IMG/VR virus record: IMGVR_UViG_3300025679_000008
Location: 1 to 62,587 of that record
Direction: 5' to 3' (one strand)
Origin: a virus
Length of the DNA stretch: 62,587 bases
Shown here: positions 1 to 62,587 of the stretch, in pieces
How the letters are laid out: each line of letters begins with the position of its first letter
How positions within the stretch are numbered: position 1 is the stretch's first letter
Program-made: the position numbers and the translations under genes
Notes under the pieces: model-generated
Databases searched by the model: none
What the model saw: the letters and a program-made list of their open reading frames with translations, nothing else
What the model was told of the DNA's origin: nothing

Positions 1-126
1 TCGACGGTGCCGTACACGTCGACCGAGCCCACTTTGGCGGTGGCGTACACGTCGACCGAGCCCACTTTGGCGGTGGCGTACACGTCGACCGAGCCCTCGA
101 CGGTGCCGTACACGTAGACCGAGCCC
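1..126. repeat. Terminal overlap, left copy
   Basis: These 126 bases are identical to 62452-62577 near the right end. The identity extends through several 30- and 33-base coding repeats and ends where the left side continues with another 30-base unit while the right end continues with actttggcgg. It shows the molecule is circular, terminally redundant or circularly permuted. The reading frame of the repeat gene is preserved when the two copies are superimposed (offset 62451, a multiple of three). Confidence 0.9.
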
Positions 127-300
127 TCGACGGTGCCGGACACGTAGACCGAGCCCTCGACGGTGCCGTACACGTCGACCGAGCCCTCGACGGTGCCGTA
201 CACGTCGACCGAGCCCTCGACGGTGCCGTACACGTCGACCGAGCCCTCGACGGTGCCGTACACGTAGACCGAGCCCTCGACGGTGCCGTACACGTCGACC
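1..300 (-). repeat. 30/33-base tandem coding repeats
   Basis: About ten tandem units alternate between a 30-base form (GSVDVYGTVE or GSVYVYGTVE) and a 33-base form (GSVDVYATAKV). The codons for Asp and Tyr differ by one base (gtcgac versus gtctac), so the units form a mixed series. There are no unique spacers, so this is not a CRISPR array. The array sits exactly at the assembly break, so the true copy number is uncertain. Confidence 0.9.
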
Positions 301-431
301 CTCTTGAGCTTTGCTCCTTCGGGTATGACGACATTATTCCACTTGCCGCGGATGTCGATCTGTTCGGCCTTCGCGGCCAGAGCTGCATCGAGCTCCGCCT
401 GGTTCTTAACTTTGACGATGTCTGTATTCAT
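1..431 (-). CDS. Beta-helix repeat protein, 5' part (spans the circular junction)
   Basis: This is the N-terminal part of a protein that continues at the right end of the window (62106-62587). The ATG at 431 is followed by about 45 ordinary residues beginning MNTDIVKVKNQAELDAAL, then about eleven 10- or 11-residue units of the form GSVDVYGTVE or GSVDVYATAKV. Merging the 126-base overlap (1-126 = 62452-62577) keeps the frame and gives 258 aa. Regular alternation of Val, Tyr and Gly suggests a beta-solenoid or trimeric beta-helix, as in repeat proteins of other phages. It is the most distal gene of the leftward run before the junction. An AGGA lies about 10 bases upstream. Function is unknown; decoration or adhesion is possible. 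Confidence 0.85.
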   Translation of the reverse strand, partial: MNTDIVKVKNQAELDAALAAKAEQIDIRGKWNNVVIPEGAKLKRVDVYGTVEGSVYVYGTVEGSVDVYGTVEGSVDVYGTVEGSVDVYGTVEGSVYVSGTVEGSVYVYGTVEGSVDVYATAKVGSVDVYATAKVGSVDVYGTV

Positions 432-442
432 GAAGATTTGTC

Positions 443-580
443 CTAGGGTTGGTTGCGGAGCCAGCGGATCACGGCGGCCCGCATGATGTCAAGCAATGAT
501 ATATTGACCGGCTTTGAAGGTGGCGGGAGTACCGCGGGGATCCTGGGCGACTCGATCGCCGCGAAGTCTGGGGACTTCAT
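443..580 (-). CDS. Small hypothetical protein (45 aa)
   Basis: I do not recognise this 45-residue protein. It starts at an ATG that overlaps the stop of the upstream gene (ATGA, 577-580), the arrangement used throughout this operon, which is the main reason to accept it. The first half is proline-rich and the second half is hydrophobic then basic (ISLLDIMRAAVIRWLRNQP), possibly a membrane-associated helix. It lies 11 bases upstream of the repeat-protein start. Confidence 0.55.
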   Translation of the reverse strand: MKSPDFAAIESPRIPAVLPPPSKPVNISLLDIMRAAVIRWLRNQP

Positions 581-819
581 ACCAGGACGCCGGCGCGCCG
601 GCGGTTGAGCGCCACGGACAGCTCGAGGTACTCGAGCCGCGCCTGGCGGTAGTGGTCGAACCTCCACTGCTTCAGGGGCTCGCCCTGGATCCGCGGTATA
701 GCGGTGACGGTGTACGCATGGCCGGTGGCGGCCGTACCGTGGATGTGGAGATCGTAGCGCTCGACAAGATCCGGATCCTGCCAGGGCTCGAGGGTGTTGG
801 TGGTGATGTTTGATATCAT
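577..819 (-). CDS. Hypothetical protein (80 aa)
   Basis: An 80-residue protein of unknown function. The ATG at 819 has an AAGGA about 9 bases upstream and overlaps the stop of the preceding gene by ATGA. The sequence is soluble-looking, with a YDLHIHGTAATGH stretch in the first half and a charged helical C-terminus (HYRQARLEYLELSVALNRR). No domain is recognised. Its position inside a tightly coupled run of small genes supports translation. Confidence 0.7.
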   Translation of the reverse strand: MISNITTNTLEPWQDPDLVERYDLHIHGTAATGHAYTVTAIPRIQGEPLKQWRFDHYRQARLEYLELSVALNRRRAGVLV

Positions 820-1271
820 AGCGTAATCCTTCCGTCGACTTTGTGTCCGTCCAGCCGCGCGCGGCGATTCCAATCTCCGACAGCCGCGCCGGCGGACAGT
901 CCGCGGCCCAGGACCGAGATAACCGATGCCGATATTTGCAGGCCCAGGGGTATCTTTGCTTTGGCGTAGAACTCGGTTTGTCCGGTCTCGACGCCGGCGT
1001 AGACCTGGGGGTGGCTCTCGACCTCGAGCAGTACCACCTGGGACGGCGGGTGCAGGTCGTAGAGCTTCGGACGGTGATTGCGCCAGCTCTCGAGGATCCT
1101 GTCGGCCTCGGCGCGCGTCTTGAACTTGCCGAAGTATTTTCGCTTTGTCCTGGTGAGACCTACGTTCTCGAGGATGGAGACGACGAACGGATAGTCTGTA
1201 GGGGTCGTGCCGTCGACCTTACAGGCTGCGGCGCGGTCGAGCGCGGCCGAGATGATGGTGTAGGAGCTCAC
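816..1271 (-). CDS. Hypothetical protein (151 aa)
   Basis: The start is taken as the GTG at 1271 because it overlaps the upstream stop by GTGA; a longer reading frame exists but would overlap the upstream gene extensively. The first half resembles short phage proteins that handle a user-supplied pattern of basic and aromatic residues (TRTKRKYFGKFKTRAEADRILESWR); the second half contains a beta-rich stretch ending in LDGHKVDGRITL. No catalytic motif is visible. Function unknown. Confidence 0.7.
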   Translation of the reverse strand: MSSYTIISAALDRAAACKVDGTTPTDYPFVVSILENVGLTRTKRKYFGKFKTRAEADRILESWRNHRPKLYDLHPPSQVVLLEVESHPQVYAGVETGQTEFYAKAKIPLGLQISASVISVLGRGLSAGAAVGDWNRRARLDGHKVDGRITL

Positions 1272-1606
1272 TGCGGGCCTTTCACCTTCTTTAGCGCGGC
1301 GTGGACAAACGCGCTCTCGAGGGTAGTTAGGGTCCGTTGCTCGATGTCGGCCTGGGCGGCCATCTTCAGGGCCATCAGCATATCGGGACCCGCGGCCATC
1401 AGTCGGCCGTTCGCGAGTTGCTCCTGGAAGGATCTGGCTCCAAGGCTCATGTTGATCGCGCAAATGAGCGTTCCGTCCAGGTCCTTTAGGCTCTTGTGGT
1501 CTGATACGATGACGATCGGAAAGCGGCCATCCTCGGTGCAGCTCCAGTTGCCGGGCGTGTGAGGATCCGCCGGCGCCGACCGAGTGTCGGAAAGGGTGGG
1601 ACTCAT
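1268..1606 (-). CDS. Hypothetical phage protein (112 aa)
   Basis: The ATG at 1606 has a GGGAGG about 8 bases upstream and overlaps the upstream stop by ATGA. It opens with a Ser/Pro/Asp-rich segment, then NWSCTEDG and a beta-type FPIVIV strand, and ends in a helical AGPDMLMALKMAAQ region. That last pattern is common in small phage proteins that list per-residue alpha-helical C-termini, but I cannot name a function. Reading is downstream of gene 1603-1749 in the same transcript. Confidence 0.7.
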   Translation of the reverse strand: MSPTLSDTRSAPADPHTPGNWSCTEDGRFPIVIVSDHKSLKDLDGTLICAINMSLGARSFQEQLANGRLMAAGPDMLMALKMAAQADIEQRTLTTLESAFVHAALKKVKGPQ

Positions 1607-1749
1607 GTCGCCCTCCCTTCCATCCTCTGCATCCGGAGCCACTGCGCCACCAGGCGCCTCCAGGCTCGGTATGTCCGCCGGCGATCGCCGGGCTTGTCGT
1701 TGGTAGTGGCGCGTAGGAACGCGCGCTCTGTCAGTGCGGGGGTAGTCAT
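1603..1749 (-). CDS. Small basic protein (48 aa)
   Basis: A 48-residue, arginine-rich protein with several aromatic residues (RRRTYRAWRRLVAQWLRMQR). Its stop overlaps the start of the next gene (ATGA at 1603-1606) and its own ATG at 1749 follows the upstream stop by one base, so it fills an otherwise empty slot in the operon exactly. The charge suggests nucleic-acid or membrane binding, but that is inference only. Confidence 0.6.
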   Translation of the reverse strand: MTTPALTERAFLRATTNDKPGDRRRTYRAWRRLVAQWLRMQRMEGRAT

Positions 1750-1750
1750 A

Positions 1751-2167
1751 TTATACGAATTTGGCGATCGCTGCGTTGGCTACGTCCAGCGTTCCCTGGA
1801 CCGAGGAGATCCCGTGCGAGCGCTGAACTCGCTCTATCGTTGCGATGGACACGCTGAGGGCATCCACAAGTTTCTTCACGTCCTCCGGCGCCGGCATGCC
1901 GTCTGTGTAGACGTGGGCATAGCTCCCGTCCGGAAGTTGTCCGGTGACATAATTCCTATTCCACGGATTTCCGTCGACCGGTGAGCCGTATAGGTTCAGG
2001 TCCTCGAGAGTGAATCCCTGGACAAGGCATCGGACCGCCTCGCGGTGCGCCTTGTCGTCGGACAGGTCCGGATAGCTGATCGTTATTGAGCCTCGAGCGC
2101 AGGTGGCCTTTATCCTGGTTCCGCGCGTGTTTGCGGTGGGTAGCACCTTTGTCTGTATCGCTTGCAT
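1751..2167 (-). CDS. Conserved phage protein (138 aa)
   Basis: The N-terminus MQAIQTKVLPTANTRGTR followed by IKATCARGSITISYP matches a widespread small phage protein family of unknown function that I recognise by this opening pattern. The remainder contains an LNLYGSPVDGNPWNRNY stretch and a helical C-terminus. The family is usually found among early or replication-linked phage genes, but the biochemical role is not established. Full length is plausible. Confidence 0.75.
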   Translation of the reverse strand: MQAIQTKVLPTANTRGTRIKATCARGSITISYPDLSDDKAHREAVRCLVQGFTLEDLNLYGSPVDGNPWNRNYVTGQLPDGSYAHVYTDGMPAPEDVKKLVDALSVSIATIERVQRSHGISSVQGTLDVANAAIAKFV

Positions 2168-2171
2168 GTTT

Positions 2172-2498
2172 TTAGTAGTTTGCTGCGTTGCTGATCTTCT
2201 TGTCCGCTCGGGCGATCGCCCGGCGTTCCCTGGCGGCCGCCTTGGCCGCTTTCTTTGTCCTGGCGTGCTCGAGGAGCTCGCGATTAACCCGGCACCTGAT
2301 TGCGAACCGGTAAACGTCCTGGAGCGCCACCAGCTCCGGGCGCCGGGTCCCGTGGGGCCGCAGCTCGAGGAGATCGTGGACGTCTACCCCGTTGCCAGGG
2401 ATGAACGCGCACACCAGGGGGCGCTTGTGATCCGGGCCGAAGGAGTGACCGAGGGGTTTCCTGGTGACCCGGGCGACCTTCTTTTTGAGGATCGTCAT
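2172..2498 (-). CDS. Hypothetical basic protein (108 aa)
   Basis: The ATG at 2498 overlaps the stop of the upstream gene by ATGA. The N-terminus is lysine-rich (MTILKKKVARVTRKPLGHSF) and the last 40 residues form a predicted charged helix rich in Ala, Arg and Lys. The middle has VCAFIPGN and an LELRPHGT segment. A nucleic-acid-binding role is possible from charge but no domain is recognised. Confidence 0.7.
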   Translation of the reverse strand: MTILKKKVARVTRKPLGHSFGPDHKRPLVCAFIPGNGVDVHDLLELRPHGTRRPELVALQDVYRFAIRCRVNRELLEHARTKKAAKAAARERRAIARADKKISNAANY

Positions 2499-2719
2499 GA
2501 TGCGACCTTTCCGGTCCTGCGGATCTCTGCCGCGGCCGCGTCCGCCAGGTTAAATGCCGTCCAGTGGATCTGGAGCGGAAGCGCCGCGCGCCTGAGCCTC
2601 ACCAGGGGAGACCATCCGGGCACCTTGACCAGGACGTCACGCTTGCCGGCGAGGGCGTACTCGGCGCCACCGAGGACAGCGACGATGTTTGGGAAATCTA
2701 TGCGGGTTGCGTTCTTCAC
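2495..2719 (-). CDS. Hypothetical protein (74 aa)
   Basis: I use the GTG at 2719, which overlaps the upstream stop by GTGA and has GGGGGT a few bases upstream; a GTG at 2725 is an alternative giving two more residues. The protein has the pattern IVAVLGGAEYALAGKRDVLVKVPGWSP in pieces, then LPLQIHWTAFNLADAAAAEI. Interestingly its neighbour 2716-2982 also contains a SLTIWKRA and LQIDIGGMNEFAV core, so the two may be distant paralogues. Function unknown. Confidence 0.65.
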   Translation of the reverse strand: MKNATRIDFPNIVAVLGGAEYALAGKRDVLVKVPGWSPLVRLRRAALPLQIHWTAFNLADAAAAEIRRTGKVAS

Positions 2720-2982
2720 CTGCACCCCCGTTTGATGAAGGCCTCAAGGTTGCCCTCGTTCGTGAAGAGGAACGCCCGGGCGCCGCGGGTGACCGCGAAC
2801 TCGTTCATTCCGCCGATGTCGATCTGGAGGAGGGTGGAGCTGGGACCGCCCCCGACGGCGCGCTTCCAGATCGTTAGGCTTGGTACCTGGACGAATGGAT
2901 CACTGCGGCCCTCGAGATCAGACCGGATCTCGTCGCTAGGCGGCCGGTCAAAGACCAGGGCGAGGATTAACTTTTGCTTCAT
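2716..2982 (-). CDS. Hypothetical protein (88 aa)
   Basis: An 88-residue protein starting at ATG 2982. The N-terminus (MKQKLILALVF) is hydrophobic but short and lacks a signal-peptide cleavage pattern. It ends 4 bases into the next gene. The central LQIDIGGMNEFAVTRGARAF stretch looks like a beta hairpin in a small fold and faintly resembles the downstream protein at 2495-2719. No function can be assigned. Confidence 0.65.
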   Translation of the reverse strand: MKQKLILALVFDRPPSDEIRSDLEGRSDPFVQVPSLTIWKRAVGGGPSSTLLQIDIGGMNEFAVTRGARAFLFTNEGNLEAFIKRGCR

Positions 2983-3001
2983 GGGTTCTTTCGTGGAGCG
3001 G

Positions 3002-3292
3002 TTACCAAAGGTTCCGCTGCTGGTTTCTGTACAACTGCTGCCGGATGTCGTCGGCTCGATTGGACGCCGCTTGCGCGGTCGTGAAAGTCTCGGCGAAGAG
3101 CACCTCTCCGCCTTTGTCCTGAACGCTCACCTGGTAAACCTCGCGGTTGTTGCCAAGCCTCCCGCGGTCCTCCTCGCCAACGTGGTCACGGATCGTGACC
3201 TGGTCGACGAACACGTAAGCCGCTTTCTCCGGGTCCAGGTGCGGCGGGTATGTCGGCGCTGCGCTGGCAAACATGTCGAGCTGGGCGGTCAT
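3002..3292 (-). CDS. Hypothetical protein (96 aa)
   Basis: The ATG at 3292 is chosen because it overlaps the upstream stop (ATGA, 3289-3292); an in-frame upstream extension is arginine-rich shadow sequence. The protein begins MTAQLDMFASAAPTYPPHL, a phage-type opening, then has a beta-rich core (YVFVDQVTIRD, YQVSVQDKGGEVLFAETF) and an acidic-basic helical end. No motif gives a function. Confidence 0.65.
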   Translation of the reverse strand: MTAQLDMFASAAPTYPPHLDPEKAAYVFVDQVTIRDHVGEEDRGRLGNNREVYQVSVQDKGGEVLFAETFTTAQAASNRADDIRQQLYRNQQRNLW

Positions 3293-3543
3293 GAGTACTC
3301 CTCCACGGCCGCGGCAATCTTGCCGTTCGGGACAAACTCCTCGCCGCGGTAGGCGCCGTCCTCGTAAGACCAGACCGCGGCCAAACAACGGTCCTCGCGG
3401 CCCTCGAGCTCGTATACCGGCCCGCTCATGGTGCAAATGCCCTCGATGGGGTCATTGACCACGAAACGAAACGTGTTCGGCCGGCCGCTGGCGATCACTA
3501 CCCGTTTGGCGCATTGCAGCGCGTGGGAATATCGGGCGCTCAT
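3289..3543 (-). CDS. Hypothetical protein (84 aa)
   Basis: An 84-residue protein directly downstream of RadC, with start overlapping the RadC stop by ATGA. It contains two cysteines outside any CxxC pair, a FRFVVND beta strand, and a WSYEDGAYRGEEF stretch. I recognise no family. Coupling to radC suggests co-expression, not necessarily shared function. Confidence 0.65.
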   Translation of the reverse strand: MSARYSHALQCAKRVVIASGRPNTFRFVVNDPIEGICTMSGPVYELEGREDRCLAAVWSYEDGAYRGEEFVPNGKIAAAVEEYS

Positions 3544-4082
3544 AGGAGACCCGCCTCCCTGAAGGAATAGTAGCCGCGGCCAAGGGGATCCGCCGTCTGC
3601 CGGCCAACGATTACGTGGTCGAGAATCGGAATCTCGAGCGTTACGCCCGCTTCCCGCATCTGCCGGGTCAGCTGGACATCCGCGGCGCTCGGGCTCGGAT
3701 CGCCGGACGGGTGATTGTGGGCGAGGATCACCGCTGACCCGGCCGCGATGATCGCCGCGCGGTATACTTCCCGGGGATGGGCGAGTGAAGCGGTGGCCGT
3801 TCCCAGGCTCACCATGTTGAAAGCTATCAGCCGATTTCGGCGGTTCAGGATGAACACCACGACCGCCTCCTTGTCCGGGTCAAACCAGCTCGAGGTCTCG
3901 ACGTTCTCACGCCAGAAAGCCGCGATCTTATCGGCCCGGTTTAGAACGTCGTCTGGGGAGTCCTCGCGGACCACCAGAGCCCGCACGATCTTAATCTCAT
4001 AGGCGCCGGCCTGGGCTTTGCGCTGCTCGAGCTCGGCCTCCTCGCGGCTCGCGATGCCCGGCATGATGTCCTGGGCGATCAT
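3540..4082 (-). CDS. radC: RadC-like JAB/MPN-domain protein
   Basis: The 180-residue protein carries the RadC JAMM metal site: H122, H124 and D135 in AHNHPSGDPSPSAAD, preceded by FILNRRNRLIAFNMVSLGT typical of the family. Cellular RadC proteins usually have an N-terminal helix-hairpin-helix region; here only about 65 residues of helical, non-HhH sequence precede the JAB domain, so it is the short form common in phages and genomic islands. The fold is that of JAB1/MPN metalloproteases; the historic link to DNA repair is weak, and anti-defence or recombination roles have been suggested for such proteins. It starts at ATG 4082, overlapped by the small gene upstream. Confidence 0.92.
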   Translation of the reverse strand: MIAQDIMPGIASREEAELEQRKAQAGAYEIKIVRALVVREDSPDDVLNRADKIAAFWRENVETSSWFDPDKEAVVVFILNRRNRLIAFNMVSLGTATASLAHPREVYRAAIIAAGSAVILAHNHPSGDPSPSAADVQLTRQMREAGVTLEIPILDHVIVGRQTADPLGRGYYSFREAGLL

Positions 4083-4237
4083 GCCGCCCTCCTGGTCATC
4101 TGCTCCACGCGCTGACGGATCATGCTCGCCGCATCAAGGAGCCGCACCTGCCGCTCCGTACCACGGGCGCTCTGCGCTGCCCGTACCAGAAGCGCCCGGT
4201 TCACCAGGAGCCTCTCAACTGTCGTCATTATCTTCAT
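4079..4237 (-). CDS. Small basic protein (52 aa), first gene of the leftward operon
   Basis: A 52-residue protein starting at ATG 4237 with AAAGGA about 7 bases upstream, ending in an ATGA overlap with radC. It is a single predicted amphipathic helix, arginine-rich (ERLLVNRALLVRAAQSARG), with no recognised family. As the most upstream gene on this strand it marks the 5' end of the long leftward transcript. Confidence 0.65.
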   Translation of the reverse strand: MKIMTTVERLLVNRALLVRAAQSARGTERQVRLLDAASMIRQRVEQMTRRAA

Positions 4238-4563
4238 CTCTAGTCCTTTGTTTTATCGGGTGGAACTCACCCGACACCGGCAAGTTGAGGGATCACTGCT
4301 CACGGGTCAAGCATGTAGAGCATAATAATATCAACTCTTCTGCACGCCGGATAGGCATCAACACTTTACGGCATGTTTATTTTTCGCCTTCATCTCTCAA
4401 TGTTACGGTAAAATGAATCAATAGTTGCGGATCATTGCTCCACAGGCCTCAATCCAATAAAGGAAGAGGAGAGACCAGCAGTACGCACCGCGGAGGGGTT
4501 GACGCCGCCCGGGGAAAGGGCAAATTTCGCGCGGTGCGCACGATTCACCTAGCCGAAACACCG
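4238..4563. promoter_or_regulatory. Divergent intergenic region before the leftward operon
   Basis: This 326-base stretch separates the leftward operon (start 4237) from the rightward gene at 4564 and is distinctly AT-richer than its surroundings between about 4320 and 4435. A hairpin TCGGGTG-N5-CACCCGA lies at 4256-4274, just upstream of the leftward ribosome-binding site, and could control the first message. Several TTGA- and TATTAT-like hexamers are present on the minus strand (for example around 4320-4345), but none forms a convincing promoter with correct spacing. I infer that the early leftward promoter lies here. Confidence 0.5.
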
Positions 4564-5016
4564 ATGCCTTCGGTCCTGCTCGAGAACCTGGACTCGAAGA
4601 GCGGTCGCAAGCGCGCGGAGGAGGGGCTCGAGCGCTTTCGTGATCTCTGCGCCGGCACCGATGACCTGGAAGTCATCCATCGCGAGCTCTTCGCCGCGCT
4701 GACCGGCGCCGTTACATCAACCCGGGTTCCGGACAAGGAGGCGCGCAACGGTTGGAGCTACGCTCTGCTGCCCGATGCCACTACCAGGATCACGGCCGCG
4801 CGGCTCTTGCTGTCGTACCTGGCGGGCCTGCCGCCGTCCCAGGCAGACATCCGGGTGCTTCCGTTGAGCGGAGGCGGGCAGCGGGACCGCGCTGCCATCG
4901 ACCAGCTCCGGGAGCTCGAGGCGATGGGGATCACGGCCGGCGAGATCCTCGAGGATCTCACGCGCCAGCGGCCGGCAATGCGTCTTGCGACTCGAGTTGA
5001 GACTGACGCGCCGTAG
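4564..5016 (+). CDS. Hypothetical protein, possibly small-terminase-like (150 aa)
   Basis: Start is uncertain: ATG 4564 is used, but an in-frame GTG at 4534 is possible; neither has a strong ribosome-binding site. The protein is helical, with EEGLERFRDLCAGTDDLEVIHRELFAALTG followed by a LLPDATTRITAARLLLSYLAGLPP segment. The latter resembles the helical pattern of some small terminase subunits and related phage proteins, where residues of the form DxxTRLxAAxxLL precede a conserved GxP. No small terminase is found beside the large subunit, so this is a candidate, but weakly supported. It is isolated between two regulatory regions. Confidence 0.6.
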   Translation: MPSVLLENLDSKSGRKRAEEGLERFRDLCAGTDDLEVIHRELFAALTGAVTSTRVPDKEARNGWSYALLPDATTRITAARLLLSYLAGLPPSQADIRVLPLSGGGQRDRAAIDQLRELEAMGITAGEILEDLTRQRPAMRLATRVETDAP

Positions 5017-5050
5017 CTGCGCAAGTTGTTGATCCATCGCATTGAGACTG

Positions 5051-5085
5051 AACGCAGTGAGACTGCGTTGCGCAAGTCGTTGCGC
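5051..5085. repeat. Two adjacent perfect hairpins
   Basis: AACGCAGT (5051-5058) pairs with ACTGCGTT (5062-5069) around a GAG loop, and GCGCAA (5070-5075) pairs with TTGCGC (5080-5085) around GTCG. The hairpins abut with no spacer. Related direct repeats occur just upstream: TTGAGACTGA at 4997-5006 and 5042-5051, and TGCGCAAGT-TGTTG at 5018-5031 against 5069-5082. They follow the stop of the gene at 4564-5016, so a transcription terminator is possible, but no T-run follows. Confidence 0.7.
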
Positions 5086-5158
5086 TACAAGATACATTAC
5101 ATAATGGTTATTGTCGTGCGCGCGCGGCTCGAGGTAGTACCGCAGCGGCCATTCCTTT

Positions 5159-5220
5159 TGTCCAGGTGGGGTTGAGGGGGTGCAGGGTGCCGGGTGAGGG
5201 TAGATCGCCTCACCTGGACA
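5159..5220. repeat. Inverted repeat enclosing a G-quadruplex motif
   Basis: TGTCCAGGTG (5159-5168) is the exact reverse complement of CACCTGGACA (5211-5220). The 42-base loop holds five G-runs (5168-5171, 5076+100-5180, 5185-5187, 5192-5194, 5198-5200) separated by 4, 4, 4 and 3 bases, which satisfies the usual four-run quadruplex rule with short loops. On this strand the structure could block a polymerase or act as a protein-binding landmark. The function is inferred. Confidence 0.65.
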
Positions 5221-5508
5221 GGCTGCGCGGCCGGCGCGGCGTGGTGGAGCGGCCGGCGCCATGCTCACCAGGACCTACCCCTGGGGTCGACCCCACCCTC
5301 CAAGAACACCCCCATTCCTATTCCCGCGAGCGCCCAGCACCCGCCCCCTCCTTTCTCCTTCCTGACCTATTCGGAGTGTTGTGACTACCCTCCCCTGGTG
5401 ATGGCTGGACCCGCCAGAAACAGAGGCTTGTCAGGGACTCCGGCTGGTGGTGTGGGAAAGTGGTCCGGTATTCGAGGGTACAGAACCAGACCGCGTCCGA
5501 AAATAAGC

Positions 5509-5574
5509 GTGGTACTGAAAAGGGGGAATAATTCCATTATCCCCCTTTTCAGACCACCTTACGGACCGGTGGTC
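5509..5574. promoter_or_regulatory. Competing hairpins, attenuator-like
   Basis: CTGAAAAGGGGGAATAAT (5515-5532) pairs with ATTATCCCCCTTTTCAG (5536-5552) with one bulged A and a TCC loop. The segment AGACCACC (5551-5558) can instead pair with GGTGGTCT (5567-5574), and it also extends the first stem through GTGGT at 5509-5513. The two foldings are mutually exclusive at 5551-5558, the geometry of an attenuator. No T-run follows either stem, so a site recognised by a protein is equally possible. Confidence 0.55.
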
Positions 5575-5614
5575 TGTATTCGTATTCCGGACCGATTACG
5601 GACCAATACGGACC
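5560..5614 (+). repeat. Four TACGGACC iterons
   Basis: TACGGACC occurs at 5560-5567, 5597-5604 and 5607-5614, with a one-mismatch copy TCCGGACC at 5586-5593, all in the same orientation. The last two are 10 bases apart, one helical turn. Iterons of this sort bind replication initiators or repressors. They lie about 55 bases upstream of the gene at 5671. Confidence 0.65.
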
Positions 5615-5670
5615 GGTCATGAAAAGCGGATAGGAATTGACGTGGGATCGGGCCGGTGATTCGGTAGATC

Positions 5671-6180
5671 ATGGATCCCGAAAAACTGGCGATCAGCGAA
5701 ACCACGGATGGCAAGCCCGCGAGGCCCGGGTTTGAAGACAAGGCGGCCCCGGCGCCGATCGACTCCCGGACCGGCATGCACGAGGCCTACTGGGTCCTGA
5801 GTGAGGTGGAGCGAGCGAAGGGTTTCGTCCGCCCGGTCCGCCGGAGCTACCGCCATGTCGGGGTTGCGAAGCCAAAGAATCCGGTGCGGGACCTGACGTC
5901 GACGGAGCTCGAGCGCCACGGGAATTATGGGTACGTGAAGTACGAGGAATACCCGCAGGAGGGTGACTCGCTGGTGTGCGGCCGCTTCTGGACCCAGAAG
6001 GACCTGGACGGCCGCGGCTGCGGGACCACGACGACGATGGGCCTGGCCCTGGCTGAGACCTACGCCAGGGACCCGAGCTACTACGGGTCGACCTTTTGCT
6101 GCGGCTGCGGCACGCACCTGCCCGTCGGCGTCGGCGGGGAGTTTGTCTGGGAGGGAACCCAGGAGCGCGTCGGCTCGTGA
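5671..6180 (+). CDS. Conserved phage protein with Cys-rich C-terminus (169 aa)
   Basis: The first 70 residues are variable; the second half contains a recognisable phage pattern: GNYGYVKYEEYPQ, then a cysteine (CGRFW), and near the C-terminus CCGCGTHLPVG followed by FVWEGTQERVGS. The Cys pair and His suggest a zinc ribbon. I have seen this arrangement in small proteins of unrelated phages, always without assigned function. The gene is preceded by the iteron region, so it may be one of the first genes transcribed rightward. Confidence 0.75.
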   Translation: MDPEKLAISETTDGKPARPGFEDKAAPAPIDSRTGMHEAYWVLSEVERAKGFVRPVRRSYRHVGVAKPKNPVRDLTSTELERHGNYGYVKYEEYPQEGDSLVCGRFWTQKDLDGRGCGTTTTMGLALAETYARDPSYYGSTFCCGCGTHLPVGVGGEFVWEGTQERVGS

Positions 6181-6521
6181 AGGGCTACGCGGATCTGGCG
6201 GAGCTGCCGGAGGACACCCGGATCCGCATCATAGGAGAGACGATGGCGACGAACCGCCACCAGACGGACTTCACGGTCGGCGTTGCGATCGACGACGAGA
6301 AGGAGAAGTACGATCGCTACATCAAAAAGATCCTCACGCGCTTCCCGGACGTCGTCGTCATCTCAAAGAAACCCCTATTCAAGGGAATCGTCCTAGTGAA
6401 GCTGGGCCACAAGCCGGTACCAGGAGATCCAGCGTGCCGTGGCGATACGTCCACCCCTGCTCCAGAGGGGACCGGACTAAATGGATCCGCCGGGCCGCAA
6501 ACTAGTCCACCTACGCCTTAG
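6177..6521 (+). CDS. Hypothetical protein (114 aa)
   Basis: The start is the GTG at 6177, overlapping the preceding stop by GTGA. Residues 20-75 form the likely fold (ETMATNRHQTDFTVGVAIDD, KYDRYIKKILTRFPDVVVI), with a KKPLFKGIVLVKLG strand; the last 40 residues are Pro/Gly/Thr-rich and probably unstructured. The 3' end overlaps the convergent helicase gene by 11 bases. No function is recognised. Confidence 0.65.
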   Translation: MKGYADLAELPEDTRIRIIGETMATNRHQTDFTVGVAIDDEKEKYDRYIKKILTRFPDVVVISKKPLFKGIVLVKLGHKPVPGDPACRGDTSTPAPEGTGLNGSAGPQTSPPTP

Positions 6522-8115
6522 CCAGGTGGTACTTCGGCGCGGACCCCTGCGGGGCGATCTTGATGACCTGGCCGGCCTGGACCGCGGAGTCGAGCATGAG
6601 GAAGAAAGCCCCCTTGCCGATGTCCCCGATCTCCTGGCACCGGCGAAACAGGGCGTTCGTGCGCTCCGCCTTGTCTGGGGCGAGTTGGAACGCGGTGCGG
6701 AAGGTGGCGAAGTCGTGGAGCCGCGGCCGACCGGGCCCGTCCTTCTTCTTCGTCTCCTCCGGATCCGGGGTGCGCGTGAGCCAGAAGGTGATCTTGAGCC
6801 GCTTCTTGCGGCCGGCTACCTCGAGCAGCTCGTCGCTCCAGCGCAGCGCGATCGTTGTGACGACCTCCTCCCTGAACCCGGCGCCCTGAGGGACCTGCTT
6901 CGTGACGTCGGCCTCGGTCCCGCGCTTCGACAGGACCAGGTTGAATTGCCCGCGGTCGGCCGTGGCCTTCAGGTTCATGATCGCCCGGGCCCAGTTGATG
7001 AGCTCGGCGCCGCCGGCGATCTGGTACATCTCCTCGCTCCAGGAGATCCCGACCTTGTTCGGGCCGGTCGGTGGCTTCGGGGTGTGGTGGACCAGGATGT
7101 AGGCGAAGCCCGAGTCCTCGTTCACGCCGTCGAGATCACGCCGCAGGAAGTTGCCCAGGTCCCGGCTATCCTTGATGTCGCCGTCCATGAAGGCCTGTAG
7201 GGGATTCACCCAGACCAGATCCGGCTTGTGCTTCGCCACCAGGCGCCGCAGCTCGTCGAGGAACGTCTGCCCGCGCATGCCCTTCTTGCTGACGATGAGG
7301 ACGCGCTCCTCGACCTGCTTTATCTCCTCAGGCGTCAGCTTCATCGAGTGGTAGATCGAGCGCCGGACCTTGCCGATATCCCCGCGGCTGTCCTCGGCCT
7401 GGAGCATGAGCGACGTCAGCGGCCCGTTCGGTTTTAGCCCATAGAAGTCCCTGCCCAGGGCGTAGCACACGGCTTTCTGGATCGCCATCGAGCTCTTGCC
7501 CATGCCGGAGGTTGACGAGAAGATCATGCCGTCGCCGCGGCAAAGGTACGAGTCGCCCAGGAGAATCGAGCGGTCCCCGTCCGGGACGATGTCGTAGGCG
7601 CCCAGACTCTCGGCCTGCGCCTGGCGGTGGGCCCCTTTTCCTATTCGCTCAAGCTGGCGCATCCACTCGAGGGGATCGTCGCCCTTGGAGTTCGCCATCA
7701 TCGCGCCGATCCTATGGATCTCTCGGCAGCGGTGCTGGGCCTCGACCTCCTCGAGGAATTGCGGGAAGCCGAGCCGCAGGCCTGCCATGTGGGAGATCTC
7801 GAAGATCCGGTCGACGGCCACTCCGGAGGCCTTCGCCAGCTGGAACACATCGTCCGGCATCTGCAGGCCCCCGAGTAAACACCCCCAGAGGGCGGCGCAT
7901 TCCTTGCTGGTGAAGGCGCTGGTCGGTAGGTGCCGGGCCTGGGGAAAGAGCAGGTACTCGCCGTCGCCCAGGATGCACGCGAGGAGGAGCAGCTCGGGAT
8001 CCGCGGAGCTTACAACCGCCGGCTTGACCTCGTGGATCTGCGGCGCGGCAGGCCTAGGCCGCGGAGTGGGTTTGGGCTCTGGCGCGGGTGCCGCGCCTAC
8101 ATTGAGCCGTCTCAT
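6511..8115 (-). CDS. RecA-fold replicative helicase/ATPase (AAA_25, RepA/DnaB-like)
   Basis: The 534-residue protein has a proline-rich leader, a DnaB-N-like helical segment around residues 35-160 (DPELLLLACILGDGEYL, FPQARHLPTSAF), and a RecA-type ATPase core. Walker A is SSTSGMGKSS at about 200-209; a Walker B-type strand is DLVWVNPLQAF; the HHTPK segment after YILV is typical of RepA/AAA_25 ATPases. It probably unwinds DNA at the fork or loads the host helicase. Start is ATG 8115. It is the last gene of the 9904-6511 leftward group and follows a 207-base leader with an operator-like site. Confidence 0.88.
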   Translation of the reverse strand: MRRLNVGAAPAPEPKPTPRPRPAAPQIHEVKPAVVSSADPELLLLACILGDGEYLLFPQARHLPTSAFTSKECAALWGCLLGGLQMPDDVFQLAKASGVAVDRIFEISHMAGLRLGFPQFLEEVEAQHRCREIHRIGAMMANSKGDDPLEWMRQLERIGKGAHRQAQAESLGAYDIVPDGDRSILLGDSYLCRGDGMIFSSTSGMGKSSMAIQKAVCYALGRDFYGLKPNGPLTSLMLQAEDSRGDIGKVRRSIYHSMKLTPEEIKQVEERVLIVSKKGMRGQTFLDELRRLVAKHKPDLVWVNPLQAFMDGDIKDSRDLGNFLRRDLDGVNEDSGFAYILVHHTPKPPTGPNKVGISWSEEMYQIAGGAELINWARAIMNLKATADRGQFNLVLSKRGTEADVTKQVPQGAGFREEVVTTIALRWSDELLEVAGRKKRLKITFWLTRTPDPEETKKKDGPGRPRLHDFATFRTAFQLAPDKAERTNALFRRCQEIGDIGKGAFFLMLDSAVQAGQVIKIAPQGSAPKYHLAKA

Positions 8116-8322
8116 GCTGTAAAGGATTCCCGTCCCCGCGCAGGCCCCCAAGAGTTTTGCAGCTCTGGCGCGGCTACCCCTAGACGCGCTGATTGCCCCG
8201 CGGAGACGGGAAAGTGTTGGGAAATGGGATTCAAGACGGGAGTGCCTGGAGGAGAGAGCTGCAAGAAATCTCCGCCGGCCGAGTGCGCAGCAAATGGGGT
8301 GTATACCCCACTTGTCAATATA
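8116..8322 (-). promoter_or_regulatory. Helicase leader with operator-like palindrome
   Basis: This 207-base gap precedes the helicase. It contains TGGGGT-GTAT-ACCCCA at 8295-8310. On the minus strand TTGACA (8318-8313) lies immediately upstream, with the palindrome filling the 17-base space before ATTTGC (8295-8290); that fits a repressed or activator-dependent promoter with a poor -10. An open frame running from TTG 8318 to a stop at 8112 exists but has no family resemblance and starts inside the palindrome. Confidence 0.5.
8295..8310. promoter_or_regulatory. Operator-like palindrome TGGGGT-N4-ACCCCA
   Basis: Six-base arms TGGGGT and ACCCCA flank GTAT. The same site with GAAT in the middle lies at 46733-46748, on the same strand, matching at 15 of 16 positions. 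Two intergenic copies nearly 39 kb apart suggest binding of one regulator at both. The protein that would bind is not identified. Confidence 0.55.
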
Positions 8323-8529
8323 TCAAAGGCCTGGGCGCTTCAGCACGGCTGTATGTTTGTTGTGGAGATCCACCAGGGCCCGCACGTCCTCCTGGTGCTC
8401 GCGATCGGCCCGGCCGCGGGCGATCGCCAGTCGGCGCGCAAGCCCGTCCTGCCGGCGATGCAAGATCCGCTCGAGCGCGACCGGTGTGAACGGCGACAGC
8501 TTCAGGCCCTTGCTCGAGATCCCGCTCAC
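8323..8529 (-). CDS. Small basic protein (68 aa)
   Basis: The GTG at 8529 overlaps the stop of the glycosyltransferase (GTGA), which argues for translation. The 68 residues form a probable long charged helix (VALERILHRRQDGLARRLAIARG, ADREHQEDVRALVDLHNKH) after an LKLSPFTP opening. No family is recognised. It is the last gene before the operator-containing leader. Confidence 0.6.
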   Translation of the reverse strand: MSGISSKGLKLSPFTPVALERILHRRQDGLARRLAIARGRADREHQEDVRALVDLHNKHTAVLKRPGL

Positions 8530-9674
8530 GGCAGGATGAGCTGCTGGATCTTCCGGCCGATCGCCTCGAGTTTGATGGAGTCGATCGCGTGGCAGTGGCC
8601 GGTCAAGGCACAGGGCCCGTTCTTCGGGAAGTGGATCCCGCCTCGAGGATGGAACCCGCAGGGAGCGATCGGGCAGCCGCCGGCCTCCAGGCTCCCGCTG
8701 TTCCCATGAAGCGCGAAGACCGAAAGATAGTAGGCAGTCCGGATCTTGTAGTCGATCGGCCCGAAGAGCGCCACGCACGGCACGTTTAGCGCGCCGGCGA
8801 TGTGCATCATCGAGGAGTCCGGGGCGACGATCACATCGCAGGTCTCGGCCACGGCCGCGCTCTGGCGGAATGTGAGCTCGGCCTGGGCGCAATCATGCAG
8901 GCGCTCCCGGACCTTGACCATGACCGGCTCCGGCACGCCCTTGAAAAGGGCGCCGGTGGATCCCTCGCTTCCGAAGATCATGATCTCCCAGTCCTCCATG
9001 TAGAGCGAGTGGATGAGGCTGCTCATCTTCTGGGCGCTCATCGTCCGGTTGAAGGCGGAGGCGGCGAGCTGGATCCCGATCCTCTTCCTCGGGACGGTCT
9101 CGATCCGGCCCTCATAGCTTTGCCTGGGGTACCGCGCGGCCGCGTCGGCTCGTTCCTGGTCGGTGACCTTGTACTCGACCTTGGTGTCGCCCTTGAGATC
9201 CACGCCGAGGATCTCGGCCCGCAGGTAGATGCCGTGGGCGGTGCGGCCGCGCTCGCCCTCGTTCATGTTCTCGGTGAGGATGATCCTCGAGTACCGGCCG
9301 AAGAGTCCGTCCATGTTGAGTGGGTAGTCGACGAAGGCGTCGGGATAGTCCAGGTGCTCGTAGACGATGCGGTGGCGCCGGCGGCAGCAGACGTGAATCG
9401 TGATTCCTGGGTAGTAGCGCTTGTGCGCCCGCAGCGCGGGCCCGAGCATCATCTGATCTCCGAGGCCGCCGGGATGGATGACTAGGATGGCGTTGGCCGC
9501 GGGATCCTGGAGCTGCCGGCGGTTGATGTCGGCGAAGTAGCGGACCACCGCGGTCCCGCGATCAGCCTCGACCATGATCTCGGCCGCGTTCAAGTCGTCG
9601 ACCAGGTAGGATCCGGCCTCGAGCTTAGTACCGTCGGCGCGGTCCAGGGCGGTGCTTAGAGTTACGATGTGCAT
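8526..9674 (-). CDS. GT9 family glycosyltransferase (heptosyltransferase-like)
   Basis: The 382-residue protein has the GT9 N-terminal signature IHPGGLGDQMMLGPALRAHK at residues 66-85 and the C-terminal nucleotide-sugar site CDVIVAPDSSMMHIAGALNV followed by CVALFGP. ADP-heptose:LPS heptosyltransferases share these motifs, so the donor is probably ADP-heptose or another nucleotide sugar. It could modify host lipopolysaccharide, DNA or a virion protein. Its C-terminus contains four clustered cysteines (GGCPIAPCGF, GPCALTGHC), possibly a metal site. It overlaps both neighbours, so it is co-translated with a zinc-finger protein and a small basic protein. Confidence 0.88.
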   Translation of the reverse strand: MHIVTLSTALDRADGTKLEAGSYLVDDLNAAEIMVEADRGTAVVRYFADINRRQLQDPAANAILVIHPGGLGDQMMLGPALRAHKRYYPGITIHVCCRRRHRIVYEHLDYPDAFVDYPLNMDGLFGRYSRIILTENMNEGERGRTAHGIYLRAEILGVDLKGDTKVEYKVTDQERADAAARYPRQSYEGRIETVPRKRIGIQLAASAFNRTMSAQKMSSLIHSLYMEDWEIMIFGSEGSTGALFKGVPEPVMVKVRERLHDCAQAELTFRQSAAVAETCDVIVAPDSSMMHIAGALNVPCVALFGPIDYKIRTAYYLSVFALHGNSGSLEAGGCPIAPCGFHPRGGIHFPKNGPCALTGHCHAIDSIKLEAIGRKIQQLILP

Positions 9675-9904
9675 TAGCGGTTCTCGTTGGTTGGTCGGCC
9701 GCGGCCGGTGAGCTCCCTGGACTTGTAGCCGCCGGCGGCGCGCGATCGCTCCCGGTTCTTCTTCAGGTGGACAGGGCAGAAAACCTTGCTGTATCTAGCC
9801 CTGGGCATGCCGCAAACGCGGCACAGGCCGTCCCGTAGACGCCGCTTCTGGTGCCGAAGCGCGCGGTCCTCGATATGGGTAAACTCGTCCAGGATCTTCT
9901 TCAC
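9674..9904 (-). CDS. Small zinc-finger protein (76 aa)
   Basis: CRVCGMPRARYSKVFCPVHLKKNRER is the core: C-x2-C, then C-x2-H, flanked by basic residues, followed by an RxxGRGRPT end. This looks like a DNA-binding zinc finger of the type found in small phage regulators and HNH-flanking domains, without an HNH catalytic motif. It is the first gene of this leftward group and could regulate it. Start is ATG 9904. Confidence 0.75.
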   Translation of the reverse strand: MKKILDEFTHIEDRALRHQKRRLRDGLCRVCGMPRARYSKVFCPVHLKKNRERSRAAGGYKSRELTGRGRPTNENR

Positions 9905-9993
9905 TACCTCGTGTAAGCATAATTATATCGAGCGTGGCGAGAGAAATATACAGACTTGCATTAGCGGGTTCGATTTGCTCTTAGGATGTATCC
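9905..9993. promoter_or_regulatory. Divergent promoter region
   Basis: This AT-rich 89-base gap lies between the leftward zinc-finger gene and the rightward late block. A consensus -10 hexamer TATAAT lies on the minus strand at 9927-9922, about 18 bases from the leftward start; no good -35 is seen at 16-18 bases. On the plus strand AGGA at 9985-9988 precedes the ATG at 9994. I infer a start point for the leftward group and probably for the late operon. Confidence 0.45.
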
Positions 9994-11151
9994 ATGCCTC
10001 CCGTAGAACCTGCGCAGGCCCCGGCCGCGCGATCTGAAGTCACACCTGATACACTCGCGGCCGACGCCGCCGGCTCCGCCCCCAAGGACCTGAATGCCCT
10101 CCTCGCCCACGATCCCAGGGGCAAGAAACTAACGGACCGAGGCGTCCTGGTCCCCGCTGTCCAGCCCGTACCGGGCGCGCCGGCGGCGCCCGCAGTGGCC
10201 CCCGTTGCCCCGGTTGTTCCGGCAGCCGTGGCGCCCGTCGTGCCGCCCCCCGCGGCCGTAGTCCCGCCTGCCGTTGCCCCGGTTGTTCCGCCGGTCGAAG
10301 GCGAAGGGGATTTGACGTTTACGAAAAACTGGCGGTTAGAGGCCAGTGACGCGAAGGACGCGCTATTTCTCTTGCTCAAGAAACAGGGCAAGACCACACA
10401 GGAGGCATACGCTGAGGTTTACGGCACGGCCAGTGCGCCTGCCGCGGCCCCAGCCGCAGAGCCGGTAAGAGGCGAGGCACCGCCCGCCCCGAATACGGCA
10501 GACATCGACGCCAAGATAACCGCGGCCGAGACAGCGCTCACAACGCTGGCCGGTCAGATTACCACGGCGCTCGACAAGGAGGCAGACACAAAGACCGCGT
10601 TCAACCTGAAGGACCAGCAGCTCGAGAAACGTCTCGAGCTCGAGAAGTTGAGGGGCGAGCGCGCGGCCATAGTCTCGCAGGCTGAAGCAGCAGTCGTCGA
10701 TGCGAGGGTGGCGAAATACCAGACAGCCAGGATTGCGAATACCACGAGAGCGTCAGAGGCCTTCCCGGCCCTGGCGGTCCAGACCAGTCCTGAAAGGGCG
10801 TTGTTCAACCAACGTGTCGAGCAGTTGAGGGGGGATGCGGAGAGATCCGCGATCTTCAACTCACCTGATTGGCCGTGGGCGATCGCGGCCCAGCTGGCTG
10901 TAGAGCATGGGTGGACCAAGGCAGCTCCGGGCGCACGCCCGCCGGCGGCCGCGGCTCCCCCGGCTGCACCCGCACCTCCAGCGCCAGCTCCCGCCCGGGC
11001 AACCGCGGCAGAGCTGATTACGCCAGGGGCCGCAGGCGCTCCATCCTTTGTGCCTACTTTGGATTCGCTCAGGGCCGATGCAGATTTGGCGGACCCCAAG
11101 GTCCTCAACAAGCTGCTCGCCGGGCCGACTCCGAGGATAGCGCGAAGGTAA
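9994..11151 (+). CDS. Putative scaffold or head-assembly protein (385 aa)
   Basis: The gene lies directly upstream of the capsid gene, the usual place for a scaffold. The first 100 residues and residues 310-345 are Pro/Ala/Val-rich and unstructured; the middle (about 165-290) is a charged helical region with repeated KLR/ELEKL segments, as expected of a coiled-coil scaffold. There is no enzyme motif. AGGATGTATCC precedes the ATG. The assignment rests on position and composition rather than on sequence similarity. Confidence 0.7.
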   Translation: MPPVEPAQAPAARSEVTPDTLAADAAGSAPKDLNALLAHDPRGKKLTDRGVLVPAVQPVPGAPAAPAVAPVAPVVPAAVAPVVPPPAAVVPPAVAPVVPPVEGEGDLTFTKNWRLEASDAKDALFLLLKKQGKTTQEAYAEVYGTASAPAAAPAAEPVRGEAPPAPNTADIDAKITAAETALTTLAGQITTALDKEADTKTAFNLKDQQLEKRLELEKLRGERAAIVSQAEAAVVDARVAKYQTARIANTTRASEAFPALAVQTSPERALFNQRVEQLRGDAERSAIFNSPDWPWAIAAQLAVEHGWTKAAPGARPPAAAAPPAAPAPPAPAPARATAAELITPGAAGAPSFVPTLDSLRADADLADPKVLNKLLAGPTPRIARR

Positions 11152-11193
11152 CCGCAACCCTCCAGTTCCAGGGGCCGTAAGGCCCTACCTTCG

Positions 11194-12675
11194 ATGTCAA
11201 CCAATAGCTCCCTCCTGAGCAATGCCGTCCTCTACGCCACGCTCGTTGCCAACAACAGCGACATGCGCGCAGTGGTCTGGAACGCCCAGGTTATCCAAAC
11301 GCAGCGCCTCAAGTCCAAGTGGCGCCACTTCGCCGGCGGTGAAATGTCCGGCATGCCCATCACCAAGAAGTCCGACCTGTCGGCCGGTATGGCGCAAGAC
11401 GTCGTCTTCACCACGATCGCCCCGATGCTCGGCCAGGGTGTGCTCGGTGAAACCCTCCTGCGGACGGCCACGCAGCAACTCAACTTCAACACGTTCCGGG
11501 TCCGCGTCGACGTGCTGCGCCAGGCCTTCGCCTACACGCAGCTCCTCCCGCTGCTCCGGCTCTCCGGCAAGACGATCGACCAGGTCGGCGCCGATCTGAC
11601 GTCCGACTGGTGGAACAACAAGTACGACGACGATATCACGATGACGTTGCGGGAATACTGCCGGCTGACGGCGCCCACGACGAACCTCTACCGTATCGGC
11701 GGCGCGACCACCACGAACGGCCTCCTCTCGGCGAACACCTGCACGCCGGGTATCATCGAGCAGTCCAAGGCGCTCCTGCAGGCCCTCGGTGCGCAGCCGA
11801 TGGCCGAGGACGTTGCGGAGAGCTCGGGCGCCACGACGGCCCGGTACCTGTTCAACACGACCGATACGTTCATCCGTCCCCTCCGGACGAATGCCACGTA
11901 CCTGGCGTCCCTCCAGCAGGGCGACATCCGGGGCAAGGACAACGCGCTCTTCACCGGCCAGTACAAGATGTGGGACGACAATGTCATCTATCCCGACATC
12001 ATCCGGACCAACGACGGAGACGGCCGCCAGGGCAGCCCTCTCATGCCGATCGCCTACCTGGGCACGGCCATCACCGACCAGACCACGACGCTGATCACCG
12101 GCGGCGGCCTTGCCTACCCGGCGGGCGGAGGGGATTACTTCGCGTACTTCCCCGGCTTCCAGTGGTTCGTGACCACGGCGCAGGCGCTCCCGGCCGACGC
12201 GGGCACCTACTACGCCATGATCTACAACGTCAGCGGCCCGGACGCCGGCAAGTACGAGATCGTGTCGTATGTCCAGGGCGGCATGGTGGCCGCGGGCAAC
12301 CAGCTCACGGTGACCCGCACGGGCACGAGCGACGGCGCGGGCAACGCGGCGGCACTCACCGCCGGCCGCTACTCGGGGAATCACCCCTCGGGTTCGGTCA
12401 TCGTTCCCTGCACCAACTGGGGCGTTCCCTACGGATGGTCCCTGCACATGGGCGCGGAGGCGTTGTTCTACGCCACCGGTTCGCTCGATGCGCAGCCGAT
12501 CTTCCAGGGGGACGACTTCCACGACTCGGCCGGCAACTACATGTTCGAGGGCCGGGGCATCATGGGCATCCGCGGGATGTCCGTGTTCGTGGACAAGCGC
12601 AACATCGGCAAGAACGTGACGATGGTGGAAGGTGCGCTCTCGCCGCATCCGCTCGTCTCGCCGCTGCCGCACTAA
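11194..12675 (+). CDS. Major capsid protein, N4-gp56/DUF4043-like (493 aa)
   Basis: Residues 50-120 carry the family pattern: GMPITKKSDLSAGMAQDVVFTTIAPM, then GQGVLGETLL and a QLNFNTFRVRVDVLRQA segment, as in DUF4043/N4-gp56 capsid proteins with the HK97 fold. The C-terminus (MGAEALFYATG, DFHDSAGNYMFEGRGIMGIRG) also fits. It follows the scaffold-like gene by 42 bases and is followed at once by a strong terminator, typical of a highly expressed capsid gene. A large open frame on the opposite strand is a composition artefact. Confidence 0.9.
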   Translation: MSTNSSLLSNAVLYATLVANNSDMRAVVWNAQVIQTQRLKSKWRHFAGGEMSGMPITKKSDLSAGMAQDVVFTTIAPMLGQGVLGETLLRTATQQLNFNTFRVRVDVLRQAFAYTQLLPLLRLSGKTIDQVGADLTSDWWNNKYDDDITMTLREYCRLTAPTTNLYRIGGATTTNGLLSANTCTPGIIEQSKALLQALGAQPMAEDVAESSGATTARYLFNTTDTFIRPLRTNATYLASLQQGDIRGKDNALFTGQYKMWDDNVIYPDIIRTNDGDGRQGSPLMPIAYLGTAITDQTTTLITGGGLAYPAGGGDYFAYFPGFQWFVTTAQALPADAGTYYAMIYNVSGPDAGKYEIVSYVQGGMVAAGNQLTVTRTGTSDGAGNAAALTAGRYSGNHPSGSVIVPCTNWGVPYGWSLHMGAEALFYATGSLDAQPIFQGDDFHDSAGNYMFEGRGIMGIRGMSVFVDKRNIGKNVTMVEGALSPHPLVSPLPH

Positions 12676-12702
12676 GCGCCGGCGCGAAATAGGTTAGACT
12701 CC

Positions 12703-12742
12703 GGGCGGGCAAGTGGTACAGATCACTTGCCCGCCCCTTTTT
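12703..12742 (+). terminator. Rho-independent terminator after the capsid gene
   Basis: GGGCGGGCAAGTG (12703-12715) pairs perfectly with CACTTGCCCGCCC (12724-12736) around an 8-base loop, and a five-T run follows (12738-12742). It lies 28 bases after the capsid stop. It would reduce transcription into the downstream tail genes. The next gene starts with ATG at 12743, directly after the T-run. Confidence 0.9.
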
Positions 12743-13462
12743 ATGGCCATCCTAATCAAGATCCTGAATGAGTCCCGCGAGGGCATGTCCCACAGGGACA
12801 TGGGAGGTATCTCCGGTATCAACTACCGATTCGACTGGAGCACGGCGCACGGGTCCTGGGTGTACGAGGCGAAGACCCAGGTTGAGATCGACGACATCAT
12901 CCAGGTCAACTTCCTGCCGAAGTTCCCCTGGCGGTTCTCCTTCATCATGCCGGACGGTGCGGCTCCTGGCGCCCCGAGCTCGAGCGAGCCTGGCGCGGAG
13001 GCCTACCGGCCGCTGCCGAACATCGCGCCCTGGGTGGCGCCGTCCAGGTACGCCAGCTATCCGGCGATCGACCTCCTCGACCTGGCCCGCAACTGCGGCT
13101 TCACGCCCCAGGGCAGTCACACGGACACCCTCAATCTCCGGATGCAGCTCGACGCCTACATGGTCGGCCGGGCCTTCGCGCTCGAGGAGAGCAAGCGCCT
13201 GAGGCGCGAGAACGAGGATCTGGTCAAGCGCTTCGAGGGGAAGCCGGAGATCGCGCCGGCGCCGGCCCTGGTGGTCACCGGATCATCGGTCACCGCGGAC
13301 ATCGTCTCGATCAGTGAGAACCTGAATGAGGTTCGCGGCGGAGATCCGGATGTGCGCACCGAAACGCCGCTCCCCGCGGCGCCGCGGGCCAAGTCCGGGC
13401 GTAAGCCCAAGGCCGCGCCGTCCCCGCAGGTCAGGAAACCGCGGAGGCTGCAACTCGCCTAG
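12743..13462 (+). CDS. Hypothetical structural-region protein (239 aa)
   Basis: The start is taken as ATG 12743, immediately after the terminator T-run; no ribosome-binding site is visible because the terminator stem occupies its place, so an in-frame ATG at 12785 is an alternative. Residues 1-75 are beta-rich (YRFDWSTAHGSWVYEAK, WRFSFIMP), the middle is helical with a short coiled coil, and the last 50 residues are Lys/Pro/Arg-rich (SGRKPKAAPSPQVRKPRRL). I do not recognise the family. Its place between capsid and adaptor suggests a head-completion role. Confidence 0.65.
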   Translation: MAILIKILNESREGMSHRDMGGISGINYRFDWSTAHGSWVYEAKTQVEIDDIIQVNFLPKFPWRFSFIMPDGAAPGAPSSSEPGAEAYRPLPNIAPWVAPSRYASYPAIDLLDLARNCGFTPQGSHTDTLNLRMQLDAYMVGRAFALEESKRLRRENEDLVKRFEGKPEIAPAPALVVTGSSVTADIVSISENLNEVRGGDPDVRTETPLPAAPRAKSGRKPKAAPSPQVRKPRRLQLA

Positions 13463-13465
13463 CGT

Positions 13466-14476
13466 ATGGCGAACGGCGACTTCGGTTGGCTCCAGCTGCA
13501 GCTCGCCTTCATGGCGGGGCGCAACGCCGTTGCGGAGCTGGACAATAATCCGAACGTCCCGAGCGACTCGCTCCTCGCCGCGCAGTGCGTGAACGAGGCG
13601 TACCTCGACTGCTACTTCCCTCAGCCTTGGTCGGGCAACCCGGACCCGAAGCGGCCGGCCTGGGCGCTCCGGACCTTTTCGATAGTCCTTCAGGCTCCGG
13701 TCACGATCGCCGGCGTCGGCGTAACCCAGGGATCCAACCTGGTGACCGGCGGCTTCACCGATGCGCAGATCGGTAGCATGGTCTCGCTCGGCTCGAGCTG
13801 GTACACCTATGCCGGCGCCGACACCACGGGCGCCAAGCGCTTCGTGGAGAACGTCGTCGAGTCGACGGGATCCTACGCTGTCACGCTCTACAACAACGCC
13901 ACGCCGATATCCCAGGCGATCGGTGAAGTCCAGGCGGCGCCTACCCTTCTCGGCTTCGGGGAGTTGATGCCCATGAACGGGCGGGCCGAGGAGATGCGCT
14001 GGAAGTCGATTCTCTACGGGGACTTCGCACCGGCCGCCGGCGGTGGCTCGATGGCCGGCGGATCCGTGTGGCCCGGCGGAATCAACTATCCGGTCGGGAC
14101 CCCTGAGTTCTACCGCATCGAGAACGCGCCTTTCATCCCGCAGCCCAACCCGTTGGGCCCCACGCCGACGCCGGCGCTCCGGTCCCTCTTTATCGTCGAG
14201 CCGATGCCGGACCGGGTCTACAATGTCCAGGTCTCGGGCTACGTGATCCCGGTCGAGCTGTCGCTATCCGCCGACCGGCCGATCCTGCCCGGAGATCTCT
14301 GCACTCGAGTCCTTCTTCCGCTCTGCCGGGAGAAGTGGGCGACGATCTACAAGAAGTACACCGGCACGAACCTTCAGGGCCTCATCCATAGCGCCGACGG
14401 CGCGCGCTCCATCCTCGAGCGACTGGGCTCGGGCCAGCGCGACCAGCCGGTGCGCATGACAAACCGGCGGTGCTAG
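13466..14476 (+). CDS. Putative head-tail adaptor or neck protein (336 aa)
   Basis: Three bases separate this gene from the previous stop. The N-terminus (LQLAFMAGRNAVAELDNNP, LAAQCVNEAYLDCYFP) resembles helical adaptor proteins, and the middle is beta-rich with a VTIAGVGVTQGSNLV segment. The C-terminal third has ELSLSADRPILPGDLCTRVLLPLCREKW, the pattern of phage adaptor proteins that mount on the portal. No direct family match can be claimed. Position three genes after the capsid supports a connector role. Confidence 0.65.
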   Translation: MANGDFGWLQLQLAFMAGRNAVAELDNNPNVPSDSLLAAQCVNEAYLDCYFPQPWSGNPDPKRPAWALRTFSIVLQAPVTIAGVGVTQGSNLVTGGFTDAQIGSMVSLGSSWYTYAGADTTGAKRFVENVVESTGSYAVTLYNNATPISQAIGEVQAAPTLLGFGELMPMNGRAEEMRWKSILYGDFAPAAGGGSMAGGSVWPGGINYPVGTPEFYRIENAPFIPQPNPLGPTPTPALRSLFIVEPMPDRVYNVQVSGYVIPVELSLSADRPILPGDLCTRVLLPLCREKWATIYKKYTGTNLQGLIHSADGARSILERLGSGQRDQPVRMTNRRC

Positions 14477-14480
14477 TCCC

Positions 14481-17138
14481 ATGCCGGCGATAACCGTATA
14501 CACGGATCCGACAAAGCCTGGTATCTGCAAGGTGCCGGTCTTCAGTGTTGGCGATAGCCAGGCCTGGACGTTCCAATTCAACAACGGGAGCGCGCTCTAC
14601 GATCCGAACGCCGGCAGCGCCGGCGCCGTGTCGGTGGTGCTCGGGTACAAGAACGGCCTGGAGAATATCAACTACCCTTCGGCGTTCCAGTGGGTCGACC
14701 GGTTCAACAACCGGCACATCGGATCCTTTGCCCTGGCCGCTGGGGTCCCTGGATCCCTGGCCTTCGATGAACCTCCCCTGGGCGGGATCTTGGGCAGCAA
14801 CGGCGCCTGGATGTTGGGCGGCGAGGCACCATCCATAGACCAGCGGCTGTCTTCGTATCGCAAGATCTACGCGGATATCGGTGGCGCTGGATATCAATCC
14901 CCACCGGCAATCGGATTCGCTGGATCAGGGACCCTTGCGGCCGCCACGGCAGTTCTCACCGGTCGGGACGGTGGAGTCCAGGCGGTGAATGTCACAACTC
15001 CGGGCACTGGCTATACCAGCGCACCGGCGGTAGGGTTCTCGGGCGGCGGTGGATCCGGAGCTGCAGGTACGGCCATCATCGCCGAGGGCGGCGTGGTCTT
15101 CGTTGTGATCACGAACCCGGGATCAGGCTACACCAGCGCGCCTGCGGTGGCGTTCACCGGCGGCGGCGGGTCTTCGGCCGCGGGAAGTTCCGCGTTGTTC
15201 ACCAATCAGATCATGGGCGCGGCCCTGAGTAACTTTGGCTCGGGATACACTTCAACGCCCGTCGTCAGCCTTTCCGGCGGCGGTGGATCTGGCGGCGTGG
15301 TGGAGGCGCAGATTCAAAACGGATCCGTGGTCGGCGTCGTCGTTGTAAACCCTGGCACCGGGTACAATGCCGGCGCCACCTATCAGCTGGCTTTCAGCGG
15401 CGGTGGTGGATCCGGAGCCGATGCCACGGTCCTGGCGCACATCACAACGGATACGAATCCGGGCACCTTGGGTGCCGTCACCCTGATAAGTGGCGGAGCT
15501 GGGTACACGTCGGCGCCTACGGTGACCGTGGTAGCGGTCGGTGGATCCGGAGCGGCCGCGTCCCTGATCATCTCCGGCGGAGCCATCGTCGGCGCCACCG
15601 TCACGAATCCCGGCAGCGGGTACACGAACCCCCCGCTCACCGTGGTCACCGGCGGCGGCGGATCCGGCGGCGCAATTCACGCGGTAGTGTCCGGAGGCGT
15701 AGTTGCAGCCATCATCGTCGACGTTCCCGGCAGCGGGTACGGAGCTCCGACTGTCGCCTTCACCAATTCGTTGGGCACGGGAGGCACCCTCGCTGCCGTG
15801 ATGCCTTACGCCGGCGTCGGCGGGATCAATTCGATAACCAAGGTCAGCGGCGGGGCTGGGTACACCGCGCCTCCGACGGTTACCTTGGTCGGTGGAGATG
15901 GTACCGGGGCAACCGCCGTGGCCACCTGGGTAGCCGTCGGAAGCACGCCGGTAGTCTCTTTCGTCGTCACGAACCCGGGCACTGGGTACACGATTCCTCC
16001 GGCCGTGGTGATCTCAGGGGCCTCCGGATCCGGGGCGGCGGGGACCGCCATCGTGACCTCGGCAGGGATTCAATCCCTCGTGGTTGTCGCCGGCGGATCC
16101 GGGTACGAGGTCAACGCGCTGCTCCCCCTGGTCTTCAGCGGATCTAATCTTTCGCCTGCCACCGGCTACGCCACAACCGATAGCACGGGCCGCGTCATCT
16201 CGGCTACACTGACCGGGCCCGGGATCTACGGCGGCCCGGGCCTTCCCACGATAACCGTGTCCACAGGTAGCGGCACGGGCGCCTCGGTGGTGGCTTCGTG
16301 GATGCCTGGGCTTGGAGTCTCCTTGTCGATCTCAGCGCTTACTCTGGTGAGTGGAGGCTCTGGATATCCGGCAGGAGTGTCTGGATTCCCGATCAACTTT
16401 GTCGGGCCCTCCATCACCCCGGCCCAGGCCACGATCGACACCAATGGAAGCGGTGTGATCACGTCGGTATCCCTGACGGTTCCCGGGCTATACACGCAAC
16501 TACCGACGATATTCATCCCCTACTTTGGCTCGGGCGCTGTGATTCAGATCCAAGGACCGCAGCCGATTACGCCTTTGGGATCAGTATCATCCCTGACCGT
16601 GATAAATCCCGGCACAGGATATACCTCCGCTCCTTCGCTCACGTTCACTAGAGGAGGAGGCGCCAACGCTGCGGGTTCGGTATCAGCCACGTCCACGACG
16701 ATCTCTTCAGTAACCATCCAATCGGCTGGCGATTCATATCAGGCGGCCATCGATATATCTCTCACCCCGAATTATAATTCCGTCCTCAGCCCAGCCGGCA
16801 TGCTCACGTATGACGTGCCGTTCCTGAAGAACCCGATCACCCTCGAGGTCCTGAAGTCGGTGACGGCAACGCCGGCGACGAATGAGAGGACGATCTTTGG
16901 GGGCACGTCGTCGATATACGACAACTCGCTTTTGATAATCCGGCCGAAGGTCCTGGTTCAACCGTCCCTCACCCTGCAGCCCGACAATGTCACCTATGCG
17001 GCAACCTTCAACCCGGTCACGCCTTTCGTCCTGGCATGCCTCAGGTTCCGTAGGAGTATGACGATGGATCTCCTGATCTACGGAGGAGGGAGGCTCCTCT
17101 TCAGCGGCTCGCTCACGGTCTACAACATCATCCAGTAA
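14481..17138 (+). CDS. Large glycine-rich repeat tail protein (885 aa)
   Basis: After about 130 residues that look like an N-terminal attachment domain (YTDPTKPGICKVPVFSVGDS), about a dozen imperfect copies of a 35-50 residue unit follow. Each has the form V-x-N-P-G-[ST]-G-Y-T-S-A-P followed by a strand and a FSGGGGSGA turn. Such GSGYTSAP repeats occur in tail fibres and surface proteins of many phages. The last 100 residues are non-repetitive and may close the fold. The protein is probably a tail or virion-surface component. Gly-Ser is usually encoded as GGATCC here. Confidence 0.8.
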   Translation: MPAITVYTDPTKPGICKVPVFSVGDSQAWTFQFNNGSALYDPNAGSAGAVSVVLGYKNGLENINYPSAFQWVDRFNNRHIGSFALAAGVPGSLAFDEPPLGGILGSNGAWMLGGEAPSIDQRLSSYRKIYADIGGAGYQSPPAIGFAGSGTLAAATAVLTGRDGGVQAVNVTTPGTGYTSAPAVGFSGGGGSGAAGTAIIAEGGVVFVVITNPGSGYTSAPAVAFTGGGGSSAAGSSALFTNQIMGAALSNFGSGYTSTPVVSLSGGGGSGGVVEAQIQNGSVVGVVVVNPGTGYNAGATYQLAFSGGGGSGADATVLAHITTDTNPGTLGAVTLISGGAGYTSAPTVTVVAVGGSGAAASLIISGGAIVGATVTNPGSGYTNPPLTVVTGGGGSGGAIHAVVSGGVVAAIIVDVPGSGYGAPTVAFTNSLGTGGTLAAVMPYAGVGGINSITKVSGGAGYTAPPTVTLVGGDGTGATAVATWVAVGSTPVVSFVVTNPGTGYTIPPAVVISGASGSGAAGTAIVTSAGIQSLVVVAGGSGYEVNALLPLVFSGSNLSPATGYATTDSTGRVISATLTGPGIYGGPGLPTITVSTGSGTGASVVASWMPGLGVSLSISALTLVSGGSGYPAGVSGFPINFVGPSITPAQATIDTNGSGVITSVSLTVPGLYTQLPTIFIPYFGSGAVIQIQGPQPITPLGSVSSLTVINPGTGYTSAPSLTFTRGGGANAAGSVSATSTTISSVTIQSAGDSYQAAIDISLTPNYNSVLSPAGMLTYDVPFLKNPITLEVLKSVTATPATNERTIFGGTSSIYDNSLLIIRPKVLVQPSLTLQPDNVTYAATFNPVTPFVLACLRFRRSMTMDLLIYGGGRLLFSGSLTVYNIIQ

Positions 17139-17800
17139 TGTCCTTCGTGCTAACCGACCTCGAGGAGATCGGCAGCGCCGAGGCCGGCCTCGGCGTGCGG
17201 CCTGCCATCCAGACCGCCGGAGGCGCCACCAACCTGGTCTTCAAGCGCCGCTTCAGGGTCAACGCCAACACCTACCAGAATTATCTCTTCCCGGTCCTGA
17301 ACCTGCCGAACGCCGCGGCGTACATCCAGGACAAGAAGTATAACGCTCTCGCGGGCCTGACGCCGGCGTACCTGGTGGGCCAGGATGTCGAACCGTTCAA
17401 CGAGGTCGACGTCGCCCTGGTGTGCGAGTTCGCGATGGTTCCGTCCTCCTGGAACGAGTACAACAACATGACGGTCAGCTTCCCTGGCGTGGCCCAGAGC
17501 AGCCTGTATGCCCCCGACGAGGCCCTCTTCCGCAGCTCGAATCTAACCGAGCGAACGCAGATCAGGATCTACCATCAATACTTCCTGGGCCAGCCGACCG
17601 GGATCCCGACCTACGATCTCTTCAACCCTGTCGATCAGTTCGGGAACCGGACCAACGTGATCGACGACAATTCGGATCCCAGCGCGGACGAGTACATTTC
17701 GATGATCAACGGCCGCCAGGAGATCGTTAAGGACTCCCCGGTCATCCCGTGGAAGGGCGATATCTGGGAGGTGCGAACGGTGTTCGCGCTGGCACAATGA
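17138..17800 (+). CDS. Hypothetical tail-region protein (220 aa)
   Basis: Start ATG overlaps the previous stop (TAATG). The protein has a mixed alpha-beta profile with FKRRFRVNANTYQNYLFPVLN, ALVCEFAMVPSSWNEYN and TRTQIRIYHQYFLGQP-type strands; the last 30 residues include DSPVIPWKGDIWEVR. It is a full-length structural-looking protein placed between the glycine-repeat protein and a small coiled-coil protein. The family is not recognised; tail completion or tube assembly would fit. Confidence 0.65.
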   Translation: MSFVLTDLEEIGSAEAGLGVRPAIQTAGGATNLVFKRRFRVNANTYQNYLFPVLNLPNAAAYIQDKKYNALAGLTPAYLVGQDVEPFNEVDVALVCEFAMVPSSWNEYNNMTVSFPGVAQSSLYAPDEALFRSSNLTERTQIRIYHQYFLGQPTGIPTYDLFNPVDQFGNRTNVIDDNSDPSADEYISMINGRQEIVKDSPVIPWKGDIWEVRTVFALAQ

Positions 17801-18000
17801 GCGACGACGACGCCAATAGGATCAAGGCCCTCGAGGACCGCCTGGCCAAGGCGGAGAAGAAGCTCGAGGAGCACGCGGCCAAGATCCTGCCCTGGAGCCA
17901 TGTCCAATTCTCTGCCGAATCCGGGGGAGGAGACGTGCAAATGGGCGTGGACAACGTGATCCTTAGGCCCTTCAGCTCCACCCCGGCGGGAAGCCGATAG
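17797..18000 (+). CDS. Small coiled-coil protein (67 aa)
   Basis: The ATG overlaps the upstream stop (ATGA, 17797-17800). The first 35 residues form a heptad-rich helix (ANRIKALEDRLAKAEKKLEEHAAK) and the rest is short and beta-like. Small coiled-coil proteins in tail operons often act as chaperones or trimerising domains. No family is recognised. The gene leads directly into the next (stop at 17998, start at 18002). Confidence 0.7.
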   Translation: MSDDDANRIKALEDRLAKAEKKLEEHAAKILPWSHVQFSAESGGGDVQMGVDNVILRPFSSTPAGSR

Positions 18001-18001
18001 C

Positions 18002-18664
18002 ATGCCACGCAAGAAATCACCACTCGAGTCCTTCCACATCCGACGCTTCACCGGCATCGAGACGAAGGTGGGCGCCATCGAGCAGCAGCTCGGGACGCTG
18101 CGCCGGGCGGACGCCACGAACGCCGTGCCGCTGGGCGAGATCTCCTTCGGCCCCAACTGGCAGTCGGCCTTCGGCCTCTCCAACCTGGCTACCCAGATCA
18201 CGGCCGCGCTGTCCGGGGCCGACGTAACCAAGGTTCACTTCGTCACCGTCGCCGGCGGCGGGTCGACCTTCCTGGTAGCCTGGGACCTGGCCAACGCCCG
18301 GCCGCAGGGGATCTGGAATGTCACCGGCAACGGCAGCCCATTCGCCGTGGCTCCTACGGTAAGCACGGTCGCGCCTCAATCCTCCAACCACACGGAGAAG
18401 ATCACCTTCACCGGCGGAGCAGTACCCAGGTCGGTGACGATCATCGACCTGGCGCGAAGCACCGGCGATCGCTGCGTCATCGACTGCATCCTGCCGGCGG
18501 TGGCGGGGATCGCGATCAGCTTCTTCGATAACGCGGCCTACACGGCCGCCGGCGCCGCGCTCGCTGTCTTCACCACGGATGGGAGCGCACTGTCCGCAAC
18601 GCTCGAGTTCGTCTTCAACAGCGCCGGAGCCTGGGAATACCTCGAGGCGCAGGCGCCCTCCTAA
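18002..18664 (+). CDS. Beta-sandwich-like tail protein, paralogue A (220 aa)
   Basis: The N-terminus has a coiled-coil segment (GIETKVGAIEQQLGTLRRA), the middle a beta-rich unit, and the C-terminal 90 residues (from HTEKITFTGGAV) match the next protein in order and spacing: EKITF, GDRCVIDCILP, GIAISFFD, AVFTTDG, LEFVFNSAGAWEYLEA. The two C-termini are clearly related by duplication. Likely a tail or fibre component, with the helical segment giving a trimer. Function is inferred from context only. Confidence 0.7.
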   Translation: MPRKKSPLESFHIRRFTGIETKVGAIEQQLGTLRRADATNAVPLGEISFGPNWQSAFGLSNLATQITAALSGADVTKVHFVTVAGGGSTFLVAWDLANARPQGIWNVTGNGSPFAVAPTVSTVAPQSSNHTEKITFTGGAVPRSVTIIDLARSTGDRCVIDCILPAVAGIAISFFDNAAYTAAGAALAVFTTDGSALSATLEFVFNSAGAWEYLEAQAPS

Positions 18665-18666
18665 CC

Positions 18667-19023
18667 ATGCCCCTTCCTTCAAATAGCTACCACAGCTCCA
18701 CGTTCTCGGCCGCCGGCACCCTGACCGTGACGCCCCCGGGCGAGAACCACGTCGAGCGCATCTCCTTCGCCGGCGCGGCCGCGGGCGCCTACAACATCGC
18801 CCTGGCGATCGACGGCCTGCACTTCCCTGGTGACCGCATTGTCCTGGCTATGACCTGGCCGATCATGACCGCGGGCATCGCAATCAGCATCTACTCGGGC
18901 ACAGTGACGGGATCTCCGATCGCCACGTTCACCCCGGACGGCGTCAACCTCACCGGCGCCTTCGAGTTCGTCTACAACAGCTCCTTCGCCTGGGAGTACC
19001 AGCGCTCCAAGGTTCCCGCCTAA
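18667..19023 (+). CDS. Beta-sandwich-like tail protein, paralogue B (118 aa)
   Basis: This protein is almost only the shared domain of the preceding gene: HVERISFAGAA, GDRIVLAMTWP, GIAISIYSG, ATFTPDG, AFEFVYNSSFAWEYQR align with paralogue A at about a third identity. It lacks the N-terminal coiled coil. Its opening (MPLPSNSYHSSTF) is echoed by the following protein (MPANSYNSQTN). It may be a decoration partner or a second-layer tail protein. Confidence 0.7.
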   Translation: MPLPSNSYHSSTFSAAGTLTVTPPGENHVERISFAGAAAGAYNIALAIDGLHFPGDRIVLAMTWPIMTAGIAISIYSGTVTGSPIATFTPDGVNLTGAFEFVYNSSFAWEYQRSKVPA

Positions 19024-20528
19024 TGCCGGCGAATAGCTACAACAGTCAGACTAACGCTCAGTCGGCGGTACCCGTTATCACGGCGAGCGCGTCGGCGCCG
19101 TGGCGCGGCTACACCGCGGGCCTGCCCTGGTACGGATCCCAGATCGAGGGCGAGATCTGGCTGGGCAACGGTACGGATACCAACCTGGTCTGGAAGCTCA
19201 ACAACACGCTCGCCGTCCTGGGCCCGGTCTCGACGCCGTCCGATCCCTACGATCCCTCCCAGTTTCAATTCCCGCCCCTCCTTGCCTGGGGCCAGGCGAT
19301 CGACGGCATCGTCTACGGCGTGGGGAACATCACCTTTCCGTTGAGGATCTGGGCCACGGAGCCGCCGAACATAAACTTCCCGGTCAACCAGGGAATTAAA
19401 ACGACCGCGTATTCCTGGAAGGACCTGCAGGTCCCGCCCGAAAGCACGGCGATCTCGGCCCTCAGCATCATCGGCGAGCGGATCGTGGCGCATCTCAATA
19501 TCGGATCCCCGATGGCACTCGCCCGGGTGAATGCCTCCTCCGGCGGCTGGAAGCTGGACCAGGTGCCGCTCGAGGCCAACGCCTCGGCGCTCACGCCGAA
19601 TTGCGTTCGGGATACCAAGTTCGCGCCGTTCTACCTGGGGACGGACCTCGAGATCTACAGCCCGAAGATGCAGCGGTCCTACAATAAGTCCGGGACCCGG
19701 GACGTCGACATCGTCACCGACAAGAGCAGCGGCGCCTGGAACCGCCAGGCCACGAAGCCGGCCGCCGGCACGGACTACTTCATCGTCTACGATGAGAAGA
19801 ACGGGCGCTTCTGGGTTTGGATGCAGATGGCGGCCACTGGGCGAAACATCCTCTACTGCTACGATCAGCGGGCCCACGCGATCAACGGGCCCTGGCACTA
19901 CCCTGACTTCCTCGCCGTCTGCCAGCTGAAGGACTCCCAGAAGGGGTGCATCGTCGCCGGCATCACAAGGGACGGGGCCTTCCTATGGGCCGACCTGGGC
20001 TCCGTCGGCAAGATGCCGGACGAGACGTACAGCGATCCCTTGGGCGTCAACTACGGGATCTTCGGATCCGCCCCCACGATCACGCCCGGGATACCATACG
20101 TCGGCGTCAGCGCGGACGGCACGCAGTTCATGGAGGTCCTGAACGGCGTTGCGATCAACATCTCGAATCCCTTTGGCGACTGGGCCTTGGGCCCGATCGT
20201 GGCGTCCATGTTCTTCATGAATGCGAAGGTCTCGATCATCGAGCTATCGGAGGCCGACTTCGGGCAGCCGGATCTCATGAAGGAGTTCGTCAACTGCCGC
20301 TCCCTCTGGAAGAAGAGCAGCCGCGTCTACGCCGGCTACTACGTGAACGCCAACGGCTACAACTACGGGGGGTTCCGCGGTCTGCAGTTCCCGAATGACA
20401 ACTGGGAGAATGCGATCGGCGGGATGGGGTCGACGGCGAAGCTGCGGGTGATAGCTATCACCTTCAACGACCAGCCGGCGCGGCTCTTAGCCCTGAGTCC
20501 TGAGTTCTTGGTAGCAGTTGAATCGTGA
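19023..20528 (+). CDS. Hypothetical tail protein (501 aa)
   Basis: Start ATG overlaps the preceding stop (TAATG). The protein is beta-rich throughout, with repeated WxxG-type strands (YGSQIEGEIWLGNG, DYFIVYDEKNGRFWVWMQMA, GAFLWADLGSVGK) suggestive of a beta-propeller-like or tail-tube fold. No transmembrane or enzymatic motif is seen. It is the last of the adjacent tail genes before the modification cassette. Position suggests a tail hub, tube or adhesion component. Confidence 0.65.
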   Translation: MPANSYNSQTNAQSAVPVITASASAPWRGYTAGLPWYGSQIEGEIWLGNGTDTNLVWKLNNTLAVLGPVSTPSDPYDPSQFQFPPLLAWGQAIDGIVYGVGNITFPLRIWATEPPNINFPVNQGIKTTAYSWKDLQVPPESTAISALSIIGERIVAHLNIGSPMALARVNASSGGWKLDQVPLEANASALTPNCVRDTKFAPFYLGTDLEIYSPKMQRSYNKSGTRDVDIVTDKSSGAWNRQATKPAAGTDYFIVYDEKNGRFWVWMQMAATGRNILYCYDQRAHAINGPWHYPDFLAVCQLKDSQKGCIVAGITRDGAFLWADLGSVGKMPDETYSDPLGVNYGIFGSAPTITPGIPYVGVSADGTQFMEVLNGVAINISNPFGDWALGPIVASMFFMNAKVSIIELSEADFGQPDLMKEFVNCRSLWKKSSRVYAGYYVNANGYNYGGFRGLQFPNDNWENAIGGMGSTAKLRVIAITFNDQPARLLALSPEFLVAVES

Positions 20529-20621
20529 TTGACGCCAGCCTGCGCGGTTCCATCACCCTTCCGTCCGAGAACCAGGAGGAATTAGCTTGCGGACTATATC
20601 GGGCGTATATTGGTTGCCCGA

Positions 20622-20840
20622 ATGGCTACCATCGTACGCAAGGCCCTGTTCGTCCAGATCCCCGAGAAGGAGCACAAGAAGGTAACTGACGAGTGCAAGC
20701 GCCTGGAGATCCCGCAGTGGCAGTTTATCGCGCACGCCATCCGCCATGCACCGAAGCTCACCAGGGGAAAGGGTGACGCGGCCCACGTCATCGTGTCGGG
20801 TCTCGAGCCGCGGAATCGCAAGAGCATCGGGCGTGGCTAA
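20622..20840 (+). CDS. Small basic regulator-like protein (72 aa)
   Basis: The ATG at 20622 opens a 72-residue protein with ALFVQIPEKEHKKVTDECKRLEIPQWQFIAHAIRHA, which resembles the helix-turn-helix end of small ribbon or RHH-type regulators, but I cannot identify the family. The best ribosome-binding site (AGGAGG at 20575-20580) is too far upstream, so the start is uncertain. The final 8 bases overlap the glycosyltransferase start. Confidence 0.55.
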   Translation: MATIVRKALFVQIPEKEHKKVTDECKRLEIPQWQFIAHAIRHAPKLTRGKGDAAHVIVSGLEPRNRKSIGRG

Positions 20841-22359
20841 GTTTCTGGTCAGCGTGCTTTCCCTCAACCGGGTTGAGGGAGTCAAGAAGTGTCTATCCGC
20901 GGTCCTCGCCGGCGGTGGCGACTTCATCCTGCGCCTGGTGGACAACGCCTCGAGTGACGGCACCGGCCGATACTTTGAGCAGCTGTCGGCGTCGGATCCC
21001 AGGGTGATATCGCCGACGATCGAGAAGGAAAACCAGGGGTTCCAGATCCCGAATGAGGAGTCATTGCGGCATGCCATTGCCCGCGAGATCCCCTACCTGG
21101 TCCTCCTGAATGACGACACGCGGCCGCCGGCGGGGTGGCTGGACCGCATGGCGGCCGTCTTCGATCGGGATCCTGGAGTTGCGGCCGTCGGCGCACTGGG
21201 CGGATGCAACGAGATCACACCGGCGTTTCACGGCACAGGCGGGGTTCGCCTCGAGTACATCGAGGGGTCCTGCCTCATGATCGACATCAAGAAGCTGCTG
21301 CGGGTTCGCTCAACACTCTTCGATCCGAACCTGACCTTCATGTACGGGGAGGACGCGGACCTTAGCCTCGAGCTGCGCCGGGCCGGTTGGCGGATCGCCC
21401 AGGTGAACATGAATATCGAGCACCTGGGGGCCGCGAGCCGCCTCGCCAATCCTGAGCTCAAGGCCCGGTGCGAGGCGGCCGAAGCCAAGAACCACAAGTA
21501 CCTTCTAAGGAAGTGGGCGCACTACCTGAAGGTCCGGCGCTTTGACCACAGGATCGTGGTGCGCCGGCGGCACGCCTCGGGGGACGTCGTCCTGATCACC
21601 CCTTTCCTGCGGGCCCTGGCGAAGCAGAACCCGCTCTCGCCGCTCTTCGTCGAGACGATGTTCCCGGATCTCTTCTACGGAAACCCGCACGTCTCGTATG
21701 CCGCCCAGAAGGTTCACCCGCTGGCCGATGATCTTACGATCGACCTGGACATGGTCAGCGAGAACGGCCCGATGCGGCACTTTGTCTCGAGCTACTTCAG
21801 CGCCGGACCAATCGACCTGCCCCGGCCCAAGAAGTATGTGACCGAGATGCACTTTGACCAGGCCTGGCAGAAGCCGGCGCCCGGGCGCTGGTGCGCCATG
21901 CACGTCGGGCCGACTACCTGGAAGGCTAAGAATTGGCCGTACGATCGCTTCAACGCGGTGGCCGAGCTGCTCTCCGTGAAGGGATGGAAGATCGTCCTGG
22001 TGGGCAACGGATCCGACGGCGACGTCGTCCGCCACCAGGACTACCGCAACCAGACCACCACCCGCCAGCTGGCCGCGATCCTAGCCGGCTGCGATCTCTT
22101 CGTCGGCGTCGATAGCTTCCCGATGCACGTCGCCCAGGCCGTCGGTACGCCGACCGTGGGGATCTTCGGCGTCACTGAGGGCAAGTACATCATGACCGAT
22201 GGATCCCCGCACGTCTCATGTGACGCGGATCCCATGCACCCGCGCGCCGGCGAGCGCCACCGAGTAGCCGGGGTTTGTTATATTGACGAACCCGGGGACG
22301 TGATCAGGACTGTCTCGGTTACCCAGGTACTCAAAGCCATCGACTCCCTAACCAAATGA
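20833..22359 (+). CDS. GT2-GT9 fusion glycosyltransferase (508 aa)
   Basis: Two glycosyltransferase domains are fused. Residues 1-230 are GT2: VSVLSLNRVEG, VDNASSDGTG at 36-45, the metal-binding NDDT at 93-96, and ED at 173-174 in YGEDADLSLELRRAGW. Residues 245-505 are GT9: GDVVLITPFLRALAKQNP, and CDLFVGVDSFPMHVAQAVGT with VGIFG at about 420-446. GT2 enzymes use UDP- or dTDP-sugars; GT9 enzymes transfer heptose. The start is the GTG at 20833, since upstream codons belong to the previous gene. It could add two sugars in sequence to one acceptor. It begins a modification cassette within the structural operon. Confidence 0.85.
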   Translation: MAKFLVSVLSLNRVEGVKKCLSAVLAGGGDFILRLVDNASSDGTGRYFEQLSASDPRVISPTIEKENQGFQIPNEESLRHAIAREIPYLVLLNDDTRPPAGWLDRMAAVFDRDPGVAAVGALGGCNEITPAFHGTGGVRLEYIEGSCLMIDIKKLLRVRSTLFDPNLTFMYGEDADLSLELRRAGWRIAQVNMNIEHLGAASRLANPELKARCEAAEAKNHKYLLRKWAHYLKVRRFDHRIVVRRRHASGDVVLITPFLRALAKQNPLSPLFVETMFPDLFYGNPHVSYAAQKVHPLADDLTIDLDMVSENGPMRHFVSSYFSAGPIDLPRPKKYVTEMHFDQAWQKPAPGRWCAMHVGPTTWKAKNWPYDRFNAVAELLSVKGWKIVLVGNGSDGDVVRHQDYRNQTTTRQLAAILAGCDLFVGVDSFPMHVAQAVGTPTVGIFGVTEGKYIMTDGSPHVSCDADPMHPRAGERHRVAGVCYIDEPGDVIRTVSVTQVLKAIDSLTK

Positions 22360-22592
22360 GCATGTTCACAAAGACAGACCGCGCCGCCACGAGACCCCCA
22401 GGGAGCGGAGACAGGTACCCGCTCTGGCTCAACCTGAAGAGCGGCAACCGTGTTCGCGGCTGGTACGAACCCAAGTCCGGCCGCTACATGAAGTTCCCGG
22501 CCCCTGGTACCGATGGCCCCTCGGTGGATGTCCACGATGACGTCGATACCTGGGAGGTCGCCCGGGATCTCAGCTCCAGGACCGGGCAATGA
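22356..22592 (+). CDS. Hypothetical protein (78 aa)
   Basis: The ATG overlaps the preceding stop (ATGA). The 78 residues are charged and contain RYPLWLNLKSGNRVRGWYEPKSG and a DVHDDVDTWEVARDL end. No membrane segment. It lies between the GT2-GT9 fusion and a second GT2, so it may act with them, but there is no direct evidence. Confidence 0.6.
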   Translation: MSMFTKTDRAATRPPGSGDRYPLWLNLKSGNRVRGWYEPKSGRYMKFPAPGTDGPSVDVHDDVDTWEVARDLSSRTGQ

Positions 22593-23365
22593 GTGTTCCC
22601 CGCCAGCGCGGCTTGACCGGCATTGTCCCTGTACGCAACGGGGACGAGCTCGACTATTGCTGGCGCCTGGCTGTGGCGAGCCTCCTGCCGGTGTGCGACG
22701 AAGTCATTATCAGCGACGGCGAGTCCACCGACGGCACGTTCGAGGCGGCGGAGGCCCTGGCGGCCGCCAATCCCAAAATCAAGGTGGTGCGCTGGGAGTG
22801 GCCGGATCCCAAGGGCGATCACTGGTTCCTGACCAAGTGGCTCAACTGGACCCAGCAGCTCGCCGGCTACGACATGATCGTCCACCTGGACGCCGACGAG
22901 GCGATCGACCCCTGCAGCTACCCGCGCATGCGCGAGGCGGTCCAGCACCGGGAGGCGCTCTGGTTCCACCGGATCAACCTCTGGCTGGATCCCCAGCACG
23001 AGGCGCCGCACGGCACGGTTTGCGCTCACCGCGTCGTCTACATGGGCCCGGGCGAGTACAAGGCGATCTCCGACAATATCTACGTGGAGGGCGAACCGGA
23101 CATCAAGCAGGTCGCCAAGAGCGACGACTCGCTCCGGATCTGGCACCTGGGGTTTCTCCGGGACAAGGTGAAGTTCATTAAGAAGTGGAGGACCGAGGCT
23201 ACCTATCTCGTGAACACCGTGGATCCTCGCTGCGTGCAGTGCGAGCAGACGGGCGAGGACTGGGTCGCGCTGACCATGTGGAAGGATCGGGAGCTGATCG
23301 TCCACGGCCTCGAGATCCCGGAGTTCCTAAAGCCCTGGTTGAAGGAGAGAGGACACAGACCATGA
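22589..23365 (+). CDS. GT2 family glycosyltransferase (258 aa)
   Basis: Start overlaps the preceding stop by ATGA. The fold is GT-A: VPVRNGDELDYCWRLAVASL, EVIISDGESTDGTFEAAEAL at 38-57, and the metal-binding DADEA at 101-105 after DMIVHL. A WPDPKGDHWF segment lies between. Nothing identifies the sugar. It is probably a single-sugar transferase, downstream of the fused enzyme, and could extend the same glycan. Membrane segments are absent, so the acceptor is likely soluble or a virion or DNA component. Confidence 0.85.
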   Translation: MSVPRQRGLTGIVPVRNGDELDYCWRLAVASLLPVCDEVIISDGESTDGTFEAAEALAAANPKIKVVRWEWPDPKGDHWFLTKWLNWTQQLAGYDMIVHLDADEAIDPCSYPRMREAVQHREALWFHRINLWLDPQHEAPHGTVCAHRVVYMGPGEYKAISDNIYVEGEPDIKQVAKSDDSLRIWHLGFLRDKVKFIKKWRTEATYLVNTVDPRCVQCEQTGEDWVALTMWKDRELIVHGLEIPEFLKPWLKERGHRP

Positions 23366-23655
23366 ATATAAACTGGAAGGTGATAACAAAAGAGTCGACG
23401 TGCTGGCAATACGAGGTCGATGGGCTCGTGTGCCGGATCGAATACTGCGGCGCTTTCAATCCTAGCATAGAGCTCGCTAATGTCGGCTTCCATGCGCGGA
23501 CCGGTATGGGGCTATTCGATCATTCCTGGTATTCCTTCAGGATGTCCATGACAGGGTTCCGCACGCTCGAGTCCGCCCAGAAGTGGGTGGAGGCAAATAT
23601 ACAGTTCGCTATCATCAATATCGCCCCGTTAAAGAAGGCGATCGAAGCGCGATGA
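23362..23655 (+). CDS. Hypothetical protein (97 aa)
   Basis: ATG 23362 overlaps the glycosyltransferase stop (ATGA). It begins MNINWKVITKESTCWQYEVDG and has a VCRIEYCGAFNPSIELANVGF segment with two cysteines near each other, followed by a beta strand and a helix. The protein is alpha-beta in profile. I do not recognise a family. Co-translated with the acetyltransferase-like gene that follows. Confidence 0.6.
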   Translation: MNINWKVITKESTCWQYEVDGLVCRIEYCGAFNPSIELANVGFHARTGMGLFDHSWYSFRMSMTGFRTLESAQKWVEANIQFAIINIAPLKKAIEAR

Positions 23656-24074
23656 ACGAGAAGGAATTTGAAGTCTCGACCGATGACGCGCTGCTCGACC
23701 TGGACTGGGTTGTGCCGACCATCAAGGCCTCCTACTTCGGGGGCTGGCGTAGCGAGGACCTCATCCGGAAGTCCATCAAGGGATCGCTCAACTTCGGACT
23801 CTACTGGCGGCCGGCGGACCAGCCGCGGGTGTGCCACCAGGTCGGCTTCGCTCGAGTCATTACCGATGCCTGCACGTTCAACTACGTGTGCGACGTGATC
23901 ATCGACCAGGACCGCCGGCGTGACGGCCTCGGGCAATTCCTCATGCGGCACATCATAGCTCATCCGGATCTCGCCAGCGGCGTCAGCGTGCTAGGTACCA
24001 GGGATGCGCACGGGTTCTATTCCAAGTTCGGGTACAACCGCGTCGAGATGATGAAGAGGATCCCGCCGAAATGA
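23652..24074 (+). CDS. GNAT family acetyltransferase (140 aa)
   Basis: The 140-residue protein has the GNAT core: CQVGFARVITDACTFNYVCDVIIDQDRRRDGLG, with the acetyl-CoA binding RRDGLGQFLM loop (R/Q-x-x-G-x-G/A type), and the C-terminal GTRDAHGFYSKFGYNRV strand-turn-strand of GNATs. The substrate cannot be read. Within a glycosyltransferase cassette it could acetylate an amino sugar, or be an independent anti-host enzyme. ATG overlaps the previous stop. Confidence 0.82.
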   Translation: MNEKEFEVSTDDALLDLDWVVPTIKASYFGGWRSEDLIRKSIKGSLNFGLYWRPADQPRVCHQVGFARVITDACTFNYVCDVIIDQDRRRDGLGQFLMRHIIAHPDLASGVSVLGTRDAHGFYSKFGYNRVEMMKRIPPK

Positions 24075-24526
24075 AAAATAAAAAAAAGCTGTTGAGGCGT
24101 GGGTATCATGCACTTGGTCAGGGTGCGTTAGGAGCCAAGCCGCTCCGCCGTGGGATCCAGGTAATCGACACGGCTACGATAAAAGCATTAGGCGCCGACA
24201 AGGGAGGTTCCGTTCGTAAGAACAAACCCGCCGTAAGGGTAAAGCTACCTGGCCCGTGGAACACCCGGAGCAAGACGTTTAATCGTACTTTCTCTTGGTT
24301 TAACGCAAAGCGCATTGAAGAGACTATAGAAGCTGAGCTTAGGGCTGCCCTTGACCTCACTCACGATGCAACCCCATTCGACATAATCGAGAAGGTGCTG
24401 GCGCTGCGTGGCTTTAGTGACGCTCAAAAATTCACGTTCTATACCCGCAAGATGATGCCCCATGAAATAAATAAATTTCTGGGTGCTCCCAAAGGTCCGT
24501 ACGCATCATTCAAGGTAGGCAAATGA
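24071..24526 (+). CDS. Hypothetical protein with atypical composition (151 aa)
   Basis: Start ATG overlaps the previous stop. The opening MKNKKKLLRRGYHALGQGA is lysine-rich. Codon use is less GC-rich than that of its neighbours (for example runs such as aaaaataaaaaaaagc and aataaataaatttct), which suggests later acquisition. The middle has an RVKLPGPWNTRSKTFNRTF stretch and helical segments; no catalytic motif is recognised. It is inserted between a GNAT protein and a methyltransferase-like protein. Confidence 0.65.
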   Translation: MKNKKKLLRRGYHALGQGALGAKPLRRGIQVIDTATIKALGADKGGSVRKNKPAVRVKLPGPWNTRSKTFNRTFSWFNAKRIEETIEAELRAALDLTHDATPFDIIEKVLALRGFSDAQKFTFYTRKMMPHEINKFLGAPKGPYASFKVGK

Positions 24527-25167
24527 CCCCGACGCCCTACTACCTGGACAGCCTCTACCGCTGCACCAAGGCGGACCTGGATGCCTATCGGCGGTGGACG
24601 GACTTCCTTCCGCGGCGCGCGGAAGGGGAGCCGTACCACTCGGGTCCTCATAGCCTGCAGCGGTTCCGCCTGGTCTGGGAGCTCGTGAGGCCCACGGCAG
24701 TCCTTGAGATCGGATTCAACCTTGGCCACTCGGCTGTTATGTGGCTCGAGCTGGGCGCGAAGCAGGTTGTGAGTATGCAGCCGTGGCCCAACAAGGGCAC
24801 TCTGGAAGCCAAGGCTGCGATAGAAGGTAGGTATGGGAATCGGCACCGACTACTCCAAGGGGATTCGGAATTGGCGGCCGAAGATTTAATGCTCCGGAAT
24901 TACATCGGGGGCGGATTCGATCTGATCTTCATCGACGGATCCCATGAGCGCGCCTGGGCGGAGCTCGATATCGCCCTGGGTAAGGAGCTCGAGGCCCCCT
25001 ACTTCCTCATGGATGACTACGACACCCACCACGGGCCCGGAGTCGTCGACGCGGTCCAGGCGGCCGGCCTGATTCCTCTGGCGATCTTCGGCACGATGGC
25101 CCTGTGCGCTCCTCCAACGCGCTACACCCAACGCGCCGATCCGCTCGGCACCAACTACTATGAGTGA
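24523..25167 (+). CDS. Class I SAM-dependent methyltransferase-like protein (214 aa)
   Basis: AVLEIGFNLGHSAVMWLE (about residues 60-77) is the glycine-rich SAM-binding motif I; FDLIFIDGSHERAWAELDIAL is typical of the O-methyltransferase or methyltransf_24 group, with FIDGSH (about 130). The product lacks a membrane anchor. Substrate is unknown; a sugar, small molecule or protein are possible. It overlaps the next methyltransferase by 8 bases, so both are probably produced together. Confidence 0.78.
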   Translation: MTPTPYYLDSLYRCTKADLDAYRRWTDFLPRRAEGEPYHSGPHSLQRFRLVWELVRPTAVLEIGFNLGHSAVMWLELGAKQVVSMQPWPNKGTLEAKAAIEGRYGNRHRLLQGDSELAAEDLMLRNYIGGGFDLIFIDGSHERAWAELDIALGKELEAPYFLMDDYDTHHGPGVVDAVQAAGLIPLAIFGTMALCAPPTRYTQRADPLGTNYYE

Positions 25168-25711
25168 ATCCGCGAAGTACCTCCACCTGACCCGGCCGTA
25201 TCTCCAGGGTAACGGCATCGACTGCGGCAGCGGCAGCTGGCCGGTGATCCCGTCCGCCATCCAGGTCGAGCTCCCGCGCGATCGCTTCAAGGCCTACACG
25301 AGCCGGGATCTCCCTGATCACGTCGAGTGGCCGGGCGACATCATGGATCTCCCGTTCAAGGACAACGTCCTGGATTACGTCTACAGCTCCCATCTCATCG
25401 AGGACTTCAGCCGAGAGCCGCTTCCGGACAGGCCGCACATGCCGACCTGGCCCAAGCTCTTCAAGGAATGGAAGAGGGTGCTGAAGCCCGATGGCTACAT
25501 GGTAATCATCGTTCCGGAAGTCGCCAGGTGGAAGCGCACGATCGAGCTCGGCCAGGCGCCCAACTGTGCGCACTGGGCCCCCGAGCCCAGCCTGGGCGAC
25601 TGCACGAGGATCGCCACCGAGGCCGGCTTCCTGGTCCTGTTTGAACGCTTGACTGATCTCGATCCGAGGGACTACTCGATCCTGATGGTCGCGATCAAAC
25701 CCAGGGAATAG
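25160..25711 (+). CDS. Class I SAM-dependent methyltransferase-like protein (183 aa)
   Basis: The pattern is that of short methyltransf_11-type enzymes: GNGIDCGSGSWPV (motif I), VEWPGDIMDLPFKDNVLDYVYSSHLIEDF (motif post-I to II), and LKPDGYMVIIVPEVARWK (motif after PDG). The motif I sequence (DCGSG) is close to the classical DxGxG. It has no obvious target domain. It may modify a carbohydrate or the product of the neighbouring genes. It ends 2 bases before the terminase start. Confidence 0.8.
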   Translation: MSESAKYLHLTRPYLQGNGIDCGSGSWPVIPSAIQVELPRDRFKAYTSRDLPDHVEWPGDIMDLPFKDNVLDYVYSSHLIEDFSREPLPDRPHMPTWPKLFKEWKRVLKPDGYMVIIVPEVARWKRTIELGQAPNCAHWAPEPSLGDCTRIATEAGFLVLFERLTDLDPRDYSILMVAIKPRE

Positions 25712-25712
25712 C

Positions 25713-27500
25713 TTGCCCGAGCTGACCGAAGCGCAGCTGCAGGATAAGAAGGACCAGCTCACCCAGGCTGCGATCACGAGCTATTACAAGGACCACGTCG
25801 GCGCCTGGTTTCAGCGCTACGGGGTACTGAAGAATCCCGAGGGTATCGTCACCAGGTACCCGAACCTAAAGCCCCGGGTAGTCCAGAAGCGGATGTTTGC
25901 CGAGGCCGAGAAATGCCTCCTCGCCGGCAAGCCCTGTATGATGATGGTCCTGAAGCCCCGTAAGGACGGCGCGTCTACCGGCGCCCAGGCGATCATCTAT
26001 CACTGGCTCCGGCGCTGGCACGGCCGCAACGCGGCGATCATGGGAGACATCATCGGAACGTCCGACACCGTCTTCGAGCTCTTCAGGCACTTTGCCCAGA
26101 ACGATACCTTCGACTGGAAGGACGCCTTCGGGGGCCTGAGCCTCGATAACGATCAGACGGATGATATCACCCTAGGCAACAAGTCGACCTACAAGAAGGT
26201 CACGGCCGGATCCAACAACGCCGGCCGCTCCGGCACGATCCAGGTGGCGAACCTAACGGAGGTCGCCTACTACCCCGACGCCGGCGAGCGGGATCCCGCG
26301 CTGGGCTTCCTGGGATCCTGGCATGCCGACGGCGCCTCGAGTCTCGGCATCATGGACTCCACGGCGAACGGGCCCTACGGGACGTTCTATGACTACTGGA
26401 TGGCCGACAACTCCTGGACGAAGATCTTCGTCGCCTGGTTCGAGGAGCCTGAGCACGCGATCGCTTTCGAGGACGAGGAGATGCGCCGGGAGTTCCAGCG
26501 CTCAATGGGACCCGAGGAGCTCGAGGAGCAGGCCAAGTACAACGTCACGCTCGAGCAGCTGCGCTGGCGCCGCAAGATGATCGCCGACAAGTGCGGGGGT
26601 GACGACGACAAGTTCCGCCAGGAGTACCCGTCCGACGCGATCGAGGCCTTCCTGCGCAAGAGTCGCACCAGGTTTAAGGCGGAGACCTTGGCGTCAATGG
26701 AGCGCGCGGCCGCGGCGCTGCCGCCCAAGATCGTCAACCTATCGAAGCAGGATGACGGCACCGTGTCCCCGTACCCGGATCCCCTGGGCAGCGTTCACAT
26801 CTGGGAGATGCCGAAGATCGGCTGCAAGTACATCATGGCCGTCGACTCATGCACCGGCCGGGACCAGCAGTCCCAGGCCCGCGGTCAAAAGCCGGACTGG
26901 CATTCGGTCGGAGTTTGGCGCGACGAGTACCTGGACCTGGCCAACCATCGGCACTATCCGCCGATGCTGGTCGCTCACCACTGGAGCCAGCTCGAGGTCG
27001 ACGTCATGGTCGAGATCGCGGCCGCCATGTCGATCTTCTACGGCCTGTGCATGGCCATCCCGGAGGTCAACGGGTGTGGCCTCTATCCGGTCAAGAAGCT
27101 CCAGGAGCTCGAGATCCCGGTGTGGGAGAGAAAGCGGGACAACGCCCAGACCAACACCGTCGACGTGAGCGGGGGATGGATGACGACTGAGGGGGTAAGG
27201 AAGACGATCATCGACAATCTCGCCGGCCTGATCGCCAGGTGGAAGGTCGAGGATCCCACGTTCGAGTGCTTCAGTATGCACATGATAAACCAGCTCAAGA
27301 AGTTCATCCTGGACAAGACCGGCCACGCGGCCGCCATGCCAGGAGAGAACGACGACGACGTCCTGCAGGGGGCGATCGGCCTCTACAACCTGGGATCCGC
27401 TACCGAGATGAAGGAGCACAAGCGCCCGCGGGTGAACGTCGTGGACATGCTCCGCAAGCAGCACTGGGCCCTTGGTAGCAGTGGCAGCCGGCGGAATTGA
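25713..27500 (+). CDS. terL: Terminase large subunit (595 aa)
   Basis: The 595-residue protein has a terminase ATPase: a variant Walker A at KPRKDGASTG (81-90), Walker B-like VANLTEVAYYP (about 177-187), and then a RNase H-type nuclease with D in AVDSCTG (about 377), E in IPEVNG (about 451) and D in DDDVLQGAIGLYN (about 548). Those three acids are the metal-binding set. The start is TTG 25713, one base after the upstream stop. No small subunit is adjacent. It packages the genome and cuts concatemers. Confidence 0.9.
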   Translation: MPELTEAQLQDKKDQLTQAAITSYYKDHVGAWFQRYGVLKNPEGIVTRYPNLKPRVVQKRMFAEAEKCLLAGKPCMMMVLKPRKDGASTGAQAIIYHWLRRWHGRNAAIMGDIIGTSDTVFELFRHFAQNDTFDWKDAFGGLSLDNDQTDDITLGNKSTYKKVTAGSNNAGRSGTIQVANLTEVAYYPDAGERDPALGFLGSWHADGASSLGIMDSTANGPYGTFYDYWMADNSWTKIFVAWFEEPEHAIAFEDEEMRREFQRSMGPEELEEQAKYNVTLEQLRWRRKMIADKCGGDDDKFRQEYPSDAIEAFLRKSRTRFKAETLASMERAAAALPPKIVNLSKQDDGTVSPYPDPLGSVHIWEMPKIGCKYIMAVDSCTGRDQQSQARGQKPDWHSVGVWRDEYLDLANHRHYPPMLVAHHWSQLEVDVMVEIAAAMSIFYGLCMAIPEVNGCGLYPVKKLQELEIPVWERKRDNAQTNTVDVSGGWMTTEGVRKTIIDNLAGLIARWKVEDPTFECFSMHMINQLKKFILDKTGHAAAMPGENDDDVLQGAIGLYNLGSATEMKEHKRPRVNVVDMLRKQHWALGSSGSRRN

Positions 27501-27536
27501 TTGACCGTCCAGGGGATTGGTGTTTAACCGGGGATC

Positions 27537-28268
27537 ATGCCGCCCGCCGCCCGGGACTATCTCGACCCCGACGTACCCGTGGGAATGCTGCGCCGGTCCG
27601 ACTCCGAGCTCAACAGCTCCTACGACATGGGGACCGATCCGTACACCGGCAAGATCATCAACAGCTCGATCGCCACCGGCCGCAGCAACGCTCGGATGAT
27701 GGAGGGTCTGATCCCCAGCTACGCGGTCGGAGGTTTCGGATCGGTAAGGCCCCAGGACCAGGGGCGCGCGGTCGCCCTCAGGAACGGATCCGGATCCCCC
27801 TACGATGATCCGATCGCCGGCGGGGCTCACTACCAGGTCCCGCGGTCACTGTCGGGCGACGTCTTCGGCGGCCGGATCTCGGCTCCGGACATGAAGAAGT
27901 TCCTTGCCCCGAAGCGCGAGGCTCACCGGGACGAGCTGCTCGGCGCCGCCCACGATGCGGAGATGTCCTCGAGGAAGCAGCTCGGCACCTACCAGAGCAT
28001 GAGCGAGCAGGCCGGCCCGGAGCTCACCCAGTTCTTCAATACCCTGCCGTCGAACCAGCAGGCGGATCTTCTAACGAAGCCTTCAGCCGACATCGTTGCG
28101 GCGCTGCGCAACCATCCTCTCAGGAAGAAGCCTGCGGCCCCGGCCGCGCCCGCGGCGCCGGCTCCGACCATGTTTCCCACGATCACGCCCCAAGGTACCG
28201 GCGGTGAGCGCCCGCAGGCGGATCTCGACACCAGCGACTACTTCGAGCTCGCTGGATCCGAATCATGA
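27537..28268 (+). CDS. Hypothetical virion-region protein (243 aa)
   Basis: The first half is Gly/Ser/Asn-rich (MLRRSDSELNSSYDMGTDPYTG) and the C-terminal 60 residues are Pro/Ala-rich. Central helices (EAHRDELLGAAHDAEMSSRKQLGTYQSMSEQ) suggest a coiled coil. It resembles low-complexity internal virion proteins of podoviruses and ends by an ATGA overlap with the next gene. Function unknown. Confidence 0.6.
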   Translation: MPPAARDYLDPDVPVGMLRRSDSELNSSYDMGTDPYTGKIINSSIATGRSNARMMEGLIPSYAVGGFGSVRPQDQGRAVALRNGSGSPYDDPIAGGAHYQVPRSLSGDVFGGRISAPDMKKFLAPKREAHRDELLGAAHDAEMSSRKQLGTYQSMSEQAGPELTQFFNTLPSNQQADLLTKPSADIVAALRNHPLRKKPAAPAAPAAPAPTMFPTITPQGTGGERPQADLDTSDYFELAGSES

Positions 28269-28651
28269 GACAGACCTACGACTACTTCCAGCAGGCCGGC
28301 ATGACCGGGGGAAGCGGCGCGCCCCAGAGTTCAAACGATTGGGCGAGCAGCTACCAGACCGGGCTGCAGGAGCTCGGCCGCCAGGAGAAGCTCGATGAGA
28401 CGGATATCAACAACCAGTTCCCCATCGGCGGCGTCGGTACGGACATCAACGATCTCAGCTCACAGATGAATCGCCGGCAGACGGCCCTCGTCTCACGCCA
28501 GGCCCGCCTCGCCAGGCAGACCTCGGACTTCAAGGACTCGATGGGGAAATCATTCGGCAGCTGGAGGAAGCCGGCCGATCCGTGGGCCGGAGCGTCGGCG
28601 GCATTCGTCGCGAACAACAAGGCGCCCGGCATCGCGGGCTACACGTTCTAG
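28265..28651 (+). CDS. Hypothetical protein (128 aa)
   Basis: Start overlaps the previous stop. A soluble, helical, Gln/Ser/Asp-rich protein with TDINNQFPIGGVGTDINDLSSQMNRRQTAL and RQARLARQTSDFKDSMGKSF. Low complexity and position suggest an internal virion or ejection protein. No enzyme motif is seen. Confidence 0.6.
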   Translation: MRQTYDYFQQAGMTGGSGAPQSSNDWASSYQTGLQELGRQEKLDETDINNQFPIGGVGTDINDLSSQMNRRQTALVSRQARLARQTSDFKDSMGKSFGSWRKPADPWAGASAAFVANNKAPGIAGYTF

Positions 28652-28664
28652 GGCCCCCAACCTT

Positions 28665-30557
28665 GTGGCCGACCCCGACTACTTCGGTGACACCTACTCG
28701 GATCCATCCCTGCGGCGCCGCGGGGGTGCTGCGGTCGATGACGTAGAGGAAGCGCGGCATATCGGCCGCTCGAGGGCGTACATAAGCCAAGGCTTCCTGC
28801 CTCCAGCTCGAGACAGCCTGGGCGCCGGCGCCGACTATTTCAACGCGCCGACTGCTCCCAGGACCCGGCGGCCCGCTCCTGCAGGGCCCCTGGATAATCC
28901 AGTCTACAAGGATCTCCACGCCAAGCGCGAGGTCCTCACGCAGACCGAGGCGCTGTACCACAAGCAGCTCGAGGACTTCGACAAGGGTGAGGGCGCTGTG
29001 CTCCGCCCCGAGAGGGATCCCGCTACCGGCCGAGAGCTACGCCAGGGCGCCGCCCAGGCTCATGTCCAGTCCCTTGTGGACAAGTCCCAGGGTGATGCGA
29101 CGACGGGCATGGTCCCCAAGGAGGTCCGTGACGCCGAGAAGAACCTGCGCCTCCTGCAGGAGAAACGTCAGCGCATAGCCGACGAAGCGTCTCGGGTGTC
29201 CCAGGCGCGCCAGTCCTTCGACCAGGACGTCTACATGCCGGCCCGCAGTGCCATGCTAGGAGGCGACGGATCCGCGGCGCCGGCGGCAGCTGCAGTTCCG
29301 ACGCCGGCCTCGCCCGTCCAGGACTTCATGCAGCGCGACGGCGGGCCCGCCATCCGGATCCCTCAGGGCAGCATCTATGATCCGGCCGCGCCGCCGGGCC
29401 CTAAGAGCGGCGCCGGTGAGCCGACACCGACGCCGGCGGCCCCGAAGGTTGAGGCAGCTCCGAAGGCCCCGGCGCCACAGGATTCAGGATCAGACAGCCT
29501 GGAGCGGATCAAACAGCGCCACGATGAGTACCAGGCCACGCTCGATGCCGGCGGCGACAATCTCCGCCAGGATGTGCGCGATCGCCTCAAGGCCCAGGTC
29601 TCGATCCTCAACTCCAAGTTCCAGCAGGGAACGATGGAGCAGGCTGATCAAATCAATAGCCTGTTCGCCGGTCACATAACTGGTAAGGGCGCGGTCGGAG
29701 CGCCGGTGGATCCCAAGGCAGCTCAGGCCTACTTCGACAAGTACGCGGCGCTGGGAGATATCTATGCCCGCCACCAGGGCGCGGTGATCGACGCAGCCAA
29801 CAAGCCGGCACTCCAGATCCCGCACCTGAAGGATAACGCTTCGGATTCGGAGCTCATGGCCGCCACGAAAGGCGCGGTCGACGGTCTGTCCGACGTCGCC
29901 AGCGGCCTAACCTCGCCGTCCAATGCGGTGCTGATCGGATCCCTGGGCGTGCTCGGACGGGCCGCGAAAATAGGCTACGCTCCGGCGCGCGCGATCCTGA
30001 TCGCCGCCCAGGCTGAGTTCACGAAACAGATGGCCGAAGGCACCTACGAGGGAGGCAAGCAGTTCATCCAGGATATCCACGATCCCAACGTCTCGCTGCG
30101 GAAGGCGGCTGGCGATGCCACGAAGACCATCGCCAGCGCGGTCTTCACGGCCGGAACGGCTCATGGGATGGTAGGCGAGATCCGGGGCCCTGCAGGAGAT
30201 CCCGCGGTTGGCGATCAGCCCTCACGCCCGGGCGGTGGTGCGAAGCCTCCGGGAGATATAGGCACACCAACGCCTCCGCCGGCGCCGCGGCCGCCTACGG
30301 ATACGTCCGTGCCTCTGGACGATGAGCTCGGCTCGAGGATCTCGGCCCTGCGCAAGAAGGCCACAGATGCCGAGGCTCCGCCTCCTCCAGAGCCTCCTGG
30401 GACCCTGGATCACCGCGCGGCCGGCTACGATACCCGCGAGTCCTTCGACCAGGACTACCACGCCAAAGGCCAGCACGACGTCTTCGAGACGGCCGACGAG
30501 TTCCTGCGCCGGGTCTACTGCTCCAAGCTCGGCCGCGGCAACTTCTCAATCGCATGA
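28665..30557 (+). CDS. Putative internal virion protein (630 aa)
   Basis: A 630-residue protein, GTG start at 28665. Helical coiled-coil regions occur at about 85-190 and 270-330; the linker segments are Pro/Ala-rich. The segment around 390-470 (VDGLSDVASGLTSPSNAVLIGSLGVLGRAA, PARAILIAAQAEF) is hydrophobic-alternating as in membrane-penetrating ejection proteins, with no strict transmembrane helix. The last 40 residues (DTRESFDQDYHAKGQHDVFETADEFLRR) look folded. I infer a component of the ejection machinery, partner of the giant protein downstream. Confidence 0.65.
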   Translation: MADPDYFGDTYSDPSLRRRGGAAVDDVEEARHIGRSRAYISQGFLPPARDSLGAGADYFNAPTAPRTRRPAPAGPLDNPVYKDLHAKREVLTQTEALYHKQLEDFDKGEGAVLRPERDPATGRELRQGAAQAHVQSLVDKSQGDATTGMVPKEVRDAEKNLRLLQEKRQRIADEASRVSQARQSFDQDVYMPARSAMLGGDGSAAPAAAAVPTPASPVQDFMQRDGGPAIRIPQGSIYDPAAPPGPKSGAGEPTPTPAAPKVEAAPKAPAPQDSGSDSLERIKQRHDEYQATLDAGGDNLRQDVRDRLKAQVSILNSKFQQGTMEQADQINSLFAGHITGKGAVGAPVDPKAAQAYFDKYAALGDIYARHQGAVIDAANKPALQIPHLKDNASDSELMAATKGAVDGLSDVASGLTSPSNAVLIGSLGVLGRAAKIGYAPARAILIAAQAEFTKQMAEGTYEGGKQFIQDIHDPNVSLRKAAGDATKTIASAVFTAGTAHGMVGEIRGPAGDPAVGDQPSRPGGGAKPPGDIGTPTPPPAPRPPTDTSVPLDDELGSRISALRKKATDAEAPPPPEPPGTLDHRAAGYDTRESFDQDYHAKGQHDVFETADEFLRRVYCSKLGRGNFSIA

Positions 30558-30955
30558 AAGACAAATACGGATCCGAACATATAGCCTTCGACTGGGGTGG
30601 TGTCCTAAGTGATCGCCCGCTCATGTGGTTCCTGGCGGACAACCTCAGCTTTTGCGGCATCAAGGTTTCCATCATTTCGTGGTGTGGTCCCAATGATGCC
30701 GTCCGTTCTCAGGAGGGAAAGGATCGCCTGGCGGAAAGCGGGATCCCCTGGTCTAACATCATCGGCTTCGATCAATACGGTAGTGAGGACGGCATCATCG
30801 TCCCCGCCGACGCTCCCCGCTTCGACTACATGGTCGGTATCGGCAAGGTCCGGAAGATGCGGGAGATCGGGGCGACGGCGATCTTCGACGACAACCCCTG
30901 GGTCGTTCGTGCCGTCCAGGACTCCGGCCTCCAGGCGCTACAGGTCATTCGATGA
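30554..30955 (+). CDS. HAD-like protein (133 aa)
   Basis: FDWGGVLSD at 12-20 resembles HAD motif I (DxDGTLxD), with the second acidic residue replaced by glycine, and FDDNPWVVRAV at 111-121 is HAD motif IV. S42 may serve as motif II and K98 or K101 as motif III. A proper HAD phosphatase needs D-x-D; loss of the second Asp suggests it is a phosphotransferase variant or a non-catalytic relative. The length is less than the usual HAD with a cap domain. It overlaps the ATP-grasp-like gene, so the two probably act in one pathway. Confidence 0.7.
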   Translation: MKDKYGSEHIAFDWGGVLSDRPLMWFLADNLSFCGIKVSIISWCGPNDAVRSQEGKDRLAESGIPWSNIIGFDQYGSEDGIIVPADAPRFDYMVGIGKVRKMREIGATAIFDDNPWVVRAVQDSGLQALQVIR

Positions 30956-32220
30956 AGGATGTCCAACAAGTCGTCTGCATGGTCATTGACGGGGGCCTGC
31001 ACCCCGACTTCGCCGTGCGCCTAGCGCGAGACTTTGCGAAGGTGTATTACTACACGCCTCCGAGCGGCGGCGCATTTCAGACGATAAACGCCGCCACGAT
31101 CGGAAAGGGGCTCGAGGGAATCGAAGTGGTGGACACGCCCTTCATCGAGGAGTTTAACCAGATCGACCTGTTCGTCGTCACTGACATTCACTTTGGGCCG
31201 CTTCAGGTCCATCTCGAGAGCCTGGGCAAGAAGGTCTGGGGGTCAAGGATGGGTGAGGAGCTCGAGCTCGAGCGTGCCGGCACGAAGAAGGCCATGCAGC
31301 GCGTGGGCCTTCCCGTGAACAAGTACAAGGTGGTGCGCGGCCTGGATGAGCTCCGGGCGTACCTGAAGGACAAGAAGGACGTCCACGTCAAGGTGAGCCG
31401 GTACCGCGGGACGTTCGAGTCCTTCATGGTTACCAACTTCAAGAACGTGGAGCCGCTCCTGGACAGCGTCGAGATGGACATCGGCCCCCTGAAGAACGAG
31501 ATCGACTTCATCGTCGAGGATGATCTCCCAGACCGGATCGAGATCGGCATCGACGCCTGGACGGTCGACGGCGCCTGGCCGGAGAAGGTGCTCCTGGGTA
31601 TCGAGGTCAAGGACGCCGGCTACGTCGGGGTGTTCAAGCCCTGGGCCGAGATCCCTGAGCCGGTCCGCCGGTGGAACGAAAAGATGAGTCCGATCCTGGC
31701 GAAGTACGGATACAAGGGATCCATCTCCACAGAGAACCGGATCGGGAAGGACCTGGTGCCGCACATGATCGACGCCACCTGCAGGTTGCCGTCTCCTCCC
31801 AGCGAGCTCTTCGCGGAGTTCTACCTCAACATGCCGGAGATCGTTTGGAAGGCGGCCAACGGGATCATGGTGCTGGCGCGGCCGGCGGCCAAGTTCGGCG
31901 TCGAGGCGATCATCAAGTCCAGCTGGGCTGTCGACAAAAACTGGCAGCCGATCGACTTCCCGTCCCAGCACCGCAAGCGGATCAAGCTGCACTGCGGGTG
32001 CAAGATCGACGGCCGCTACTACATCGTCCCCCAGACCTACCAGCTCGAGGAGATCGGCGCCGTCGTGGGCTGGGGTGACACGATCGAGGACGCGATCGCC
32101 GACGTGAAGAAGATCGCCGACACGATCGAGGGCTACGGCATCAAGGTTCGCACGGACGCCTTTGCCGACGCTCAAGGGGAGATGGACAAAACGAATGAGA
32201 TAGGGCTAAAGATTTTCTAA
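30952..32220 (+). CDS. ATP-grasp-like ligase (422 aa)
   Basis: The protein has the layout of PurD/carboxylate-amine ligases: an N-terminal nucleotide-binding region, then a GTKKAMQRVGLPVNKYKVV segment followed by DELRAYLKDKKDVHVKVSRYRGTFES, typical of the substrate-binding subdomain, and FIVEDDLPDRIEIGIDAWTVDG (residues about 180-205), as in the ATP-grasp core. Downstream come GSISTENRIGKDLVPHMIDATCRLPSPPSELFAE with conserved acidic residues and N at the metal-binding position. No recognised family member is identical. It would ligate a carboxylate to an amine using ATP. Partner HAD protein overlaps upstream. Confidence 0.7.
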   Translation: MKDVQQVVCMVIDGGLHPDFAVRLARDFAKVYYYTPPSGGAFQTINAATIGKGLEGIEVVDTPFIEEFNQIDLFVVTDIHFGPLQVHLESLGKKVWGSRMGEELELERAGTKKAMQRVGLPVNKYKVVRGLDELRAYLKDKKDVHVKVSRYRGTFESFMVTNFKNVEPLLDSVEMDIGPLKNEIDFIVEDDLPDRIEIGIDAWTVDGAWPEKVLLGIEVKDAGYVGVFKPWAEIPEPVRRWNEKMSPILAKYGYKGSISTENRIGKDLVPHMIDATCRLPSPPSELFAEFYLNMPEIVWKAANGIMVLARPAAKFGVEAIIKSSWAVDKNWQPIDFPSQHRKRIKLHCGCKIDGRYYIVPQTYQLEEIGAVVGWGDTIEDAIADVKKIADTIEGYGIKVRTDAFADAQGEMDKTNEIGLKIF

Positions 32221-32345
32221 TGCCCGAGCTTTTCCTACCTGAAGTAGAGGTATCCCTGGATCCCAGCGAGACAGGGCTGCACGGCTGCCTAGAGCCTTTG
32301 CTCGACGATCCACCTGAAGGAGAGGAAGACGATGGCGAAGATTGA
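32220..32345 (+). CDS. Small acidic protein (41 aa)
   Basis: The ATG (32220) overlaps the ATP-grasp gene stop as TAATG. The 41 residues are strongly acidic (EVEVSLDPSETG, DDPPEGEEDDGED) and end in frame with the start of the giant protein 13 bases into it. Whether it is translated is unproven; it may serve as a leader. The acidic composition is unlike the surrounding basic proteins. Confidence 0.45.
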   Translation: MPELFLPEVEVSLDPSETGLHGCLEPLLDDPPEGEEDDGED

Positions 32346-35300
32346 TTGCCCGAATATCAGCCTGCCGGCCTGGAAGGGCCTGGTCGACCAGTTGGGCCCC
32401 GAGAAGGCCTATGCCGCCTATTTCCGTAACGGCAACGAGATCCCGGACCTGAGCAAAGCCCATAATGACCTGAGCAGCCGGCCCGGATCATACAACGGGC
32501 CGGCGGACGCGCGGCCGGTTGAGGAGCAGTACAAGGGCCTGCCCGCGTCTAAGGGAGGGAAATATATCTCAACCGACGTGGCCCGCAGGATCATCCCTGG
32601 CTATGATCCGATGAACCCCACGGCCACCAACGGTGTAGCCTCGGAGATCACCGAGAAGGCTTACACCCAAGCCCTGTCAGACCAGACCACCAAACAGGTT
32701 GAGATGTTTGCCGGAGGATCCGGATCGGGTAAGTCAGGAATGCTCGCGAAGATAACCGCGCCCAACACCCTCATCTACGACGGCCTGTTCTCGAGCAAAG
32801 ATTCCCTCGACCGTCTCGATCGTACGGTGGCCACGGGAAAGCCGGTAGCGCTCACTTATATCCACCGTCCCATCGAGGATGCGATCGGCGGTATGTTTCG
32901 GCGCGCGCGCAAGGATGGGGCCACTCAGCCGATCGTACCGGCCGACGTCGTCGCCAAGGGGCATTTCAACTCGGCCGATAACTTCCTTCAGGCTTACGAT
33001 AAATATAAGGACAACCCCAACGTGAGCTTCCGGGCGTTTGACAATGGCCGCGGAGAGGGTAAGGCTGACTTTGCCGATAGCCCGATCGACTTCGTAAGGA
33101 AGCTGGTGGCTGACCGGCCATCCCGAGAAGAGTATTATGAACGTGCCCGATCCCATCCTGAAGTCCCAGGCCTCTCCGACGCCGACCGAGCAACATACCT
33201 CGGAGCTAGACCCGTTCGGGAAGCTGCTCCTGGACAGCCTGAACAAGGCAACGCTGGAGGATCCGTCCCCGACGTACCCGGAGCGCCAGGTGATCGTCCC
33301 GCCGGCGACGTAGCGCCTGGCGTTGACACGCCCGCGCCAGCGGACCAGCCTCCGGCAAATGCACCACAAGCACCCACTCAAGGCGGCGGTGAAGCATCAC
33401 ACGATGGCGGCCGCGCCGGTGGATCGGCACGCGGTCAACCCGACAGCGAAGGGAACGCCGGCGTTCCAGGCGGCCCACACGGGGAGACCCCAGGGGTACT
33501 TCAACCAGGGCCAGCAGCCGGGCCGGGCAGCCTCGACGCTTCAGAACGATCCGACGTCCGATCCGGCGCAGTAAGCGGGGCTCCTGGGATATCACCAAGG
33601 AGCGTAGCCGGCGGGGTTCCAGTCGTCGAGTTCCCTGTCGAGAAACTCAAACTCTCGAAGGACGTACCCCAATTCAAGGCGAACGCCAATGAGCGGGGAG
33701 TTGTTGAGCCGCTGGCAGGATCCTACGATCGCCGCGGCGGTGGGGCCCTGCAGGTATGGCAGCGATTGAACGGGGATTACGAGGTCATCTCCGGAAGGCA
33801 CCGTTTTGACCTGGGGCTGCGGACAGGGGAGAAGACCCTGCCGGTCCAGATATATAGGGAGTCCGAGGGGTTTGACAAGATGTCGGCCGCGCGATTGGAT
33901 GCGGAGCTAAATATACGGGACGGAAATGGATCAATCGCCGACTACTCCAGCTACTTCAGGCACTCCGGCATCACCGACGCGGATGCCCAAGCCCGCGGAC
34001 TTCTGGCGCGAACAAAGGGCAAGACCGGATTTCAAATTGCGCGAGACTCGAGCGAGGACACTTTTGCTCTCCATCAGGCCGAGCGCCTCTCAGACGACGC
34101 AGCCAGCTCCATCTCCCGCGCCGCGCCCGGTGACGCAGGCCTCCAGGGCGTAGGCGCCAGGGCGGTCCTCGAGGGCAAGTCGGCCGCCTTCGCTGAGAAC
34201 CTGGTCCAGGCGGCCCGGCTGCGCTCCGGTGGATCCTCGGGAGCTGAGAGCGGCGATCTCTTCGCCTTCGATGATTCGGCGATGAAGGAGATGGAGGCCC
34301 AGGCCAAGCGCGCCCAGCAGGCCCAGCAGGCCATACGGGAGCAGATCTCGGCCGCCCAGGGCGCCGCCAGGAATCCCGTCATGGCGAAGAAGCTCGGGGT
34401 CGACGTGAAGGATCCGGCGGCCGTGCAGGGCAGGATCAACAAGCTGAAGGCCGACCTCGAGCGCTGGCTGCATTGGCCGACCCAGGAGGACCTGGTAGCC
34501 AAGACCCGGGATCCGATGTTCGACCCCAGGAGCGAGACGGCCGCCTTCCCAGGCCTGGTCTCTGGCCGGGCCGCGGAGGCCTGGGCTGACGACGTCATCA
34601 AGTCAAAGGCCGGTCAGGTGTCCGGCGGCATTGATCCCGAGTACATCGCGGCGTTCGCTATCAAGGGTGCGGCGATCATCGAGCGCGGGATCCGTGACTT
34701 CGCCTCCTGGTCCGCGGAGATGGTGAAGGAGTTTCCGACGCTCACGGCCGATGCCCTGCAGAAGATCTGGGCCCAGGTGAAGGCCAACGGCGCTGAGGTA
34801 CCGGACAATCCCAAGCCGCGGCCGACTGCAGAAGATGGGACTCGCTTCCGCAGCACACCGGACACCGAGCGCGAAGGGCAGCGCGCCGCCGGCGTGGATC
34901 CCACGGTCGATCGGCAGACCTACCAGGTGCGCGCAAAGAGCGAGGCTCGAGCGGCCGCGCGGGTCCTGATCGACCTCAGTGGCGCGGAGAAGGCCCGGGA
35001 GATGTCCAGGGATCCGGACTCGCAGCTGCCTCAGGATATCCGCGGTGGTATCTTCATTGAGCTCGCGGCCGATGCCGACAAGCGGATCCGGGAGGCCAAG
35101 AAACCCGAGGAGCGCGCGGCCGCGATCCGCGACCGCCAGGCCTTGAGCTCGAGCGAGGCTGTCGAGAATACTGGCCTCGGCCAGAGGATCTCCATGCTGG
35201 GGGAGCTCAACAAGAACACCCGCGCCGGCGTCACCCAGGAGTACCTGGACCAGACCGATCGACGCCAGCAAGGGGAGTTCGGCCAAGACGGTCAGAAGGC

Positions 35301-38049
35301 CGCCGGCGACTTCGCGAAGGCCACGAACGATATCAACGCCGGCGCCGTGGACCCGGCGATCGCCGCGGTGAAGCCCAGGATCGCAAAGGTGAAACTCAGC
35401 GGGCCGATCTGGGACAAGTACCGGGAGGATGCCGCCACGCGCCTTGCGGATCTCGTGGAGTCCAAGGCCGAGCCCCCGAAGGATAAGGCTCCCCTGCAGG
35501 AGTTCACCCAGCGCATCGTTGAGGAGATCCGCGGCCGCATCAAAGGCCTGCTCCCGAACAAGGAGCCGGTTGAGTCCGCCTCGCCGCTCGCCATCCTGGC
35601 CGAAGCCATGCGCAACCCGGAGAAGTACAAGCAGGTGGTGGACTCGGTGCGCAAGGAGTTCGTCGATCGCTTCGGTGAAGGCAGCCCGCCGGTCGACCTG
35701 ATCGACACGGAGCTGGGCAACATGGATCTGAGGCCGTACTCCAATCGGATCCTCGACCAGGTCACACGCCAGGCCCACGAGGAAATGCAGACCTCGGTAG
35801 CGAAGATCGCCCGCACACACTGGACAAAGGCGGACCGAGTCAACCGGGATCTTGCGGAGGCTCTCGTGACCGGCCTGAGGCTGAAGCCGGAGGATGCTCA
35901 CATGCTGGCCGATGACCTGCAGAAGAGGATGGACGAGCTCACGCAGGCGGCCAGGTCCAAGGCGATCTGGCAGCTCATCGAGCGCGCCCAGACTCCGCGG
36001 GCTAAGAAGATCCTCTCCACGCTCGAGAAGACGGTGAATCTAAACAACCTGGGCGCGCTCACCGAGGCCACGGCCAGGGACGCCGTGGCGAAGCAGCTGG
36101 GCCTACCTCACGTGGACAGCGCGGATCTCGATCGCCTGGGGCAGCTGGCAGACAAGGTCGAGACCGCTCCGAATGTCGCGGCGAAGGCCCGGGCGACGAT
36201 CAACCTGGCCAAGGAGCTCCGAGACCTGCAGCGGCCGGGAAAGTGGAAGGATGCGATAGACACCGGGTTCTCGATGCTCTACGCGAATCTCCTCTTCTCG
36301 AAGACGATCGCCGTGAAGTCGATCGCCGACGTGACGAACACGATCTCGCGCGTCGGCTCGGCCGCCCTGGCGAATCCTCTGGACGCCGGCACTGTCGTAC
36401 ACGCCTGGCTGGACAGCATGGGCATGGGATGGGAGCAGGCGAAGTCCGTGATCCAGCGCGGCAAGGGCGGCGCCGGCTACTCTCCAGAGATGGGCGGGTA
36501 CCGATCGGCCGGCTCGGATCCCTGGCATCTCAGCGGCCTCGAGGGGAAGAATCTACCCCTGACCGGCGGCCGCGTTCCGCTCCCGCACAAGTACGTCCCC
36601 CGGATCTACAAGGCGATCGAGTCGATCTTCTACTACCCCGCGCGAGAGGCCTACGCTCGCCTGGTGGCCACGAAGCTCCTGCAGAAGGATGGGTACCGCG
36701 GAGCGGAGCTCCGGCGCAAGGTGCGCGATACGCTCGGGATCTCCCCGGACCAGTTCCAAAACTTCCGGCTGCAGGCGGAGCGCGAAGGCTTCACTGGCGA
36801 CGACGTGGGCCTGCGGGTCGGCAGCCTGGTTGAGCAGCACCGGGTCAAGAACGCGCCGGAGGCCTCGGATCAGAGTCAGAGGTTTGCCGAGGAGACGGTC
36901 TTCAAGCAGGAGCCGAAGGGCATCGAGGGTGTGATCTACCGCAGCGGCCGCGACCTGGCGTCAAAGGTCACGATCGCCGGCGTGCCGGTCCTCAAGCCAT
37001 TCATGCTCTTCATGAAGATCCCGACGAACGCCTTCTCGATGTCGGCGGAATACACTCCGATCGGGATCAAGCGGGCGCTCATGGGGACCAGGGATGCCGG
37101 CACCGGCGAGAGGATCCCGCCGACTACCCAGGAGAGAAACCAGATGCTCATCCGCGGCACCGCGGGATCCCTCATGATGGGGGCGCTGGTGGCGGCCGTG
37201 GTCAACAAGAGCAACGACGGGCACTTCGATGTCACCGGCCGCGGGCCCAGCCAGCCGAACAAGCGCAAGCAGCTGCAGCAGGCCGGCTGGATCCCGTATA
37301 GCTTCCGTGTCGCCGGCGGGCCCTATATCAGCTACGCGCATAGCCCGCTCATGATCCCGCTGTCGTTTGTCGGCAACGTGGCGGACATGTACCGCTATGA
37401 GAAGGAGACGCCGCAGTCGGACTACCTCATGGGCTCGAGGCTGGCTCAGGCCGGAATGCGATCTGGATTCTCGGTCCTGGATCTCCCGATGCTTCAGGGC
37501 ATGTCCCAGCTCCTCGACGGGATCCGCGGCCGCTCGAGCGTCGCAACCTTCAACCGTTTCCTCGCCGGCACGGCAACGTCGACGGTCCTGCCGAAAGGCC
37601 TCATGGAGATCGACCAGGCCTTCGACCCGAAGGAGTACGATCCCACGCCCGGGCGCCTGGGGCAGCTCGAAAGCCAGGTCCCGTTTGCCCGGCGCCTGGG
37701 CGAGCAGCAGCTCGGGCCCACAGGCGAGCCGCTGACCTATAGCCCTATCCAGAGATTCATGAGCCTCGAGGTACCGGGGATCGCAAAGACCCTGTCAGAC
37801 AAAGGGGTCTTCATCACGAACGAGCCGCGGCCGTCGATAGGTTCGGGCAACTCCAAACGCCCGGCCACCGCGGCCGAGTACCAGCGCTACCAGAAGGAGG
37901 CCGGCGCCGAGATCCTCGAGAAGATCCGCGGCGCCATGCCGGAGTTGAATGGCATGGACCAGAAGCGGGCACAGGAGCGCGTGGACCAGATCGTCCGAGA
38001 TGCCAGGTACGCCGCCCGGATCAACCTGGAGAACGCCGGCACCCCTTAG
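32332..38049 (+). CDS. Giant polyvalent ejection protein with zeta-toxin-like and ParB-like domains (1905 aa)
   Basis: A 1905-residue protein, ribosome-binding site GAAGGAGAGGAAG. Residues 1-300: nucleotide-binding, zeta-toxin-like, P-loop GGSGSGKSG at 127-135. Residues 300-425: Gly/Pro-rich linker. Residues 430-600: ParB-like domain (VVEFPVEKLKLSK, VISGRHRFDLGLR). Residues 620-1250: long helical rod. Residues 1550-1745: LPD38-type region (KIPTNAFSM, TGRGPSQPNKRKQLQQAGWIPYSFRVAGG). LPD domains mark large polyvalent proteins that phages and other elements inject or carry. It lies between the terminase and portal genes, so it is probably a virion protein ejected with DNA, carrying enzymes into the host. 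Confidence 0.82.
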   Translation: MAKIDCPNISLPAWKGLVDQLGPEKAYAAYFRNGNEIPDLSKAHNDLSSRPGSYNGPADARPVEEQYKGLPASKGGKYISTDVARRIIPGYDPMNPTATNGVASEITEKAYTQALSDQTTKQVEMFAGGSGSGKSGMLAKITAPNTLIYDGLFSSKDSLDRLDRTVATGKPVALTYIHRPIEDAIGGMFRRARKDGATQPIVPADVVAKGHFNSADNFLQAYDKYKDNPNVSFRAFDNGRGEGKADFADSPIDFVRKLVADRPSREEYYERARSHPEVPGLSDADRATYLGARPVREAAPGQPEQGNAGGSVPDVPGAPGDRPAGDVAPGVDTPAPADQPPANAPQAPTQGGGEASHDGGRAGGSARGQPDSEGNAGVPGGPHGETPGVLQPGPAAGPGSLDASERSDVRSGAVSGAPGISPRSVAGGVPVVEFPVEKLKLSKDVPQFKANANERGVVEPLAGSYDRRGGGALQVWQRLNGDYEVISGRHRFDLGLRTGEKTLPVQIYRESEGFDKMSAARLDAELNIRDGNGSIADYSSYFRHSGITDADAQARGLLARTKGKTGFQIARDSSEDTFALHQAERLSDDAASSISRAAPGDAGLQGVGARAVLEGKSAAFAENLVQAARLRSGGSSGAESGDLFAFDDSAMKEMEAQAKRAQQAQQAIREQISAAQGAARNPVMAKKLGVDVKDPAAVQGRINKLKADLERWLHWPTQEDLVAKTRDPMFDPRSETAAFPGLVSGRAAEAWADDVIKSKAGQVSGGIDPEYIAAFAIKGAAIIERGIRDFASWSAEMVKEFPTLTADALQKIWAQVKANGAEVPDNPKPRPTAEDGTRFRSTPDTEREGQRAAGVDPTVDRQTYQVRAKSEARAAARVLIDLSGAEKAREMSRDPDSQLPQDIRGGIFIELAADADKRIREAKKPEERAAAIRDRQALSSSEAVENTGLGQRISMLGELNKNTRAGVTQEYLDQTDRRQQGEFGQDGQKAAGDFAKATNDINAGAVDPAIAAVKPRIAKVKLSGPIWDKYREDAATRLADLVESKAEPPKDKAPLQEFTQRIVEEIRGRIKGLLPNKEPVESASPLAILAEAMRNPEKYKQVVDSVRKEFVDRFGEGSPPVDLIDTELGNMDLRPYSNRILDQVTRQAHEEMQTSVAKIARTHWTKADRVNRDLAEALVTGLRLKPEDAHMLADDLQKRMDELTQAARSKAIWQLIERAQTPRAKKILSTLEKTVNLNNLGALTEATARDAVAKQLGLPHVDSADLDRLGQLADKVETAPNVAAKARATINLAKELRDLQRPGKWKDAIDTGFSMLYANLLFSKTIAVKSIADVTNTISRVGSAALANPLDAGTVVHAWLDSMGMGWEQAKSVIQRGKGGAGYSPEMGGYRSAGSDPWHLSGLEGKNLPLTGGRVPLPHKYVPRIYKAIESIFYYPAREAYARLVATKLLQKDGYRGAELRRKVRDTLGISPDQFQNFRLQAEREGFTGDDVGLRVGSLVEQHRVKNAPEASDQSQRFAEETVFKQEPKGIEGVIYRSGRDLASKVTIAGVPVLKPFMLFMKIPTNAFSMSAEYTPIGIKRALMGTRDAGTGERIPPTTQERNQMLIRGTAGSLMMGALVAAVVNKSNDGHFDVTGRGPSQPNKRKQLQQAGWIPYSFRVAGGPYISYAHSPLMIPLSFVGNVADMYRYEKETPQSDYLMGSRLAQAGMRSGFSVLDLPMLQGMSQLLDGIRGRSSVATFNRFLAGTATSTVLPKGLMEIDQAFDPKEYDPTPGRLGQLESQVPFARRLGEQQLGPTGEPLTYSPIQRFMSLEVPGIAKTLSDKGVFITNEPRPSIGSGNSKRPATAAEYQRYQKEAGAEILEKIRGAMPELNGMDQKRAQERVDQIVRDARYAARINLENAGTP

Positions 38050-38086
38050 GCTTGAAATTGCTGGCCAATAGCGTAAGCCAAATCCG

Positions 38087-40150
38087 ATGCCCCGTACGAC
38101 AAACTTCGTCCTGAACCAGGAGCAGGAGAATCGGCTGACCCAGTTCATCGACAACAAGTACGAGGCGCTGAAGCAGGATAACCTCGAGCGCCTGGTCCTG
38201 GACGCCCAGGCCTGGAAGCGCTACAACCTCGAGGTCAAGGAGCGGGATTCGCTCAACCAGGAGATCTACAGCCTGTCGAATATCCCGGTGCCGGTGTACG
38301 CGATGATCATGGAGCATTTCGTTTCGCGCTCCGAGGACTCGACCACTGGCGACAAGCCCTACTTCCATTTCGACGCCGTCGGCGGATCCCAGGATCGGGC
38401 GATGGCCTATGACCGGTACTTCAACTGGAAGCTCGATGAGATGGGCCGGGTCCACGAGTCCCTCCAGGATGACCAGCTCCCCACCTTCATCCAGTGCGCG
38501 AGCTTCCTGAAGGCGGTATTCAAGCGGGAGACGATCGGATGGATCGACCACGACAAGCAGGTCCTCCACGATCGGAACACGAGGCAGCCGATCGAGATCC
38601 TGAATCACGGGCCGATAATCAAGGACGAGGACGGATTCACGCCGCAGCTGGATCCCGTTGGCGGCATCCGCGGCGCCTTCGGGGCGAAGCCTGAGGAGCG
38701 CCTCCATCTCAACGCGGATCCCACGTTCGTCATGGACGAGTCCAAGCACTACTGGGACAAGCCGCCGGCGGGGCTCAAGCGGACGGAGAACATCTACACC
38801 GGGGCGAAGAGCGAGAACATACCCTACGATCGGATGCTCGCCCCGATGGATGCCGAGTCCTTCGATGCGGCGGACACGGTGATCGAGATCCAGGACCGGG
38901 ACTTCAACTGGTTTCAAAATAACTGGATCGAGAGACCGTTCCTCAGGTGGGCGGATTTCGTAGGCAAGTTCAGCATCGGCGACACCACGTCGAAGGCAGC
39001 CAAGGACAGCCCGACCCAGAGCACTCAGACCGGCACCGTTACCCCGGTGGCCAACGACACGGTCAATCCCGTGCGCAAGGTCTATGAGTGCTGGATCCGC
39101 CGTGACGTAATGGGCAACGGGACACTGCCACCCCAGGACTTCGTTTGCTGGTACGACGTGGAGACCAAGGTGCTCGTGTACTACGAGTGGTTGGCGAAGG
39201 TCTGCCCGGACATGAAGCGGCCGTACACGGTCACGGCTATCCGCAAGATGCCGAAGCGCTGGTGGGGAAAGAGCATCTGGCAGGTGGGTAAGCCTATCTT
39301 CGAGTCGATCGACCGCCTGTTCAACGGCGAGTTCTTCCGCGCCATCCAGCAGGCCAACCCCCCGAAGGGCGGAGATCCGAACGCCGCGGTCGAGGAGCCG
39401 CGGGACATCGGCGCGGATCCCACGAAATACTGGGAGCTGAAGAAGGGCCGCAACATCAAGGAGCTCCTCGAGTACGCCACAGTCCCGGATACCAACGCCC
39501 GGAGCCAGATGATCCTCGAGTACCTGGTGTACTGGCTGCAGCTGTGGCTCGGGATCTCGAACCTGGCCCAGGGCGACTACCAGGCGGTCAACACGAACGC
39601 CACGAAGTACGGGATACAGAAGACGCTTGCGGAGAGCTCGATGCTCGGCCGGCGCTGGATCCGCCGGCTGATCTCATCCTGGGAAGAGCACATCACGAAG
39701 CTCGTCCTCATCACCGTTCAGACGCTCCCGCAGAACCAGAAGGAAACCTACGAGTACACCGAGGGTGACCAGCGCAAGAGCGCGCTGATCCAGGCGATCG
39801 ACATCAAGCAGCTGACGATTCACGTCTCGATAGTCATGGGCCAGAACCAGGAGGAGAAGGACATCGAGCGGGCCAAGACCGCCCTGGACGTCCAGGAGAA
39901 ATACTTTGGGCAGATCAACCCGCAGGTCCGGCTTGTCATGCGGCCGCTGCTCGTGGAGATCCTGGGCGACCTGGGGTACGACAATCCCGAGGACCTGCTA
40001 CCGATCACTGCGGCGCTGCCCGTGGATCCGGCGATGCTGGGCGGCGGCGAGGGTCAGCTGCACAAGGCCGTGGCTGTCGCCGCCGGCGCCGCGGATCCCA
40101 ACTCCGGGGTGCCGATCCCTCAACCCCCTGAAGCCGGAGGCAAGAAATGA
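38087..40150 (+). CDS. Portal protein (687 aa)
   Basis: The N-terminal YALKQDNLERLVLDAQAW and NIPVPVYAMIMEHFVSR segments, then the long alpha-beta middle and PFLRWADFVGKFSIGD, VYECWIRRDVMG and KRWWGKSIWQVGKPIFESIDRLFNG, follow a portal pattern. The C-terminal half (YWLQLWLGISNLAQGD, GRRWIRRLISSWEEH) supports it. The usual alternative, a tail-hub protein, lacks the helix-rich C-terminus. It is 687 residues, large as in N4-like podoviruses. Unusually it is about 11 kb downstream of the terminase. Confidence 0.85.
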   Translation: MPRTTNFVLNQEQENRLTQFIDNKYEALKQDNLERLVLDAQAWKRYNLEVKERDSLNQEIYSLSNIPVPVYAMIMEHFVSRSEDSTTGDKPYFHFDAVGGSQDRAMAYDRYFNWKLDEMGRVHESLQDDQLPTFIQCASFLKAVFKRETIGWIDHDKQVLHDRNTRQPIEILNHGPIIKDEDGFTPQLDPVGGIRGAFGAKPEERLHLNADPTFVMDESKHYWDKPPAGLKRTENIYTGAKSENIPYDRMLAPMDAESFDAADTVIEIQDRDFNWFQNNWIERPFLRWADFVGKFSIGDTTSKAAKDSPTQSTQTGTVTPVANDTVNPVRKVYECWIRRDVMGNGTLPPQDFVCWYDVETKVLVYYEWLAKVCPDMKRPYTVTAIRKMPKRWWGKSIWQVGKPIFESIDRLFNGEFFRAIQQANPPKGGDPNAAVEEPRDIGADPTKYWELKKGRNIKELLEYATVPDTNARSQMILEYLVYWLQLWLGISNLAQGDYQAVNTNATKYGIQKTLAESSMLGRRWIRRLISSWEEHITKLVLITVQTLPQNQKETYEYTEGDQRKSALIQAIDIKQLTIHVSIVMGQNQEEKDIERAKTALDVQEKYFGQINPQVRLVMRPLLVEILGDLGYDNPEDLLPITAALPVDPAMLGGGEGQLHKAVAVAAGAADPNSGVPIPQPPEAGGKK

Positions 40151-40440
40151 GCACACCGAAGGAAGAGCGAGACTACGTGAAGGACATGGCCGAGCTGCAG
40201 AAGCTCAAGGATTCCGACGGCTGGAAGCTCGTGAGCGCCACCGCCCAGGCTGCGTTTGTTGATTTGACAGCGATCATCCTCGACCCTAAGACCCCGATCA
40301 GCGAAGTCGACGGACTGAGGCAGGCAAGGGGCCGCCTCGAGGAAGACTTCCTTCCAGAAAAGCTCCTAACCAATCTCCTAAAACGAACCAGGCCCGCAGC
40401 TGAGGCTCAAACCCAGCAGGCCTTAGGACGCAAATCGTGA
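40147..40440 (+). CDS. Hypothetical protein (97 aa)
   Basis: Start overlaps the portal stop (ATGA). The 97-residue protein is helical (KEERDYVKDMAELQKLKDSD, GLRQARGRLEEDFLPEKLLTNLLKR) with no recognised domain. It may be a small head-completion or portal-associated protein by position only. Confidence 0.6.
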   Translation: MSTPKEERDYVKDMAELQKLKDSDGWKLVSATAQAAFVDLTAIILDPKTPISEVDGLRQARGRLEEDFLPEKLLTNLLKRTRPAAEAQTQQALGRKS

Positions 40441-40868
40441 GCACCCCTCCGCAAAACCAGGTCAAGTCCTACATCGGGTTCACGCCGACGGGTGGCAACC
40501 CGAGCTATAGGACGCAGCGCTCCAGCGACCAGGGCCGACTCGGCGGCGCCCCGTTGAATATCGGCAACGACCAGGAGGAGATCTCGATCTACGCCTATCT
40601 CTTCCGGAACCTGAATGCCGCGGCCGTATACATCAACATCTTCGCGTTGCCGGCGGAGCAGGTTAAGGCCGGATCCATCCCGATCGGCCGTATAGAAATA
40701 CCTGGCACGTCGAATCCCCCGAACCAGCTGATCGGTCCGATGCTCTTCACGCCGTACTACTACGGCCAGGCGGGTATGTCCATGACCGCCTCCACTATCG
40801 ACGCGGACGGAAGCGCCGTCGGCAACGCCCCCGCATCTCCCGTCTACTTCGAGCTCGTCATCGCCTAA
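40437..40868 (+). CDS. Hypothetical protein (143 aa)
   Basis: Starts with GTG at 40437, overlapping the previous stop. Beta-rich profile: EEISIYAYLFRNLNAAAVYINIFALPAEQV and MLFTPYYYGQAGMSMTAS. It has a jelly-roll-like appearance without a signal peptide, in contrast to the next gene. Possibly a head decoration or connector protein. Confidence 0.6.
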   Translation: MSTPPQNQVKSYIGFTPTGGNPSYRTQRSSDQGRLGGAPLNIGNDQEEISIYAYLFRNLNAAAVYINIFALPAEQVKAGSIPIGRIEIPGTSNPPNQLIGPMLFTPYYYGQAGMSMTASTIDADGSAVGNAPASPVYFELVIA

Positions 40869-40881
40869 CCATCCTCCACCC

Positions 40882-41664
40882 ATGAAAAATCGCCTCCTGT
40901 CCTTCCTGCTTCTCTTCGTCGTCCTGCTCTGCGCCTGGGTCACGCCGGCGCGCGCGCAGCTCACCCCGGTCAACATAACAACCGGCGGCACGTACCCGCT
41001 GACCGCCGGCGAGTTCGCCGTGGTCACGCCGGCTTGCTCCGGCGCCGTCACCTTTATCCTGCCCCTGCAGCCGGTGGGAAGCTCCGCCGTCAAGGTCAAG
41101 AACCAGAGCCAGCAGCAGGATACGATCTCCGGCCCGATCTACTCGACCGGCGCGGTTACGTCGATGTTCCTCAACCCGGGACAGATGGCCACCTTCGACT
41201 CGGACGGCGTCTACGAGGACACCTATCTGCCGCAGAACCTCATCGACACCTACACGCAGCGCCTCGGGGGTTCGGCCTACAATCTCACCGTCACGAACGC
41301 CGCGATCGTCGGCGGCACCACAAGCCCGGTGATCCAGATCGGAAACACCGACGCCGGTTGGTACTGGGTCTTCGCCTCGGTGGTGACCTACAAGAATGCC
41401 GCCACCTATGCCGCGCAGCAGTTCGAGACCTTCCAGGTGTTCCGAACGAACAACACGATCGGCGCGATCGCTGGCACCGGCGTCTCCAATCCTATCGGTC
41501 CGATCACGACGATCACCGACTCGGCCGGGGCGATCACGCTGCCGCCGGTCCTCGTCTACCTGAACGGCTTGGACATCCTCACTATCTACGGCCAGGTGAG
41601 CGCAACGCCGGCGGGCAACATCCAGGTCACGGCAGCGAATATCCTGGCGGTTAGGTGGCAGTAA
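40882..41664 (+). CDS. Exported beta-rich protein (260 aa)
   Basis: The N-terminus MKNRLLSFLLLFVVLLCAWVTPARA-Q is a classical Sec signal peptide with a cleavage site after ARA, so the mature protein begins QLTPVNI. The mature part is beta-rich with NITTGGTYPLTAGEFAVVTP, VKVKNQSQQQDTISG and an LPQNLIDTYTQRLGGSAYNLTVTNA stretch. The gene is followed by a second signal-peptide protein starting at the same stop codon (TAATG). The combination suggests a fibre-associated or host-envelope protein. Export of virion-type proteins is unusual, as phage tails assemble in the cytoplasm. Confidence 0.75.
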   Translation: MKNRLLSFLLLFVVLLCAWVTPARAQLTPVNITTGGTYPLTAGEFAVVTPACSGAVTFILPLQPVGSSAVKVKNQSQQQDTISGPIYSTGAVTSMFLNPGQMATFDSDGVYEDTYLPQNLIDTYTQRLGGSAYNLTVTNAAIVGGTTSPVIQIGNTDAGWYWVFASVVTYKNAATYAAQQFETFQVFRTNNTIGAIAGTGVSNPIGPITTITDSAGAITLPPVLVYLNGLDILTIYGQVSATPAGNIQVTAANILAVRWQ

Positions 41665-44408
41665 TGCGCTGGCTGCGGATAGCAGCGGCCGCGCTCCTGG
41701 GCGCCTGCGTGGCGCGGGCCCAGGTTGTAGTCCCGATCACCGTCACCAAGGCCTCGGGTACGAACGTACTCAACGGGCCGATCGTCATCCAGCCCAGCGG
41801 CACGGGCCTGCAGGCTGGCGTCGGGGCCACGGTTGATTTCACAGGCGCCACACTGTTGGGATTTCCAGGGGGCGGTACCGTGAACACCTTCTCGGCCGGG
41901 ACACTGTCTCCGCTCTTCACTACTAGCGTAGCGAATCCCACGACGGCGCCGGCACTGACATTCAACGCTTCCACCGCTGCTCAAAATGCCGTCCTGGTAG
42001 GCCCTGTCAGCGGCGGCACAGGAGCATACAGCTTCCGGCTTCTACAAGCTGCGGACATCCCGTCGCTATCCTACCAGCCCCTCGCCACGAACCTGACCAG
42101 CCTCGCCGGCCTGTCCTACGCCTCCCTGTCCTTCGTGAAGATGAGCGCGGCCGGCACGTTCTCCCTGGATACAAACACCTACCTGACCTCCAGCACGGGC
42201 GTCTCGTCGATCGCCGGGACGGCAAATCAGATTACCGCCTCTGGTTCCACCGGCTCGGTCACGCTCGCGCTCGCGTCGCCACTCCTCGCTCCCGGACTGA
42301 TAGAGCACACCAACGGCGGCAGCACGACGCCTTCCAGTGTATTTGCCGGAGCTACGACGACCGGCCTTTATTGGGCCAACCCCGGCATAGGGTTCACAGT
42401 GGCCGCAACGAGCATCGGCACTATGACGTCGACCGGCTTGAACGGCATGGCTGTAGGAGCGACGACGGCGAGCACGGGAGCGTTCACGAGCCTGTCAGCG
42501 TCGAGCGGGCTCACCGTGTCGTCGGGGAATGTCGGCATCACGTCCGGCAATGAGACGATCACCGCCGGGAACCTGACTATTTCGGCAGGCACGATCTCCG
42601 CAACTGACGTCTTGACGGTAACCAGTGGCACGACCAACGAGCTTTCAGCAACTATTAACAATTCTTCCACTGTTTCTAGTTTCACCGGGAGCATTAATGC
42701 GGGTTTATTCACGGCGGCTCCTGCGTCTACGAACACCCAGAATTGGACAGCTGGAGCCTTTAATTCCTCTAGTTTGGGAATGGCCGCGGTTGTAGCCAGG
42801 GTGGGATCAAATAGCGCGGCAAGCGGCACCGTCACGATGGCAGCGGCCTCAGTCGCCGTATTTGCGTTTGGTAGCAGTTTAACGACCACAAATTTAATTG
42901 GGTTCTTCAATCCGAGCGGGGCATTAACAAGTACCTTTGGTTCAATTTACGGCGCCTATATCGGCGCGCAGACGGGGACGATTACGAACGCCGTCGGCAT
43001 CGCTGTCGCCACGCAAACCGGAGGGGGCACCGGCAACGCTGACATCATCTTCGGCACCGCAGTCACGCCGTCACTCCCCAGCGGCAACGTCGGCCTCTAC
43101 CAGCAGGATGCCTACGCGAACACCCTTGCAGGTATCACGAATTTCACGAGCGGCACCGCCTCAACGACGACCGGCACAGGCTCAGTCGTTGTCACGGGGG
43201 GCGTCGGCATCAGCGGCGCAGTCAACATCGGGACGACGCTGACTGCGACCGGCGGCGCGTCCTCGCTCGCCAACACGTCCATCGCGGGTGCCGCGGCCAC
43301 GACCGCGTTAACGATCACCCAGACGGCCCGCACGTCCGGTGTGCTCCCTTACGTCAAATATACCATCCCGACCGACACCGCCCAGACCGCCTCCACGGAG
43401 TCGCCTGGGATTCAGGGCGTCACCGGGACGCGGACTTGGGCCACCACGGGCACAGTTGCCCTCCAGCGCGAAATCTACTGGCCCGGCCCGACCTACGCCA
43501 GCGCCTCAGCCTCTCAGACCTTCACCGATGTTTTCAACACCTATTGGGACAAGCCGATTCAGGGGTCGAATGCGGTATTTACTCGGTCTCACACGCTGGG
43601 AGTTGTCGATTCTACGTCGGCGGCTTCGTCGATCACGGGCGCCGTCGTAATCGCTACCACGCTCGGCACGACGGCCACGAGCGTCGGAATTGGCGGGGGC
43701 AACATCAACGCAGGAGGCGGGATTACGGGGGCAACGGTAACATCGACTGGAGCGTTGACTGCAGGGGCGACGGCGATCACAGGAGCAGCAGCAACTACGG
43801 CCCTGACGATAACCCAGACCGCCCGGACCTCCGGCGTCCTTCCCTACATCAAATGGACGATCCCGACCGACACGGCCCAGACGGCTTCGACGGAATCTCC
43901 AGGCTTGCAGGTCGTGACCGGCACGAGGACCTGGGCGACGACAGGCACCGTTGCCCTCCAGCGCGAGAACTTCTTTGCGGGCCCCACCTACGCCAGCGCC
44001 TCAGCCTCTCAGACCTTCACCGATACCTTCACGCTCTATGCCACGCCGCCCGTCGCAGGAGCCAACGCCATCTTCACGCGCGGGCACACGCTCGGCATCG
44101 TGGACCCGACCAGCGCCGCAAGCGCGATCACCGGAGGCCTGGTGGTGGCAACGACGCTCGGCACGGCGGCAACGTCGGTCGGTATCGGCGGCGGCAATGT
44201 GAATGCCGGCGGAACGATCACTAGCGGTACCACGATTACCGCAGGATCTACGATCACCACGGCCGCCGGCGTGACTAACGCTGCCGGCGTCTGGAACCTT
44301 GGAGCCCTTCGCTCGAGCACCGCCCTCGTGACGTCCACAACCCAAGTCATTCAGATTGCCGTGGGCGGCACCCTCTTCTCGCTCATGACCTGCACAACCA
44401 ATCCTTGA
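41664..44408 (+). CDS. Fibre-like protein with N-terminal signal peptide (914 aa)
   Basis: Start ATG 41664 is fused to the previous stop. MRWLRIAAAALLGACVARA-Q is a signal peptide with a cleavage site after ARA. The body has the repeats of phage tail fibres: QAADIPSLSYQPLATNLTSL, VVVTGGVGISGAVNIG, and two 165-residue copies (see repeat entry). The C-terminus ends SLMTCTTNP. It resembles host-recognition fibres, but export across the inner membrane would not fit tail assembly; possibly the start is used differently or the protein is an exported decoy. The central stretch at 42660-42960 has lower GC. Confidence 0.72.
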   Translation: MRWLRIAAAALLGACVARAQVVVPITVTKASGTNVLNGPIVIQPSGTGLQAGVGATVDFTGATLLGFPGGGTVNTFSAGTLSPLFTTSVANPTTAPALTFNASTAAQNAVLVGPVSGGTGAYSFRLLQAADIPSLSYQPLATNLTSLAGLSYASLSFVKMSAAGTFSLDTNTYLTSSTGVSSIAGTANQITASGSTGSVTLALASPLLAPGLIEHTNGGSTTPSSVFAGATTTGLYWANPGIGFTVAATSIGTMTSTGLNGMAVGATTASTGAFTSLSASSGLTVSSGNVGITSGNETITAGNLTISAGTISATDVLTVTSGTTNELSATINNSSTVSSFTGSINAGLFTAAPASTNTQNWTAGAFNSSSLGMAAVVARVGSNSAASGTVTMAAASVAVFAFGSSLTTTNLIGFFNPSGALTSTFGSIYGAYIGAQTGTITNAVGIAVATQTGGGTGNADIIFGTAVTPSLPSGNVGLYQQDAYANTLAGITNFTSGTASTTTGTGSVVVTGGVGISGAVNIGTTLTATGGASSLANTSIAGAAATTALTITQTARTSGVLPYVKYTIPTDTAQTASTESPGIQGVTGTRTWATTGTVALQREIYWPGPTYASASASQTFTDVFNTYWDKPIQGSNAVFTRSHTLGVVDSTSAASSITGAVVIATTLGTTATSVGIGGGNINAGGGITGATVTSTGALTAGATAITGAAATTALTITQTARTSGVLPYIKWTIPTDTAQTASTESPGLQVVTGTRTWATTGTVALQRENFFAGPTYASASASQTFTDTFTLYATPPVAGANAIFTRGHTLGIVDPTSAASAITGGLVVATTLGTAATSVGIGGGNVNAGGTITSGTTITAGSTITTAAGVTNAAGVWNLGALRSSTALVTSTTQVIQIAVGGTLFSLMTCTTNP
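43281..44270 (+). repeat. 495-base direct duplication inside the fibre-like gene
   Basis: The region from 43281 is repeated from 43776 at a spacing of 495 bases (165 codons). Both copies encode I-[AT]-GAAATTALTITQTARTSG, PTDTAQTASTESPG, TRTWATTGTVALQRE, PTYASASASQTFTD and a TSVGIGGGN[IV]NAGG end. A 36-base run covering TYASASASQTFTD is identical in nucleotides. It looks like a recent internal duplication of a fibre domain. Confidence 0.85.
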
Positions 44409-44412
44409 TGCC

Positions 44413-44793
44413 ATGAAAATCATCGCCCTCCTAGTGGCGCTTCTCGCCACCACGCTGGCCTCGGCCGGCCAAACGACTGTCACCAACCCCACCGCGCCGC
44501 AAGCTGCCACGCAGTCCGCAGCCTACCCGTTCCAGATCGTATTCAACATCAATACAACCAACGGCGCGATCACCGCCCTCACGGCGACGGAGTACTTCCG
44601 TACCGATGTTACAGTCGGCGGAGTGGTCACGGCGCAGCCCCCGGCGCCCTTGGCGTTGAACCTCGACTTCCTAGGCACCGGCTCCAAGACGATCACCGTC
44701 CTCGGTCAGACGTTCACCTACGCCCAAGTGTGGACCGCTCTCAATGCCGTGCTCAATCAGGAGCGCACCGCGCAGGTTGCCGCAGGGCCTTAA
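44413..44793 (+). CDS. Exported hypothetical protein (126 aa)
   Basis: MKIIALLVALLATTLASAGQ is a Sec signal peptide, with a likely cleavage near ASA. The mature domain is about 105 residues, beta then helical (FQIVFNINTTNGAITALTATEYF, TITVLGQTFTYAQVWTALNAVLNQE). It lies 4 bases after the fibre-like gene. No known family. Third consecutive exported protein in the run. Confidence 0.7.
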   Translation: MKIIALLVALLATTLASAGQTTVTNPTAPQAATQSAAYPFQIVFNINTTNGAITALTATEYFRTDVTVGGVVTAQPPAPLALNLDFLGTGSKTITVLGQTFTYAQVWTALNAVLNQERTAQVAAGP

Positions 44794-44799
44794 TAGGTG

Positions 44800-44827
44800 T
44801 TGACGCATATATCGGCCTCCATATAGA
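44800..44827 (+). promoter_or_regulatory. Candidate sigma70-like promoter
   Basis: TTGACG at 44800-44805 and TATAGA at 44822-44827 are 16 bases apart. The predicted start of transcription lies a few bases before the ATG at 44836, which would give a nearly leaderless message. It sits in the 42-base gap after 44793. It might drive the lysis-linked genes downstream. Confidence 0.4.
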
Positions 44828-44835
44828 TCGCGGGA

Positions 44836-45276
44836 ATGATCCGATATATTGCTACCCTCGCGCTGGCCCTAACCCTGTCCTTCACCGCCCGCGCTGCCGA
44901 TACGGTCAAGCTGCGGGCCCTCGAGCTGAAGGATCTCTCGGTATCCTTCACGGATCCGACCACCGGACACCAGGTCTCGATCCCCGTTCACTACGCCGAC
45001 CTGGTGCGCCAGGTGCTGCTCACGGCGCCGGCCAACGGCCGCGGCACCGACGACGTGGTCCGCTCCGTCGAGGTCTGGGAGCCGATTAAGAAGATCATCG
45101 ACCAGAAGGGCACCCGGGTCCTGCTCTCGGATTCCGACTACCAGTTTCTCCTCCAGCACATCAACGGCTTCAACTGGGGCGGAGCGCCCGACATCCAGGA
45201 GACGATCGCCGACTTCATCAAGTACGTGCGCGGCCTGAAAGAGGCTGAGTTTCCCGTGTCTGATCCCAAGACCTGA
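44836..45276 (+). CDS. Exported hypothetical protein (146 aa)
   Basis: MIRYIATLALALTLSFTARA-A is a signal peptide with cleavage after ARA. The mature protein is helical-beta: KLRALELKDLSVSFTD, HQVSIPVHYADLVRQVLLTAP and VLLSDSDYQFLLQHINGFN. I do not recognise the family. It precedes a membrane protein and a lipoprotein, so may interact with the periplasmic lysis components. Confidence 0.7.
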   Translation: MIRYIATLALALTLSFTARAADTVKLRALELKDLSVSFTDPTTGHQVSIPVHYADLVRQVLLTAPANGRGTDDVVRSVEVWEPIKKIIDQKGTRVLLSDSDYQFLLQHINGFNWGGAPDIQETIADFIKYVRGLKEAEFPVSDPKT

Positions 45277-45279
45277 GCC

Positions 45280-45480
45280 ATGAACTCCAACCAGCTCCGC
45301 ATCGCCGCAATGGCCGTCTACTTCGTGATTGGTGTCCTCGTTGCGTTGAACGTGCTCACCGAGAAGCAGGGCTTCGAGATCCTGGCGGCCGCGGTCGGCG
45401 CCAAGGAGTTTGGCCAGCAATACCTCACGCCGGCCACCAACCAGCGCACGCCGGACGTTGTACCGCCTAAGGCGCCCTGA
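45280..45480 (+). CDS. Small membrane protein (66 aa)
   Basis: One hydrophobic segment spans residues 8-26 (IAAMAVYFVIGVLVALNVL); the remaining C-terminus (EKQGFEILAAAVGAKEFGQQY) contains a second weakly hydrophobic helix. The size and location fit a class II holin or a small antiholin. Three bases separate it from the preceding gene. Assignment is by position and topology. Confidence 0.6.
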   Translation: MNSNQLRIAAMAVYFVIGVLVALNVLTEKQGFEILAAAVGAKEFGQQYLTPATNQRTPDVVPPKAP

Positions 45481-45490
45481 TCCCTTCCTC

Positions 45491-45904
45491 ATGAAAATCA
45501 AAACCATGCTAGTCCTCGCCGGGAGCCTCGTGCTCGTCGGCTGCGCCGGTATCGCCGCCGCCGAGTCCATCAAGGCCGTCTCCGAGATTGCCGCCACCAA
45601 TGCCGTCCAGAACGGCGACCTGACCGCGGCCCAGCTCTCGACGCTGGCCACGGATCTCGCCGCCCTCCCCCAGACGCCGCTCCCCACCGCGGACAACAAG
45701 CTGATCGCCGGCATCATCACGCAGGCCACGAAGCACAAGGCGGCCACGCCGACCGATGCGTCGGTGGTTGACGCGCTCAACGGTGTGCTCGGGGATATCC
45801 AGGGCAGCCGGCCGCCGACTCCCGCCGACGGCATCGCCTGGGCGAACCTTCAAGACGCCGTGCTAGGCTTCAAGAAGGCCGGTACGTTGCTCGCCACGCC
45901 GTAA
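45491..45904 (+). CDS. Small lipoprotein (137 aa)
   Basis: MKIKTMLVLAGSLVLVGC carries a lipobox LVGC with the acylated cysteine at position 18; the next residue is Ala, which favours the outer membrane. The mature region is helical and Ala/Thr-rich. In phages small outer-membrane lipoproteins next to lysis genes are often o-spanins, though the length is longer than usual and no partner i-spanin is overlapping. Alternative: superinfection exclusion lipoprotein. Confidence 0.7.
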   Translation: MKIKTMLVLAGSLVLVGCAGIAAAESIKAVSEIAATNAVQNGDLTAAQLSTLATDLAALPQTPLPTADNKLIAGIITQATKHKAATPTDASVVDALNGVLGDIQGSRPPTPADGIAWANLQDAVLGFKKAGTLLATP

Positions 45905-45905
45905 G

Positions 45906-46685
45906 GTGCCGGCATCGCCGCTCACGCTTCTTTGCGCCCGGCTCCAGGCGAAAGCCTACGATCCGGGCTTTTTAGCGACTGGTATACAGGATCTCAGCGA
46001 GTTTGGGCTGACCAAGACCCACACTATTTGGGCAGACGATCCGAGGGTTGGAAAGGTCCGCCACGGGCATATCAGCATGGCCGCGTTTGGCGTCACCGGC
46101 ATCCGCGTCTTCTGGACCTTTGACGGCACCCTGGTCCCCAAGGGATCCTTCGTGGAGTGGTTAGATGACTTCGATGTGTTCCTGGTGGCGAGTCCCTGGA
46201 ACCCCGGAGACCGTGTCCACCGGGGCATGCTGCGGTTTTTCCAGAGCATGAGCGTGGTCGACGACGCCACGGGGGTTGAGCTCCCCATCCTGGACTTCAT
46301 TGCGGCCAATCCTGGGCTCGCCAAGGGGGCCATCTACACCGGCCATAGCCTTGGGACCTTCACGGCGACATGCGCCTGCCTGGAGGGTTCCGGGGGCGCC
46401 CTGATCCTCTTCGCGCCGCCCAGGCCTGGGGACAAGCCCTTCCGGGAGTCGGTGTTCAATGCTCTGCGGGACGCCGGCGGGATCCTCGAGAGCTACGCCA
46501 ACCCCAACGACGCGGTCCCCAGGGTGCCGATCACCCTCAACTACCCCTGGCACTTCTTCGACTTCTGGCCGGTCGTCGACTCGACCCATCTGCGGCCGGA
46601 TCTTGTGGATCCTCCCATCCCCTCGGACTGGGCCTCGAGCCATCACATGCCCAACTACCTGGCGCTCCTCGAGGCGATGCCCTGA
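45906..46685 (+). CDS. Lipase class 3-like alpha/beta hydrolase (259 aa)
   Basis: The fungal-type class 3 lipase plan is visible: TFDGT (71-75, oxyanion region), VHRGMLRFF (104-112), GHSLG with the nucleophile S148, FAPPRPGD, NPNDAVPRVP with D202, and H246 or H247 in SSHHMPNYL. Those are the Ser-Asp-His triad elements in order. It has no signal peptide, so it would need holin or lysis to reach a membrane. GTG start at 45906, 1 base after the lipoprotein. Phage lipases of this class are rare; it could cut membrane or envelope lipids late in infection. Confidence 0.85.
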   Translation: MPASPLTLLCARLQAKAYDPGFLATGIQDLSEFGLTKTHTIWADDPRVGKVRHGHISMAAFGVTGIRVFWTFDGTLVPKGSFVEWLDDFDVFLVASPWNPGDRVHRGMLRFFQSMSVVDDATGVELPILDFIAANPGLAKGAIYTGHSLGTFTATCACLEGSGGALILFAPPRPGDKPFRESVFNALRDAGGILESYANPNDAVPRVPITLNYPWHFFDFWPVVDSTHLRPDLVDPPIPSDWASSHHMPNYLALLEAMP

Positions 46686-46687
46686 GA

Positions 46688-46705
46688 CTACGTCTTTTGA
46701 CGTAG
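46688..46705 (+). terminator. Hairpin after the lipase gene
   Basis: CTACGTC (46688-46694) pairs with GACGTAG (46699-46705) around TTTT. A five-T run begins 8 bases further on (46714-46718), too far for a classical terminator but possible for a weak one. It marks the boundary before the operator region. Confidence 0.45.
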
Positions 46706-46732
46706 CCGCCTAGTTTTTGCATCTTGCACGCC

Positions 46733-46792
46733 TGGGGTGAATACCCCATTGGTGGGGTATCTAAATGTCGCGCTCCCACGCACAATACCCCA
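46733..46792. promoter_or_regulatory. Operator-like cluster, second copy of TGGGGT-N4-ACCCCA
   Basis: TGGGGT-GAAT-ACCCCA (46733-46748) matches the site at 8295-8310 at 15 of 16 positions. It is followed by a half-site TGGGGTAT (46753-46760) and a complementary half-site ATACCCCA (46785-46792), which together form another inverted pair overlapping the start codon at 46765. A regulator binding here could block translation or transcription of the lysis-type gene that follows. Confidence 0.55.
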
Positions 46793-47199
46793 CGGAACGG
46801 GCGTACACGGAACGGGCGTACGAGGCCGGGGTCGTTCGTCGCATGATAGGATCGCGCGGATTCCTGTGGGTCCTGGGCGCCGTCGGAATGGTATTCCTGA
46901 CACTTCTCGCGCTCGGGGCCGAGGCTTGGGTCCAGAAGCAGGCGGCCCTCGCGCCGGAGATCGTCGCTGCCAAGGCCGACGTGGACACCCTGAAGGTGGC
47001 CGTGAACGTCCTCAAGAACCAGTCCGATGCCCACACCAGCCTTCTATCCCAGTCGGCCATCGAGCAGGCCCGGGCGGCCGCCCTACAGGAGAGGATCTTC
47101 ACCGCCATCAAGGGTGTCAGCGACGGCGTTCATGCCCTGGACGTGAAGATCGCCACGGTCGACCAGAAGGTCGATGACTTGAAGGACCAGCGGAAGTAG
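46765..47199 (+). CDS. Membrane-anchored coiled-coil protein (144 aa)
   Basis: A transmembrane helix at about 32-53 (GFLWVLGAVGMVFLTLLALGA) is followed by a long periplasmic helix with heptads (DVDTLKVAVNVLKNQSD, VDQKVDDLKDQ). This is the topology of an i-spanin or a pinholin-like regulator. The ATG at 46765 lies inside the operator cluster, with GGTGGGG as a possible ribosome-binding site. It probably spans the envelope during lysis. Confidence 0.65.
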   Translation: MSRSHAQYPTERAYTERAYEAGVVRRMIGSRGFLWVLGAVGMVFLTLLALGAEAWVQKQAALAPEIVAAKADVDTLKVAVNVLKNQSDAHTSLLSQSAIEQARAAALQERIFTAIKGVSDGVHALDVKIATVDQKVDDLKDQRK

Positions 47200-47232
47200 G
47201 GAACCAGCGCCCGGCCGGGCGTACAAAGGGGG

Positions 47233-47454
47233 ATGCTCACCCTTGCCGATATCAGCGGCCGAGATGTCGGCTCGCTCCTCATCCAGCTCCTTATCGCCGG
47301 CGTGGTCTTCTACCTGGTGGTGTGGCTGATCGGCTGGATCGGGATCCCGGCGCCCGTCGACAAGGTCATCAAGGCGATCATCGGGATCGCTCTGGTCATC
47401 TACCTGGTGAACGTCCTGGCCGGCCTAGGCGGCCATGCCTTCATCCACTGGTAA
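47233..47454 (+). CDS. Two-helix holin-like protein (73 aa)
   Basis: Residues 14-36 (GSLLIQLLIAGVVFYLVVWLI) and 45-65 (KAIIGIALVIYLVNVLAGLG) form two transmembrane helices, with the linker IPAPVDK and the end HAFIHW matching a recognisable small phage membrane family. Consistent with a class II holin. The final 14 bases overlap the convergent helicase gene. It is the last gene of the late block. Confidence 0.75.
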   Translation: MLTLADISGRDVGSLLIQLLIAGVVFYLVVWLIGWIGIPAPVDKVIKAIIGIALVIYLVNVLAGLGGHAFIHW

Positions 47455-49243
47455 GCTCGCGGTCCCTGAGGTCAGCCAGGCGCAGCTCGGTAGCCATCGA
47501 GGCCTCCTCCCTGGTGAGGTCCCGGACGTCCTCCATCGCCACCCCCAGCTTCCGCAGGAAGTTGAGCTGCCGCGGTGACCCCAAGTTGTCGCCCAGGCGC
47601 TTCAGGATCTTGACCGTCCAGGCCCGGGCGTGACCCCGGTACTTGATCGCGGAGGTATCGACGCCCTGCTCATGCAGGAAGCGCAGCTGCCCCTCAGTCG
47701 CCGGCAGTTGGTCCCATTCCGTAGCAGGCTCCCACAGGGCCAATTCCGTGTCTCCCAGGCCCGTCGCCAGAGCGAGGGGATCAAAGACCTGGGCCATCTT
47801 GTTCTGGTGCTTCCTGGCGGCATTGGCGAGGCCTACCAGTAGGTCCCTGGTTGCCTCGACCTCGAGATCCAGGAGGTCGGTGGCCTTGGAGGTATCGGCC
47901 GCCTTCATGAGATCCCGGACCTCAGGCCTGCCGGTCACGAACTCCACGGGGCTTGCCAGGTCGGCACGGTGCCAGAGGAAGTCGAGGATCAGCATGTTCG
48001 GCTTGGCCGACGCGGCGATCGCCGCCACGCGCTCGGCGGCCGTCTGCAGCCCGTCGATGACACCAGGGAGCACTCGAGTCCCGCGGCCGTAGGCCTGCTT
48101 TATGAGGCTCAGGATCTTGGTCACCCGGAGCATGCAGCAGCAGTCGACGTCTGGGATGTCGACGCCCTCTGTCATGAGCATTGCGTTGCAGGCCACGGAT
48201 CCAGGGCCCGCGGCCCGGAACGCTGCCATCTTCTCCGCGCGGTCCTCGCAGTAGCCGGAGATGAAGGTAGCATTCATGCCCTCGCGCTGCAGTGCGGCCG
48301 CGAGCTGCTTGGCCGAGTCGACGGACGGAAGCCAGATGATCGTCTTCCGGTCCCTGGCCTCGATCGCAACCTGGCGCGCGATCTCGCCCAGGAGCGGATT
48401 CAGGCGCTCGGCAATCTGCTTCGCATCGAGATCCTTTCCGGACATCTCGACGGTGGACATGTCGATCTTGAGCGGGAGCGTCTTCACCAGCGGCCGCACC
48501 AGGTACCCGTCCAGGACCGCCTCCTTGAGGCCGTAGCTGAAGGCCCGGACCTGGAAGAACCGGCCCAGGCTGCGGCCGTCGCCGCGGTCCGGCGTGGCCG
48601 TCACGCCCAGGATCTTCGCCTTGTGCTTAAACGGGACGCCAGGCTCCGGCATCCGCCAGGACTCCTCGAGCGAACATTCCCCAAAGTGGAAGTAGCAACA
48701 GATCTTCTGGTATCCCGGCGCCATGATCCGGTGGGCCTCGTCCACGATGACCAGGGCGAAGTGATCGTCTGGAAACCCGAGTAGCCTGGCGTCCTTCTGC
48801 AAGGTCTGGATCGACGCCACCACAACCATAGCGTCCAGACTCGCGCGGTTCTCCGCCTTCTCGAGATCCGACTCGAGGCCTGTGAACTTCATGAGCTTCT
48901 CCTGGGCCTGGCCGAGCAGCTCGTCGTTGTGAGCCAGGATGAGGACACGGCCGCCGCGCTTGACGACGGCCGCGGTGACCAGGCTGAAGAGAGCGGTCTT
49001 GCCCGTGCCGGTGGCCGCCTCCCCGAGCTGCCGGCTGTAGTCCTTCCAGCCGGCCTCGACCTTGTTGAACTGCGTGACCTGGTAGTCGCGGATCTCGATG
49101 CCCTCGGGCATCGGAAGATCTATGCCGTCGAAGTCCTCGATCGCGGCCGCAGCCGGCTCGACGGCCGGTTCCAGGCCCATGAGGCGCTGCCCTGCAGGGG
49201 TAAGGCCCTGGACGCCCTGGGGCGGTAGATACAGCCGGATCAC
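47441..49243 (-). CDS. SF2 helicase, DEAH-box (600 aa)
   Basis: Motif I AATGTGKTA at 76-84, motif II VDEAH at 168-172, motif III GVTATPDRGDG at about 212-222, and motif VI-like QAYGRGTRVLPG at about 388-399 define a superfamily 2 helicase of the DEAD/DEAH type similar to RecG or type I restriction helicase cores, followed by about 200 residues of C-terminal helical sequence. GTG start 49243 is adjacent to the upstream stop. It probably remodels replication or recombination forks. It is convergent with the holin-like gene. Confidence 0.85.
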   Translation of the reverse strand: MIRLYLPPQGVQGLTPAGQRLMGLEPAVEPAAAAIEDFDGIDLPMPEGIEIRDYQVTQFNKVEAGWKDYSRQLGEAATGTGKTALFSLVTAAVVKRGGRVLILAHNDELLGQAQEKLMKFTGLESDLEKAENRASLDAMVVVASIQTLQKDARLLGFPDDHFALVIVDEAHRIMAPGYQKICCYFHFGECSLEESWRMPEPGVPFKHKAKILGVTATPDRGDGRSLGRFFQVRAFSYGLKEAVLDGYLVRPLVKTLPLKIDMSTVEMSGKDLDAKQIAERLNPLLGEIARQVAIEARDRKTIIWLPSVDSAKQLAAALQREGMNATFISGYCEDRAEKMAAFRAAGPGSVACNAMLMTEGVDIPDVDCCCMLRVTKILSLIKQAYGRGTRVLPGVIDGLQTAAERVAAIAASAKPNMLILDFLWHRADLASPVEFVTGRPEVRDLMKAADTSKATDLLDLEVEATRDLLVGLANAARKHQNKMAQVFDPLALATGLGDTELALWEPATEWDQLPATEGQLRFLHEQGVDTSAIKYRGHARAWTVKILKRLGDNLGSPRQLNFLRKLGVAMEDVRDLTREEASMATELRLADLRDRELTSG

Positions 49244-49774
49244 CTACTGGAAGAAGCCCGAGGCGATCGGGTCCAGGTATAGGTTCTCGGCGCGCTGCGC
49301 GTAGTCCCGATCGGCTTCCGTGATGCGGCCGCGCTTGAAGTTGCCGTAGCCCACCTTCCAGATCAGCGCGAAGATATAGGCGGTCCGCGGGGTCTCGAGC
49401 GTCTCCATGCGATCCATGATCCAGGAGGCGTGCTCCTGGAGCACACGCTGCGCCTCTGTCCAATTACGCCAGCTGCGCTCGGAGTACGGCATGTTCTCCT
49501 TGCTGTACTGGTGCCAGGTCGAGGCCTTCATCTGCCAGGGGCCGCGCTCGCCGTCACGGCCGACAGTGCGGCCGTCCCAATCCTCGACCTTGTCGATCGC
49601 CTTCAGGAGGTACTTGGTACTGAGCAGGCGGTAGGACGCCGGCGCCGGCCGCATGAGATCGAGATCTCGGGCGTACGCCGGCTTCGGGAGGAACGTGAGG
49701 ATGACGAATACGACAAGCGCGATCGTCATTACCTCGAGGATGTAACCTAGGTTTTCGGTGCTCATGGGTTTCAT
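49244..49774 (-). CDS. Transglycosylase-like endolysin with signal anchor (176 aa)
   Basis: The ATG 49774 is chosen because it overlaps the upstream stop (ATGA). A hydrophobic segment at about 11-34 (YILEVMTIALVVFVILTFLPKPAYA) is a signal peptide or signal-anchor. The body has AIDKVEDWDGRTVG and GERGPWQMKASTWHQYS, matching the lysozyme-like/SLT pattern with E64 as likely catalytic acid and a GPWQ motif. Such phage enzymes cleave peptidoglycan. Its presence in the early leftward operon, far from the holin, is unusual. Confidence 0.75.
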   Translation of the reverse strand: MKPMSTENLGYILEVMTIALVVFVILTFLPKPAYARDLDLMRPAPASYRLLSTKYLLKAIDKVEDWDGRTVGRDGERGPWQMKASTWHQYSKENMPYSERSWRNWTEAQRVLQEHASWIMDRMETLETPRTAYIFALIWKVGYGNFKRGRITEADRDYAQRAENLYLDPIASGFFQ

Positions 49775-50229
49775 GGGAGGATCTTCTGCCGTTGCCAGCC
49801 ACCAGCGGCCTTGTCCCACCAGACCAGGTAGAACATGCACCAGGTATGGATCCTGGCGGCAACCTTCAGGTTCTCGAATCCACCGCGGAAGGCGTGGGGG
49901 CCTTTGACCTCGTAAGCCAACGCGAACTTACGGTTGGTGCCGAGATGAATGATGGCATCCGGGATGAAGAAATCGGGCTTGTACCAATGGCCGCGGGCCA
50001 GCTCGAGGCGGAGAGCCTGGCTGTAAATGGTGAGATCCGCGTAGTCGACCTTCAGCTTCTCCAGGAAGCGCTCCTCGAGCTTATTGAGTACCGGCTTCTG
50101 GGACTGGCTCAGGCGCTTGTTCTCCAGGTAGGGCTGCACTTCAACTTTATCACGAGCCTTCTCGTGATTCAAGATCCTCGCCTGGACATGGAGAGGGAGG
50201 CTGGAAAGCGGTATGCCTGAGTGCTTCAA
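49771..50229 (-). CDS. DUF1064-like PD-(D/E)XK endonuclease (152 aa)
   Basis: TTG start at 50229 overlaps the previous stop (TTGA). Core pattern: RLELARGHWYKPDFFIP with D86, and ALAYEVKGPHAF with E107 and K109, plus E53 in LEERF, as in DUF1064 phage nucleases of the PD-(D/E)XK fold. The C-terminus (MFYLVWWDKAAGGWQ) also fits that family. These proteins may process recombination or branched DNA. Length is full. Confidence 0.82.
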   Translation of the reverse strand: MKHSGIPLSSLPLHVQARILNHEKARDKVEVQPYLENKRLSQSQKPVLNKLEERFLEKLKVDYADLTIYSQALRLELARGHWYKPDFFIPDAIIHLGTNRKFALAYEVKGPHAFRGGFENLKVAARIHTWCMFYLVWWDKAAGGWQRQKILP

Positions 50230-50585
50230 TTCCTGGTGGGGTCGAAGGGTTTGACCTGGCCGTCCTCGCCGACGATCCCCAGCGGGCCCTTCAGGATCCC
50301 GGACTGGTTGGGGTCGACCTCGAGCGGGTTCTTGACCAGGGTGGCCGACGTCGGGAAGAACGCGACCAGGTCCTCGATGATCGCGTTCATGATATTCTGC
50401 ACGGCGTCGTCGTTTGGCAGCGCCGTCGCGTGCTGGATCGTGTGGTAGCACACCCGGTAGCCGGCGAAGAACATCTGCCGCATGACGTTCATGTCGTCCT
50501 TGGTGATCGGGTGTGCGGGCCCGAACATCTGCACTACGTAGCTCTGGAATTGGTCCTCGATCGTTTTTCTTTTGGTGTCGCTCAT
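50226..50585 (-). CDS. Hypothetical protein (119 aa)
   Basis: A helical protein with MFGPAHPITKDDMNVMRQMFFAGYRVCYHTIQ and AVQNIMNAIIEDLVAFF. The last 25 residues are polar. It is overlapped by both neighbours (ATGA, TTGA). A nuclease accessory or replication role is possible by context only. Confidence 0.65.
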   Translation of the reverse strand: MSDTKRKTIEDQFQSYVVQMFGPAHPITKDDMNVMRQMFFAGYRVCYHTIQHATALPNDDAVQNIMNAIIEDLVAFFPTSATLVKNPLEVDPNQSGILKGPLGIVGEDGQVKPFDPTRN

Positions 50586-51742
50586 TGGAATACAAGTTTG
50601 CTGCGGGTTCCCTGTTCAAGATACGGCCCGATGCGGGCGTCAAAGATCATCTCGGCCGTCTGCTCGCTCGAGCTGCCGGCCTTGGGCACGTCGAACTGTG
50701 CGGCGATCGCGTCCTCGATGCGGCCGCGGGAGAACTGCAGCGCCGGCGCCAGCCGGTCGACGTCGATCATGTCGAGCAGCTCCTCGAGGACCTTGACCGG
50801 ATCCAGGACCTTGTACTTGCCGCCCTCGAGCTTCTGGGAGATCCGGGTGCCGTCGCCGGCTACGATCGTACCAACGACACCCAGGCGCTCCTTGAGCAGC
50901 TCGCCGGCGTCCTTGATAGCCTTCTCCACCGTCTTGACCGAGATGATGATATCCCCGAGCAGCGCGTCGTCGGGCTCAGCGCGGATCCGGGCAAGGTTCT
51001 GGGGTGTAAGGAGGGTTCTCAAGTGGGTGAGCTCCGCTTGGATTGACGGGCACTGGATCCCGACCGGGCACCACTTGCATTGCTTGGGGCCGCTGTTGAG
51101 CGCGCCGGCGTCCTGGAGCGCTTCGCACACTCTCTCATCAAGCGATGACACCAGGCCCCGTAGAGCTCCACCTTCCCTTTCCAGCGTGGAGACCCTTTCA
51201 TATCCGTCCTCCTCGCTGACCAGCGGTTGAGCGATATCGAAGCGGCCGTACTCGATCCCATCGTTCATCACCTGCAGCACCAGGTATCCAAGGACCTGCT
51301 CGTTCCACTCCGCCGGCAGAACCGGATCGTTGCCCGTCTTCAGATCCTTGCCATGCCCGCGCTTGGAGTCGGCCGATGTCCCAATCACGTCCGGATGACC
51401 GTCCAAGATCCAATGTTTGAACTCCCACTCGAGCGTGGTCTCGACCTCGAGCGACCAGCTGACCGGGATGTCGAACTTCACCAGGTTGACGTACCAGTCG
51501 ACGATCCAGGCGGAGTTGCTCTTCAGCTTGTAGCCGGCCGCCGTGGGATCCACGAGGCCTCCTGGAGGCACCTGGGCGCCGAACTGCTCCACCAGGCGCT
51601 TCGCCGACAGGTAGTGCAGGACCTTGCCCTCGAGCGCCTCCTTGCCCGGCCGCGCCCGCACCCTGGGGATGAGGATCCTCGAGCCGTGGCAACTGAGGAG
51701 CTGGGGGAGTTGGCTGCATCGGATTCTAGGCTTTTGCCTCAC
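50582..51742 (-). CDS. DUF2800-like nuclease with Cys cluster (386 aa)
   Basis: The PD-(D/E)XK-type core is HWILDGHPDVIGTSADSK with an Asp, then a KDLKTGNDPVLPAEWNEQVLGY segment containing the Lys, followed by a Cys cluster CKWCPVGIQCP. That cluster resembles the C-terminal Fe-S or zinc site of AddB/Cas4-type enzymes. DUF2800 proteins are found near phage recombination genes. GTG start at 51742 overlaps the upstream stop. It probably resects DNA ends with a helicase or annealing partner. Confidence 0.8.
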   Translation of the reverse strand: MRQKPRIRCSQLPQLLSCHGSRILIPRVRARPGKEALEGKVLHYLSAKRLVEQFGAQVPPGGLVDPTAAGYKLKSNSAWIVDWYVNLVKFDIPVSWSLEVETTLEWEFKHWILDGHPDVIGTSADSKRGHGKDLKTGNDPVLPAEWNEQVLGYLVLQVMNDGIEYGRFDIAQPLVSEEDGYERVSTLEREGGALRGLVSSLDERVCEALQDAGALNSGPKQCKWCPVGIQCPSIQAELTHLRTLLTPQNLARIRAEPDDALLGDIIISVKTVEKAIKDAGELLKERLGVVGTIVAGDGTRISQKLEGGKYKVLDPVKVLEELLDMIDVDRLAPALQFSRGRIEDAIAAQFDVPKAGSSSEQTAEMIFDARIGPYLEQGTRSKLVFQ

Positions 51743-52047
51743 TTCCCCCCTCCTAACGCCTTCAAGACGGCGCGGGCTACCTCATAGCTGAGACGTAATT
51801 CTGTGACGCTGCCCTCTGGGCCGCATGACACGTTGTCCGTGATAACCTTTTGCAACCTCTCCACCAGCGCGGCCTGAGCGGGCGGTGACCACGGCAAAAC
51901 TAACACGGGAGAAGCCGACGTATCCCCCCGCTTCGTTTGGATGTGCTGGGTAACGATGCCCGTCTTTAGGTCGGTTATCGTGTGATTCGTGAGCCACATC
52001 TTGCAGCTCCTCCGCGCCCTCCTGCCCTTGGATGATGGGGGGTTCAT
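51739..52047 (-). CDS. Hypothetical protein (102 aa)
   Basis: ATG 52047 overlaps the upstream stop. Begins MNPPSSKGRRARRSCKMWLTNHTITDLKTG, with a mixed beta and helical body. It marks the start (as transcribed, the end) of a 3-kb stretch with different oligonucleotide composition from the rest of the window. Function unknown. Confidence 0.6.
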   Translation of the reverse strand: MNPPSSKGRRARRSCKMWLTNHTITDLKTGIVTQHIQTKRGDTSASPVLVLPWSPPAQAALVERLQKVITDNVSCGPEGSVTELRLSYEVARAVLKALGGGK

Positions 52048-52226
52048 GGGGTTTTGTCGATTAGACTGATGAATCCGAACAGGGTGCTTATCATCGCTAT
52101 AGACCCGCCAATGATGGCAACTCCGTCCCAACAGAACAGTCCCGCATGGTGCAGCAAAAACGCGATTACCATTGAGGAACCGACGACGAAGCCGGTGGCG
52201 AAAGGATGTTGTTTTATTTTGCTCAT
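52044..52226 (-). CDS. Small two-helix membrane protein (60 aa)
   Basis: ATG 52226 has GAGGGT immediately upstream. Two transmembrane segments (TGFVVGSSMVIAFLLHHAGLF, VAIIGGSIAMISTLFGFISLI) cover most of the protein. The 5-base gap to the preceding gene suits coupled translation. It could be a superinfection or holin-like protein, but nothing distinguishes these. Confidence 0.65.
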   Translation of the reverse strand: MSKIKQHPFATGFVVGSSMVIAFLLHHAGLFCWDGVAIIGGSIAMISTLFGFISLIDKTP

Positions 52227-52230
52227 ACCC

Positions 52231-52833
52231 TCATTCGGTTGCGCGATCAGGCGGGGTGGGTGGCTTCTTGAAGGTAATCGCCCACACCCACGGGTTGACG
52301 GACCATCCAAAGCCGCGCTTGGCGTTAAGGCTGTCCCAGAGGATTCGATATTCGCTTTTCCACATTTCGTCTGCGGTTTCGTCGAATATGGGCCCTGGCT
52401 TTACGCCCTCATTTTGGGCATCCCAACCGCTGATGGTTGCAACGCGCTCGACGCGAACGTCTGTGATTTCTAGGACGATGCGGCATTGAGCCTTGCGCAT
52501 GAAAATACTCGGCTTCCACATACCCGGGAAGGTGTCGTCGTCTGCCCTGTACCACGTAGAGGGCGATCCGTGAAAGTCTGTTTCGTGATAGAACGTCTCG
52601 CGCACCCAAAGGCGGTCGCCGACCTTTCCGTAGGGGCACTTGAAGTCCTGCCATTCACCGTGCGGGTTTCCGTCCAAGATTCCGAGCTGCACAGACCAGA
52701 ACTCATTGACGAGGTTTCGGACGCGCCCTCCTTCGCATGGCTGCGGTTTCACCACGCGCCGCGTCTGCGTTTTGGTGCCGTCAAGGATGGCGCGAACCAT
52801 TGCGCCGCTGAAAAGTATAGGTTTCTCGCTCAC
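52231..52833 (-). CDS. ASCH-like phage protein (200 aa)
   Basis: The opening PILFSGAMVRAILDGTKTQTRRVVKPQ is the phage version of the ASCH-domain pattern, followed by GDRLWVRETFYHETDF and an IVLEITDVRVERVATISG segment. ASCH proteins bind RNA and are related to PUA domains. The family is widespread in phages of gammaproteobacteria and others. GTG start at 52833 overlaps the upstream stop. The role in phages is unknown. Confidence 0.8.
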   Translation of the reverse strand: MSEKPILFSGAMVRAILDGTKTQTRRVVKPQPCEGGRVRNLVNEFWSVQLGILDGNPHGEWQDFKCPYGKVGDRLWVRETFYHETDFHGSPSTWYRADDDTFPGMWKPSIFMRKAQCRIVLEITDVRVERVATISGWDAQNEGVKPGPIFDETADEMWKSEYRILWDSLNAKRGFGWSVNPWVWAITFKKPPTPPDRATE

Positions 52834-53135
52834 GTCTGTTCCCCCCCGCCGCTGGAGTCCGCGTTGTGAAGGGCGGCGTTGCGCTCGTCGCACCATTGGC
52901 ATTGCACCTGATGGCTCTCGCGCGTGTCGTTCTCTCCGTCCTCGCTGCATCCCCCGGTTTCCTCGACGGTGAATCCTTGCCCGTCGCAATCAGGGCACTT
53001 GGCTCTGGTTAGAAGCCCCACCAGCGCCGTTTCTCGGGCTCGCAGGAGGTCCACTTCGGCGCAGGCTGTTGCTAAAGGTCCAGTGGGCTCGAAGGTAAAC
53101 CCCCAATATTCCCCAAGGTCGTCCAGGTAGCTCAT
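52830..53135 (-). CDS. Zinc-ribbon-like small protein (101 aa)
   Basis: ATG 53135 overlaps the preceding stop. The N-terminal half is acidic (YLDDLGEYWGFTFEPTGPLATACAEVDLLRARE), then CPDCDGQGFTVEETGG and CQWCDERNA form two CxxC knuckles like a DnaJ-type zinc ribbon. Such proteins often bind nucleic acid or act with a helicase. No exact family. Confidence 0.7.
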   Translation of the reverse strand: MSYLDDLGEYWGFTFEPTGPLATACAEVDLLRARETALVGLLTRAKCPDCDGQGFTVEETGGCSEDGENDTRESHQVQCQWCDERNAALHNADSSGGGEQT

Positions 53136-53482
53136 GGCAACACCGCCCCCTTCTTCAACGCTTCCGTGGCGGCTGGGAGCGGGAGCCAACGCGCCGGGAC
53201 GCAGCTATCAAATGAGTGGTGCATTCGCCAATAGCGTTCAACTTGCCCGCTATACCAGAAACAAAGCCTGTACTGATCGTCGTCATTCAGCGTCAGTATC
53301 AGCGTCCCATCCCTCGGCGCCGTCTCCATCGGCCTCCACTCCGTCAGCAGCGCGACTTCTCGCTGCAAGGCGGCTAGGGCGGATTCGGCTTTAGCACCAC
53401 GCTCCAATAGTGGCTTCGCTTCCTCGATCCATGATTGGCACTTCGCGATAGTCTCGTAGGCTCTTATTTCATCGTGTGTCAT
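53132..53482 (-). CDS. DUF551-like protein (116 aa)
   Basis: The pattern WRPMETAPRDGTLILTL and the ending PARWLPLP resembles DUF551-type phage proteins, which have the form W-x-x-[MV]-x-x-x-P-x-DG and [PT]-x-W-[LM]-PLP. The first 40 residues are a helix. The function of this family is not known. Overlaps both neighbours. Confidence 0.72.
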   Translation of the reverse strand: MTHDEIRAYETIAKCQSWIEEAKPLLERGAKAESALAALQREVALLTEWRPMETAPRDGTLILTLNDDDQYRLCFWYSGQVERYWRMHHSFDSCVPARWLPLPAATEALKKGAVLP

Positions 53483-54000
53483 AGTGATTTGAACTCCCGC
53501 TCACTGAGCTTTTGCAACCTGCCCCACTCCGCCTTATCCACCACGATCTTGCCGTCGAGCGAGGAGGTGTGGGAGAGGGCGGCGTTCCTGAGTGCTTCGA
53601 CCGCGCCGCAAGCGACTGAGCCGTTGTCGCCCACCGGGGATATGTTGTCGCAGTCCCAATGCTCAACGACATTTTCAACAGCCTCCCGCAAGCTGACGAC
53701 CTGCGCGGCGAGGGCGTCATGGGCCTCGCGGGCGTGCTCAAGCTCTGCCACGTAGTACAACTCCATGTCTGTCAGTTTTTCCACCCGCTGCCTCAACGCT
53801 GCGGATTCGGATGTGGCGGCGGTGAGGCGTGGCCCGACTACCTCGCGGATCATCTGTTGAGCCTCGACCACCGTCAGCAGGTTGGTCCCCGAACGGTGCT
53901 TGTAGTCGCGCATCGTCGCGCAAAGGTCGGCGCAGACCGAATCCGGCAGCGGCCAGCGGCAAAACTCGTCGGCCATTTGGTTGATTAGTTCTTCGTTCAT
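53479..54000 (-). CDS. Hypothetical protein with coiled coil (173 aa)
   Basis: Begins MNEELINQMADEFCRWPLPDSVCADLCATMRDY and contains a long heptad-rich helix (ALRQRVEKLTDMELYYVAELEHAREAHDALAAQVVSL). The C-terminus is short and polar. Phage proteins with this layout occur in gammaproteobacterial phage genomes but have no assigned role. Confidence 0.65.
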   Translation of the reverse strand: MNEELINQMADEFCRWPLPDSVCADLCATMRDYKHRSGTNLLTVVEAQQMIREVVGPRLTAATSESAALRQRVEKLTDMELYYVAELEHAREAHDALAAQVVSLREAVENVVEHWDCDNISPVGDNGSVACGAVEALRNAALSHTSSLDGKIVVDKAEWGRLQKLSEREFKSL

Positions 54001-54356
54001 AGAGCCTCCGGTGGATATTTGTCATAACCGAGTAGGCTGCATGTTCTGCATACCGCCACGGTGATCCCTATAGGGATGTTGTTTGCGATCGTCTGGACGT
54101 ACTTCTCGACCGGCAACAACTCGGCAAGCGCGTCAGCCTTCAACCGCGCAATCTCCGCGTCTTTCGCTGCGCAGGCTTGCGAGACGTGGGCGTCACGGTA
54201 CTTCCACACCATTTCCAATGCCTGCTTATGAGTGGCGAAATCCACGGTCGTGCCAAGAATTAGACCTATCAGGTCATTGGCGGTCATGTTGTGACTTGCT
54301 AAGCCTTCGTGGGCCTCGCTCGTCGGCGCAGGCGTTTGGGGGTCGGGGGTGGTCAT
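53997..54356 (-). CDS. Hypothetical protein (119 aa)
   Basis: The protein begins with a polar TPDPQTPAPTSE leader and then NDLIGLILGTTVDFATHKQALEMVWKYRDAHV and a coiled AEIARLKADALAELLPVEKYV. A cysteine pair occurs late (AVCRTCSLLG). Function unknown. ATG overlaps the previous stop by ATGA. Confidence 0.6.
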   Translation of the reverse strand: MTTPDPQTPAPTSEAHEGLASHNMTANDLIGLILGTTVDFATHKQALEMVWKYRDAHVSQACAAKDAEIARLKADALAELLPVEKYVQTIANNIPIGITVAVCRTCSLLGYDKYPPEAL

Positions 54357-55240
54357 GTGCTGACCGATCGGGTGTTTTCGGTGAACCTAACGCCGGCGAG
54401 CTCCGGGAGCGGAGATCCCTTCACATGGCCCACGCAGAACTGCTCCCGGATCTTCTTCTCGTCGGCCTTCCGGATCACGAACGGCTCAGGGAGGACCGCC
54501 ACGTCCAGGACCTCGAAGTCGAGCGTCGTCACGAACTTGACGCCGACCGGCATGGCAGCGGCCGCCGGCGCCGGCGCGTGCTGCAGGCGCTCGATCGCCA
54601 CCTGGGTCTCGGTCTTAGGTGGGGCCGGAGGCGGAGCGCCCAGGACGATCAGTCTCCGGACTGCAGGGGCGAGCGGCGCAGGGGCCGGCGCGTCCACCAC
54701 GAGGATCCGGCGCACCACTGGCGAGGCCGGCTGGGCCGGTGCGGGGGACATAGGGGCCGCCGCGGCCGTTTCCCTGGCCCTGGTGGCGTCCAGCACCCTC
54801 TGGGCCGTAGCGGCCGCCTGGCGGGTCTCCTCCTCAGCCTTGACCCGGAGACGCTGCAGCTCGGCCAGGCGATCGCGCTCGATCTGGGCCTGGCGCTCCT
54901 TCTCCTTGTTGGCCCAGCCCGCCAGCTTCGCCGACAGCCTGGCCTTGGCCGTCTCGATGCGGCCCAGGACAGGCTTTGCGGCCGCATTGATCTTCCGCTG
55001 GAACGCAACCAGGGGCGCCACAAGGCCCTCGCGGTCCGCCTCGAGCGCAATCCCGTCGTCCGTTATGAGCCTCTGCAGGTCCGCGGCCGCCTGGGCGCCG
55101 GCGGCGTCCGTGATCTCGAGCTCGAGGATCTTCCTCTCGCGCGCGGCCAACGTGGACATGAAGCCCTGGTTGGCCAGCATGTAGGGCGCCGGCGGCAGCT
55201 CGCCGGCGACCACCAGGTCAGCTGTGGGGGTGTCAGCCAT
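54353..55240 (-). CDS. Putative recombination-linked coiled-coil protein (295 aa)
   Basis: A helical region ADREGLVAPLVAFQRKINAAAKPVLGRIETAKARL, AGWANKEKERQAQIERDRLAELQRLRVKAEEE, then a Pro/Ala-rich linker and a C-terminal domain with VAVLPEPFVIRKADEKKI. This arrangement occurs beside single-strand annealing proteins in many phages. It directly follows the gene that resembles such a protein. It may be a mediator or an anchoring factor. No enzymatic motif. Confidence 0.65.
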   Translation of the reverse strand: MADTPTADLVVAGELPPAPYMLANQGFMSTLAARERKILELEITDAAGAQAAADLQRLITDDGIALEADREGLVAPLVAFQRKINAAAKPVLGRIETAKARLSAKLAGWANKEKERQAQIERDRLAELQRLRVKAEEETRQAAATAQRVLDATRARETAAAAPMSPAPAQPASPVVRRILVVDAPAPAPLAPAVRRLIVLGAPPPAPPKTETQVAIERLQHAPAPAAAAMPVGVKFVTTLDFEVLDVAVLPEPFVIRKADEKKIREQFCVGHVKGSPLPELAGVRFTENTRSVST

Positions 55241-56580
55241 TACAGAGTCCGGATCTTGCGGCCGATCGTCGCGGCCTTGTCGACAATGATCTCCTGGACG
55301 AACGGCATTACAGCGCCGTCGCTGACCTTCAAGCCCTTCAGCGTGACGTTGACCGGGCCTTCGGACTTCCAGGAGGGAGCCGCCTCGAGCTTGGGGTGCG
55401 CGGGATCCTTCATGTCGATCACGGTGGCTCCGCCGATGTGGTAGACCGTTCCCTCGAACGGTCCGCTGATCTTGGCGATGACACTCGGTTGGCCGGTCTG
55501 GTCGTTTGCGTCCATCGCGATCAGGTCGACCTCGACCTTCTCGACGGTGCAGCCCTTGAACAAGATCTCCTCGCCGTCCTTCAGCGACTTGATGACAGAA
55601 GGCGCCGCGGCCGCGGGGGGCGTTGCCAGGGTGATCTTCGTCTTGGGATCCTCGGCCGTAGGGGTCTCGGGATCCTTCTGCCCGTCGAGATCCGGGTGCT
55701 CGCCGGGTGTGGATCCATTGGACTTCTCGAGCGCGGCGCCGGCAGCTTGAGCTCCGGAGGGCCGGCGCTCGCGCTTGGGCCTGCCAGCGCCTTCTGCGGC
55801 CGCCTGCTCGCCGTCCTGGAGCGGGAAGGCCTCGTCGATCGTGGCCTCGCCGTCGTTGATGGCGGTCCGGATCCCGAGGAGCTCCGACAGCTCGCCGTCG
55901 CCCAGGTCGGCCGCACCCTTGATACCCAGGGCACCCCAGACCCTCTTCTCGTCCACGCCCAGGGACTTGATCCAGTCCTGGGCGGCCGTGCGGCGCTGCT
56001 CTATCGTGCGGCCGCCGGCCTCAACCTTGTAGGCCTCCTTCATGAGCGGCTTGCACAGGGCCCGCGGGATCACCGAGAAGGTGGCGTCACGCTGGGACTT
56101 CTTCAGGGCGGCCTTCGCCGTCACGATCCGCTGGCGCGCGCCGTACGGATTGCCGTGCTTGTCCAGGGTGGACTCGATGACCTCGGAGGCGATGAGGACG
56201 TTAGACTCGAGATCGTGGGCTACGGACCGGCACTTCACGAACTGCGGCGTCTGCTCGACGACCATCGACATGATCCGGATGTTTCCGTAGCAGGCGGCGA
56301 CGATCTCGGCCATCCGGATCGACATGCCCTCGGCGACCTTGCCGCCACCGACCGGGCGCCGGTAGATGCAGCTGGCGGCCGTCTCCTGGTCCAGGGCGAC
56401 CATGTCCAGGGCCCGCTTCTTGAAGGTCTCCATCGAGCGCGGGTACTTCTTGGCGGTGGATATCTGCACGTCGAAGGAGGCGCGCTCGAGCGCCTCGATT
56501 GCTGAAGGAGTCGTCCCCTCGAGGACGAGCTCTAATTCCTGGGTATCGCCGGGGGCCGGCGTTTCATTGGTGGTTTTCAT
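55240..56580 (-). CDS. Conserved phage protein in recombination locus (446 aa)
   Basis: The N-terminal 250 residues match a recognisable phage family: TPSAIEALERASFDVQISTAKKYPRS, ALDQETAASCIYRRPVGG, EGMSIRMAEIVAACYGNIRIMSMVVE, VAHDLESNVLIASEVIEST and RNDATFSVIPRALCKPLM. I have seen this pattern in phage gene clusters for DNA recombination, in the place usually held by ERF/RecT annealing proteins; identity as an annealing protein is inferred. The C-terminal 190 residues include a Pro-rich linker and a beta-type domain. ATG 56580. Confidence 0.78.
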   Translation of the reverse strand: MKTTNETPAPGDTQELELVLEGTTPSAIEALERASFDVQISTAKKYPRSMETFKKRALDMVALDQETAASCIYRRPVGGGKVAEGMSIRMAEIVAACYGNIRIMSMVVEQTPQFVKCRSVAHDLESNVLIASEVIESTLDKHGNPYGARQRIVTAKAALKKSQRDATFSVIPRALCKPLMKEAYKVEAGGRTIEQRRTAAQDWIKSLGVDEKRVWGALGIKGAADLGDGELSELLGIRTAINDGEATIDEAFPLQDGEQAAAEGAGRPKRERRPSGAQAAGAALEKSNGSTPGEHPDLDGQKDPETPTAEDPKTKITLATPPAAAAPSVIKSLKDGEEILFKGCTVEKVEVDLIAMDANDQTGQPSVIAKISGPFEGTVYHIGGATVIDMKDPAHPKLEAAPSWKSEGPVNVTLKGLKVSDGAVMPFVQEIIVDKAATIGRKIRTL

Positions 56581-56667
56581 ATTCGGAAATTGTCGATTAG
56601 AGTCGCCTGCAGGTGCTCCGTGAGGAGCTAACGATTTCAGCTTCTTGCCTGGACGTGCTCTAATCGT
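56581..56667 (-). promoter_or_regulatory. Intergenic inverted repeat before the recombination gene
   Basis: CGATTAGAG (56594-56602) is the reverse complement of CTCTAATCG (56658-56666), bracketing a 55-base segment that contains a smaller hairpin GCTCC-GTGA-GGAGC (56615-56628). The element sits between a ribbon-helix-helix gene and the recombination gene, as expected of an operator for the former. Confidence 0.5.
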
Positions 56668-56868
56668 TTAGCGCCGGATGCGATGGCCGTTAGGCGTATA
56701 CACCGGCGCTAAAGGTTTTGGTTTGGGAGAGGCGCGGACGATGTGGGCCTCTTTGAGAATGTGGACGATGTACGCCGACCGTGACCGCGTGGTCTCCTGA
56801 GCCTTCTTCTCGATGATTTCTGCCAACCAGTCGGGACAAGTTACGGTGATTTGCATGACGGCGGACAT
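56668..56868 (-). CDS. Ribbon-helix-helix-like regulator (66 aa)
   Basis: MQITVTCPDWLAEIIEKKAQETTRSRSAYIVHILKEAH is a ribbon followed by two helices, the CopG/Arc pattern, with basic residues after it. Start is ATG 56868, though ATG 56856 (MQITV) is possible; neither has a clear ribosome-binding site. It probably represses or activates by binding the inverted repeat 56594-56666 downstream. Confidence 0.7.
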   Translation of the reverse strand: MSAVMQITVTCPDWLAEIIEKKAQETTRSRSAYIVHILKEAHIVRASPKPKPLAPVYTPNGHRIRR

Positions 56869-56908
56869 GGGTTTTGGATGATCTTGGGTGACCTGGTCAA
56901 TATATATT

Positions 56909-57055
56909 TCAGCGTTCGCCCAACAATTTTCCCATCACCCTCTGGAAGCACTCGACGCAAGCGCCGTGGCTCACTGGAAGGGGATGCGCCCATCTCTCAG
57001 CGGCCGCCTTCTGGGGGCAATAGCTACAGATCCGGACGCCGATACCAGGGTGCAT
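56909..57055 (-). CDS. Small zinc-finger protein (48 aa)
   Basis: ICSYCPQKAAAERWAHPLPVSHGACVECFQRVMG contains CxxC then HGxCxxC, a knuckle common in small phage proteins. The ATG 57055 is the first good start; a GTG at 57124 would add 23 residues and overlap the upstream gene by 16 bases. It probably binds nucleic acid or metal only. Confidence 0.6.
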   Translation of the reverse strand: MHPGIGVRICSYCPQKAAAERWAHPLPVSHGACVECFQRVMGKLLGER

Positions 57056-57108
57056 AGCCTTGTAGCCGAGGACCGCCGGCGGGAAGCCTGGCTGCTGGGG
57101 TGAGACCT

Positions 57109-57348
57109 CTAGGGTGCGAACCACAGGTAGGATTCTTCGTCCACCACGTAGACCCGGAGGCCATGGTACTCGAGGCGGTTGCCGCCGGCGCTCTCGCGGG
57201 TGAACTTCGTCCCGGTCCGGATCCTGGCCTTCTCGAAGAGCAGCTCGGCCTCTTGGCGGCCGACCAGGATCTTCTTTGGCGGGATCCCCTGCAGGGGCTC
57301 ATGGTTGTAGGCGTGGAGCGTTTGCTCGATGCGGAGCTCGATGGTCAT
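57109..57348 (-). CDS. Hypothetical protein (79 aa)
   Basis: ATG 57348 overlaps the stop of the small gene upstream. The protein has MTIELRIEQTLHAYNHEPLQGIPPKKILVG and a YHGLRVYVVDEESYLWFAP beta-type end. No known family. Position is between a zinc finger and a clamp-loader-like gene. Confidence 0.65.
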   Translation of the reverse strand: MTIELRIEQTLHAYNHEPLQGIPPKKILVGRQEAELLFEKARIRTGTKFTRESAGGNRLEYHGLRVYVVDEESYLWFAP

Positions 57349-57485
57349 AAAAAGTGGCTGGAGGACGGTTGCAGGGGCGCCCAGCCGCACCCCAGGAGGA
57401 CTCTCCCGGAGACTTTCCCTTCTCCGGACTCAGGAGATCCCGACCGTCCCAGCGGTGGCTTCTCGAAAGACATGTAGGGTCGCAT
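57345..57485 (-). CDS. Small hypothetical protein (46 aa)
   Basis: This 46-residue frame fills the gap downstream of the AAA+ gene: ATG 57485, stop overlapping the start at 57348 (ATGA). Composition is Gly/Ser/Pro-rich and not clearly protein-like; the only support is the junction. No ribosome-binding site is seen, so an internal ATG at 57473 is possible. Confidence 0.4.
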   Translation of the reverse strand: MRPYMSFEKPPLGRSGSPESGEGKVSGRVLLGCGWAPLQPSSSHFL

Positions 57486-57501
57486 GGTAGGTTTTAGCTG
57501 C

Positions 57502-58152
57502 CTATGCGTTATCGCCGGATGCTTTCGCGGCCGGGAAAGGGATTACTTCTCTGCCAAAGGGCTTGATCATCTTCTCGGGATTGAAGTCGGCAAAGGTCCT
57601 GGCGTCGAGCAGCGCCGCGCGGACGTTGCCCTCGGCCGACAGAGCAATGTCCTCGGCCTCCTCGAGCGGGATCCCGAGATCCAGGAGCATCGCCGACATA
57701 GCCAGGTGCGGGACCTTCTCAAACGGGATCTGCTGGAACCTGGTCTGGAAGCGCTCCTGGAGGTTCTCGAGCTCCAGGTTGCTCGTCACGATCGCGAAGG
57801 CCTCGACCGGCAGGATGTCCAACCAGGACAGCATGAGATCCTGCGCGTCCCTGCTCGCCCGGTCGACCTCGTCGATGATCCAGACGATGTTGCCACCGTG
57901 GAGCGGCCGGCTCTGGGTCTGGTCGATCCACTGGCGCACCTGGGCGACGGTGACCTCCTTGCCGTTGTAGGTAAGCGTGGACCACTTGTGCGGATCCACG
58001 GCCGCGGCGATCTCCAGGGCGAGTGTTGACTTGCCTGTGCCGGCCGGGCCGTAAAAGAGGTACTTGTAGGGGCCGCGGGCGCGGTAGGCGGGATCCTGGA
58101 GGAGCGCCCGGAACTTGGCCTGCAGCTGGCCGGCTTTGCCGATTAGGTTCAT
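57502..58152 (-). CDS. AAA+ ATPase, clamp-loader-like (216 aa)
   Basis: YLFYGPAGTGKST (Walker A, 31-43), WIIDEVDRAS (Walker B with DEV, 91-100), VTSNLE (sensor 1), and an ERFQTRFQ arginine segment are the features of RFC/DNA polymerase III delta-prime-type loaders. Only the AAA+ domain and a small C-terminal helical domain are present. It may load the host sliding clamp or a host helicase. No phage polymerase or clamp is found in the window. Confidence 0.8.
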   Translation of the reverse strand: MNLIGKAGQLQAKFRALLQDPAYRARGPYKYLFYGPAGTGKSTLALEIAAAVDPHKWSTLTYNGKEVTVAQVRQWIDQTQSRPLHGGNIVWIIDEVDRASRDAQDLMLSWLDILPVEAFAIVTSNLELENLQERFQTRFQQIPFEKVPHLAMSAMLLDLGIPLEEAEDIALSAEGNVRAALLDARTFADFNPEKMIKPFGREVIPFPAAKASGDNA

Positions 58153-58592
58153 TTGTGGCCCCTCAATATTGCCTGGCGGCGCTGTTGTTTGTCGGCGAGC
58201 TGCGCGGGATCATCCATCCGGCGAGCGAACACCCACACGCCATTGAACTTGAACCGGACACTGCATTCGTGGCGCCGGGCATAGTCGACGGCCGCAATGC
58301 AAGCCTGCTCGATCTCGGATACGGCCGGCGCCGTCATCGTCATAGATTTTACCGGAAAGGGCGTCGCTGGGCCCTGCGCAGACTCCTTCTCCATGAGCTC
58401 GAGCATCTTCTTCAGTTTCTTGATGCTCTCCTCGATTGCCTCGCCGGGATAGAATCCGAATCCGTAGCCGTGAGGATTCCCAAAAGCATCCTCGAATTGA
58501 AACGTGACGCAGGTGTTGACCGCGCCAGGCGGAGAGTTGTGGCATAGCTCCACACCCTTGAATGTTACAAACCAAGACATGCTTTTACTCAC
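58149..58592 (-). CDS. Hypothetical protein (147 aa)
   Basis: The GTG at 58592 overlaps the upstream stop (GTGA); ATG 58580 is an alternative. It is beta-rich at first (FVTFKGVELCHNSP, CVTFQFEDAFGNPHGYGFGFYPG), then helical. No family known to me. The last bases overlap the AAA+ start. Confidence 0.65.
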   Translation of the reverse strand: MSKSMSWFVTFKGVELCHNSPPGAVNTCVTFQFEDAFGNPHGYGFGFYPGEAIEESIKKLKKMLELMEKESAQGPATPFPVKSMTMTAPAVSEIEQACIAAVDYARRHECSVRFKFNGVWVFARRMDDPAQLADKQQRRQAILRGHK

Positions 58593-58777
58593 GTCCGATC
58601 CCTCCTGCCGGAGCTGGCGGCCTTCTTGAGCTCCGCCAGCTCTTCCCGGGACTCGAACAGCGACCGGTTACACTTCGCGTTGATCTCGGAGAGCTTCCGA
58701 TTCTCCTGGGCGAGCGCGAGGTTTTGCCAGATGGACTCGGTCAGCTTGTCCTCGGTGGTCTTCTTGGTGTCGCTCAT
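58589..58777 (-). CDS. Small charged coiled-coil protein (62 aa)
   Basis: Begins MSDTKKTTEDKLTESIWQNLALAQENRKL. It is almost all charged helix with a heptad pattern. Overlaps both adjacent genes (ATGA, GTGA). A function as adaptor or leader is only a guess. Confidence 0.6.
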   Translation of the reverse strand: MSDTKKTTEDKLTESIWQNLALAQENRKLSEINAKCNRSLFESREELAELKKAASSGRRDRT

Positions 58778-59097
58778 TTCAGTAGGCTCCCGTATTTGGT
58801 CTTGAACTCGTTGAAGGCCTCCGAATGCCGGCGATACGCCACCGCCATTTGGTCCCGCAGGCGCTCGCGTACCAGGCAGGAGGGAGCCTGCTTGTATATC
58901 TCGTGCAGCCTCTCTGTCTCGGCCTTCCAGAACTTAACCTCGAGGCTGTCACGCTCGAGCTGCTCCATACGGGCCTTGTGCTTGCGGGTGTGGACCACGC
59001 AGGCCTTAAAGCATTCATAGATGACGTATCCAACCGCGCAGAGCGGGATCGCTAGTAGGACCAGGCCTACGACTGCTTCCAATGCGCGAGGGCTCAT
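58774..59097 (-). CDS. Membrane-anchored coiled-coil protein (107 aa)
   Basis: One transmembrane helix at residues 8-28 (VVGLVLLAIPLCAVGYVIY) followed by an amphipathic coiled-coil (HKARMEQLERDSLEVKFWKAETERLHE). Topology resembles i-spanins or membrane-exclusion proteins, but the location in the early operon argues for another role. ATG overlaps the previous stop. Confidence 0.65.
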   Translation of the reverse strand: MSPRALEAVVGLVLLAIPLCAVGYVIYECFKACVVHTRKHKARMEQLERDSLEVKFWKAETERLHEIYKQAPSCLVRERLRDQMAVAYRRHSEAFNEFKTKYGSLLK

Positions 59098-59444
59098 CCC
59101 GTGAGCCTCCTCCAGAACCCCTTTGGAGCCTCCTCCTCAATGATCCCTGGCACGTCGACCAGCTGCAGCGGCGCCGGCCTCAGGTTCACGATCGCGTCCA
59201 CGTCCAGCTCGACGCCGGCGAGCGCCTGGCGAATCAGGGCCGGCAGCTGCTTCCGGAGCTCCGGATCCATGTCCGAGAAGTTGACGCAGTGAAGGAGCCG
59301 GAGCCTGGCCATCGCATCACGATCGGGAATGGCCCGGGTGGCTGCGAGGATCTCGTCGATCGTGCAGATCGAGAACCAGCCCTTGCGAACCATGTTCGCG
59401 AGCGCGGCCTTGACCATGAGGGATGTGGTGGGATCGACGGTCAT
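59094..59444 (-). CDS. Hypothetical protein (116 aa)
   Basis: Helical protein with MVKAALANMVRKGWFSICTIDEILAATRAIPD and an ELRKQLPALIRQALAGVELDVDAI segment. This composition is common in small phage proteins of unknown function, some near replication genes. Coupled to both neighbours by ATGA. Confidence 0.65.
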   Translation of the reverse strand: MTVDPTTSLMVKAALANMVRKGWFSICTIDEILAATRAIPDRDAMARLRLLHCVNFSDMDPELRKQLPALIRQALAGVELDVDAIVNLRPAPLQLVDVPGIIEEEAPKGFWRRLTG

Positions 59445-59887
59445 ACCTTCTTCGGCTTGTCCGTCTCGGGCCCGCTGTTCTTCAGCATCTCGGCCATGTC
59501 CATCTTGACCAGCTCGAGCGTGCCGATCGTCTCAACGAAGGTCGCCTTCGGGAAGCGCGCGAGGACCGCGTGGATCTGATCTCTCATAGCCTCGGGATCC
59601 TCGGGCAGGTGCTCGACCTCGGGGTTAGGGAGGGCGGTGAGGGTAGGCACCGTCGGCTTCTTGAGCAACAGGTGGGCGTAAGTCTCCGGCTCGTCGAGCC
59701 GGTAGGATTTCCTCTCAAGGCTATCTCCCGGCCACGAGATGAAGACCGTACTAATGTGGTGAAATGGTTCTTCGGGACGACGTGGTGGTGCCACGGATGA
59801 TTGCCAGCGGTCGACCTTGCCCACGGCGCCGGTCGGCAAATAGACCCGGGCGAGGACCTTCAGGGATCTCAGTTGGTCGGGCGTCAT
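59441..59887 (-). CDS. Hypothetical protein (148 aa)
   Basis: Opens MTPDQLRSLKVLARVYLPTG and has a beta-rich first half with a FVETIGTLELVKMDM end. Several prolines in the middle. Not recognised. Overlap with the downstream gene is ATGA. Confidence 0.6.
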   Translation of the reverse strand: MTPDQLRSLKVLARVYLPTGAVGKVDRWQSSVAPPRRPEEPFHHISTVFISWPGDSLERKSYRLDEPETYAHLLLKKPTVPTLTALPNPEVEHLPEDPEAMRDQIHAVLARFPKATFVETIGTLELVKMDMAEMLKNSGPETDKPKKV

Positions 59888-60138
59888 ACTCGGGAGAGGA
59901 CCGCGGTGTAGATCTCGCGCTTTGCCGGCGCGCTGACAGATCCCTTCTCGGCCAGGTGGACGTTGATATTCACTCCGCGCGGAAGCGTCCCGAAATATTC
60001 GATGGCGGCACAGAACGCGGCGACCGCGCCGCTATTCGTCGAGCTGGCGATCTTGGCATCCTTGCCGGATCCGGCGCGCGCAATGTTGGTGGCGGCGCCC
60101 AGCTTGACCTTGATAGTGACCGTGTTGGCTTTCTTCAT
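59884..60138 (-). CDS. Small basic protein (84 aa)
   Basis: ATG 60138 overlaps the previous stop. MKKANTVTIKVKLGAATNIARAGSGKDAKIASSTNSG is basic with a mixed strand and helix character; a YFGTLPRGVNINVHLAEKG stretch ends it. Could bind nucleic acid; unknown. Confidence 0.6.
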   Translation of the reverse strand: MKKANTVTIKVKLGAATNIARAGSGKDAKIASSTNSGAVAAFCAAIEYFGTLPRGVNINVHLAEKGSVSAPAKREIYTAVLSRV

Positions 60139-60428
60139 GATTCGTCCACCAGGCGGTACCTCTCCCTGGTCTCGGCGTCGATCGGCGCGAAGCCCGTGAA
60201 GGCCTTGCCATCGTGCTTCATCTCGTCCCAATGGCCTTCCGAGTCCCGGTAGATGATCCGGCGGTAGTAGCCGTAGGCCCAGAGCAGGAACGGCACGATC
60301 CGCTCGGCGTCGTTGGTCACGCTTACGCTGCCCGTGTCGAGATCCGTGACCAGGCAGGCACCGTCGGCAAATTGTATCCCGTAGGCGCAGCGCAGCGGCT
60401 CGAGCTTGGGTTCGATGCGGGACTTCAT
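60135..60428 (-). CDS. Hypothetical protein (97 aa)
   Basis: Begins MKSRIEPKLEPLRCAYGIQFADG and continues with AERIVPFLLWAYGYYRRIIYRDSEGHW and TGFAPIDAETRERYR. Aromatic-rich in the middle. No family identified. It overlaps both neighbours by ATGA. Confidence 0.65.
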   Translation of the reverse strand: MKSRIEPKLEPLRCAYGIQFADGACLVTDLDTGSVSVTNDAERIVPFLLWAYGYYRRIIYRDSEGHWDEMKHDGKAFTGFAPIDAETRERYRLVDES

Positions 60429-60814
60429 TCCTTCTCCTCCAGGGCCGCCGGCAGCTCCACGCCGTCCTCACCAAAGCACGCCGAGCACTTGTCCTCGCCG
60501 ACCCAGTGACACGGGGCGCCGGTCTTGGCTACGCACTGGCTGCAGTCGTCCTGGGTGCATCCGCACTTCCTGCAGGTCCGGACGGCGGGAGGAGCTTCTG
60601 AAACCTCGCCGGTCTTTTTGTCGATCAGGATCCTCCTGGTCTTGAACCTGGGCACATCGAATCCGAGCTTGAGCAGCTCCACGCCCAGGATCCGGCCCTC
60701 CTTAGCCCGCTCCTGGTCCATCCTGGCAACCGCCCGGGATCCAACGCCAGGCTCACGCTTCCCCTGGGCGAAGCCGCCGGCTACGTGGGGATGCGCTCCG
60801 ATCATCTTGCTCAT
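60425..60814 (-). CDS. Phage zinc-ribbon-type protein (129 aa)
   Basis: The C-terminal third holds CRKCGCTQDDCSQCVAKTG followed by CHWVGEDKCSAC, the six-to-eight-cysteine arrangement seen in many small phage and prophage proteins (CxxCGCxxxDCxxC ... CxWVxxDxCSxC). The N-terminal part is basic. A zinc or Fe-S binding role is likely; the function is not known. Confidence 0.8.
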   Translation of the reverse strand: MSKMIGAHPHVAGGFAQGKREPGVGSRAVARMDQERAKEGRILGVELLKLGFDVPRFKTRRILIDKKTGEVSEAPPAVRTCRKCGCTQDDCSQCVAKTGAPCHWVGEDKCSACFGEDGVELPAALEEKE

Positions 60815-61191
60815 GCAACCTCCAGGTAGATCGGCCGGCCGCAGATGCCCTTCAAATGATCCGCGCGGCGGTATATCCGTCTCTTGTTCGGCTCATACTG
60901 GTAGGACGCTGGATATATCTCCATGCCCAGCTGGTGCTGTCCGGGTTTGCAGGGCAGCTGGATTTCCGGCGGAAACTCCAGCGCTGCGGCCATCGGCATG
61001 TAGCCCTCGAGGCCGTCGGCCGCCACAAATAGAGCTACGCCGTAGCCGGCAGGCAGGCGCCTCTGATTCTCCAGGATCTCGGCTTCGCGCTCGAGGACGA
61101 TCGCGTCTCCGGCTTTGGCTCGCTCGATGATCTTGTCGTAGTCCAGCCGGGTAAGGTGGATCTCGATGTCGTGGTCTCCGTAGTGGCTCAT
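60811..61191 (-). CDS. Hypothetical protein (126 aa)
   Basis: Begins MSHYGDHDIEIHLTRLDYDKIIERAKAG and includes a GVALFVAADGLEGYMPMAAALEF segment. The C-terminus has a run KPGQHQLGMEIYPASYQYEPNKRRIYRRADH. Not recognised. It overlaps the next gene by ATGA. Confidence 0.6.
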   Translation of the reverse strand: MSHYGDHDIEIHLTRLDYDKIIERAKAGDAIVLEREAEILENQRRLPAGYGVALFVAADGLEGYMPMAAALEFPPEIQLPCKPGQHQLGMEIYPASYQYEPNKRRIYRRADHLKGICGRPIYLEVA

Positions 61192-61403
61192 TTGTCGAAG
61201 AACCTCCGGCGCCTCTCTTCGTCCTCTCGGGCGTCATCATGCTCCTCGAGGCTGTCCTCCAGGTCCCGCTCCACTTCCTTCAGGAGCTCCTTGCAGCCGC
61301 CAGGATAGAACTCGTTCACGATCATCCCGGCCACCAGGCACAGGGCCACGATCGCAGCGATGAACCAGCCGAAGGCCCGGAGGAGTGAGAAGAGGAGGGT
61401 CAA
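61188..61403 (-). CDS. Small membrane protein with acidic tail (71 aa)
   Basis: A transmembrane helix at residues 10-30 (FGWFIAAIVALCLVAGMIV) is followed by a C-terminal acidic helix (EVERDLEDSLEEHDDAREDEERRRR). Membrane-tethered, cytoplasmic tail. Role unknown. Confidence 0.65.
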   Translation of the reverse strand: MTLLFSLLRAFGWFIAAIVALCLVAGMIVNEFYPGGCKELLKEVERDLEDSLEEHDDAREDEERRRRFFDK

Positions 61404-61768
61404 GGTGTGCCTTTACGGCCGGCGTCGTAGGCGGTAGCGGCCTTTTTCATGGACTCGAGCGCAACCAGGAGATGCTGTTCGGCTTCCTGGAAATGCCGGC
61501 TGTACGTGCGCCTCGCCCGGGCCTCGTCGCAGAAGTGGGTAACGATCTCGACCAATATCGGCATACCAAGATCCACGTTGCCGGACATCACCTGCAGATC
61601 CCTTAGCCGTTGCGCCAGGGATCCCGTGCCGCGGGCTGTCAGGATGATCCCCACCTGCCGCGGGATGTACTTCGCGCGCAGGCCCAGGATCTCATGCCAA
61701 TCGCTCCCGACCAGGGTTATGCTGCGGAACGTCTCCGGCGGCCGCTCGTTGATCTTGTCGGCGCTCAA
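61400..61768 (-). CDS. Hypothetical protein (122 aa)
   Basis: Helical protein with QVGIILTARGTGSLAQRLRDLQVM and FCDEARARRTYSRHFQEAEQHLLVALESMKKA. It might be a small signalling or structural helical bundle. No motif. Overlaps the upstream Pro-rich gene by ATGA. Confidence 0.6.
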   Translation of the reverse strand: MSADKINERPPETFRSITLVGSDWHEILGLRAKYIPRQVGIILTARGTGSLAQRLRDLQVMSGNVDLGMPILVEIVTHFCDEARARRTYSRHFQEAEQHLLVALESMKKAATAYDAGRKGTP

Positions 61769-62109
61769 GGTGTAGGAGTCGGCGTCGGGGCCCTGGTCGG
61801 CGCGGCCGTGGGATACGGCGGCGGTGTCGGGGTCGGCGTGGGACTAAGCGGCGGAGCGGCCGTCGGGTACGGTGGCGCCGTGGGCGTGGGCGTGGGGCTT
61901 ATGGGCGGTGCCACAGTGGGATATGGCGGAGCCGTGGGGGTCGGTGTCGGCGAAGGGAACGTAGCAAAGAGCGGCGTCGGCGTCACGAACGGGAGAAAGA
62001 AAGGCGTCGGCCGCGGCAGGAATGCCCGGAGCGGCGCCGGCGGCGGCGTTGGCCGCACGTACGCCAGGGCGGCCGCGGGGACCAGGAGGATCAGCAGTGC
62101 CCGCCTCAT
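61765..62109 (-). CDS. Exported Pro/Thr-rich repeat protein (114 aa)
   Basis: ATG 62109 overlaps the stop of the repeat protein. MRRALLILLVPAAALAYVRP looks like a signal peptide with a cleavage after ALA. The mature part is almost entirely Pro, Thr, Ala and Tyr, with three copies of an 18-residue unit built on PTPTPTAPPYPT-[VA]-APP. It resembles a rigid polyproline linker or glycosylated stalk. It is translated with the beta-helix protein and may be exposed on the cell or virion. Confidence 0.7.
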   Translation of the reverse strand: MRRALLILLVPAAALAYVRPTPPPAPLRAFLPRPTPFFLPFVTPTPLFATFPSPTPTPTAPPYPTVAPPISPTPTPTAPPYPTAAPPLSPTPTPTPPPYPTAAPTRAPTPTPTP

Positions 62110-62587
62110 GACTTCAAGCCCGACAGGTACTCGTCTATCCACGCCACGGCCTGCTTCGCGTAGGTGTTGTTCTCCGGGGTATGCCCCTTCGAGATCGGCA
62201 TGTACCACTTCTCGGAAAGCCGGCTCTGATCGTGCGGCATGGTCTTATCCTTGCGCCCCTTCTCGAGCGTTCCCACCAGGCATGCGCACTCGCCTTCGTA
62301 CATGTGGCCGTCGATCTTTCCGGCAACCAAGGCCTTCCTCAGCTCCTGGATCTCATCGACCGTAGCCATAGCCAGGATCGCAGCATGATCGGCCTTGGTG
62401 GCCTCGAGCGGATTGCTTGAATAGATCTTGCCGGACACGTAGACCGAGCCCTCGACGGTGCCGTACACGTCGACCGAGCCCACTTTGGCGGTGGCGTACA
62501 CGTCGACCGAGCCCACTTTGGCGGTGGCGTACACGTCGACCGAGCCCTCGACGGTGCCGTACACGTAGACCGAGCCCACTTTGGCGG
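62106..62587 (-). CDS. Beta-helix repeat protein, 3' part (spans the circular junction)
   Basis: This is the C-terminal part of the protein that starts at 431. The final repeat units (GSVDVYATAKV, GSVDVYGTVE, GSVYVSGKIYSS) lead into a non-repetitive end: ADHAAILAMATVDEIQELRKALVAGKIDGHMYEGECACLVGTLEKG and a DQSRLSEKWYMPISKGHTPEN segment. This end resembles the Cys- and Gly-containing C-terminal domains of repeat proteins in other phages. The last 10 bases (62578-62587) do not match the left end and may be a repeat-collapse artefact. Confidence 0.85.
   Translation of the reverse strand, partial: AKVGSVYVYGTVEGSVDVYATAKVGSVDVYATAKVGSVDVYGTVEGSVYVSGKIYSSNPLEATKADHAAILAMATVDEIQELRKALVAGKIDGHMYEGECACLVGTLEKGRKDKTMPHDQSRLSEKWYMPISKGHTPENNTYAKQAVAWIDEYLSGLKS
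62452..62577. repeat. Terminal overlap, right copy
   Basis: These 126 bases are identical to 1-126. They fall inside the tandem-repeat gene, so they could be an assembly overlap, a real terminal redundancy, or a consequence of repeat copy-number ambiguity. After 62577 the two ends diverge: actttggcgg here, against another 30-base unit (tcgacggtgcc) on the left. Confidence 0.9.

Follow-up and report, generated by a model that had tools for sequence, protein, structure and literature searches.

A conserved GT2-GT9 fusion glycosyltransferase in a glycan cassette near the terminase gene of uncultured phages

The stretch of DNA analysed here in its entirety (hereafter the window; 62,587 nucleotides) is a 62.6 kb IMG/VR record of an uncultured bacteria-infecting virus. 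On its plus strand, a reading frame that is open from position 20746 to position 22359 gives a translation of 508 residues from a GTG codon at 20833 (Table 1). This start codon, already proposed in an earlier sequence-only reading of the same DNA, is considered correct, since the ten relatives with a preserved 5′ end all have proteins starting at, or close to, the equivalent position, and since the end of a small preceding ORF, at 20840, overlaps the GTG. The gene lies in a plus-strand run between a 501-residue protein, conserved in the related viral contig G001, and the large subunit of the terminase, and its previous placement in a "structural operon" is in this sense roughly right.

Table 1. 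Positions of the fusion gene, its two halves and the other annotated features of the window.
Feature	Position	Strand	Basis
Stand-alone GT9 (GT9a), 382 aa, C-terminal four-cysteine module	8526..9674	-	PF01075; 16-member clade; cysteine pattern
Major head protein match	11194-12675		46% identical in G001
GT2-GT9 fusion glycosyltransferase, 508 aa	20833..22359	+	Pfam PF00535 and PF01075; confident full-length model; ten other contigs
GT2 (GT-A) half, residues 1-238; N93-D94-D95, E173-D174, H197	20833..21546	+	Residue conservation; structural match to GT-A enzymes
GT9 (GT-B) half, residues 239-508; G250-D251, W363, W368, D427-S428, H432	21547..22356	+	Residue conservation; Z 25.1 to 3tov, 23.6 to WaaF (1psw)
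78-aa ORF	22356..22592	+	Overlaps both neighbours by 4 nt; no Pfam match
Second GT2 of the cassette (GT2c)	22589..23365	+	PF00535; homologues next to the fusion in L090, L091, L093-L095, L096, L103
GNAT-type acetyltransferase	23583..24074	+	PF13508; homologues near the terminase in other phages
Methyltransferase MT24	24523..25167	+	PF13578; homologues downstream of the fusion in L093-L095, L126
Methyltransferase MT11	25160..25711	+	PF08241; homologues downstream of the fusion in L091, L093-L095, L103
Terminase large subunit, cassette anchor	25713..27500	+	tblastn to annotated terminases; 49% identical in G001
Internal virion protein match	within 32332-38049		

Three further genes of the window were recorded in passing. 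A virion protein of 885 residues (14481-17138, plus strand) contains many degenerate Gly-rich GSGYT repeats, its counterpart in G001 having 398 residues, and no tandem array was found at the DNA level. The 422-residue protein encoded at 30952-32220 (plus strand), 53% identical in G001 and also present in 17 other viral contigs, resembles ATP-grasp proteins by eye; it has no Pfam or PHROG match and a weak match to PurD in the PDB. On the minus strand, the gene at 3540-4082 matches a PHROG annotated as a DNA repair protein and has a homologue in G001.

Within the single ORF of the fusion, both Pfam families score above their curated cut-offs, namely PF00535 (GT2) at residues 10-128 (E 1e-8, 35.7 bits against 23.3) and PF01075 (GT9) at residues 338-451 (E 4e-20, 72.7 bits against 22). 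The GT9 half is placed from about residue 239 onwards, as it includes the Gly-Asp motif G250-D251 and as the alignment with GT9 structures sets in at residues 226-239. Modelled at full length from 46 homologous sequences, the protein gives a confident structure for both halves (mean pLDDT 95.6, pTM 0.91); an earlier prediction from five sequences was poor (pLDDT 53.5) and was discarded. When the predicted structure was compared with the PDB, residues 1 to approximately 237 matched GT-A enzymes (Z 18 to 21), among them polypeptide GalNAc transferases and SpsA, and residues 226-508 matched the GT9 enzymes 3tov, WaaF, TibC and WaaC (Z 22 to 25). The GT-A and GT9 folds that had been assigned from the sequence are therefore those of the best PDB matches of the respective halves; the substrate, as far as such a model goes, cannot be read off a shared fold. 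The term "heptosyltransferase-like", used earlier for the second half, stands at the level of the family and not of the heptose donor, the scores of the fusion for the lipopolysaccharide (LPS) heptosyltransferase equivalogs TIGR02193, TIGR02195 and TIGR02201 being far below the cut-offs (best 64.1 bits against 170.2). The maximum 19-residue mean hydropathy stays below 2.0 in all the fusions, and thus no obvious membrane segment is present in any of them.

The sequence-only reading had recommended a search for fused GT2-GT9 proteins, and this search revealed the same one-ORF fusion in ten more uncultured viral contigs from separate IMG/VR records (28-42% identity). The resulting set of eleven comprises the window, G001 (approximately 42% identical along the whole length), eight contigs from a profile scan and a ninth in which the ORF is cut at its 5′ end and still shows both GT2 and GT9. 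Family profiles were required for their detection, a scan of the viral contigs with the fusion protein alone giving zero matches. All eleven align end to end, barring the one 5′ truncation and C-terminal additions. The G001 protein is extended at its C-terminus by a further domain, which contains a DLDGTLA motif and weakly matches a PHROG with the annotation phosphoheptose isomerase (E 7e-6), and that of L126 carries an extra methyltransferase domain. The idea that the fused ORF is an artefact of assembly or reading frame, for which the metagenomic nature of the record is the sole argument, is refuted in practice, as independent contigs from separate records show the same fusion with the same junction; the one-chain architecture proposed earlier is hence retained.

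Beyond these contigs, no match covering 80% of the query was found among 50,697 phage records, nor any full-length relative among 72,556 plasmids. Two surveys of approximately 780 sampled proteobacterial genomes with the fusion profile gave no match spanning both halves among the matches listed; at most three candidates were scored per genome, and bacterial examples may therefore exist (the second survey used a strict threshold and had no positive control). The sampled bacterial relatives of the GT2 half are multi-domain proteins, and none of those fetched matched GT9. A weak GT2 match in Azospirillum, the sole match of a genome-contig scan, was set aside as a 912-residue protein with no GT9 match in a local scan. 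Relatives of the GT2 half lacking GT9 are found in contigs L106-L125, mostly large viral contigs, several of them above 180 kb, with the exception of L113, which carries the fusion. A literature search returned no description of the GT2-GT9 domain architecture or of the surrounding phage glycan cassette, and the sole text match to "GT2-GT9" was a paper on Escherichia albertii intimin, unrelated by its title and abstract.

Residues E173-D174, H197, G250-D251, W363, W368, D427 and H432 are invariant in all eleven homologues, N93 and D95 are kept in the ten that cover them (position 94 being D or N), and S428 is kept in ten of the eleven. Purifying selection acts on both halves within the closest trio (L093, L094 and L095), where dN/dS is 0.035-0.074 in the GT2 half and 0.090-0.109 in the GT9 half. 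With motifs conserved in all or nearly all members and such selection in the trio, neither domain shows the dead catalytic site that had been named at the outset as a ground for doubting the fusion enzyme. One might nevertheless suppose that only one half is catalytic and that the other has become a degenerate targeting or scaffold module, as the GT9 half is short (approximately 270 residues vs. approximately 350 in free-standing GT9 enzymes), lacks the N-terminal extension of the stand-alone phage enzyme GT9a and, in nine of the eleven homologues, has no counterpart of the GT9a cysteine module. The invariance or near-invariance of the GT9-half motif residues, the selection on both halves and the confident model of the GT9 half speak against this, and we regard it as quite improbable. 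The fusion is thus real and conserved, and probably bifunctional.

In most contigs that bear the fusion, a conserved set of glycosyltransferase and methyltransferase genes lies near the DNA-packaging gene. This phage glycan cassette consists of GT9a, the GT2-GT9 fusion, a second GT2, methyltransferases and sometimes an acetyltransferase. The window has the order fusion, GT2c, GNAT, MT24, MT11 and terminase, interspersed with two small ORFs, and its cassette genes are separated by overlaps of 4 or 8 nt or by a 1-nt gap, except for a gap of 217 nt before GNAT. L093, L094 and L095 share the order terminase, GT9a, fusion, GT2c, MT24 and MT11, one or more additional small genes separating terminase from GT9a in L093; the order is similar in L091 and L103, MT24 being detected in neither and the terminase not being detected in the stretch of L103. 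The terminase label in L091, L093, L096, L097 and L103 derives from a tblastn comparison between the L093 protein and annotated terminases, and confirmation of the "portal" and "major capsid" labels in these same contigs was attempted and not obtained. GNAT is also close to, or directly beside, the terminase in G001, G418 and L068, so that it may be part of the packaging module and not of the glycan cassette. In L090, a GT9-like ORF recognised by eye (no Pfam GT9 match) and a polysaccharide pyruvyl transferase lie upstream of the fusion (2493-4710), which suggests a larger glycan locus in that contig.

The trees provide clues for understanding how the fusion may have arisen. The 11 fused GT9 domains form one clade in the GT9 tree (support 95/92) and the 16 stand-alone phage GT9s (GT9a) another (100/100), the sampled bacterial GT9s falling apart from both; on this phylogeny, the fused GT9 is a second lineage and not the neighbouring GT9a. 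The latter proteins have four conserved cysteines after the catalytic core in addition to their N-terminal extension. In L074 to L078 the same GT2 has its own gene, which immediately follows a free GT9 gene and, except in L074, overlaps it, and the natural C-terminus of this free GT2 coincides with the fusion junction, i.e. the passage into GT9. In the GT2 tree, the fused proteins do not form a strict single clade: L097 has a free GT2 that is sister to the fused GT2 of L096, and the fused GT2 of L103 groups with free ones. This topology makes splitting or repeated loss likely. Other fusions of the same pieces exist as well (GT2-MT24 in L075 to L077; GT2-GT2 in L098 and L099). The claim that the two activities stem from unrelated pathways is not supported, since the free GT2 gene directly follows the GT9a gene in related phages, and both thus belong to one phage glycan cassette. 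Such a Rosetta-stone link, with GT2 neighbouring a GT9 in some phages and joined to a GT9 in others, leads to the prediction that both activities serve a single glycan.

We propose, with a probability of about one half, that the fusion is a soluble bifunctional glycosyltransferase of the cassette, probably made late, whose GT2 and GT9 halves each add one sugar to the same growing glycan. In this scheme the stand-alone GT9 would start the chain, the GT2 (GT-A) half would add one sugar and the GT9 (GT-B) half the next, the rest of the cassette would extend the glycan and the methyltransferases would finish it. The notion of a coupled, two-step glycosylation holds up, with both halves presumably active and working in succession on a single glycan. 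Late expression is probable from the placement of the cassette with the terminase. The location of GT9a in the window, far from the fusion and on the opposite strand, counts against this proposal.

A different role would be the remodelling of the host surface during infection, on the LPS core or another inner-leaflet glycan, for instance as a block to superinfection. GT9 enzymes act on the LPS core in bacteria, and LPS core enzymes are likewise soluble and work at the membrane face; LPS heptosyltransferases are also the nearest named GT9 models, and WaaF and WaaC rank among the best structural matches. However, the scores lie far below the LPS equivalog cut-offs, the position beside the packaging gene suggests expression at a late time when surface remodelling is less useful, and no Gtr-type membrane partner was noticed in an unsystematic look. 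An integrase is absent from the window and above cut-off in 2 of 17 records, which renders lysogenic seroconversion unlikely for most of these viruses. On balance we consider surface remodelling unlikely. Glycosylation of phage DNA, in the manner of the T4-type glucosyltransferases, appears more doubtful still and very improbable. It has a precedent in virus-encoded glycosyltransferases that hypermodify DNA (reference 46, as cited in a passage of PMC12619734), but a thymidylate synthase-type hydroxymethylase was found in none of the 17 cassette-bearing records (possibly fragments), controls being positive in 9 of 14 genomes, and this argues against the usual DNA glycosylation route. The fusion, moreover, sits with a packaging gene and not with replication genes. 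A search for PF12851 (TET/JBP) was also negative, but no control matched either, and it therefore says little.

The lack of an obvious membrane segment and of a thymidylate synthase-type enzyme in the records searched, the scarcity of integrases and the proximity of the terminase together favour a cytosolic, late-made target for the proposed two-sugar enzyme, and the acceptor may be, as a best guess, a virion protein. More tentatively, one could envisage a complete, lipid-independent cytosolic glycan pathway, encoded next to the packaging gene in a lineage of uncultured phages, in which the four-cysteine GT9 would prime a virion protein, GT2-GT9 would add the following two sugars, the second GT2 would extend the chain and the methyltransferases would cap it. 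Phage-encoded glycosylation is already known; what appears new here is the domain architecture and the conserved phage glycan cassette around the fusion, found repeatedly close to the terminase in divergent uncultured phages. Should this cassette glycosylate virions, virion glycosylation would extend well beyond mycobacteriophages, and a soluble two-sugar enzyme would be at hand for study.

Compared with known enzymes, the entire fused GT9 half has its GT-B fold in common with WaaC and WaaF (Z 22 to 24), to which it is approximately 18% identical in structural alignment, and the Gly-Asp and Asp-Ser-x-x-x-His motif regions of the LPS heptosyltransferases WaaC, WaaF and RfaQ align with those of the phage GT9; these enzymes are stand-alone, whereas the phage enzyme is fused to a GT2. 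Two glycosyltransferase domains that add alternating sugars are found in one chain in the chondroitin synthase K4CP. Both K4CP domains are GT-A, whereas the phage fusion combines GT-A with a GT-B of family GT9. The cysteines of GT9a recall TibC, a protein (autotransporter) heptosyltransferase of the BAHT family with an iron finger (PMC4358343). TibC has a GT9-like fold (Z 23.0 to the fused GT9) and resembles GT9a in having an N-terminal extension and, following the catalytic core, a module of four cysteines, but its cysteine spacing differs from that of GT9a, and the fused GT9 mostly lacks the module. GT9a failed the test for membership of the TibC/BAHT family: TIGR04414 matched neither the fusion nor the GT9a of the window, gave 17.4 and 19.4 bits (cut-off 200) for two GT9a relatives and was absent in the others scanned. 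With respect to phages, capsid and tail-tube proteins of the mycobacteriophages Che8, Corndog and Myrna carry glycans, according to the passages of PMC12363180 and PMC12619734 that report this work (Freeman et al., 2023). These mycobacteriophages, too, encode glycosyltransferases; the putative glycosylation system described here differs from theirs in its GT2-GT9 fusion, accompanied by methyltransferases near the terminase, and in its occurrence in uncultured phages.

Follow-up and report, generated by a model that had tools for sequence, protein, structure and literature searches.

A terminase-coupled cassette of glycosyltransferases and methyltransferases in uncultivated phages, with a possible role in virion glycosylation

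Experimental knowledge of phage virion glycosylation comes mainly from mycobacteriophages. In Che8, Corndog and Myrna (Freeman et al. 2023), phage-encoded glycosyltransferases act on capsid and tail-tube proteins, according to PMC12363180 and PMC12619734. The DNA analyzed here, a viral stretch of 62,587 nucleotides (IMG/VR record IMGVR_UViG_3300025679_000008; termed the window), likewise links glycosyltransferase genes to virion genes, the arrangement expected of a virion-protein glycosylation system. It differs from the mycobacteriophage system by a GT9 component, a GT2-GT9 fusion, dedicated methyltransferases and adjacency to terminase or portal genes. Searches at the cut-offs used returned no mycobacteriophage-type homology for GT2-GT9 and its companion GT2b; tblastn with the two proteins gave zero matches at 1e-5 among 50,697 deposited phage records.

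Two further phage systems are comparable. Polysaccharide clusters of cyanophages and jumbo phages also combine glycosyltransferases, epimerases and methyltransferases, but these run to 8-15 genes, include complete sugar synthesis and are read as modifying host capsule or LPS (PMC7824862), whereas the window cassette is compact, lacks sugar-nucleotide synthesis genes and is coupled to packaging genes. The podovirus ctQWt234 (MW202801, Manatee Spring) has a distantly related large terminase subunit (TerL) and, by its record annotation, carries two glycosyltransferases, a methyltransferase, PhyH, a NodB-like protein and an Fe-S oxidoreductase between its major capsid and stabilization proteins, plus a separate acetyltransferase. 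Its enzymes are nonetheless different: phmmer with the window proteins recognizes none at 1e-3, and no GT9 is annotated.

The cassette occupies 20833-25711 on the plus strand; its enzymes are the GT2-GT9 fusion, a GT2, a GNAT and a pair of class I methyltransferases, and three small ORFs are interspersed among them. The genes concerned are as follows.

20622..20840, plus strand: small ORF of 72 aa, ribbon-helix-helix-like by sequence; first in the coupled run, extending 8 nt into the following gene
20833..22359, plus strand: GT2-GT9 fusion glycosyltransferase, 508 aa, GTG start (PF00535 and PF01075)
22356..22592, plus strand: 78-aa linker ORF, matching no family, coding score positive
22589..23365, plus strand: GT2b, soluble family-2 glycosyltransferase (PF00535), invariant D-A-D motif
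23362..23655, plus strand: 97-aa ORF, GC 0.52, matching no family
23652..24074, plus strand: GNAT acetyltransferase (PF13508)
24071..24526, plus strand: 151-aa ORF, GC 0.50, GC3 0.53, of foreign composition, matching no family
24523..25167, plus strand: MT24, class I SAM methyltransferase (PF13578)
25160..25711, plus strand: MT11, class I SAM methyltransferase (PF08241)
25713..27500, plus strand: TerL (phrog terminase match, tblastn to annotated terminases, 50% identical to the TerL of contig G005)
8526..9674, minus strand: GT9e, third glycosyltransferase (PF01075), with homologues inside the cassette in other records

The first-pass annotation had described five recognizable enzymes with almost all starts overlapping. 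All five lie within 20833-25711 above Pfam cut-offs, with small ORFs between them, and every junction overlaps or is separated by at most 1 nt, the run continuing into the terminase. From the 20622 ORF to MT11, successive overlaps are 8, 4, 4, 4, 4, 4, 4 and 8 nt, followed by a 1-nt gap before TerL. The gene map and sequence describe 20622-27500 as a single coupled plus-strand block ending in TerL, and no plus-strand promoter-like or terminator-like sites were found within 20400-27600. By sequence, translational coupling to the terminase extends to every cassette enzyme except GT9e. A match to RHH_1/RHH_5 is present among the window ORFs and probably belongs to the 20622..20840 ORF. No family was found for the 78-, 97- and 151-aa ORFs, the last of which is probably a recent insertion.

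The fusion protein has a GT-A domain (approximately aa 1-237) followed by a GT-B/GT9 domain (approximately aa 239-508). Its GT2 half matches PF00535 at 1.1e-8 and its GT9 half PF01075 at 3.7e-20 (72.7 bits against a cut-off of 22). Residues N93/D95 and E173-D174 of the GT2 half and G250-D251, D427 and H432 of the GT9 half are invariant in nine fusion homologues. In the AlphaFold model (pLDDT 81), polypeptide GalNAc-transferases align well with the predicted GT-A half, at Z about 20, and the predicted GT-B half is matched at Z 24 to 19 by 3tov, WaaF, WaaC and TibC, which is a protein heptosyltransferase. Membership of GT2, for the fusion and GT2b, is evident by PF00535 scores above cut-off and DXD-type and ED motifs, joined in the fusion by a GT-A fold; membership of GT9, for the fusion, by PF01075, a GT-B fold, the conserved Asp of the GD motif and a D-S-x-x-M-H donor-site motif. 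GT2b (PF00535, 7e-7) has seven homologues that are 31-41% identical, and its sole PDB profile match is GmaR (4.3e-7). GmaR transfers GlcNAc to flagellin (PMC9638930); GT2b matches it over the GT-A core only and lacks its TPR and antirepressor domains. These folds are widespread, and neither the structural matches of the fusion nor the GmaR match of GT2b establishes a function.

The remaining enzymes of the run are an acetyltransferase and two methyltransferases. The GNAT (PF13508, 2.4e-8) has a 46% identical homologue in G005 only. MT24 (Methyltransf_24, 1.9e-10; 42.0 bits against a cut-off of 26.3) has five homologues at 37-43% identity and is closest, among PDB profiles, to small-molecule O-methyltransferases, and MT11 matches Methyltransf_11 at 1.3e-9 (39.0 bits against 21.2). 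Both have their class I SAM methyltransferase Pfam domain above cut-off.

GT9e was missing from the original enzyme list. It likewise belongs to GT9, matching PF01075 at 2.3e-13 (50.5 bits, against the same cut-off of 22), and its model (pLDDT 81) has structural matches to WaaF, WaaC and 3tov. In the window it lies on the opposite, presumably early, strand, but its homologues sit inside the cassette in G001, G002, G003, G005 and G006, so that by sequence comparison GT9e is a displaced member of the same cassette. Its N-terminus is extended by about 56 aa, and its C-terminal region carries four cysteines that are invariant among homologues (C-x4-C-x15-C-x5-C). TibC and other bacterial autotransporter heptosyltransferases share the GT9-like GT-B fold, and TibC, characterized by an N-terminal beta-barrel and an iron finger of four cysteines, resembles GT9e in combining an N-terminal extension with four conserved cysteines; it also matches the GT2-GT9 profile at 1e-6 and the models of both the fusion and GT9e. 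However, the spacing of the TibC iron finger differs (C-x2-C-x15-C-x11-C), WaaF and 3tov align better than TibC to the window GT9 models, the window GT2-GT9 lacks four cysteines of the TibC type, and no evidence of a ring or an autotransporter substrate was found in the window. Such Cys4 tails may also be present elsewhere in the GT9 family. The three glycosyltransferases with intact motifs, the two methyltransferases and the acetyltransferase of the window lineage are predicted from their sequences to form a soluble, late-expressed unit for glycan assembly and tailoring.

The earlier suggestion of a modification pathway inside the structural operon is well supported; lack of conservation of the cassette would have counted against it, and homologous cassettes do recur. 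The order GT9 / GT2-GT9 / GT2 / MT24 / MT11 is found again in unrelated uncultivated phages whose other genes have little or nothing in common with the window. The family was recovered with a hand-made degenerate motif, MHxAxAxGTP; single-protein scans of viral contigs with the fusion and TerL, and a two-row GT9 alignment, found nothing. The remark that no described phage has this set holds for the 50,697 deposited phage records and fails for uncultivated phage contigs. Neither those deposited phages nor the bacterial loci that were retrieved yielded a GT2-GT9 fusion, literature searches turned up no description of one in a phage, and within these searches the enzyme appears to be confined to viruses. 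In the GT2-GT9 tree, the window falls within a seven-row clade with G001-G006 (support 100/99), while none of 80 loci retrieved by TerL similarity has any cassette match. In G005, GT9, GT2, MT24, GNAT and GT2-GT9 lie immediately upstream of TerL. MT11 is joined to GT2-GT9 in three loci (L105, L107 and L111), and in L105 the three parts form one 667-aa GT2-GT9-MT11 protein, a Rosetta-stone fusion.

Head and packaging genes neighbor the cassette in several lineages. The GT9 gene turned up in 13 other viral records, each with a terminase or portal gene in its vicinity, and the terminases among the head/packaging neighbors are of at least four types. The neighbor is TerL (phrog_2) in L099-L101, L104, L118 and L119; both TerL and portal are neighbors in L105, L106 and L107; and portal or TerL lies near GT9e in L237, L240, L244, L246, L247 and L248. 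Profile comparison did not confirm a 692-aa protein of L099-L104 as portal or a 381-aa protein as major capsid protein. Because other versions of the cassette add sugar C-methyltransferases, a nucleotidyltransferase, an epimerase or a pyruvyltransferase, the product is expected to be a glycan. Location beside head genes suggests, at the level of gene order, co-expression with them and does not pinpoint an acceptor.

The targets originally named were a virion protein, an envelope glycan and phage DNA; a glycan on either of the first two fits the findings. The most likely reading, to which we give about even weight, is that a methylated oligosaccharide is assembled late on a protein of the virion, in its head region. 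In the cytoplasm, GT9e or GT2b would prime Ser or Thr on a structural protein, and the GT2-GT9 enzyme would then attach another two sugars drawn from host nucleotide sugars; ADP-heptose is probably the donor for its GT9 half. Candidate acceptors in the window are the major capsid protein (11194-12675), the portal (38087-40150), a repeat protein (14481-17138) and the fiber-like product of 41664-44408. MT11 and MT24 would O-methylate the oligosaccharide and the GNAT acetylate it, and such decoration might alter the virion surface in, for example, adsorption, stability or recognition.

Modification of a host envelope glycan such as the LPS core is unlikely but is the strongest of the alternatives. 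Here, late in infection, GT9 and GT2 would extend the host core or O-chain and methyl and acetyl groups would cap it, so that progeny avoid re-adsorbing to infected cells or debris. The LPS inner core, which is a universal acceptor, is the classical substrate of GT9 enzymes. Such an acceptor would account for the outcome of a search for an acceptor protein common to the window and unrelated phages with the cassette, which found none apart from a weak match of fiber-like repeats (g53 in L100, 4e-4). WaaC and WaaF, soluble GT9 enzymes of solved function that build the inner core, are among the nearest structural matches of the GT9 parts; a polysaccharide pyruvyltransferase lies within the L102 cassette; and cyanophage glycosyltransferase clusters have been interpreted in this way by others (PMC7824862). 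Against this reading, conversion genes do not usually show the tight coupling to TerL and the head-gene neighbors seen in several lineages, and among PDB entries GT2b is closest to a protein glycosyltransferase. In addition, the cassette has none of the hallmarks of Gtr-type O-antigen conversion, such as a membrane flippase (GtrA) or GtrB-like, polyprenyl-linked membrane glycosyltransferases; its proteins are soluble, with no convincing transmembrane segment (highest KD19 1.8).

Phage DNA is disfavored as the target. GNAT and methyltransferases do occur in DNA hypermodification pathways, and there are known cases of DNA hypermodification by phage glycosyltransferases (work cited in PMC12619734), but glycosylation and methylation of bases against restriction is very improbable here. 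A ThyA/hydroxymethylase homologue (PF00303) occurs in 0 of 13 records, with a control that worked; a C5 methylase (PF00145) occurs in one of the 13 and is absent from the window; and a Tet/JBP search, whose control was uninformative, had no match. None of the handles of a base hypermodification cassette (hydroxymethylase, Tet/JBP or C5 methylase) was found in the window. Moreover, enzymes for NDP-sugars and C-methyl sugars occur in relatives of the cassette, and the genes are located with late rather than replication genes.

It is also improbable, though less so than DNA modification, that the cassette makes a small soluble glycoside or glycosylates an exported phage protein instead of the virion, for example the signal-peptide-bearing, Ser/Thr-rich product of 41664-44408. 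Five late products (40882-45904) have signal-peptide-like N-termini as judged by eye, and the 914-aa one among them contains 30% Ser+Thr against a median of 11%; S/T-rich fiber-like repeats are, however, common in phages generally. TibC-type enzymes glycosylate exported adhesins (PMC4358343). By phmmer, G005 has no homologue of the 41664-44408 product.

Returning to virion glycosylation, we tentatively propose, at somewhat less than even weight, a previously undescribed and horizontally exchanged head-glycosylation system. In it, GT2-GT9 (sometimes with a methyltransferase), a companion GT9, GT2 and O-methyltransferases would build a methylated, possibly heptose-containing oligosaccharide on capsid/portal-region proteins in at least four unrelated lineages of tailed phages of uncultivated bacteria. 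If this is true, virion glycosylation would be a general strategy, conferred by a modular set that moves between unrelated phages and settles repeatedly beside terminase/portal. The soluble GT2-GT9-methyltransferase set could be tested directly in vitro, and the GT2-GT9 fusion and GT9e profiles would offer a sequence handle for finding such phages.

Two further genes had been proposed as members of the pathway.

30554-30955: HAD-like ORF, no Pfam match
30952-32220: ATP-grasp-like ORF, no Pfam match

Neither identity was confirmed: no Pfam family matched either ORF, and the best PDB profile match of the ATP-grasp-like ORF, phosphoribosylamine-glycine ligase, is not significant (E 0.14). Their membership does not hold: of 12 records with the cassette, the close relative G005 alone has the ATP-grasp-like gene, and the HAD-like and ATP-grasp-like genes follow the phage lineage, not the cassette.

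The five enzymes of the modification cassette (window positions 20833-25711), namely the GT2-GT9 fusion, a second GT2 (GT2b), a GNAT and two class I SAM methyltransferases (MT24 and MT11), all exceed Pfam cut-offs where the first-pass annotation had placed them. The overlapping starts it described are likewise present, the genes being coupled through 4- or 8-base overlaps. A 1-base gap separates the cassette from the terminase, and no plus-strand promoter or terminator candidates were found between the cassette genes and the terminase. The HAD and ATP-grasp labels of the same annotation, however, were not confirmed by family and profile searches. Two further genes bear on the set:

24071-24526, 151-aa ORF inside the cassette; GC 0.50 and GC3 0.53, versus about 0.63 and about 0.85 in the surroundings
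8526-9674, minus strand, glycosyltransferase of family GT9 (termed GT9e) near the capsid genes; absent from the first-pass annotation

The 151-aa ORF has no family match, and its foreign composition looks like that of a recent insertion. GT9e is the sole glycosyltransferase detected in the window beyond the cassette; because its homologues sit inside the cassette in other phages, it is counted as a member of the set, although displaced in the window.

The window is an entire virus record of 62,587 bases and about 90 genes, called with a simple script. In the gene map, 443-9904 and 47441-62579 consist largely of minus-strand genes, and the plus strand carries a block at 9994-47454, for which late expression is inferred from position. 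Judged by its major head protein (phrog_334), portal (phrog_1216/SU10 portal), large internal virion protein and terminase, the phage is podovirus-like. A 126-base direct repeat at both ends (1-126 and 62452-62577) lies within a tandem-repeat gene, which suggests a complete circular genome, probably broken within the repeat array. The ORFs include a bactofilin-like match.

Plain similarity searches found no relatives. The family was opened instead by a degenerate GT9 donor-site motif, which returned two more GT2-GT9 fusions with an adjoining MT11 homologue; a search with an alignment (A4) of the resulting fusions then yielded 42 viral loci in the collections searched, which are fragmentary. 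Syntenic cassettes, which the first-pass annotation had proposed looking for, exist. By phmmer with the window proteins, the order GT9e, GT2-GT9, GT2b, MT24, MT11 recurs in L099, L100 and L101, GT9e, GT2-GT9, GT2b, MT11 in L104, and GT9e, GT2b, MT24, GNAT, GT2-GT9, terminase large subunit (TerL) in L103. The phage record containing L103, G005, has a TerL 50% identical to that of the window and also matches its portal, major capsid protein, scaffold, internal virion protein and tail genes, and on these matches is a true relative. Three other records (G001, G002 and G006) have essentially the cassette alone in common with the window, yet their fusions are 43, 42 and 37% identical to the window fusion, versus 40% for G005. 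Moreover, the window and six other fusions form one seven-member group in the GT2-GT9 tree (support 100/99), and none of 80 loci fetched by TerL similarity contained cassette matches. Together, these results make the cassette look like a unit exchanged between lineages, rather than a passenger of one terminase lineage.

In the structural model of the fusion (pLDDT 81), residues 1-237 form a GT-A domain whose structural matches include polypeptide GalNAc-transferases and chondroitin polymerase, among others (Z about 18-20). Residues 239-508 form a GT-B domain, with 3tov, WaaF, WaaC and TibC as its nearest structures (Z 24 to 19). The residues of the fusion that serve catalysis and donor binding do not vary among nine homologues; across eight sequences each, GT2b keeps its D-A-D motif and GT9e conserves four cysteines as well as the D-S and H of its donor site. 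MT24 is nearest to small-molecule O-methyltransferases. Of 20 contigs counted, near-duplicates among them, 16 have MT11 close to GT2-GT9 or joined to it in one protein; in L105, L107 and L111 it is fused to this glycosyltransferase. The L105 protein is a single chain (Pfam):

GT2, 6-126
GT9, 327-454
Methyltransf_11, 563-612

Other cassettes add sugar C-methyltransferases (Methyltransf_13/14; L105 and L107), a nucleotidyltransferase and epimerase (L116) and a polysaccharide pyruvyltransferase (L102), so that, with the enzyme evidence, a decorated glycan is the most likely product. The L116 cluster (L097 1318-10453) has nine genes, encoding GT2, GT2-GT9, nucleotidyltransferase, radical SAM-like, C-methyltransferase-like, RmlC-like, epimerase, MT11 and glycosyltransferase-like proteins, a nearly complete NDP-sugar pathway. 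A 1104-aa viral protein (L094 4652-7963) carries glycosyltransferase modules in one chain, including GT9- and GT2b-like parts, and the G005 fusion has a C-terminal extension (L103 11498-11908) with HAD-like motifs (VDLDGTL...) unrecognised by Pfam.

No GT2-GT9 fusion was found among 50,697 deposited phage records, in keeping with the earlier remark that no described phage has this exact set. The best matches there cover at most about half of the fusion, essentially its GT2 half, and GT9e and MT11 have none. Nor was the fusion found in 56 bacterial loci retrieved by a single-motif scan, which was not exhaustive. Known systems for comparison are the glycosylation of virions in mycobacteriophages (PMC12363180, PMC12619734) and the polysaccharide clusters of cyanophages (PMC7824862).

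The cassette accompanies head and packaging genes in several lineages: with a phrog_2-type TerL in L099-L101, L104, L118 and L119, with TerL and portal phrog_156 in L105, with TerL and portal in L107, and about 5 kb from, and divergent to, TerL phrog_38 and portal phrog_12 in L106. A GT9e scan returned 13 records, all with a TerL or portal match nearby (among them L237, L240, L244, L246, L247 and L248, at about 7 kb in the last). This setting holds for the loci named, which do not include L102 and some AT-rich loci. For the choice between virion protein and host envelope the evidence is indirect. Coupling to packaging genes, the solubility of the cassette proteins and the match of GT2b to GmaR, its only PDB profile match, whose glycosyltransferase domain transfers GlcNAc onto flagellin (PMC9638930), favour a protein acceptor, and the chances that a virion protein is glycosylated appear about even. 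Modification of the host envelope, about half as probable, is favoured by the action of classical GT9 enzymes on LPS and by the failure to find an acceptor protein common to the cassette phages. Of the three targets originally suggested, virion protein and envelope glycan fit, whereas phage DNA is unlikely given the DNA-modification gene searches, the Tet/JBP part of which had an uninformative control. Exported phage proteins, DNA or other acceptors share what probability virion protein and envelope leave.

Elsewhere in the late block, a 422-aa conserved protein (30952-32220; 53% identical in G005) has no family match and a weak likeness to phosphoribosylamine-glycine ligase. An 885-aa virion protein (14481-17138) contains many GSGYTSAP...GGGGSGA repeats; in G005 the corresponding ORF has about 404 aa and matches residues 2-255 only, so the length of the repeat region varies by expansion or contraction. 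Five ORFs in 40882-45904 (starting at 40882, 41664, 44413, 44836 and 45491) begin with signal-peptide- or lipoprotein-like sequences, unusual among virion genes, and a 914-aa member of this group is 30% Ser+Thr. The adjoining gene (45906-46685) encodes a lipase/esterase-like protein (phrog_21992), and a class 3 lipase match is also present among the window ORFs.

What the first reader, a model, noticed from the sequence alone, without database searches (positions are those of the whole stretch)
32332..38049. 1905-residue polyvalent ejection protein combining P-loop kinase-like, ParB-like and LPD38 regions
A zeta-toxin-like P-loop, a ParB-like domain, a long helical rod and an LPD38-type region occur in one chain located between the terminase and portal genes. 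The combination suggests an enzyme-loaded protein delivered with the DNA, a possible carrier of antidefence or takeover functions.
Basis: partly seen in the sequence, partly recalled or inferred. Interest (0 to 1): 0.75.

Follow-up and report, generated by a model that had tools for sequence, protein, structure and literature searches.

The report
Giant phage ejection protein carrying enzymes
A short-tailed phage encodes a 1905-residue protein whose tail end resembles proteins that phages eject into the cell with their DNA, and whose front half carries a cell-wall-toxin-type kinase and a ParB-like DNA-clamp module, an unusual payload on a known kind of delivery protein.

Summary
The observation largely holds. 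ORF 32332-38049 encodes 1905 aa, has a good ribosome site, and lies between TerL-like and SU10-type portal genes. Three separate homologies map onto it. (1) Residues ~61-250 are a zeta-toxin-family kinase of the gonococcal zeta_1 type: catalytic Asp (D82) and Walker A Lys (K134) are invariant in 36/36 relatives. (2) Residues ~428-726 are a module shared at about 31-63% identity with some 90 distinct giant phage and prophage proteins. Its model (pLDDT 91) matches ParB/Noc/KorB over the NTP-binding and helix-turn-helix domains (Z ~12). It is not DdrB-type ParB. (3) Residues ~1548-1770 belong to the 'internal virion protein' family phrog_6651. They are not LPD38 by any sequence test, but sit where LPD38 sits in relatives. 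Residues 745-1290 are helical but poorly predicted. Best reading: a polyvalent ejection protein whose C-terminus helps delivery, with the kinase acting on envelope precursors (UDP-sugars) and the ParB module binding nucleotide and DNA early in infection. Delivery and activities are inferred, not shown. Polyvalent proteins, and zeta-like kinases in them, are already described (Iyer 2017). The three-way combination was found only here. New variant of a known kind.

The parts
32332..38049 (+). whole polyvalent ejection-type protein, 1905 aa
   Evidence: open frame with ribosome site, three independent homologies
32512..33081 (+). zeta-toxin-type P-loop kinase, about residues 61-250; catalytic Asp D82 (32575-32577), Walker A GGSGSGKS 128-135 (32713-32736)
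   Evidence: 12/12 family members hit Pfam Zeta_toxin, best 2e-15; profile hits gonococcal zeta_1 toxin 6EPH E 6e-13; D82, R85, K134, D150, R179, R190, H211 invariant in 36/36 relatives
33232..33597 (+). Gly/Pro/Ala-rich linker, about residues 301-422, presumably disordered
   Evidence: composition
33613..34509 (+). ParB-like module, residues 428-726: NTP-binding domain (P motif GRHR 488-491, C-motif loop KDVPQFK 443-449) plus HTH-like helical domain (to about 632) plus conserved SGDLFAFDDSAM 640-651 and helices
   Evidence: 46% to Vibrio/Shewanella phage giant proteins; 92 distinct rows in the tree; model pLDDT 91 matches ParB/Noc/KorB, Z 12.2 over 178 residues
34564..36201 (+). helix-rich middle region, residues 745-1290, low confidence
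   Evidence: secondary structure of AlphaFold model, mostly pLDDT 30-60
36202..38046 (+). C-terminal delivery region, residues 1291-1905; core 1548-1770 is phrog_6651 internal virion protein family; hydrophobic segment 1606-1624
   Evidence: phrog_6651 E 2e-15; 25% over 587 aa to MW202801 protein; related to cyanophage internal virion proteins and a Bordetella plasmid-prophage protein; BFVD fold matches
38087..40150 (+). portal protein (context)
   Evidence: SU10_portal 4.7e-11; phrog_1216 portal 4e-9
25713..27500 (+). terminase large subunit (context)
   Evidence: 24-26% to annotated terminases over >80% of length

Best explanation
It is a polyvalent ejection protein of a short-tailed (SU10-portal-type) phage. 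Shown by homology: the C-terminal ~600 residues belong to a family that ends internal virion proteins and giant polyvalent proteins; the N-terminal domain is a zeta_1-type kinase with intact catalytic residues; the middle module is a two-domain ParB core with an intact GxxR nucleotide motif. Inferred: a few copies are packed in the head through the C-terminal region and leave before or with the DNA; the C-terminal hydrophobic segment engages the inner membrane, as T7 gp16 does; the kinase, fused by a flexible linker, phosphorylates UDP-sugar envelope precursors (or a related nucleotide) in the newly infected cell, weakening or stalling wall synthesis to aid entry or to pre-empt the host; the ParB module binds a nucleotide (ATP favoured over CTP, weakly) and holds incoming DNA in a clamp-like way.
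For: C-terminal family. It lies near the C-terminus of giant phage proteins of up to 3036 aa, some of which carry ADP-ribosyltransferase domains. Kinase; in PMC5923241 Asp56 is the proposed catalytic base and K115A the inactive mutant of ng_zeta1, and both align with D82 and K134. ParB core. Gene position between TerL and portal. The same ParB module sits in giant proteins next to annotated virion genes in Vibrio phage 1.183 and with LPD38 in 56 ORFs. T7 gp16 precedent (N-terminal envelope enzyme, C-terminal membrane and DNA-binding part): PMC8954989. Iyer 2017 (PMC5512222) already proposes that zeta-like kinases in polyvalent proteins weaken the wall.
Against: No virion proteomics. No HExxH peptidase motif that could free the parts. 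The C-terminal model has no solved-structure match, so likeness to T7 gp16 is functional analogy only. The window kinase alone scores below the Pfam cut-off (18.7 v 22.3 bits), and it has Pro at position 200 where 35/36 relatives have Arg. All but one of the other relatives of this kinase are stand-alone genes, so fusion to an ejection-type protein is not conserved.
Confidence: 0.6

Rival explanations
1. The enzyme domains are made late in the producing cell and act there (growth arrest, superinfection exclusion, lysis timing); the C-terminal region only ties the protein to assembly.
For: Stand-alone relatives of the kinase are not fused to any delivery domain and sit 1.5-3.9 kb upstream of TerL in 40 of 47 distinct records (counted after merging loci of the same contig), a place compatible with ordinary intracellular action.
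Against: Fusion to an internal-virion-protein C-terminus and to a module otherwise found in giant polyvalent proteins is hard to explain if the product is never delivered.
Confidence: 0.2
2. The kinase acts on NAD or another nucleotide rather than on UDP-sugars, touching host nucleotide signalling or NAD-based defence.
For: The fold family also includes AvrRxo1, named in PMC5923241 as a close structural relative; at least one substrate-contact residue of ng_zeta1 (N75) is not conserved in the alignment.
Against: The only solved relative found clearly by sequence is the UDP-sugar kinase ng_zeta1 (E 6e-13), and the catalytic block GG[KR]xIxTDxxR corresponds to it.
Confidence: 0.25
3. A purely structural ejection protein in which kinase and ParB folds are scaffolds that no longer act as enzymes or switches.
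For: The ParB motif has Arg (R489) where CTPase ParBs have Glu; the window kinase deviates at several sites that are otherwise conserved.
Against: Core catalytic residues are invariant across 36 kinase relatives and nearly so across 93 ParB relatives despite roughly 30-60% overall identity, which indicates selection for activity.
Confidence: 0.15

Closest known systems
Polyvalent proteins of phages (Iyer et al. 2017, PMC5512222)
   Same: one large chain with disparate enzyme domains, encoded among virion genes; zeta-like kinases are listed there for conjugative elements and for MuF fusions in phages
   Different: C-terminus is not LPD38; ParB module is not DdrB-type; no peptidase motif; the combination kinase + ParB core + phrog_6651 end was not found elsewhere here
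Gonococcal zeta_1 toxin (PDB 6EPH, PMC5923241)
   Same: rewired N-terminal block with catalytic Asp (D56 = D82) and Walker Lys (K115 = K134)
   Different: no antitoxin gene recognised beside it; fused to a virion-type protein
ParB / Noc / KorB core (6T1F, 7NFU, 8QA9)
   Same: NTP-binding domain followed by HTH-type helical domain, Z 10-12
   Different: P motif is GRHR (GxHR, as in Srx/SbnI/SerK from my own knowledge), not GERR; no ParA-binding motif; part of a giant protein
Large proteins of Vibrio phages 1.183, 1.211, D478 and Shewanella phage X14
   Same: 46% identical ParB module in a giant protein of the virion gene block
   Different: 1.183 protein carries a methyltransferase and LPD38 and no zeta-type kinase
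Internal virion proteins of Synechococcus podoviruses (phrog_6651; S-CBP4, S-B28)
   Same: homologous C-terminal core, 25-29% identity
   Different: no kinase or ParB module detected in them
T7 gp16
   Same: works-like: N-terminal envelope enzyme plus membrane/DNA-handling C-terminal part in an ejected protein
   Different: no detectable homology here; transglycosylase instead of kinase

Membership tests
Zeta toxin family, zeta_1 type | Walker A P-loop with Lys | tested here: met
   GGSGSGKS 128-135; K134 invariant 36/36
Zeta toxin family, zeta_1 type | catalytic Asp in the N-terminal rewired block | tested here: met
   D82 aligns with D56 of 6EPH, invariant 36/36
Zeta toxin family, zeta_1 type | Pfam PF06414 score over cut-off | tested here: inconclusive
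   window domain 18.7 bits v 22.3 cut-off; all 12 family members match, best 2e-15
Zeta toxin family, zeta_1 type | cognate antitoxin gene | tested here: inconclusive
   neighbours read by eye; no short antitoxin-like gene recognised, none searched for by profile
Zeta toxin family, zeta_1 type | phosphorylates UDP-sugars | not testable with these tools
   needs biochemistry
ParB-CTPase fold proteins | GxxR P motif in a ParB/Srx fold | tested here: met
   GRHR 488-491, R491 in 92/93; fold match
ParB-CTPase fold proteins | HTH domain after the NTP-binding domain (canonical ParB) | tested here: met
   alignment spans model residues 8-217 to Noc, Z 11.9, 195 residues; fold only, DNA binding not shown
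ParB-CTPase fold proteins | GERR box with Glu, and ParA-binding motif (canonical partition ParB) | tested here: not met
   R489 in place of Glu; no [LFI]G[KR]G[LFI] motif
DdrB-like ParB (PF18763) | Pfam match | tested here: not met
   none of 42 members matches at E 0.1, while 20 match ParB_N
LPD38 (PF18857) | Pfam or profile match | tested here: not met
   no Pfam match; hhalign probability <2%. Position near the C-terminus is equivalent, and the model matches proteins named 'Large polyvalent protein associated domain-containing', so remote kinship stays open
Phage internal virion protein family phrog_6651 | profile match | tested here: met
   E 2.2e-15, residues 1548-1754
Phage internal virion protein family phrog_6651 | present in virions and ejected | not testable with these tools
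   needs proteomics
Polyvalent proteins | several disparate effector domains in one chain | tested here: met
   kinase plus ParB core plus virion C-terminus
Polyvalent proteins | encoded in the virion structural gene block | tested here: met
   between TerL and portal
T7 gp16 | homologous chain with N-terminal transglycosylase | tested here: inconclusive
   no transglycosylase found by Pfam; no PDB match of the C-terminal profile or model

The most novel reading that the evidence does not exclude
The ParB-like module, kept (at about 31-63% identity to this one) across some 90 distinct giant phage and prophage proteins with very different payloads, is a virion-delivered, nucleotide-gated ParB/Noc-type clamp that loads on the entering phage genome. 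In this phage it is combined with an ejected UDP-sugar kinase, so one ejected chain would both handle the incoming DNA and disable envelope synthesis.
Probability: 0.2. Interest if true: 0.78.

Novelty: new variant of a known kind. Interest (0 to 1): 0.5.

Why it matters
It gives a specific, testable reading of a giant phage protein: which residues should be catalytic (D82, K134, R491) and on what class of substrate. It also indicates that the ParB-like part of a large set of polyvalent proteins is a two-domain ParB core (NTP-binding plus HTH), not the DdrB-type domain described there so far and read as a DNase. If a clamp is delivered with the genome, this would bear directly on how phage DNA is handled and protected in the first moments of infection.

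Tried and rejected
Direct LPD38 assignment: rejected by Pfam and by profile-profile comparison with both short and extended profiles; the column-shuffle control failed to parse and is not used. DdrB-type ParB: rejected. T7 gp16 homology: not found by sequence or fold; this is no evidence of absence, as the C-terminal model is of middling quality. Scans with the whole protein or the ParB module alone found no relatives because single-sequence patterns were too specific; alignments worked. A first genome scan with the kinase alignment found nothing. A joint kinase+ParB alignment (A9) misaligned the kinase rows and was not used for modelling, so the kinase has no model here. Metallopeptidase for self-processing: no HExxH. 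A tree of ParB modules needs about 18-20 changes of C-terminal type, but many 'other' rows are contigs cut before the C-terminus, so that number is inflated.

Full report
What was checked. The window is a whole virus record of 62,587 bases. ORF 32332-38049 (+) is open for 1905 codons, preceded by an AGGAGAGGA ribosome-binding stretch; the longest open frame in 30 mononucleotide shuffles was 416 codons. It stands in a plus-strand gene block: TerL-like 25713-27500 (24-26% identity to annotated large terminases), five smaller ORFs, this gene, then the portal 38087-40150 (SU10_portal). In phage SU10, five ejection proteins are present in the virion and lost on genome release (PMC9509320).

Kinase. 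The whole protein gives no significant Pfam match. Residues 66-248 are 32% identical to the C-terminal part of an 878-aa phage protein (MW202577) that Pfam calls Zeta_toxin at 1.5e-7. Alignment-based scans of viral contigs gave relatives, nearly all stand-alone genes of about 290-320 aa. All 12 members of alignment A4 match Zeta_toxin, the window domain itself at 0.0013, below the cut-off. A profile of A4 clearly finds one solved family, gonococcal zeta_1 toxin (E 6e-13). The aligned stretch includes the block that is moved N-terminal in zeta_1 and carries its catalytic Asp56 (PMC5923241); Asp56 aligns with D82 and Lys115 with K134. Over 36 distinct relatives G76, T81, D82, R85, the P-loop with K134, D150, Y176, R179, R190, V202-P203 and H211 never vary. 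So the P-loop is not degenerate and the domain is very probably an active kinase of this type. The UDP-sugar substrate is inferred from the solved relative. Stand-alone relatives sit 1.5-3.9 kb upstream of TerL and portal in 40 of 47 distinct records (after merging loci that come from the same contig).

ParB module. Residues 428-726 are 46% identical to the corresponding part of giant proteins of about 2,700 residues in Vibrio and Shewanella phages, which in Vibrio phage 1.183 lie directly after annotated virion genes. Scans with alignments found the module in 80 viral loci and 21 bacterial genomes or metagenome-assembled genomes; identity to the window module ranges from about 31 to 63%. Their other domains are those of polyvalent proteins: LPD38, ADP-ribosyltransferase, RadC, inorganic pyrophosphatase, methyltransferase, SNF2 and others. 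Twenty of 42 members match ParB_N weakly, none DdrB-ParB. An AlphaFold model (pLDDT 91) matches ParB, Noc and KorB not only in the NTP-binding domain but through the HTH domain: Z 12.2 over 178 residues with Caulobacter ParB, 11.9 over 195 with Noc. The P motif is GRHR, with G and H invariant and R491 in 92 of 93 relatives. This lacks the Glu of CTPase ParBs and looks like the GxHR of sulfiredoxin, SerK and SbnI (from my own knowledge of those families). The loop KDVPQ resembles the KDVPP that PMC12704722 lists for an ATP binder, but that paper warns that nucleotide choice cannot be predicted from sequence.

C-terminal region. Residues 1548-1754 match phrog_6651, internal virion protein, at 2e-15, and the region aligns with cyanophage internal virion proteins, an environmental podovirus protein over 587 residues, and a Bordetella plasmid-prophage protein. 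A scan found more large proteins, up to 3036 aa, with this element near their C-terminus. LPD38 is not present by Pfam or profile comparison. Both elements nevertheless occupy a similar place near the C-terminus, and no ORF has both. The predicted model, middling overall (pLDDT 64, higher in the C-terminal third), matches in BFVD cyanophage internal virion proteins and proteins named as carrying a large-polyvalent-associated domain. I therefore call LPD38 membership 'not met' but leave remote kinship open. The hydrophobic stretch 1606-1624 could be a membrane segment.

Combination. Among the sequences fetched, 62 other ORFs have the kinase, 107 other ORFs the ParB module and 28 other ORFs the C-terminal element (some from overlapping loci of one contig). 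Apart from the window, only one contig (L013 = L124) joins ParB and C-terminal element, and none joins the kinase to either. The scans rely on short peptide patterns and are not exhaustive.

How it probably works. Shown: three homologous modules with intact motifs in one chain in a virion gene block. Inferred: packaging and ejection, from the C-terminal family and gene position; attack on envelope precursors, from the kinase type; nucleotide-dependent DNA handling, from the ParB core. T7 gp16 is a functional precedent: an ejected protein with an N-terminal envelope enzyme, membrane segments and a cytoplasmic part that binds and may clamp DNA (PMC8954989). Iyer et al. proposed in 2017 that zeta-like kinases in polyvalent proteins weaken the wall to help injection, so the idea is not new. 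What is new here is the assignment of the zeta_1 type with its catalytic residues, the two-domain ParB core, the C-terminal family, and the combination.

Verdict.

Noticed in passing
window 30952-32220: 422-aa protein that looks like an ATP-grasp enzyme by eye; a 37% relative lies directly downstream of the polyvalent gene in L014 (13996-15282), so the pair may travel together. PDB search empty.
   Followed up: partly
window 30554-30955: 133-aa protein that looks like a HAD-type phosphatase by eye, just upstream of the ATP-grasp-like gene; untested beyond an empty PDB search.
   Followed up: partly
window 40882-41664 and 41655-44408: Two adjacent proteins (260 and 917 aa) that start with signal-peptide-like stretches; the second is repetitive.
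   Followed up: no
L092-L118, L140-L169: Stand-alone zeta_1-type kinase genes at a constant place upstream of TerL and portal in many podovirus-type contigs; the one tested (L110) has no PHROGs match.
   Followed up: partly
L012:6875-13684, L016:5510-11593: Giant ParB-module proteins with a pyridine-nucleotide-disulphide oxidoreductase (flavoprotein) domain, an unusual virion payload; L012 also has a HATPase domain.
   Followed up: no
window 14481-17138: 885-aa protein with repeated matches to many baseplate and virion PHROGs, probably a repetitive virion or fibre protein.
   Followed up: no
window 6511-8151 (-), 47441-49243 (-): AAA_25 ATPase and ResIII/DEAD helicase: putative replication genes on the minus strand on both sides of the structural block.
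   Followed up: no
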